From the IMG/VR virus record IMGVR_UViG_3300049203_000284, positions 1 to 22,208 of that record: 22,208 nt of DNA; one strand, given 5' to 3'. Under the pieces are notes generated by a model. It saw only the letters and a program-made list of their open reading frames with translations. It searched no databases and was not told the origin of the DNA. Source of the DNA: a virus. Positions 1-22,208 of the stretch are shown here, piece by piece (the stretch's first letter is position 1; the number at the start of each line of letters is the position of its first letter). Made by a program: the position numbers and the translations under genes.

Positions 1-2
1 TC

Positions 3-743
3 TTCGATCCTGATCGGCTTCTCACGAACCCAAGCGATCCGCTCGGCGACCTCTTCTGGTTCGACCCGTCGCCGTTCGCGCCCCTCACGTACGACACGCT
101 TCGAGACCCGGAGGGTGGCTACCAGAAGATCATCGTCACGAACCTCTACGAGCCGTTGATGAAGGTCATGAACCTGAACGGCGTCGCGATGGCCCCGCCC
201 ATCCTGGACTACACGGGGTTCTTGCCGCCCGAGATCAGCATCGAACTCGAGCTGCCAGACCTGCCGCTGATCGCCGCGCTCATCCCCAACCCTCCTGCGC
301 TCAAGGCCGAGTACGACATCGACCCGTCGATCACGGCGAAGATCGCGGCGCTGCTCCCCGCCCTTCCATCGGTGCCAAGCTTGCCGTCGATCCCCATCCC
401 GGAGTTCGACTTCATCGTCTTCCCGCAACTTTTCGAGCTGTTGCTCACCCTCCCGATCACGCTTCTGCCCAAGCTCATCGCGAAGCTGTCGGTGGACCCA
501 CTCAAGCTGCTGACGCCGTCCCCGCCTGAGCTCTTCAAGATCGTCGTCGAGCTCGTCTTCGGGCTCGTGCTCGACATCCTGAAGGAGGTCGGCCTCCTCG
601 CCATCCTCCCGAAGCTGCTCGTCGCGACCTTCATCGTGATGATCCAGAACGCCGTCATCGCCCTTCTGTGTATGACGGTCAGCCAGATCATCGGAACAGG
701 CCTGGTCGTGAAGACCATCGGTCAAGCGTTGGGCCTCGCGTGA
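3..743 (+). CDS. Proline-rich hydrophobic phage protein, C-terminal part (5' end outside window)
   Basis: The frame is open from the first complete codon (base 3) to the TGA at 741-743, so the gene starts upstream of the window. A TTG at 156 and an ATG at 159 are internal and have no reason to be the start. The visible 246 residues begin with an Asp/Pro-rich stretch (FDPDRLLTNPSDPLGD). A middle part follows that is crowded with Leu-Pro and Ile-Pro pairs. The C-terminal third is strongly hydrophobic (about residues 180-245), including segments such as LLVATFIVMIQNAVIALL that could span or insert into a membrane. I do not recognise a family. Its position immediately before the gp25-like baseplate gene suggests a virion or tail component. 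A membrane-interacting role during DNA delivery is only a guess from composition. Confidence 0.8.
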   Translation, partial: FDPDRLLTNPSDPLGDLFWFDPSPFAPLTYDTLRDPEGGYQKIIVTNLYEPLMKVMNLNGVAMAPPILDYTGFLPPEISIELELPDLPLIAALIPNPPALKAEYDIDPSITAKIAALLPALPSVPSLPSIPIPEFDFIVFPQLFELLLTLPITLLPKLIAKLSVDPLKLLTPSPPELFKIVVELVFGLVLDILKEVGLLAILPKLLVATFIVMIQNAVIALLCMTVSQIIGTGLVVKTIGQALGLA

Positions 744-762
744 AGGTCGGTAGTTAGAGCCC

Positions 763-1254
763 GTGGCAGCGTCGTCCATCTCGTTCAAAAGCGTCGGAAA
801 GAGCACCGTCACGGTGCGAGCCGAGGCTGAGGCTCAGCGTTCCGTCGTGCCGATCGGCATCAAGACGCCGCTTCGCTTCGGGAACACGTCACTCTTCGAG
901 ATGCACACGGACCTGTTCAACCAGATCCGCGACAACCTCCGCAACCTCATCATGACCAACTGGGGCGAAAGGCTAGGCTTGTATGACTTCGGGGGCAACC
1001 TCCGCGAGCTGGCAGCCGAGCGTCTCGCGCGCGAGGACTACGACCAGGAGGTCGCCATCCGCATCAAGCGCGCCGTTGACAAGTGGATGCCTTACGTGTC
1101 GCTTGAGGAGATGGTGCCGATCGATGATGAGGCAGTCGTGCTCCGCAGCGAAAGAGGCTTCACCGTCCCAATGCGACGGTACCTGCTGACGTACGACGTC
1201 CCCTCGATCAACTCGCCGAAGCAATCTCTAGAGATCATCGTGGGACTCACGTGA
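763..1254 (+). CDS. 25: T4 gp25-like baseplate wedge protein
   Basis: This 163-residue protein matches the gp25/GPW family of contractile-tail baseplate wedge subunits, which help join the baseplate to the sheath. Family-typical segments are IGIKTPLRFG (31-40), the conserved core LRNLIMTNWGERLGLYDFG (59-77) and GNLRELAAER (78-87), and a C-terminal beta-rich region ending in LEIIVGLT. Its length is close to the family norm (T4 gp25 is about 130 residues). The GTG at 763 is chosen because translation begins just before the usual N-terminal SFKSVG stretch, and the upstream frame closes within 20 bases of the previous stop. The Shine-Dalgarno is poor, so initiation may depend on translation of the preceding gene. 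The next gene starts 13 bases after its stop. Confidence 0.93.
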   Translation: MAASSISFKSVGKSTVTVRAEAEAQRSVVPIGIKTPLRFGNTSLFEMHTDLFNQIRDNLRNLIMTNWGERLGLYDFGGNLRELAAERLAREDYDQEVAIRIKRAVDKWMPYVSLEEMVPIDDEAVVLRSERGFTVPMRRYLLTYDVPSINSPKQSLEIIVGLT

Positions 1255-1259
1255 GGAAG
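1254..1259 (+). promoter_or_regulatory. Ribosome binding site for the gp6-like gene
   Basis: AGGAAG begins on the last base of the gp25-like TGA and lies 8 bases before the ATG at 1268. It supports that start and couples the two baseplate genes. Confidence 0.6.
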
Positions 1260-1267
1260 ACCAACTA

Positions 1268-3112
1268 ATGCCTATCGACACCAAGCGTGAAGCTCTCAAG
1301 TCCGTCCGGCAGCGTCGCTACCTGAACAAGGAGTTCGACGCGTTCCGGCAGGACCTCGTGGAGTACGCCCAGACCTACTACGGCGACAAGATCGTTGACC
1401 TTTCCGAGTCCAGCATGGGCGGCTTGCTCATGGACATGCCGGCGTACGTCGGCGACTCGCTGTCGTTCTACCTCGACCACCAGTTCAGCGAGCTCGACCC
1501 GGAGACGGCAGTCGAGACCGAGAACATCGAGCGTCAGCTGCGGCGCGCCGGCGTGGACATCGTCGGCGCTTCGCCCGCCGTCGTCAGGCTTTCCCTCTTC
1601 GTCGAGACGCCCGCGGCGAGCGTGAACGGCGTCTTGCGTCCCCTGCCCGCGGCCCTTCCTGTCATCGAGGCCGGCAGCGTGTGCACCGCGGAGAACGGCA
1701 TCGACTTCGAGCTTGTCGAGGACATCGACTTTACGGAGACCGACAGCGACGGCAACCTCGTCACCGAGTACCAGATCGGAAGCGCTTCCGAGGATGGCAC
1801 GCCGCTCACGTTCATCCTGCGTGGCGAAGCCTTGGCGGTGTCGGGCTTCTCTGCCACCGAGACCTTCACGTTCTCTGGGTTCGTCCCCTTCAGGCGCGTC
1901 TCACTGAGCAACGCGAACGTCAGCTCGATCAACAGCGTCGTGGACTCGCTTGGCAACGTGTACTACCGGGTGAACAACCTCGCTGAGGACGTCATCTACA
2001 AGGCAGTTGCGAACACAGGCTACGACTCCAGCCGAGTGCCGTCCGTCCTCCAACTCGCGCCAGCTCCCTACCGCTACACGACTCGCGTCAACCTCGACGA
2101 CCGCGGCACAACACTTGTCTTCGGCGGAGGCTCGGCCGACACGCTGGACGACGACGCTGTCCCGGACCCTTCGCTCTTCGCGCTTCCCTTGTACGGGAAG
2201 ACGACCTTCGCGCGCACGACCCTGAACCCGCAGCAGCTCCTCGACACAAAGACGCTCGGCGTATCAGCCACCGACGCGGTCGTTTCTGTTTCATACCGCT
2301 ACGGTGGTGGCCTCAACCACAACGTGGAAGCGAACACGATCCGCGTCGTGAGCACGCTCATCATGAACTTCCCGGTCACGCCGTCCGCCGCGGTCGCCCA
2401 GGCCGTCCGCGGCTCAGTGACCGTGCGCAACCGTCGCAAGGCGGTCGGCGGCCTCGACGCGCCTCAGGCAGACGAGCTCAAGGAGTTCATCCCTCTCGCG
2501 AAGAGCGCTCAGTCCCGCATCGTCACAAAGCCAGACCTCCTGTCGCGCGTGTACACGATGCCGTCAGACTTCGGCCGCGTGTTCAGGGCTGCGGCGCGAG
2601 CCACCCCGAACAACCCGCTGTCCACGCAGTTGTACGTCATCTGCAAGGACGCTGACGAGCGCCTCGACTTCGCCTCGGACGCCTTGAAGGACAACCTCCG
2701 TGTGTACCTGAACGGCTACCGCATGATCTCGGACGCCATCGACATCGTCGATGCCCGCATCGTCAACATCAAGCTGACCTACGAGGTGAGCGTTGACCTC
2801 GCGATGAACAAGAAGACGGTCCTGCAACAGGTGAACAGCAAGCTGCGTCGCTTCTTCAACACCCAGAACTTCCACATCGACCAGCCGATCGTGCTGTCGG
2901 ACATCGACAACCTCATCTACAACACGAACGGCGTGACGTCGGTGAACTCGGTCCGCATCGAGAACCTCACGAACCAGGTTGACGGCCGCGAGTACAGCGA
3001 GATCTACCACGACATCCAGAACTTCACGCACCGAGGCGTGATTCTGCCGCCGCCTGGCGGCATCTTCGAGCTGAAGTACCTGGACGAGGACATCGTCGGG
3101 AAGGCGGTCTGA
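1268..3112 (+). CDS. 6: gp6/baseplate-J-like baseplate wedge protein
   Basis: This 614-residue protein follows gp25 as the gp6/gpJ partner does in T4-like and P2-like phages, where it forms the wedge ring that anchors the outer baseplate parts. The N-terminus (SESSMGGLLMDMPAYVGDSL, then LDHQFSELDPETAVETENIE) resembles marine T4-like gp6 proteins. The middle is a beta-rich insertion. The C-terminal half has a baseplate-J-type arrangement: DLLSRVYTMPSDFG near residue 420, the core ISDAIDIVDARIVNIKLTYE near 490, then SDIDNLIYNTNGVTSV near 550. The length is close to T4 gp6 (about 660). Start at ATG 1268 is supported by AGGAAG. The next gene starts 4 bases after the stop. Which exact subfamily it belongs to would need a profile search. 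Confidence 0.85.
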   Translation: MPIDTKREALKSVRQRRYLNKEFDAFRQDLVEYAQTYYGDKIVDLSESSMGGLLMDMPAYVGDSLSFYLDHQFSELDPETAVETENIERQLRRAGVDIVGASPAVVRLSLFVETPAASVNGVLRPLPAALPVIEAGSVCTAENGIDFELVEDIDFTETDSDGNLVTEYQIGSASEDGTPLTFILRGEALAVSGFSATETFTFSGFVPFRRVSLSNANVSSINSVVDSLGNVYYRVNNLAEDVIYKAVANTGYDSSRVPSVLQLAPAPYRYTTRVNLDDRGTTLVFGGGSADTLDDDAVPDPSLFALPLYGKTTFARTTLNPQQLLDTKTLGVSATDAVVSVSYRYGGGLNHNVEANTIRVVSTLIMNFPVTPSAAVAQAVRGSVTVRNRRKAVGGLDAPQADELKEFIPLAKSAQSRIVTKPDLLSRVYTMPSDFGRVFRAAARATPNNPLSTQLYVICKDADERLDFASDALKDNLRVYLNGYRMISDAIDIVDARIVNIKLTYEVSVDLAMNKKTVLQQVNSKLRRFFNTQNFHIDQPIVLSDIDNLIYNTNGVTSVNSVRIENLTNQVDGREYSEIYHDIQNFTHRGVILPPPGGIFELKYLDEDIVGKAV

Positions 3113-3116
3113 GCAC

Positions 3117-4670
3117 ATGTATCGAGCTCTGAAAGCGGACAAGGATGCGTACATCACCGATCGCATCATCAAGAGTACGCGGCAGACGGACGCGAACACC
3201 GGCGAGGCTGGCACGCTCGACCTGTACAAGGTCTACGGTCTGAACAAGTCTGGATCGGCGGCGCTCGCTGAGCTCACGCGCCTGCTCGTCCACTTTGACC
3301 TCGACCCGCTCCGCCACGCGTACGCGTCCGGCGCCCTTGACGTCACGTCGCCCACATTCAACTGCAAGCTCAAGCTTCACGACGTCTACGGAGGACAGAC
3401 GACGCCGCGCAACTTCACCGTCAAGGTGTACCCGCTCTCGCGTTCGTGGGACGAGGGTCGCGGTCGCGACGTGGTCTTCTACCAAGACTCAGACGCGGTA
3501 AACTTCCTCACGGCCTCGGTGTCGGACGGCACCGTGAGCGCTTGGCACCTCTCCGGCGCGAACGCGAAGGGCCTCCTCGGCTCGGCCGACATCGACCTCA
3601 TCGCGAGCGGCAACCTCGGATCCGGCGTTGTGACGCTCGCCACGTCGCAGTCCTTCGTCAACGGCACCGAGGACCTCGAGATCGACGTGACGCGCATCGT
3701 GAGCGCGACGCTCGTCGGGCTGCTTCCGGATCACGGCTTCCGCCTGTCGTTCACGGAGTCGCAAGAAGACGACGTGCGAACGCGCTTCGTCAAACGCTTC
3801 GGCTCGCGCCAGGCGATCGACCAAAACAAGAGGCCTCAGCTCATCGCCCGCTACGACGACTCGAAGATCAGCCACCAGTCGGCGTTCTTCTTCGACGAGC
3901 CTGGCACGCTATTCCTCAGCAAGTACGTGCGCGGCGCGCCGGCGAACATCGTCTCTGGATCCTCGCTGACGCCGATCACAGGGGCGAACTGCGTGCTGGT
4001 CAAGGTGTGGACGTACTACTCGACCTCGAGCGGCTACCAGCAGTACGCGCAGTACGCGACGGCCTCGCAACACCTCGTTGGAGAGACCTACTCCACCGGC
4101 CTCTACTCGGCGACCTTCACGATCAAGTCCAACGAGACGAACCTCCAACGCCTCATCACGAACGCGTCCTTGAGCGGCTCCAACCGTCACGTCAAGTTCA
4201 ACCAGGTCTGGACGTCGCTGGATTCAAACGTCGCCTACCACAGCGCCACCCTCGACGTCAAGCTCCCGGACACCACGCTCGGCCCGTTCCGCTCGCGTCA
4301 GTACCACGTCAACGTGCCGAACACGGCAGTCGAGTACGCACCAAACGATTCTGTGAGATTCCGCTGCTTCGTGTTCGACCGGCTGAACCCGACGTACACG
4401 TACGTTCGCGTGCCGCAGGAAGAGAAGAGTCTCATTCTCGAGGCTCACTACTCGGTGCGCGACGTGATCAGCGACACGGTCGTGGTGCCGTTCGACCGCG
4501 CCTACAACTCCACGCGGATGAGCGCTGACAGCGAGTACCTGTACTTCGACGTGTGGATGGAGAGCCTTGTTCCTGGCCGTTCCTACGCACTTGACGTGAT
4601 GATCGTGGACGGCGGCAACGAGGAGATCTTCTACGACGCCTCTCCAGCCTTCCGCGTGTCCCTGGATTGA
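3117..4670 (+). CDS. DNRLRE-like baseplate/fibre-associated structural protein
   Basis: This 517-residue protein has an N-terminal half resembling DNRLRE-type domains, the beta-sandwich modules seen in surface and carbohydrate-binding proteins. The pattern DAYITDRIIKS (11-21), ANTGEAGTLDLYKVYG (27-42), then LTRLLVHFDL (54-63) is the usual opening. It is followed by RSWDEGRGRD and a later RPQLIARYDDS strand that ends the domain near residue 250. The rest is beta-rich with no recognised motif. It has no signal peptide or membrane segment. By its position between gp6-like and the LamG protein it is probably a virion protein of the outer baseplate or fibre attachment. The stop codon lies inside the hairpin at 4667-4688. 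A role in glycan binding is inference only. Confidence 0.75.
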   Translation: MYRALKADKDAYITDRIIKSTRQTDANTGEAGTLDLYKVYGLNKSGSAALAELTRLLVHFDLDPLRHAYASGALDVTSPTFNCKLKLHDVYGGQTTPRNFTVKVYPLSRSWDEGRGRDVVFYQDSDAVNFLTASVSDGTVSAWHLSGANAKGLLGSADIDLIASGNLGSGVVTLATSQSFVNGTEDLEIDVTRIVSATLVGLLPDHGFRLSFTESQEDDVRTRFVKRFGSRQAIDQNKRPQLIARYDDSKISHQSAFFFDEPGTLFLSKYVRGAPANIVSGSSLTPITGANCVLVKVWTYYSTSSGYQQYAQYATASQHLVGETYSTGLYSATFTIKSNETNLQRLITNASLSGSNRHVKFNQVWTSLDSNVAYHSATLDVKLPDTTLGPFRSRQYHVNVPNTAVEYAPNDSVRFRCFVFDRLNPTYTYVRVPQEEKSLILEAHYSVRDVISDTVVVPFDRAYNSTRMSADSEYLYFDVWMESLVPGRSYALDVMIVDGGNEEIFYDASPAFRVSLD

Positions 4671-4688
4671 CGTAGGGAGCTACGTTAA
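4667..4688 (+). promoter_or_regulatory. Intercistronic hairpin with GGAG loop
   Basis: TTGACGTAG (4667-4675) pairs with CTACGTTAA (4680-4688), giving nine pairs with one G-U, around a GGAG loop (4676-4679). The hairpin includes the TGA of the upstream gene and ends just before the AGGA ribosome binding site of the next gene. There is no U-tract after it, so a simple intrinsic terminator is unlikely. It may act as an RNA processing or translation-control element. Confidence 0.6.
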
Positions 4689-4690
4689 CC

Positions 4691-4694
4691 AGGA
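4691..4694 (+). promoter_or_regulatory. Ribosome binding site for the 1134-aa LamG protein
   Basis: AGGA lies 6 bases before the ATG at 4701. It sits 2 bases downstream of the 4667-4688 hairpin, so the hairpin could affect access to it. It decides the start at 4701. Confidence 0.6.
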
Positions 4695-4700
4695 CGACAC

Positions 4701-7700
4701 ATGTTCCTCAGGCCAGGACTTCCTACAAGATTCAGCGTGGCGGACCTTGCGAACGTGGGGCGTGGGTCCTCGCGCGTGGTCACGCTCAAGGGGTCCGACA
4801 ATCCGGACAGCAACTACCTGTCTTCGGCCTCGTTCGCCTACGACCCGTACGAGTCAGGCCTCAAGTCAACGCAGCAGCTGAAGGTCGATTGGACGAAGTT
4901 CGAGAACCACACGTTCTTCAACTCCGCTCAGGCCAAGGTCAACGTCGCGTTCGACCGCATCGTGAACGGCTACCCGTTCGACGGCAGCAAGAAGGAGCAC
5001 GAGAAGTTCGTTGACAGCCTCACTGGCTTCGAGAAGTGGGTGCTCGACAACTTCCCGCAGAACATCGGCTACCTCAACTTCGGCTCCGACTCGCACCTCT
5101 CGATTCAAGACTACCAAGGCGGCGTGCTCCCTGAGCTCGCCAAGCTGAAGACCGGCGCCGCTGTCCTAGATCCGCTGGACAAGCCGTACACCGTCGAGTT
5201 CCACCTCCACCTGCCTCCGCTCGCCTCTGGCGGGATGGTCATCGTTCAGAAGAAGCACGCGACCGAGAACGTGGGCCTCTGCGCTTACGTCAAGAGCGGA
5301 TCGTCGGCCGCGACCGCCGACGTCGTCTGGTCGGTGTTCTCCGGCTCGTACAGCCTGATCGCTTCGGCCAGCGTGTCTCGCGACGCATTCGTCCACATCG
5401 CTGGCGTCTACGACCGAGACGACACAGCGCGCCTCAGGCTCTACGTGAACGGCGAGCTGTCCACGACGTCCTCGAACAGCTACGTCTTCGACTCCATCAC
5501 GACGTATCACGCGCCGCTCCTAGTCGGCTCGGGGTCGAGCTTCACGGCGGATGGATCGACGTTCACGCCTGACACAACCCTCACGGGTTCGCTCGACGAG
5601 CTCCGCGTGTTCACTCTCGCGCGCAACAGCGAGCAGGTCAAGAAGTACAAGACACGTAACATCTTCGCACAGGATGGCCTGGCCCTCTACTACAAGTTCA
5701 ACGAGCCAACCGGCTCGCTGTCCGGAGACGAGGCAACCACGGGGCCGAACGCGATTGTTCTCGACAGCTCTGGCAACGGCCTCCACTCGTACGTCACGAA
5801 CTTCACGTTCAGCCTTCGCTCGACCGGATCCATCGCCGCACCGCTCTCGAACGAACGTCTCAACCTCAACCCCGTCATCTTCCCCGGGTTTGACGAGGTC
5901 CAGACGCTGAACTCGACGTTGCTCCTCAGCGCAAGCGCTTACGACCAGGACAACCCGAACCTCATCACGCGTCTCGTGCCGAAACATTACCTGACAGACG
6001 GTCAGGATCACCAAGGCATGTCCTCTGAGGAGGGCGCCATCAACAACGGGTACGAAGGCGACTCGATCCCTGGATCCGGCATCCTCGGGTCCACGCAGCT
6101 GCTCCTCGCACTGCTATACTCGTGGGCCAAGTACTTCGACGAGCTCAAACTCTTCGTTGACGCGTTCGCGAAGCTCCACTACGTGGACTACGACTCGAAC
6201 GACACGTCACCCGACATCTTCTTGCCGTACGCGCTCCGCGAGTTCGGCATCAAGATGCCGAACTTGTTCTCGGACGCCGCGTTCGCGCAATACAAGGATG
6301 GCGAGGACGTTGAGCTCTCGTACTCGCTGAACGAGACCTCACTGTACAGCGTTCAGAACCAGATCATGCGGCGCGTCCTCACCAACATGGGCGAGATCGT
6401 CCGCTCGAAGGGCACGCTTCACAGCATCGAGACGTTTTTCCGCTCCATCGGCATCGATCCGAACAACTCCTTCAAGATCAAGGAGCGAGGCGGCCCGACG
6501 CGGCGAGGCCTCGACGAGGCTCGTGAACGCCGTGTTGAGCCGATGCTGTTCCTCGACTTCCGCCGCGGAGGCGTCATCCAGACGCCGTACCTGAGCGGAT
6601 CACGTTACGAGCCTGGACTCCCTCGCATCGAGGGCACCGTCCTCGAGAACGGCACGTCGAACGCACGCAACGACGGTGTATGGACGTCTGGCTCGTGGAC
6701 CGTGGAGGGCACGTACCGCTTCGCCGTCACGTCGTCTCACGCGCCGTCGCAGAGCCTCGTCCGCGTCCACACGACCGGCAGCACATCGCCTTACGAGTAC
6801 CTCCTAGCGAACGCGGTCGCGCTCAGCGGCACCAATCCACGCATCGAGCTTCACGTGCGCTCAGGCGACGGCGGGACAGGCACCTCGCCCGCGCTCAGCA
6901 TGTCGCTCGACGTGGACATCTTCAACGGCGACCCTTGGTACGTCAGCTTCGGGCGGTTCCGCCACGACCTGACAGGCAGTCTCACGAAGGATCACTACTT
7001 TCTCCGCGCTGGCACCGAACGGCTCGGCCTAGGCACGTTCTTCAGCGAGTCGGTGACGCTCCACAGGAACGTTGACGGCTCTGACACCGACCTGTGGTCG
7101 AACGCGACGACCGGAAAGAACGCGTACGGCCCGTTCTTGCGCATCGGATCCGGCACGATCCCAGTCGGATCCATCCTCCTGAACGACACCGCGAACCTCG
7201 ACGACAAGGTGAGGACCACCGACTTCGACGGGCAGGTCATGGGCCTGCGTTTCTGGTCGAAGGCGCTGGAGTACGCGGAGTCGCTCGAGCACGCGCGCAA
7301 CCCGTACTCGGCAGGCGTCCTCAACCCGCACGAGAACTACAACTTCAACTCGACGGCTAGCGGCACCTTCCAACGCCTGCGCATCGACGCTTCCATGCAG
7401 CAGCGTGACGACATGAGCACGAGCGCCGGCGGCACCATCCAGGTGTTCGACTACTCGCAAAACAACCTCCACATCAGCGGCACCGACTTCCCTGCGAGCG
7501 CGCGCGTTCTCAAGCCGCACGTCGTCGGGTACAATTACATCTCGCCGAACATCGACGAGGCTGTGACGTCCGACAAGGTTCGCGTCAGGAGCTACGACGA
7601 CACGAGCAAGGTGCGAGCGACACCGTGGGCGTCCTACACCCCTGTGTACGAGGTTCCGAAGAACGAGGAGCCGCAGGACGACCCGCGTCTCTCCATCGAG

Positions 7701-8105
7701 TTCTCGCTCGTGGACGCTCTGAACCGCGACATGATCACGATGTTCGCGACGCTCGACGAGCTCGACTCAGCGCTCGGCGCCCCGGAGAACGACTTCTCGT
7801 CGAACTACCCGAACCTCGAGCACCTCAAGGAGGTGTACTTCAACCGCCTGACGGGGAAGCTGAACTTCCGCGCGTTCTTCGACTTCTTCCGCTGGTTCGA
7901 CTCCAGCGTGACCTACTTCGTCGAGCACCTCATCCCGCGCAAGACGGTGTACTACGGCACGAACTTCGTCGTCGAATCCCACCTGCTCGAGCGGCACAAG
8001 AAGCAGTACTTCCACTACGACATGTACTTGAGAGAGGCAAACAAGCCCCGCATCGAGGACAGAATCCTTCTCCAACAGATCGCTGGCGTGGCGAAGAGGT
8101 ATTGA
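4701..8105 (+). CDS. Large LamG/concanavalin-like baseplate structural protein
   Basis: This 1134-residue structural protein resembles large proteins of marine and jumbo myoviruses. The N-terminus carries FDRIVNGYPFDGSKKEHEKF and SLTGFEKWVLDNFPQNIGY (about 85-125). A LamG-type jelly roll lies about residues 155-313 (YTVEFHLHLPP, HIAGVYDRDD, LRLYVNGELS, GSLDELRVFTLAR). The middle (about 430-600) is alpha-helical and contains REFGIKMPNLFSDAAF and SKGTLHSIETFFRSIGID. A second concanavalin-like region is probable at about 620-860, ending in VMGLRFWSKAL. The C-terminus is rich in aromatic residues (FFDFFRWFDSSVTYFVEHLI). LamG folds commonly bind glycans, so outer-baseplate or receptor contact is plausible. 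Specific equivalence to T4 gp7 or gp10 cannot be shown from motifs. The TGA at 8103-8105 directly abuts the next ATG. Confidence 0.82.
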   Translation: MFLRPGLPTRFSVADLANVGRGSSRVVTLKGSDNPDSNYLSSASFAYDPYESGLKSTQQLKVDWTKFENHTFFNSAQAKVNVAFDRIVNGYPFDGSKKEHEKFVDSLTGFEKWVLDNFPQNIGYLNFGSDSHLSIQDYQGGVLPELAKLKTGAAVLDPLDKPYTVEFHLHLPPLASGGMVIVQKKHATENVGLCAYVKSGSSAATADVVWSVFSGSYSLIASASVSRDAFVHIAGVYDRDDTARLRLYVNGELSTTSSNSYVFDSITTYHAPLLVGSGSSFTADGSTFTPDTTLTGSLDELRVFTLARNSEQVKKYKTRNIFAQDGLALYYKFNEPTGSLSGDEATTGPNAIVLDSSGNGLHSYVTNFTFSLRSTGSIAAPLSNERLNLNPVIFPGFDEVQTLNSTLLLSASAYDQDNPNLITRLVPKHYLTDGQDHQGMSSEEGAINNGYEGDSIPGSGILGSTQLLLALLYSWAKYFDELKLFVDAFAKLHYVDYDSNDTSPDIFLPYALREFGIKMPNLFSDAAFAQYKDGEDVELSYSLNETSLYSVQNQIMRRVLTNMGEIVRSKGTLHSIETFFRSIGIDPNNSFKIKERGGPTRRGLDEARERRVEPMLFLDFRRGGVIQTPYLSGSRYEPGLPRIEGTVLENGTSNARNDGVWTSGSWTVEGTYRFAVTSSHAPSQSLVRVHTTGSTSPYEYLLANAVALSGTNPRIELHVRSGDGGTGTSPALSMSLDVDIFNGDPWYVSFGRFRHDLTGSLTKDHYFLRAGTERLGLGTFFSESVTLHRNVDGSDTDLWSNATTGKNAYGPFLRIGSGTIPVGSILLNDTANLDDKVRTTDFDGQVMGLRFWSKALEYAESLEHARNPYSAGVLNPHENYNFNSTASGTFQRLRIDASMQQRDDMSTSAGGTIQVFDYSQNNLHISGTDFPASARVLKPHVVGYNYISPNIDEAVTSDKVRVRSYDDTSKVRATPWASYTPVYEVPKNEEPQDDPRLSIEFSLVDALNRDMITMFATLDELDSALGAPENDFSSNYPNLEHLKEVYFNRLTGKLNFRAFFDFFRWFDSSVTYFVEHLIPRKTVYYGTNFVVESHLLERHKKQYFHYDMYLREANKPRIEDRILLQQIAGVAKRY
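8095..8099 (+). promoter_or_regulatory. Ribosome binding site for the 320-aa LamG protein
   Basis: AGAGG lies inside the end of the 1134-aa gene, 6 bases before the ATG at 8106. It is the last clear Shine-Dalgarno in the operon; the next starts appear to depend on stop-start overlaps. Confidence 0.55.
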
Positions 8106-9068
8106 ATGATCACCACCGCACCGTTCGACGACTCGCAGCAGAAGGACCGACGCAAGGCGACGGAGGACCAGAGCACCAGCACGTCGGAGCTCGATCCGCA
8201 TCGGCAGGGCGTCGAACTCTCTCAGACGAAGCACTACGCCTTCGGGATGGTCAAGATCCACTCAGGGGACAACGGGCAGAGCGGCAACCACCAGGTGTCG
8301 CACCTTACGCTCGGCCAAGGGCGACCGCGATTGCGCGATGAGACCTCCTTCCAGGAGGGTGTCAAGCTCAACCCGCTTGCGCGCTTCGAGAACCTCGCGT
8401 TCACCTTGCCGCCGAGTTTCGCAGACCTCCTTGGGCTCTACCTCGCGCACCTCTGGTCAAGCTACGACGGCGGTGTCTTCGCCGACACCGAGGGTGGGTG
8501 GCACCTTGACGCGACGGTCGGTGGCGCTGGCGCGGCACCTCCTGGCGCGACGGTCGGCGAACACAGTTACCCCGTCTTCGACGGCGGATTCACAACGAAA
8601 GGGCTCACACGCACCGGCAACTTTACAACCCTCGACGGGCTCGCTGATTGGACGATCTTCAGCGCTTTCAAGACGAATGCTGGTCAAGCGTACGGCGCGA
8701 TCCTCGACAAGGGAAGCGCGTTCTTCGTGGAGCTCAGCTTCGGATCCGGCTCCCCGTACATCACGATCGGAGCCGGCGGCGGCGCTGACATCCCTTGCAC
8801 GATCCCTGTCAACGACGATCAGTGGCACCGACTAATCGTCACGTGCACCGCGGGCACTGTGTCTGTCTACATCGACGGCGTCGCGGACGGGACGGACACT
8901 GGCGGCACGATCCCAACGGTCGTCAATGACGTGCTTCTCGGCGTTCAGCCAAGCAACACAGTGACTGACTCCGGCATCGCGGTCGTTGGCATCGCGACGC
9001 GAGGTTTGACAGGGTTGGAAGAGGTTTCTGAGCTCGACGGCTTGCTTGCCGCATGGGTGAGTGGATAA
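8106..9068 (+). CDS. LamG-domain tail fibre/baseplate protein
   Basis: This 320-residue protein has a polar N-terminus (about 1-110) and a C-terminal LamG-like jelly roll (about 115-318). The N-terminus includes LSQTKHYAFGMVKIHSGDNG, reminiscent of attachment regions of phage fibres. LamG hallmarks are LADWTIFSAFKTN, ILDKGSAFFVELSF, DDQWHRLIVTCTAGTVSVYIDG (hydrophobic strand, then the VYIDG turn) and the final TGLEEVSELDGLLAAW. It is likely a virion adhesin whose N-terminus docks to the baseplate and whose C-terminus contacts a surface glycan. That role is inferred from fold and position. The C-terminal part uses noticeably more A/T-ending codons than the genes upstream. The TAA at 9066-9068 shares its last base with the next ATG. 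Confidence 0.8.
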   Translation: MITTAPFDDSQQKDRRKATEDQSTSTSELDPHRQGVELSQTKHYAFGMVKIHSGDNGQSGNHQVSHLTLGQGRPRLRDETSFQEGVKLNPLARFENLAFTLPPSFADLLGLYLAHLWSSYDGGVFADTEGGWHLDATVGGAGAAPPGATVGEHSYPVFDGGFTTKGLTRTGNFTTLDGLADWTIFSAFKTNAGQAYGAILDKGSAFFVELSFGSGSPYITIGAGGGADIPCTIPVNDDQWHRLIVTCTAGTVSVYIDGVADGTDTGGTIPTVVNDVLLGVQPSNTVTDSGIAVVGIATRGLTGLEEVSELDGLLAAWVSG

Positions 9069-9529
9069 TGCAACCTATCGCAGAGATCAATGCAGCACTT
9101 CTTGAAGACGAAGCGTCTTGGGACGGGGCCATCGAACCCCTCCAGATCCGTGACGTCGTGTCTCGTCGCGTGCATCGGCTGAACATCGATCACAAGCTCT
9201 GGGGCGCTTTGGGTGAAGGTAACGTGCACGACCGCGAGGGTTCAGACGTCGTTGTTCACATCGTCAAGCACACAGAGAAGACCATCGGCTCGCACGCCAT
9301 GTTGGACAACGTGGACACGTACGGCAGCCTTGTAGCGGTCGTTGAGAGCGGATCGTCCGACACACGCACACGTGGGCCGTTCGTCGAAGACTACACGAAA
9401 AAGGGTACGATCAGTTCCACTAAGATGGAGAGTGACCTTGCTGCAGCCGTCGCCGCGATGGAACCAGGCACGGAGAACCTGATCCCCGACAGTTACGTGC
9501 AGCTCGGCTCAACCGGCTTCTTCTACTGA
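9068..9529 (+). CDS. Uncharacterised 153-aa structural-operon protein
   Basis: I do not recognise the family. The start is placed at ATG 9068, which overlaps the preceding TAA (TAATG), rather than the in-frame ATG at 9053. The 9053 start would overlap the LamG gene by 16 bases and add only MGEWI. The protein opens with a short acidic helix (INAALLEDEASWDGAI). A mixed segment LDNVDTYGSLVAVVESGSS follows, then GPFVEDYTKKGTISSTKMES, and it ends in an aromatic SYVQLGSTGFFY. It has no signal peptide or membrane segment. Being locked between fibre genes by one-base stop-start overlaps implies a virion or assembly role, for example a small connector or chaperone for the large paralogues that follow. 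This is inference. Confidence 0.75.
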   Translation: MQPIAEINAALLEDEASWDGAIEPLQIRDVVSRRVHRLNIDHKLWGALGEGNVHDREGSDVVVHIVKHTEKTIGSHAMLDNVDTYGSLVAVVESGSSDTRTRGPFVEDYTKKGTISSTKMESDLAAAVAAMEPGTENLIPDSYVQLGSTGFFY

Positions 9530-12500
9530 TGTTCACACCTGCCTCGTCCACGTTGCGCTACACGCTTCCACGCGCCGACCTGCGCGCGATGGACAGGCGG
9601 ACTGGCGCTTACCCGACGAAGGCCAGAACTGGCGATAGGACGCGGACCGGCAAAAACATCGTCTACTTCGATGACACACGCACGGTCGTCTTCACTGCGA
9701 ACGCGATGATCAATCTGCCGACGACGTTTGCGACGGGGACAAACCACCTCGCCGGCGACCTAACCAGCAGCTTCGTCGTCAGGGGTGGAGTGCAAGCGCA
9801 CGCTGTTGACCAGTGGATCAGTCACCGTGATCAGAGCGAGGCGCCCGGTCCGTTCGTCGAGCACTTCCTTTACGAGCAAGACGAGAACAACACTGCGAAC
9901 TCCCTGTTCATGACGGGGGTGGCGAATAGCATCGCTTCCGATCGATTCAAGTCGAAGATCTCGCAGAAGACGATCATCCGCATCGAGATCCCGCTAACGC
10001 GTTCGACGTCGTTGGAGCGTCTGACCGGATCGCTTCACTACCTCAACCCCAACACGCTTGGGTTCGACAGGGTAGCCAACGAGATCACTCGCAACGCGTA
10101 CGGAGGCGCACGTTTCCCGACGACCTTCGCACCGCTCCCGTTCACTCCGTACGGCTTTCACTTCCTGCCGATCAACCAGCACCCGTTCTCATCGCAACGA
10201 AACAACTACCAACTTCGTCTGAACTACGGCAAGATCCCAGGTTACGCCGGAGACGGCTCGGACGAGCTCTTTTGGCCTGGCGGAACAGCAACGCAGCATA
10301 CCATGCAGGTGACCGCCAGTGTGTTGAACAGTCGGCACAAGGCGAACTCGTCGCAGTCGATCGACCTCTCGCAGTACCTCTCGCATCCTTTCCTTCTGGA
10401 GAAGGCTGTCATCGAGATGCCGTTCGAGGCGGGTCCTGGCTGGTTGAACGACAACTTCAAGATGAGAGCGCCTGCCACGAACCCTGACGTTCTTGACATC
10501 GGTGGTCCGCTCATCACGTTCGCCTTGATGCGACAAGACTCGGATCAAAACGGTCACCGAGACGTCATCGCGTCGGGAACCGTCACATCAGCTCAAGACA
10601 TGGTGACCGGCTCTTACCACACGCTCACGTCTTCTAGCGGTGGATTTAACGACTTCGCGTATCTGCACGAAGGCGTCGGAGGATTTGTTGATCCCACTGT
10701 CGTCATCACCGGCACGTCGTCGCCGTCCGGATCGAGCAACTTCTTCACCGGATCCGTGAAGTTGACGATGGATCCAGCGGTCACGTCGCACGTTTACAGG
10801 ATGCGCGTGTCTGGCAGCAGCACTCTCGCTCGATTCGCACCCAACAGCTCGATCGACGTCGGCGCGAGAACCACTGAAGCTCTTGGAATGGCTTTTGGTC
10901 CGACGGGCAAGCGAACTGGCCTCACGTTGCAGACGTCGCGAAACGTTCTGGGGAACCACTTCGCGGTGTTCAGCGTTGACGAACTGGATGGGGCGACGAA
11001 GCCCGTCAAGGTCGTTGACACCCAGTTCGAGAACCTCGCACACGGCTTCGGCGGCTCCACCACGCGGTGCAAGGTGTACACGGACGTCATCTCGAAGACA
11101 GCGAAGAGCCCGTACCTGCTGTACCCTGAAGACAACCTCATCCTGGCGATCAACAAGCACCGCGCCGCAGGATCCACGATCGCTGCCGAGTGGACGTTCA
11201 ACGGCGCGAACACGTTCCGTACGCCGCTCGCTCTCACATCGTATCATGACGTCAAGATCCCAACAGGAACGCTTCGCATCACGTTGTATGGTGACCTCAT
11301 CAAAGAGGACCGCGAGTTCCACGACACGCTGAACCAGAGACTTGAAACCGCCCAGATCTGGGAGACGATCGGCGAGGATCCCGTTCTCGACCAGTTCGAC
11401 GTCGCGTACCCGCATGAGCTGTCCGGAAGCTACCTCGATCGAAACAACATCTTCGCGCAAGCCTCGTACCTCAAGGCAACCACGGTGTCTGAGGTTGTGG
11501 GCGTCGCGCTCTCGCCGTACCTCACTACGCTCGAATACCAGCGAGACGTCGGTCACTTCGCAGCCAACTCGCCTGCGACGCTGGAACAGACCTGGAGAAC
11601 GATCGGCTACACAGGAACGACGACGAACTACTGGGCCACCGCGAAGTACGCTTACGAGGTGAGGAAGAGCACCCGGAACCCCGTGCTGTTGAGCAACGAG
11701 CTGTTTTGGGACACGCGTCTGCTCCCTCCTCACGCCGCGATGGCGAGATGCAACCCCAACTACCTTCTCACCACGGATACCCTCTCGTGCTTGGAGATCA
11801 ACGCCGCGTATTCCGGGAACGTCAGCGACGTCCACGCTGGCCCGAGCATCGGCACAAGCGGGAACGGCATCCTCGACTGGTACATGACGTACCCGTACGA
11901 AGCTCGATACAGCGACATCGCGTACACGTTCTACGACGATCTCAAGAACGACGTGTTCAGGCGACCAACACCGGGCGCTCACTCGACAGCGTTGAAGCTT
12001 GAACAGCTCAACTACGATGAGATCTCGCTTGAGATCGGTTCTCTCTCTGGAACAGCTGGCAACTGCTCACGCTTCCGAGCGAGCGAAGGGCAGATCGAGG
12101 TAACGCGATGGGGCACAGGCTACGTCCCTCTGAAGAAGCCTGAGTTCATCAAGTACTTCTTCGGCGCCGGCACCGGTTTCAGTGAGATTGATAACAAGCA
12201 CGTGCGCCCGCGCGCGGTCAACAGCATCACAGCTGACCTGCGTGGATGGCGTTACGGCATGCTGAGTGCGTTCCCCGCGTACACGATGTCGATCTTCCGC
12301 AGGAGTCGGTACGGGCAGCTGCGTGACATGCTAGAGCAACGTCTAGACGGCAAGTTCTACGATCAGGGTGTAAAGGAAGGGCCGGTGCAAGTCAAGTTCT
12401 ACGACGCGAAAGGCAAGTTTACCGACCCTCTTCGTACCTTGTCTAGTAACTTGTCTCTCGAAGCAACGAGCTCGGTCCCGTACGTTGACGAGGTGAGCCG

Positions 12501-12561
12501 CAACCGGCCGGCCTACGACTTCTCCTACCTCAACATCACTCGAACAGCGATCTCTGACTGA
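9529..12561 (+). CDS. Large structural protein, first tandem paralogue (1010 aa)
   Basis: This 1010-residue protein belongs to no family I can name with confidence. It is clearly homologous along its whole length to the next gene. Shared landmarks are RSGAYPTK/RTGAYPTK near residue 25, FDDTRTV near 46, INLPTTF near 63, VDQW, ERFKSK/DRFKSK near 143, SHPFLLEKAVIEMPF near 290, YHDVKIPTGTLRITLYGDLI near 570 with EFHDTLNQRLET, DQFDV, and LRGWRYGM then RDMLEQRLD near 900-940. The regular alternation of polar and hydrophobic residues suggests mostly beta structure. No transmembrane or signal segment is visible. It starts at ATG 9529 inside TGATG, with no Shine-Dalgarno. A virion surface or outer-baseplate role is inferred from operon position. 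Confidence 0.82.
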   Translation: MFTPASSTLRYTLPRADLRAMDRRTGAYPTKARTGDRTRTGKNIVYFDDTRTVVFTANAMINLPTTFATGTNHLAGDLTSSFVVRGGVQAHAVDQWISHRDQSEAPGPFVEHFLYEQDENNTANSLFMTGVANSIASDRFKSKISQKTIIRIEIPLTRSTSLERLTGSLHYLNPNTLGFDRVANEITRNAYGGARFPTTFAPLPFTPYGFHFLPINQHPFSSQRNNYQLRLNYGKIPGYAGDGSDELFWPGGTATQHTMQVTASVLNSRHKANSSQSIDLSQYLSHPFLLEKAVIEMPFEAGPGWLNDNFKMRAPATNPDVLDIGGPLITFALMRQDSDQNGHRDVIASGTVTSAQDMVTGSYHTLTSSSGGFNDFAYLHEGVGGFVDPTVVITGTSSPSGSSNFFTGSVKLTMDPAVTSHVYRMRVSGSSTLARFAPNSSIDVGARTTEALGMAFGPTGKRTGLTLQTSRNVLGNHFAVFSVDELDGATKPVKVVDTQFENLAHGFGGSTTRCKVYTDVISKTAKSPYLLYPEDNLILAINKHRAAGSTIAAEWTFNGANTFRTPLALTSYHDVKIPTGTLRITLYGDLIKEDREFHDTLNQRLETAQIWETIGEDPVLDQFDVAYPHELSGSYLDRNNIFAQASYLKATTVSEVVGVALSPYLTTLEYQRDVGHFAANSPATLEQTWRTIGYTGTTTNYWATAKYAYEVRKSTRNPVLLSNELFWDTRLLPPHAAMARCNPNYLLTTDTLSCLEINAAYSGNVSDVHAGPSIGTSGNGILDWYMTYPYEARYSDIAYTFYDDLKNDVFRRPTPGAHSTALKLEQLNYDEISLEIGSLSGTAGNCSRFRASEGQIEVTRWGTGYVPLKKPEFIKYFFGAGTGFSEIDNKHVRPRAVNSITADLRGWRYGMLSAFPAYTMSIFRRSRYGQLRDMLEQRLDGKFYDQGVKEGPVQVKFYDAKGKFTDPLRTLSSNLSLEATSSVPYVDEVSRNRPAYDFSYLNITRTAISD
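11293..11328 (+). repeat. 36-base direct repeat, copy 1 (within first paralogue)
   Basis: These 36 bases are identical to 14343-14378, including all synonymous positions, although flanking codons for the same amino acids differ. The segment begins GACCTCATCAAAGAGGACCG and lies in the most conserved protein block of the two paralogues. Confidence 0.85.
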
Positions 12562-15548
12562 TGTACACACCTGTCACATCATCCCTCCGCTTCATCGAAC
12601 CGAAGGTCGAGATCTACACGCAGGATCGACGTTCTGGCGCTTACCCGACGAAGGTCAGAACGGGCGACAAGACAAGGAACGGCCGCAACGCGTACTTCTT
12701 CGACGACACACGAACCGTTCTGTTCTTGACGGGTGTCAACGTCAACCTGCCGACAACATTTCGAGTTAGCTCGACTCACCTCGCAAACGACCTGACCAGC
12801 AGCGTCGCCGTTCAAGGAAACGTGACGCCTGTCAACGTGGACCAATGGCTCGCGCATCGCGAACAGGTGCAGAGGCCAGGTCCCTTCAACGAGAGTTACC
12901 TCTTCGAGCAGACGGAAGTGAATCTCGTGAACTCCACGTTCATGACTGGTTCGGCGTACCACGTCGCGTCAGAACGTTTCAAGTCGAAGCTCGCGAACAA
13001 GACGATCATTCGTCTCGAGATCCCGCTCACAGCGGTCTCTCAACTCACTCCGTCGTCGTCGCTCCACTACCTCAACCCTACGTCCGGTGGCTTCATCAAG
13101 GTCGTCAACGACGAGCAATCGTTGACGACAAACGGTGGCGCGTACCCGTCAACGTTTGCTCCCATCCCGTTCACGCCGTACGGCATGCACTACTTGCCGT
13201 TGAACGACTCTGCAGCCAGCGGCTTCGGCACGACGTTCGAAGACGTCAGCGCAAGAACAGCTTACAAAAGGATCACAACGTACCAAGGAGATGGCACAGA
13301 CGCCGCCTTCTACAGCGCAAACCTCGGCTCGTCCTACGCGCAAGTCACAGCTAGCGTTCTGAACCCGGGTCATCGTGCAAGTGTCTCTCAATCTCTGAAA
13401 CTGTCTGACTACATCTCACACCCTTTCCTCTTGGAGAAAGCAGTCATTGAGATGCCGTTCGCTGCAGGTCCTGGGTGGCTGAACGATCGCTTTGGCATTC
13501 GTGAGATCCTTCAAGACGACCTCACGTACACCATCGACGCTGGTGGCCCGATGGTCACGTTCTCTTTGATGCGTCAAGACAAAGACTCCAACGCGTTTCG
13601 AGACATCATCGCGTCGGGCACGATCACGAACACGTTGGACATGACAACAGGCTCGTACACGGTGTGTTCAGCAGCCTACAACGGCGTCGGTGGATACACG
13701 GACGTCGTGTTCACACCCGAGGGGTTGGGGTGGTTCGCGAACCCAACTGTCGTGATCACCGGCTCGACGCTGAGCGGGTCCACCAACATGTACACCGGCT
13801 CGGTCAGAATGATCTTGGAGCCACAAGTCACATCGCACGTTTGGCGACTGCGTGCTTCTGGAAGCGCGACGTTCTACTACAACATCGGCAACAGCGGGGC
13901 CACCGCAGGTTCTTCTCGCTCAACCCGCGCTGACGGTGTCGCGTTTGGCCCGATCGCGCGTCGATCAAGCAAGTACATCGGCGCAGGTCGAAGCATCTTG
14001 GGGAACCAGTTCGCCCTCATCAACAACAAAGCGCTTGATAGCGCGTTGAACCCGGTGAAGGTGATGGATGCCCAAAACGAGAACCTTGCACAGGACTCCG
14101 TCGCGCCTCGATTCTTCAAGTCGAAGATCTACCACGACGTGATCTCGGCAACCACCAAGAGTCCATACCTGCTCTACCCCGAAGATGATCTCTTGTTTTG
14201 CTTGAGCAAGCATCGTGCCGTCGGCGCACAACACGCGAGCGATTGGAACATCCTGGGAGGCGACAGGCCGACCCCGAATCGTCTTGTCGCTTACCACGAC
14301 GTCAAGATCCCGACAGGGACTCTCCGCATCACGCTCTACGGCGACCTCATCAAAGAGGACCGCGAGTTCCACGACACGTTGAACCAGCGTTTGGAGACCG
14401 TTGAACTTTGGGAAAGCATTGGCTTGGAGCCCACCCTTGATCAGTTCGACGTGACGTATCGGAACGAGATGTCAGGAACGTACCTCGATCGCTTCAACGT
14501 TGTCAACGTTGTGAACCCTTCGCTGCAGGCAAACCTGAGCGCTTCTCGCGAAACACAGCAGTACTACAGCAACTTCGTCGAACATTCAAACCAGAGCGTT
14601 TGGTCAAACCAACACGTTTGGTCTCGTTCTCGCAGGATCCACGAACTGCAAAAGAGCAGTCGAGCGGCTGTCTATCAATCGACGTCTGAGATCTTTTGGG
14701 ACACGCGAATCCTGAACCCAGGCGAGCTCGTGCATCAGATCAACCCGACGCTAGTGCTGGCTGGGTACGACACAGGTGCCGGCCAGGTCCAGTATGGGTT
14801 GACAACCGGCGACGAGTTTTGGGGACCGGATCTCGCCGGCTCCATCCACACGACTAACGGCATTAAGGACTGGGGCATGCGTTTCCCATACGAACCGAGA
14901 AACCCTGTCGTCACGCAACAGTTCTCGGACACGTTGTCAACTCACGTCTTCCGTTACAAGCTCCCTGGCGTGTCGAGCATCGTTCGCAGTGAGATCAACT
15001 ACAACGACTTGACATACGAAGTCGGATCCGGGTCGTTGAAGTTGTTCGCAGGCGAGGCATCGCCGAACAGTCTCAGCGTGAACGGAATGAGAAAGCCAGA
15101 GTTTTTGAAGGCTTTCTTTGGAATTGGGTCTGGGCGCAGCAAACACGACAACCAACACGTCACCTACCGCACTACGGCGCTTCCGCTTGGCGCAACGTCT
15201 CCTGTGAACGCCGGAGTAAGGCTTCGCGGATGGCGCTACGGCATGATGTCCGCCTTCCCGACGCGCAACGTGACGATGTACCGCCGCGATCGGTACGGGC
15301 AGTTCCGCGACATGCTCGAGCAGAGGCTCGACAGCAAGTTCTTCGACAACGACACGGTCACGGTCCGTGAAGGGCCGGTCCAGGTGAACTTCTACGACCG
15401 CGACGGCAACCTGACCGACGCGGAGTTGACGCTGAGCAGCAACCTGTCGTACGAGGTGACGAGCTCGCTCCCGTACTTCGACGGCGTGAGCAGGAACCGA
15501 GGGGAGATCGATTACTCCGCCCTCAACATCTCGTCGGTGGTGTTCTGA
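12561..15548 (+). CDS. Large structural protein, second tandem paralogue (995 aa)
   Basis: This 995-residue paralogue of the preceding gene keeps nearly every landmark in the same order and spacing, with insertions and deletions mainly in the middle (about 650-860). The most conserved segment is 36 identical residues beginning YHDVKIPTGT near residue 578. The start is ATG 12561 in a TGATG overlap without a Shine-Dalgarno. By my hand count, 27 of 77 codons from 15000 to 15230 end in A or T, against 5 of the 105 sense codons from 15231 to the stop. The last ~320 bases therefore have a different codon habit from the rest of the gene. The first paralogue shows no such change at the equivalent place. 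The duplication suggests a hetero-oligomer or diverged adhesin pair, which cannot be decided here. Confidence 0.82.
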   Translation: MYTPVTSSLRFIEPKVEIYTQDRRSGAYPTKVRTGDKTRNGRNAYFFDDTRTVLFLTGVNVNLPTTFRVSSTHLANDLTSSVAVQGNVTPVNVDQWLAHREQVQRPGPFNESYLFEQTEVNLVNSTFMTGSAYHVASERFKSKLANKTIIRLEIPLTAVSQLTPSSSLHYLNPTSGGFIKVVNDEQSLTTNGGAYPSTFAPIPFTPYGMHYLPLNDSAASGFGTTFEDVSARTAYKRITTYQGDGTDAAFYSANLGSSYAQVTASVLNPGHRASVSQSLKLSDYISHPFLLEKAVIEMPFAAGPGWLNDRFGIREILQDDLTYTIDAGGPMVTFSLMRQDKDSNAFRDIIASGTITNTLDMTTGSYTVCSAAYNGVGGYTDVVFTPEGLGWFANPTVVITGSTLSGSTNMYTGSVRMILEPQVTSHVWRLRASGSATFYYNIGNSGATAGSSRSTRADGVAFGPIARRSSKYIGAGRSILGNQFALINNKALDSALNPVKVMDAQNENLAQDSVAPRFFKSKIYHDVISATTKSPYLLYPEDDLLFCLSKHRAVGAQHASDWNILGGDRPTPNRLVAYHDVKIPTGTLRITLYGDLIKEDREFHDTLNQRLETVELWESIGLEPTLDQFDVTYRNEMSGTYLDRFNVVNVVNPSLQANLSASRETQQYYSNFVEHSNQSVWSNQHVWSRSRRIHELQKSSRAAVYQSTSEIFWDTRILNPGELVHQINPTLVLAGYDTGAGQVQYGLTTGDEFWGPDLAGSIHTTNGIKDWGMRFPYEPRNPVVTQQFSDTLSTHVFRYKLPGVSSIVRSEINYNDLTYEVGSGSLKLFAGEASPNSLSVNGMRKPEFLKAFFGIGSGRSKHDNQHVTYRTTALPLGATSPVNAGVRLRGWRYGMMSAFPTRNVTMYRRDRYGQFRDMLEQRLDSKFFDNDTVTVREGPVQVNFYDRDGNLTDAELTLSSNLSYEVTSSLPYFDGVSRNRGEIDYSALNISSVVF
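14343..14378 (+). repeat. 36-base direct repeat, copy 2 (within second paralogue)
   Basis: Exact copy of 11293-11328, about 3.05 kb downstream and in the same reading frame of the second paralogue. A further 21-base identity links 9602-9622 and 12634-12654 in the N-terminal GAYPTK region. Confidence 0.85.
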
Positions 15549-16555
15549 TGGACCGCAAAACTTTCAAGAGCAAACCTTACCACACGAAGACCAAGCACAA
15601 CGGCGAGGTCGAGAAGGTCGTGGTCCCGGCCGACCTGGACGTCGGCGCCGAGACGATCCCCACGGACTTGCGTGTGCACGGGACCGCACGTCTTGCCGAC
15701 ATCGACGCCCCGATGAACTCGCTCGTCTTCGGGCATCGTCTAAGCGTGTCCGGCAGCGCCGCCGTCCCTTCAGCGAACGTCCCTTCGGCGTCAGCGCTGT
15801 ACCTCACGCCGTTCACGTCCAACGCGTTGTGCGTCCACAACGGCGACCATTGGCTCGTCAAGCAGACGAATATGGTCACGAAGTCGTTGAGCGCGCTAAG
15901 CGCGTCCAACCTCAACTACGACGTGTTCGCGTACTACGACACCACCCTTGACGTGATCGACCTCGACTTCTCGCCGTGGTCAGGCGCAACGACGAGGGAG
16001 ATCGCGCTCACAACGCTCGACGGCGTCCTCGTCAAGGGAAACGACACGACGCGACGCTACGTGGGCACCGTCAGGACCGTCGCCGCAGGCGTGGTCGCCG
16101 ACGCCGCCTCGCGACGCTTCGTCTGGAACTACTACAACCGTGTGCCAAGGTTTCTGCAACAGCCCAGTGAGGGCACCGATAGTTGGACTTACGCTGCCAC
16201 GAGCTACCGAGCGGCGAACGGTCAGACCGCGAACAGCTTCGAGTTCGTCATTGGGGATACAGAGCTCGTGAACGCAACAGTGCAAACGCTCGCGAGCGCT
16301 GGGACTTCAGGATGGGGATGCAGCGTCGGGATCGGCGTTGATTCGACAACTGTGAACTCCGCAAACATCTACGGAACCATCACGAACGCTTCACTGTACC
16401 AGCCTTGCATTGCGCAGTACAGCGGCACGCCGAGCGCTGGTTACCACCGTTTCACGTGGCTCGAGATCTCGGGCGGAATCACGATCACCTTTTACGGTGA
16501 CGTCGGCAACCTGACTTACTTCAACTTCGGCATGATGGGCAACGTTCGCGGGTAA
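15548..16555 (+). CDS. Tail fibre-type protein with FVWNYYNRV region
   Basis: This 335-residue protein closes the structural operon. Residues about 80-205 match a region I know from many phage fibre and tail-tip proteins: YLTPFTSNALCVHNGDHWLV, then SNLNYDVFAYYDTTLDVIDL, VLVKGNDTTRRYVGTV and RRFVWNYYNRVPR (about 189-201). The rest (about 205-335) is a glycine- and serine-rich beta-type tip (TDSWTYAATSYRAANGQTAN, YHRFTWLEISGG). It is likely a receptor-contacting fibre or decoration protein. A/T-ending codons rise from roughly 27 of 199 before the tip to about 39 of 136 in the tip by hand count, which fits exchange of the C-terminal domain. The start is ATG 15548 in TGATG. The stop lies one base from the stop of the convergent minus-strand gene. 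Confidence 0.82.
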   Translation: MDRKTFKSKPYHTKTKHNGEVEKVVVPADLDVGAETIPTDLRVHGTARLADIDAPMNSLVFGHRLSVSGSAAVPSANVPSASALYLTPFTSNALCVHNGDHWLVKQTNMVTKSLSALSASNLNYDVFAYYDTTLDVIDLDFSPWSGATTREIALTTLDGVLVKGNDTTRRYVGTVRTVAAGVVADAASRRFVWNYYNRVPRFLQQPSEGTDSWTYAATSYRAANGQTANSFEFVIGDTELVNATVQTLASAGTSGWGCSVGIGVDSTTVNSANIYGTITNASLYQPCIAQYSGTPSAGYHRFTWLEISGGITITFYGDVGNLTYFNFGMMGNVRG

Positions 16556-16556
16556 G

Positions 16557-17177
16557 TCACTCGCAGAACTTCATCGCCTTCCAATCACACTCGTAAAGCA
16601 TGCAGAACTGCTTCATGTCGAGCGCGGTCGCACACGGCGACGCCTTGTCAACACTTGGGAACATCACGCTCTCCTTCGGCACAGGGATGTGATCCAGGCC
16701 GACGAGGTGACCCGCCTCGTGGAAGACGACTTGACGGAAGAGCTTGGCGTTGCTCAGGCGTTCCGTGATCAAAGCGACGACGCGTGTCGTGCAGCTTGAC
16801 CTCGTGAACCCGAGCGTCTTGCCGTTCTCACGTGCGTCAAGCTTCCGAACGTCCTCGTTCAACGCGTTGACGCGGTAGATGTACGTGTCGTACGTGCATT
16901 CCCCCTTGCCGACCTCAGGGATCTCCTCCAAGGAAGGGTCGAAGGTGTAGTTCGCCACCTTGAACTTCACCGTCTCGTTCGTGTCTCTCTCCCAACGACC
17001 GAACTCGTCAACGATGATCTCGCGCTCCGGGCCGCCGAAGCTCTTGTCGAGGATCAGCGTGTATGTTGGGTTGTTCACATTCTTCTTGGGAACCGCAGCT
17101 CGCGGTTTCTGAGCGGAACAAGCGGTGAGGAGCACGACCGCGAAGACGAGAGCGACGCGGCAAAGGTGACGCAGCAT
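16557..17177 (-). CDS. Metzincin (matrixin-like) zinc metalloprotease lipoprotein
   Basis: This 206-residue predicted lipoprotein has basic residues R3, H4 and R7, a hydrophobic core, and the lipobox LTAC with C20 as the likely lipidated residue. The mature part ends in a full metzincin zinc site HEAGHLVGLDH (153-163), with H153, H157 and H163 as zinc ligands and E154 as the general base. A Met-turn candidate VMFPS (M172) follows at the usual short distance. This arrangement is typical of matrixin-like and archaemetzincin-like proteases. Six or more cysteines in the mature part (C94, C129, C182, C192, C197, C205) could form disulfides outside the cytoplasm. It is the third gene of a minus-strand set, 8 bases after the SGNH gene, without an obvious Shine-Dalgarno. 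Substrate unknown; envelope or extracellular protein cleavage is inferred. Confidence 0.85.
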   Translation of the reverse strand: MLRHLCRVALVFAVVLLTACSAQKPRAAVPKKNVNNPTYTLILDKSFGGPEREIIVDEFGRWERDTNETVKFKVANYTFDPSLEEIPEVGKGECTYDTYIYRVNALNEDVRKLDARENGKTLGFTRSSCTTRVVALITERLSNAKLFRQVVFHEAGHLVGLDHIPVPKESVMFPSVDKASPCATALDMKQFCMLYECDWKAMKFCE

Positions 17178-17185
17178 AAATGTAA

Positions 17186-17668
17186 CTAGAGGCGCTTCAA
17201 TGCTTCAGCGAGCCAACGTCCTGGTTCGCTTGTGTGCACCCCGTCTGGCAGCTTCAGCCCGAGCGTTCGACTGTCCAGGAAGGCGCAAGTCCCGTCGGCC
17301 TCGACCTCCTTCTTGAGGTGATCCGCCGCTGGACCGCGGTGCTTGGGCATGTCCGGCGGGCCGACCCACACGCACTTCGTGCCCTTGAGCTTGGCGAGAA
17401 TAGGCTTGGGATCCGGCTTGCGGTACCAGTCGTTGCTGCCGAGGAACACGATGACGATGTCGCCGGACACGATGCCGGCCTCGTCGATCTTGGTGTGCCA
17501 CTGCTGCGTGCTTGTCCCACCTTTGCAGGTGATCTTCATCGCCTTCGACAAAGGGGTGTAGCGCATCGAGCACGCTTGGGAGTCGCCGACGATGTGGGTC
17601 GTGGCCGGCGGAGGGACATCAACGTCGGCGGTCGTGAGGAGGATCAGCAGAAAGGTGAGGAATGTCAC
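17186..17668 (-). CDS. Small exported SGNH/GDSL-type hydrolase
   Basis: This 160-residue protein has all four SGNH landmarks. Block I is GDSQ (28-31, nucleophile S30), block II glycine is in KGGTS (G50/G51), block III is GSND (77-80, N79), and block V is DGVH (142-145, D142 and H145). SGNH enzymes are usually esterases, lipases or carbohydrate deacetylases, and 160 residues is near the minimum. The first ~14 residues (FLTFLLILLTTA) form a hydrophobic segment that could be a signal peptide, but it has no positive charge, so export is less certain. Cysteines at 33, 48, 99 and 128 would fit a periplasmic protein. The start is GTG 17668, 8 bases after the ATP-grasp stop and preceded by AGGTGA. 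Likely co-transcribed with the ligase and the protease. Confidence 0.82.
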   Translation of the reverse strand: MTFLTFLLILLTTADVDVPPPATTHIVGDSQACSMRYTPLSKAMKITCKGGTSTQQWHTKIDEAGIVSGDIVIVFLGSNDWYRKPDPKPILAKLKGTKCVWVGPPDMPKHRGPAADHLKKEVEADGTCAFLDSRTLGLKLPDGVHTSEPGRWLAEALKRL

Positions 17669-17676
17669 TCACCTAC

Positions 17677-18474
17677 TTACCCGCCTTTTGCTGCCTTTTC
17701 GAGATCGTCCATTGCCTGGTTCATCACCTTGACGATCTCCTTCTCGACCGTCGCGTGCAGGGTGACGCCGGGGAAGTGGTTGTGCTCGAGGAACCTGAAG
17801 GTGCCGTCTGCGCGCACGATGTAGTCGATGCCTGAGATGGGGAACCCGAACAGGTCGTGCACTCCTCGGGCGTGCTCGATGAGCGCTTGATCGAGCTCGA
17901 TCTCGAATGTCACGGCCCCAGGCGCGTTCTTGATCCAGTTGTGGTCGTTGACGTACTCGACGCCGCCGACCACGTCGTTGACGACGTACACGCGCACGGA
18001 CCTGCCCTCGACGTACGGCTCGAGCGTCGCCAGGCCAGGCCAGTACGGGAAGTCCTCCCCGGCACGGACGAGCATCTTCCCTTCGCCGACGTGCATGTTG
18101 CCGACCTTGACGACGGTGTCACGCGTCGCGGTGTGCAGGCTCCAGTGCGAGAACTCGATGTCGTCAACGAACCCGTGGGACAGGCAGGAGAACAGCTTCG
18201 TTCGTCGATCGCTCCACATCTCGAGGAGCTCAAGGCTCGGCCAGCATGGCACACCTGTCTCGCGGAGGACCCGCTGGTTGCGGAGGCAGAGGTTGTCGTC
18301 GTCGATGGAGCAGTACCACAAGACAGCGTCGAAAGCTCGCGGAATCGCCCCATACGTCATCGCTGTCCCGAAGGCGCGCATGGGCCTCGCGACGGTGGTG
18401 TGCTGCCACCCGTTGCGCTTGATGCACAACGGCAGGGTGGCAGTCACTTCTCCGCTCAAGAACAGGTAACTCAA
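17677..18474 (-). CDS. ATP-grasp domain ligase-like protein
   Basis: About 265 residues from the TTG at 18474. The frame stays open to an ATG at 18576, but that longer start would overlap the plus-strand 75-aa gene and add an Arg-rich, unstructured leader. TTG 18459 and GTG 18447 are further alternatives. ATP-grasp features, numbered from 18474 (subtract 34 from the long form), are TVVKVGN (nucleotide-binding lysine about 123), the glycine-containing loop HVGEGKML, TLEPYVEG (about 150-157, adenine-contacting Glu), YVVNDVVGGVEYV, ISGIDYIVRADG (about 213-224) and the metal-binding RFLEHNHFPG (E about 230, N about 232). The family activates a carboxylate with ATP and joins it to an amine or thiol. 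RimK-like members are the nearest in pattern. The substrate cannot be read from sequence; peptide, protein-tail or small-molecule ligation are all possible. Confidence 0.78.
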   Translation of the reverse strand: MSYLFLSGEVTATLPLCIKRNGWQHTTVARPMRAFGTAMTYGAIPRAFDAVLWYCSIDDDNLCLRNQRVLRETGVPCWPSLELLEMWSDRRTKLFSCLSHGFVDDIEFSHWSLHTATRDTVVKVGNMHVGEGKMLVRAGEDFPYWPGLATLEPYVEGRSVRVYVVNDVVGGVEYVNDHNWIKNAPGAVTFEIELDQALIEHARGVHDLFGFPISGIDYIVRADGTFRFLEHNHFPGVTLHATVEKEIVKVMNQAMDDLEKAAKGG

Positions 18475-18497
18475 GGCAGCTTTGTTACGTAGAAGGT

Positions 18498-18725
18498 ATG
18501 GCAGTGACGAGCGCTTCTTACCTCGCCATCTGCGAGGGGGACGACGGGATCCCCCTGTGGCGTTTGCCGCCGACAAGAGACAACATCCCGTTGAACAACG
18601 TCGTCGTCTGGCTCCCCCCGTACCACGCGTGCGTCGTGGTGCACGATCAGGACGACGAGACGAGCCTCGTCGTTCACGATGGGCACGTCGCGTACGCCGT
18701 CACCGCCTGCTTGTTTGAGATCTGA
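18498..18725 (+). CDS. Small uncharacterised protein (75 aa)
   Basis: Lone plus-strand gene between two minus-strand sets. The ATG at 18498 is preceded by AGAAGG very close to the start (one base away), so initiation may be weak. Codon use is strongly G/C-ending (for example GTCGTCGTC and CTCCCC runs), matching real genes of the window. The protein has an acidic start (AICEGDDGIPLWRL), then NVVVWLPPYHACVVVHDQDD and DGHVAYAVTACLFEI, an alternating pattern suggesting a small beta protein. No family is recognised. Its stop is one base from the stop of the convergent lipoprotein gene. Confidence 0.6.
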   Translation: MAVTSASYLAICEGDDGIPLWRLPPTRDNIPLNNVVVWLPPYHACVVVHDQDDETSLVVHDGHVAYAVTACLFEI

Positions 18726-18726
18726 G

Positions 18727-19326
18727 CTACTTCCGAACGCGGAAGCCTTCGACGAACTCCGCGCAGATGGGGAGGATGCGCTCGCCGTCCTCGGCCGCGC
18801 CGCCGCAGCTGATCACGAAGCCGAGCTTGCCGCTGGTCACCGCGAGCGTCACGAACATCTGCACGCCGCTGGAGGTCATTCGAACCTCGATGAGCTCGTA
18901 CGCGCGTGTCCCGTCGAGGCGCACGATGCGCTCCTTCAGGACCTTGGCGTTGTCACGGCCGTTCGCCTCAGCGCGGACGTCGTCGAGGAACGAGGCCGCC
19001 TCTTCGGGCGTCAGGTTCGCAGCGATGACGGCGGCTCGAACCGACGTCTCCTCGTCGAGATCGTTCTCGAAGATGGCCATGAGCTGCGGCTCCTTCGCGT
19101 CAGCGGGGAGATCCACGTAGTTGACGAGGGACCAACCGTCGGTGGCCTCAAGATTGAACGGGGGAGCCGCCTTCTTGGGCTTGACGACCTCGAACTTGGG
19201 AGGCTCAGGCTTCGCGGCGACCTCAGGGGTCTTCGCGACGATGGGTCCGGAGGAAGTCGCAGGCTGCTTGTGACAGCCGACGGTCAGCGCGACGATGGAG
19301 GCGAGGAAAGCAAGTTTCTTGAACAT
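18727..19326 (-). CDS. Putative lipoprotein, possibly PsbP/DcrB-like
   Basis: This 199-residue protein has a classic lipoprotein leader: basic MFKK, a hydrophobic core LAFLASIVALTV, and cysteine C18 in a lipobox-like LTVGC (threonine at -3 is less usual). A Pro/Lys-rich linker follows (about 19-55). The globular part (about 57-199) has FNLEATDGWSLVNY, QLMAIFENDLD, an acidic helix LTPEEAASFLDDVR, then LDGTRAYELIEVRM, MFVTLAVTSGKLGFVISC and a closing helix PICAEFVEGFRVRK. That strand-helix order resembles PsbP/DcrB-like periplasmic domains, which I state with low certainty. It lies 9 bases after the 97-aa gene, so it is probably in one transcript with it. Role unknown; other phages encode lipoproteins that block superinfection (T5 Llp, TP-J34 Ltp), and this is one possibility. 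Confidence 0.75.
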   Translation of the reverse strand: MFKKLAFLASIVALTVGCHKQPATSSGPIVAKTPEVAAKPEPPKFEVVKPKKAAPPFNLEATDGWSLVNYVDLPADAKEPQLMAIFENDLDEETSVRAAVIAANLTPEEAASFLDDVRAEANGRDNAKVLKERIVRLDGTRAYELIEVRMTSSGVQMFVTLAVTSGKLGFVISCGGAAEDGERILPICAEFVEGFRVRK

Positions 19327-19335
19327 GCAGACATG

Positions 19336-19629
19336 CTAGCCTGCGGACGCTGCTGGCCCGGCGGCGCTCATCAACGTGACGTACTGCTCCGCCGCCGCGA
19401 TCTCGTGAGGCTGCCACCCGGTGTGCTTGCAGAAGGCCTGCACCGCGAAGTGAGCCATGAACGTGGACACCTTCGGGGCCGGCGCGCTCGTGAGAGCCGA
19501 GTACGCGTCGTGGACGAACTGGAGCGCCTCGGCGAGCTCGAGCCGCGGGCCGTCGGTGTACTCGCCTGTCTTGTCGTTGAAGACGCTCAGCCTCTTGCTG
19601 TCGCCGTCGATCAGGTTCTTGGTCGTCAT
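19336..19629 (-). CDS. Uncharacterised 97-aa protein
   Basis: No family recognised. Two in-frame ATGs are present, at 19635 and 19629. The second is chosen because AGAGG (19636-19640) stands 6 bases before it but directly touches the first. The protein starts polar (MTTKNLIDGDSKRL), has an acidic helix LELAEALQFVHDAYSAL, then APKVSTFMAHFAVQAFCKHTGW, then HEIAAAEQYVTLMSAAG. It is probably a soluble, mostly helical cytoplasmic protein. The Shine-Dalgarno overlaps the TAG of the preceding 66-aa gene, so the two are likely translated together. Confidence 0.68.
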   Translation of the reverse strand: MTTKNLIDGDSKRLSVFNDKTGEYTDGPRLELAEALQFVHDAYSALTSAPAPKVSTFMAHFAVQAFCKHTGWQPHEIAAAEQYVTLMSAAGPAASAG

Positions 19630-19635
19630 GCTCAT

Positions 19636-19640
19636 CCTCT
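19636..19640 (-). promoter_or_regulatory. Ribosome binding site deciding the 19629 start
   Basis: AGAGG on the minus strand overlaps the upstream TAG and leaves a 6-base spacer to ATG 19629. The competing ATG at 19635 would have no spacer. Confidence 0.6.
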
Positions 19641-19839
19641 AAGCCTTCTTCTTCTGAAGGTCCACTGCCTCGTTCCACTCCTGGACGGTCCACCCACACT
19701 GCTCGAGGATCCTCTCGAACACGTGGGCGTGCCAGCTTGCTCGCGGAGGCTCGCAACCGGGCATCGCTTCGAGAGCTTCTGCCGTGCTCCACCACGTCTC
19801 AACCAGCACGTGAAACTCAGGCTTCGCGTTCTCGTCCAT
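19639..19839 (-). CDS. Small uncharacterised protein (66 aa)
   Basis: First gene of the minus-strand set that ends in the lipoprotein. The protein runs PEFHVLVETWWSTAEALEAM, then CEPPRASWHAHVFERIL, then a tryptophan-rich helix CGWTVQEWNEAVDLQ and a KKKA tail. It is a probable small helical cytoplasmic protein with no family match from memory. The ATG at 19839 has only a weak upstream purine run (GGGTTGG). The shared compact layout with the next two genes and the divergent regulatory gap upstream support it being real. Confidence 0.6.
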   Translation of the reverse strand: MDENAKPEFHVLVETWWSTAEALEAMPGCEPPRASWHAHVFERILEQCGWTVQEWNEAVDLQKKKA

Positions 19840-19939
19840 GCCAACCCATCGTCATGCTCTCGCGACACGATCTTCGCTCTTGAGTTGCAAAATGTTTCAA
19901 GAGGACTGACGCGCCGCCGGGCGTCGTAGTGTTGCTGGC
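19840..19939. promoter_or_regulatory. Divergent intergenic region
   Basis: This 100-base gap separates minus-strand genes starting at 19839 from plus-strand genes starting at 19940, so promoters for both are expected here. It is locally A/T-richer in the middle (TTGCAAAATGTTTCAA). I see no convincing sigma70-type -10/-35 pair on either strand. It holds the inverted repeat at 19877-19903 and a weaker GC-rich hairpin (GACGC 19908-19912 with GCGTC 19921-19925). Confidence 0.5.
19877..19903. promoter_or_regulatory. Perfect 7-bp inverted repeat, candidate operator
   Basis: CTCTTGA (19877-19883) and TCAAGAG (19897-19903) flank a 13-base A/T-rich centre. Arm centres are 20 bases apart, roughly two helical turns, which suits a dimeric DNA-binding protein better than an RNA hairpin. 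It is centred in the only divergent promoter region of size in the window. Confidence 0.5.
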
Positions 19940-20215
19940 ATGAACGACACACGCACGAAGGACGGCCCCATCCACTTCTACCCCACTGCCGATCGCGACG
20001 CTTTCGTCGCTAACGTTGTGGAGTACTGCGTCCAGATCGGCGAGCATCAGCCGCTCACGCGCTCGCAGGCCGCGTATCTCGTCATATCCAAGCAGGTCTT
20101 GGTGGACGGCACGCCACTGACGAACCTCGTGTCGCGTGTCCCGAGCGGGACGTGGGAGATCTCCATCCGCGGCCGCAAACACCACGTCGTCGTGCACCAA
20201 GCGATCGTCGAGTGA
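19940..20215 (+). CDS. Putative S4-like RNA-binding small protein (91 aa)
   Basis: Residues about 40-88 follow the S4 RNA-binding pattern. TRSQAAYLVISKQVLVDGTP gives the helix, the 'xxVxVDG' strand-turn, then LVSRVPSGTWEISI in place of the usual 'V..GD.I.V' closing strands, with a basic end RGRKHHVVVH. S4 domains bind structured RNA and occur in ribosomal protein S4, pseudouridine synthases, tyrosyl-tRNA synthetase and Hsp15. Here it stands alone behind a short N-terminal part (PIHFYPTADRDAFVANVV). The start is ATG 19940 with no clear Shine-Dalgarno. The last base pair of codons overlaps the next gene (GTGA at 20212-20215), implying coupled translation. A role in controlling translation during infection is inference; the S4 call itself is moderate. 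Confidence 0.68.
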   Translation: MNDTRTKDGPIHFYPTADRDAFVANVVEYCVQIGEHQPLTRSQAAYLVISKQVLVDGTPLTNLVSRVPSGTWEISIRGRKHHVVVHQAIVE

Positions 20216-20502
20216 GACGTCGGAAGCGTCGGCACGACGAGCCGAACGCGAAGGTCATCACGTTCTACGACCTTGAGCTGGGTGACGTCCTCCTGGACGA
20301 CGACGGACAGCTCTACCTTGTCACCGAACTAACGGAACCCGAGTACTGGAAGCTCATGGATGAGTCGATCACTCGCTTCAAGATGGTTGGCTTGGTCAAC
20401 ACCAACTGCATGTCGGGTAACGCCCGACCTAGAAGCGAGGTCGGAACATTCGACTATCGCACGTGGATCTGGCACAGCCGCGAGGGCTGCCTCATCCTTT
20501 GA
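20212..20502 (+). CDS. Small basic-tailed uncharacterised protein (96 aa)
   Basis: The start is GTG 20212, which overlaps the TGA of the S4-like gene (GTGA). The frame also runs further upstream inside that gene, but starting there would be a long overlap with arginine-rich shadow sequence. The N-terminus RRRKRRH is strongly basic. It is followed by a probable beta-barrel-like segment ITFYDLELGDVLLDDDGQLY and LVTELTEPEYWKLMDES, then MVGLVNTNCMSG and FDYRTWIWHSREGCLIL. Basic tail plus small beta fold suggests nucleic-acid binding, alongside its S4-like partner. Its 3' end overlaps the convergent methyltransferase gene by 11 bases. Confidence 0.68.
   Translation: MRRRKRRHDEPNAKVITFYDLELGDVLLDDDGQLYLVTELTEPEYWKLMDESITRFKMVGLVNTNCMSGNARPRSEVGTFDYRTWIWHSREGCLIL
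20412..20444 (+). other. Two overlapping, mutually exclusive hairpins inside the 96-aa gene
   Basis: GTCGGG (20412-20417) can pair with CCCGAC (20423-20428) around a 5-base loop. Alternatively CCGACCT (20424-20430) can pair with AGGTCGG (20438-20444) around a 7-base loop. They share bases 20424-20428, so only one can form. No U-tract follows. GC-rich coding sequence makes chance pairing plausible. Confidence 0.35.
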
Positions 20503-21676
20503 TCCAAGCCTTCCAGGCTCGGGTGTTGTCGTGCGTCCACTCGCGCTCACCCGTGAGAGTACCACGCTCCAGACCGGTGACGTCGCCGTTGAGGCAACGC
20601 TTCACGCTCTCGGCGATCCAACGGCCAGACGCGACGGGGATGCCCTTCCCGAGCCACGCACATGTCTTGTATTCGGCGAGCGACCAGTCCTCGGGGTAGC
20701 CGAGTGCTCTCGCGCCCTCGCGGAGCGTGAGGACCCGCGGCTTGGTCGGGTGGACGGATTCCTGAAGCTTGCCGGTGATGACGGGGCAAGGCGCGTCGGC
20801 CGCCCAGCGACGAGGCTGGTACTGATCGGCTCGGAACTCGCGTCGTTCGAAGTACTTGAGGCGCGGTGTGTCCCACGAGTCGAGGTCACGTAGGGCTTGG
20901 ATGCCGTGCGCTTCCACGTACCGCTTCGCCGCCTGGCTGACGCACTCCCGCGCGTTCCACTCGACGCCGGTCTCCAGCAGTGACTTGATGCGTCGAGCCT
21001 CGGCGGTGTTTGGCGTGTGGTTGCCGTCGCGGCCGGGGACGTCCGGCATGAGGACATCGACCGCGCGCGGCACGACGCCTTCGAGAGGGGTCGGCAGGAC
21101 GCCGAAGGGGATGCGCGAGACGACGAAGAAGTAGCGTGGGCGGTCGCTGTTGCCGCCGCACGAGATGTTGTTGTGGAAGACGTGGTGGAGGTCCCAGTCG
21201 TGACCAGAGAGCGCCTCCAGCTTGTCACGAAGTGTCTTCATCAACGGCAGGCCAAGCTTGCCGGCCTGCTGGACCGACTCGAAGACCACGACCTGAAGCT
21301 CCGGGCACTTCGCCGCGTACTCGATGATGTCGTGCATGCACGAGTTGATGCTCGAGTTGATGCCGCGAAAGCCGTTCGTCCACTCGGACACCGGTGTGTT
21401 CTTCTTGTCCGTGCCCTTCACGGGGACGTGAACGCTGCGGACAGAGAACCCTGAGCACGGCGGGTTGGCGAACAGCGCTTCGGCCGCGGTCGGCGTCCAG
21501 AAGCGTGCCTCGCTGGCCTCCAGCTGCCACTTGTGCCCGAGGATGTGACGGTTGGACGTGGCCGCTGCGGCTCCGAACGCCGACTCCCCCTCTCGCTTCG
21601 CGACGAGTTCGAAGCCCGCCTGGACCACGCCCACGGTGAAGCCGCCGGCGAAACAGTACACGTCGATAGATCGCAT
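20492..21676 (-). CDS. Cytosine-C5 DNA methyltransferase (ESV-type motif VI)
   Basis: This 394-residue protein carries the ordered C5-methyltransferase motifs. Motif I is DVYCFAGGFTVG (5-16, AdoMet binding). Motif IV is ANPPCSGFS (70-78) with the catalytic C74. Motif VI is FESVQQ (132-137) where ENV is usual. Motif VIII is NSDRPRYFFV (176-185). The target-recognition region is about 190-310. Motif IX is RVLTLREGARALGYPEDW (314-331), and motif X is GKGIPVASGRWIAESV (343-358). It transfers methyl from S-adenosylmethionine to cytosine C5 in DNA, probably protecting phage DNA from host restriction or priming further base modification. I recall ESVQQ-type relatives in actinobacteriophages, unchecked. 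The start is ATG 21676 with a weak Shine-Dalgarno. It follows the P-loop gene by 46 bases on the same strand. Confidence 0.85.
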   Translation of the reverse strand: MRSIDVYCFAGGFTVGVVQAGFELVAKREGESAFGAAAATSNRHILGHKWQLEASEARFWTPTAAEALFANPPCSGFSVRSVHVPVKGTDKKNTPVSEWTNGFRGINSSINSCMHDIIEYAAKCPELQVVVFESVQQAGKLGLPLMKTLRDKLEALSGHDWDLHHVFHNNISCGGNSDRPRYFFVVSRIPFGVLPTPLEGVVPRAVDVLMPDVPGRDGNHTPNTAEARRIKSLLETGVEWNARECVSQAAKRYVEAHGIQALRDLDSWDTPRLKYFERREFRADQYQPRRWAADAPCPVITGKLQESVHPTKPRVLTLREGARALGYPEDWSLAEYKTCAWLGKGIPVASGRWIAESVKRCLNGDVTGLERGTLTGEREWTHDNTRAWKAWIKG

Positions 21677-21722
21677 GTACGGATTCTACGCGGTCCGTCT
21701 CCACACCCGAACCAATTCTCTG

Positions 21723-22208
21723 TCAGAGCAGGAAGTCTGCCTTCGCGTCGAAGACGACGACGCCGCACTGCAAGAAGTGCCGGAGATCACCGATCGCCTG
21801 GTCTCGCTCCTTGCGCCAGGCTGTCTCTGAATCGACGATGACCAGCGACGGCTGCCTTCCGTGCACGCAGTGGCGCACGCCGGTCATCCACCACACGTTC
21901 TTGTGAACAACGTTGGGCTGCAAGTGGGAGTGGATGTTGCCGCTCTCCTTTTTGAAGGCTCTGAAGATCCTGCTCGTCACCTCCTTCGCGCGTTTCATGT
22001 CAGACACGAGAAGTGTCACGTCAGGCGAGGTCATCGCCATCGCGATCGCCGCCGTTGTGGCCCCTTGCTGCCTGCCCCAGTGCGACGTGTACGTGAGGCT
22101 CTTGTCGTTCGCCGCTTGCCACGCGAGCGCGTACGCTTCAAGGAGGCGGTAGGGTTGGTGCGGAAAGTCCGCGTAAGGAGGAGGGCTCCTCAGCTGCGAG
22201 TTCTTCTC
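21723..22208 (-). CDS. P-loop NTPase-like protein with degenerate Walker A, C-terminal part (5' end outside window)
   Basis: The minus-strand frame is open without a stop from the right window edge to the TGA at 21723-21725, giving 161 visible residues. An ATG at 22040 is therefore internal, not the start. Numbered from the edge, the segment WGRQQGATTAAIAMA (44-58) looks like a Walker A loop preceded by a strand (SLTYTSH) and followed by a helix. Then VTLLVSDMKRAKEVTSRIF resembles the second strand-helix of terminase- or helicase-like ATPases. QPSLVIVDSETAW (about 119-131) is a Walker B candidate with D126. The Walker lysine is replaced by alanine (A50), so ATP hydrolysis may be lost or altered. 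The N-terminal PPPYADFPHQPYRLLEAYALAWQ region is helical. Function is unknown; nucleic-acid-linked ATPase ancestry is inferred. Confidence 0.7.
   Translation of the reverse strand, partial: EKNSQLRSPPPYADFPHQPYRLLEAYALAWQAANDKSLTYTSHWGRQQGATTAAIAMAMTSPDVTLLVSDMKRAKEVTSRIFRAFKKESGNIHSHLQPNVVHKNVWWMTGVRHCVHGRQPSLVIVDSETAWRKERDQAIGDLRHFLQCGVVVFDAKADFLL

Follow-up and report, generated by a model that had tools for sequence, protein, structure and literature searches.

A predicted lipid-anchored, matrixin-like metzincin of a large phage and its possible role at the host envelope

The metzincin gene and its neighbours

The DNA analysed here (the window, 22,208 nucleotides) is a 22-kb virus fragment, and coordinates of the genes and features at the locus are collected in Table 1. 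The earlier note had placed a phage-encoded metzincin lipoprotein here without naming a strand; the reading frame lies on the minus strand, and its product scored 26.1 bits against Pfam PF00413 Matrixin (Peptidase_M10; cut-off 24), which bears the assignment out. The plus strand of the same interval is interrupted by a stop and holds no convincing gene. Baseplate J, gp25-like and further tail genes on the same contig agree with a phage origin.

Table 1. Coordinates of the predicted metzincin, its sequence features and neighbouring genes in the window
Feature	Coordinates	Strand	Basis
Metzincin lipoprotein gene, 206 aa	16557..17177	(-)	ATG at 17177, stop at 16557; ORF, Pfam, L009 copy, model
Leader and lipobox, residues 1-20 (LTAC, Cys20; +2 Ser)	17118..17177	(-)	Sequence; lipidation predicted
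Zinc site HEAGHLVGLDH, residues 153-163	16689..16721	(-)	Sequence; kept in 18/19 family members
Met-turn candidate SVMFP, residues 170-174 (ESVMFP in context)	16656..16670	(-)	Sequence; M172 nearly invariant
SGNH-like exported protein, 160 aa	17186..17668	(-)	GDSQ, GSND, DGVH blocks; 52% identical L009 copy
DcrB-like lipoprotein, Mog1/PsbP-like fold, 199 aa	18727..19326	(-)	37% identical L009 copy; model
99-aa protein, no assigned function	19336..19635	(-)	51% identical copy at the same place in L009

The zinc-site residues are H153, E154 (numbered correctly in the earlier note), H157 and H163. Translated in six frames, the whole window contains a single HExxHxxGxxH pattern, against 0.003 expected from composition. 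The mature protein contains three histidines only, every one inside the zinc motif, so a structural zinc site of the MMP type would be lacking. The leader, MLRHLCRVALVFAVVLLTAC, matches the lipoprotein signal pattern (lipobox LTAC, Cys20), as expected from the membrane anchor proposed earlier. In E. coli, serine at position +2 after the lipobox cysteine favours the outer membrane. The pro-domain and cysteine switch of vertebrate MMPs are absent, with 17 residues separating Cys20 from the first strand of the structural model at residue 38. The gene product is very probably an exported, matrixin-like metzincin of a large phage; export, lipidation at Cys20 and catalysis are predicted from its sequence. 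No sigma-70-like promoter was found within positions 15400-22208.

The SGNH-like reading frame stops 8 bases ahead of the metzincin start. All three SGNH blocks (GDS, GxND and DxxH) are present in its product and kept in the copy on the related contig L009; its Pfam Lipase_GDSL_2 score was 18.7 bits, below the cut-off of 32.9. The neighbouring lipoprotein was modelled with pLDDT 70, the model being unreliable before about residue 54, and its best structural match was DcrB (Z 13.5 over 113 residues), with PsbP, LpqN and EagT6 also matched. Both this protein and DcrB bear a lipoprotein leader or are described as lipoproteins, and identity between them is 11%. A TIMP-like fold was absent from the structure-match lists of this lipoprotein. 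Between the genes for the SGNH-like protein and the lipoprotein lies a RimK-like ATP-grasp gene (17677-18576, minus strand); in L009 this place is taken by a putative HNH gene (read by eye).

L009 (genome G008) is a 107-kb virus contig that shares with the window the gene order 98/99-aa protein, DcrB-like lipoprotein, SGNH-like protein, metzincin and tail genes. Its copies of the four non-tail genes are 37-52% identical to those of the window, and its tail genes are up to 72% identical at the amino-acid level. The L009 metzincin (44% identical, at the same place) retains the zinc motif and Met-turn candidate, carries TASC at the lipobox position (a weaker lipobox) and differs from the window gene most frequently at codon position 3. 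The L009 contig includes, among the matches listed, PhoH, RtcB, a ClpP-like head protease, head closure and many sugar genes (epimerases and glycosyltransferases), gene content that identifies the relative as a large tailed phage with a capsid protease of its own. The separate ClpP-like head maturation protease also makes it probable that the metzincin is distinct from the capsid protease, as the earlier note had implied. Elsewhere in the window, a C5 cytosine DNA methyltransferase gene (20492-21676, minus strand) has a similar gene on the L009 contig. Tandem plus-strand genes at 9529-12561 and 12561-15548 encode proteins of 1010 and 995 aa, each about 48% identical to one and the same L009 protein, and so probably arose by duplication. 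Tail-region proteins with Laminin G/concanavalin-like domains are encoded at 4701-8105 and 8106-9068 (plus strand).

Predicted fold and relatives in large phages

An AlphaFold model of the metzincin was generated from a five-row alignment (pLDDT 79.5, pTM 0.73). In this model, H153 and H157 share one helix (144-158), and the loop directly after H163 (164-171) is of low confidence. M172, nearly invariant in the family, is at the expected place for a Met-turn, the loop there being modelled with low confidence. Comparison with matrixin catalytic domains gave Z 13.0 for karilysin and about 12-13 for MMPs over about 140 residues, Foldseek concurred, and searching the family profile against PDB chains returned MMP-1 as best match (E 9e-8). 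The protein is thus predicted to have the matrixin catalytic fold. The earlier note had proposed structure prediction as a check, a fold in which the three histidines do not meet speaking against it; the model instead aligned about 144 residues with matrixin catalytic domains, in agreement with the proposal at the level of the fold. Pfam score, motif and fold match together uphold the earlier description of a matrixin-like metzincin with a complete zinc motif.

Scanning viral and genome contigs with the single sequence yielded no relatives, a two-row alignment scan found the L009 contig alone, and the five-row-alignment search confirmed 23 loci. A tblastn search gave no more than weak partial matches in phage records and none in plasmids, and a pattern scan found no close bacterial relative. 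The resulting family spans some 20 viral contigs, many of them longer than 100 kb and the largest 447-481 kb. The family alignment holds 19 rows including the window; duplicates, three short 110-aa proteins and the divergent L173 were left out. W62, R140, E154, G156, H157, G160, L161, D187, C192 and C197 are invariant across these rows and H153, H163 and M172 nearly so, the zinc motif being intact in 18 of the 19. All family members share a hydrophobic N-terminus and, at the C-terminal end, the signature D-x4-C-x4-C; the leaders vary, some bearing a lipobox and others resembling a plain membrane anchor. The tree pairs the window with L009 at full support, and deeper forks are mostly weak. The Matrixin cut-off was also passed by L009, L019 and L056, with L041 below it at 22.2 bits. 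At L160 (7956-8627), RELGHELGLPS replaces the zinc motif, probably marking loss of the zinc site and an inactive form. A broad motif scan yielded at least 118 distinct ORFs, at least 63 of them of at most 260 aa and at least 37 with a hydrophobic N-terminus, counts that imply no prevalence. The 323-kb contig L094 encodes a pair of large proteins, of 633 and 601 aa, both with a metzincin motif.

Proposed function and its alternatives

Exported phage metzincins as such are already known. In Listeria prophages, the metzincin Mtz and the TIMP-like lipoprotein Tim raise sensitivity to phage lysis in a manner dependent on the proteolytic activity of Mtz; Mtz cleaves Tim, and the pair often lies downstream of holin-lysin genes (PMC8235301). 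For the window, we propose that a large contractile-tailed phage would make a small matrixin-like zinc endopeptidase during infection, which the host would export and acylate at Cys20, holding it in the envelope, probably at the outer membrane. Having no pro-domain, the enzyme should be active once exported and loaded with zinc. Its most likely targets would be host envelope proteins, whose cleavage would weaken the envelope and thereby favour lysis and the release of virions; the SGNH-like protein and the DcrB-like lipoprotein may contribute. A contribution to envelope breakdown at lysis is favoured over receptor removal or superinfection exclusion, though as a tentative preference held at somewhat less than even confidence, and both the substrate and the lysis role are inferred.

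An attack on the host envelope is suggested by the large-phage relatives, some of which lie near cell-wall-lysis genes. Inspection of the neighbourhoods of relatives found a GH25 gene about 1.4 kb from the family metzincin at L158, at L171 a gene whose product has a peptidoglycan-binding domain, at a distance of about 2.1 kb, and a weak glycoside-hydrolase-like match near that of L019. Other exported phage metzincins lie near endolysin genes at L054 (Phage_lysozyme) and L117 (M15). Where the earlier note had envisaged action on host surface proteins or on the receptors of competing phages, the loci of these relatives speak at least as strongly for a part in lysis. Other readings were rejected: a neighbour in L118, amidase-like by eye, lacked support from Pfam, PHROG and PDB, and family support was likewise absent for a holin-like membrane protein in L118 and for spanin-like genes in L054 and L121. 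Several findings weigh against the lysis reading: no lysis gene, holin-lysin genes included, was recognised beside the metzincin in the window, or among the matches listed for L009 (both contigs being fragments); a nine-member branch, L152 to L166, has membrane-anchor-like leaders and RNA ligase and phosphatase-like genes as neighbours, not lysis genes; the L009 lipobox is weaker; and no TIMP-like partner was found. The neighbourhoods therefore suggest a link to lysis, and do so only for some of the metzincin family.

The lipoprotein leader with its +2 serine and the DcrB-like neighbour would also suit an anchored protease that clips surface or periplasmic proteins of the host on which other phages depend, the lipoprotein participating, for example, as a decoy. 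By the title of Samsonov 2002, as cited in PMC13136074, E. coli dcrB controls DNA injection by some phages, and the many sugar genes of the related 107-kb phage would fit surface remodelling. However, the Mog1/PsbP fold is common, occurring in immunity proteins and chaperones among others, and so shows no function, and the literature searched offered no phage case of a metzincin acting in exclusion. Receptor removal or superinfection exclusion is regarded as doubtful. That the enzyme cleaves a co-encoded lipoprotein or other exported protein and so frees or activates it is unlikely, even with Mtz and Tim as precedent (PMC8235301). A lipoprotein gene does lie nearby in the window and in L009, and three stand near the metzincin of a 472-kb phage, but the two lipoprotein groups are only weakly alike (hhalign probability 16%, P 0.0016), the window lipoprotein has no detectable likeness to that of L110, an Mtz-like locus described below, and its fold resembles PsbP/DcrB. 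The three genes lie in a row at L145 (12359-13991, minus strand) and may encode relatives of the window lipoprotein, with which they share a C-terminal CGG...C...F pattern; a baseplate J match marks the 472-kb record as a tailed phage.

More improbable still is a cargo gene of bacterial origin, neutral with respect to lysis and exclusion but useful to the host, for example in nutrition or in defending it against other microbes. Matrixins occur widely among bacteria (5 of 14 control genomes scored above the Matrixin cut-off), and a weak NCBIfam match was to a myxobacterial metalloprotease; against this, the family extends across many large phages with a common C-terminal cysteine signature, a spread that, with no close bacterial relative found by the pattern scan, would fit long residence in phages. 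Returning to envelope attack by the phage itself, the anchored metzincin, SGNH-like hydrolase and DcrB-like lipoprotein could conceivably form one cassette acting as a unit on the host envelope, a previously undescribed lysis or exclusion module whose metzincin family has spread through many large-phage lineages, although we consider this speculative.

Comparison with known systems

What appears to be new is the predicted lipid anchor, the large-phage setting and a conserved set of neighbours, comprising an exported SGNH-like protein and a lipoprotein that is DcrB-like (Mog1/PsbP fold). A text search found no papers on large-phage metzincins, most subscription journals lying outside its scope. 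The means by which very large phages break or remodel the host envelope are poorly known; an envelope-anchored protease would be a means distinct from endolysins and spanins. Residues for direct testing can be taken from the family alignment.

Like the window protein, Mtz is a phage-linked, exported metzincin with HEXXHXXGXXH and a Met-turn (a candidate in the window protein), and Mtz-like L110 matches the family profile (E 5.7e-9 over 96 columns). The exported metzincin of L110 (2387-3508, minus strand) adjoins a lipoprotein gene and has a tail tape measure gene nearby, and its 39% identity to a Listeria phage protein suggests perhaps an Mtz-Tim-like pair. The systems differ in that the leader of Mtz is of the signal peptidase I type and the lipoprotein of the pair is Tim, whereas the window protease itself carries the lipobox; in that the window phage is large and probably infects a Gram-negative host; and in that a TIMP-like partner was not found in the window. 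The window would extend the Listeria case to what are probably Gram-negative hosts. Karilysin of Tannerella forsythia resembles the protein in fold (Z 13.0, 144 residues, 3.2 A), zinc motif and Met-turn candidate, but shares 18% identity, and the window protein lacks the structural zinc histidines and cysteine-switch pro-domain of MMPs. Phage-annotated proteins of the Peptidase M10 type also have a similar predicted fold; examples are a Zn-dependent protease from Lactobacillus phage 3-521 and entries from uncultured Caudovirales, at about 14-16% identity.
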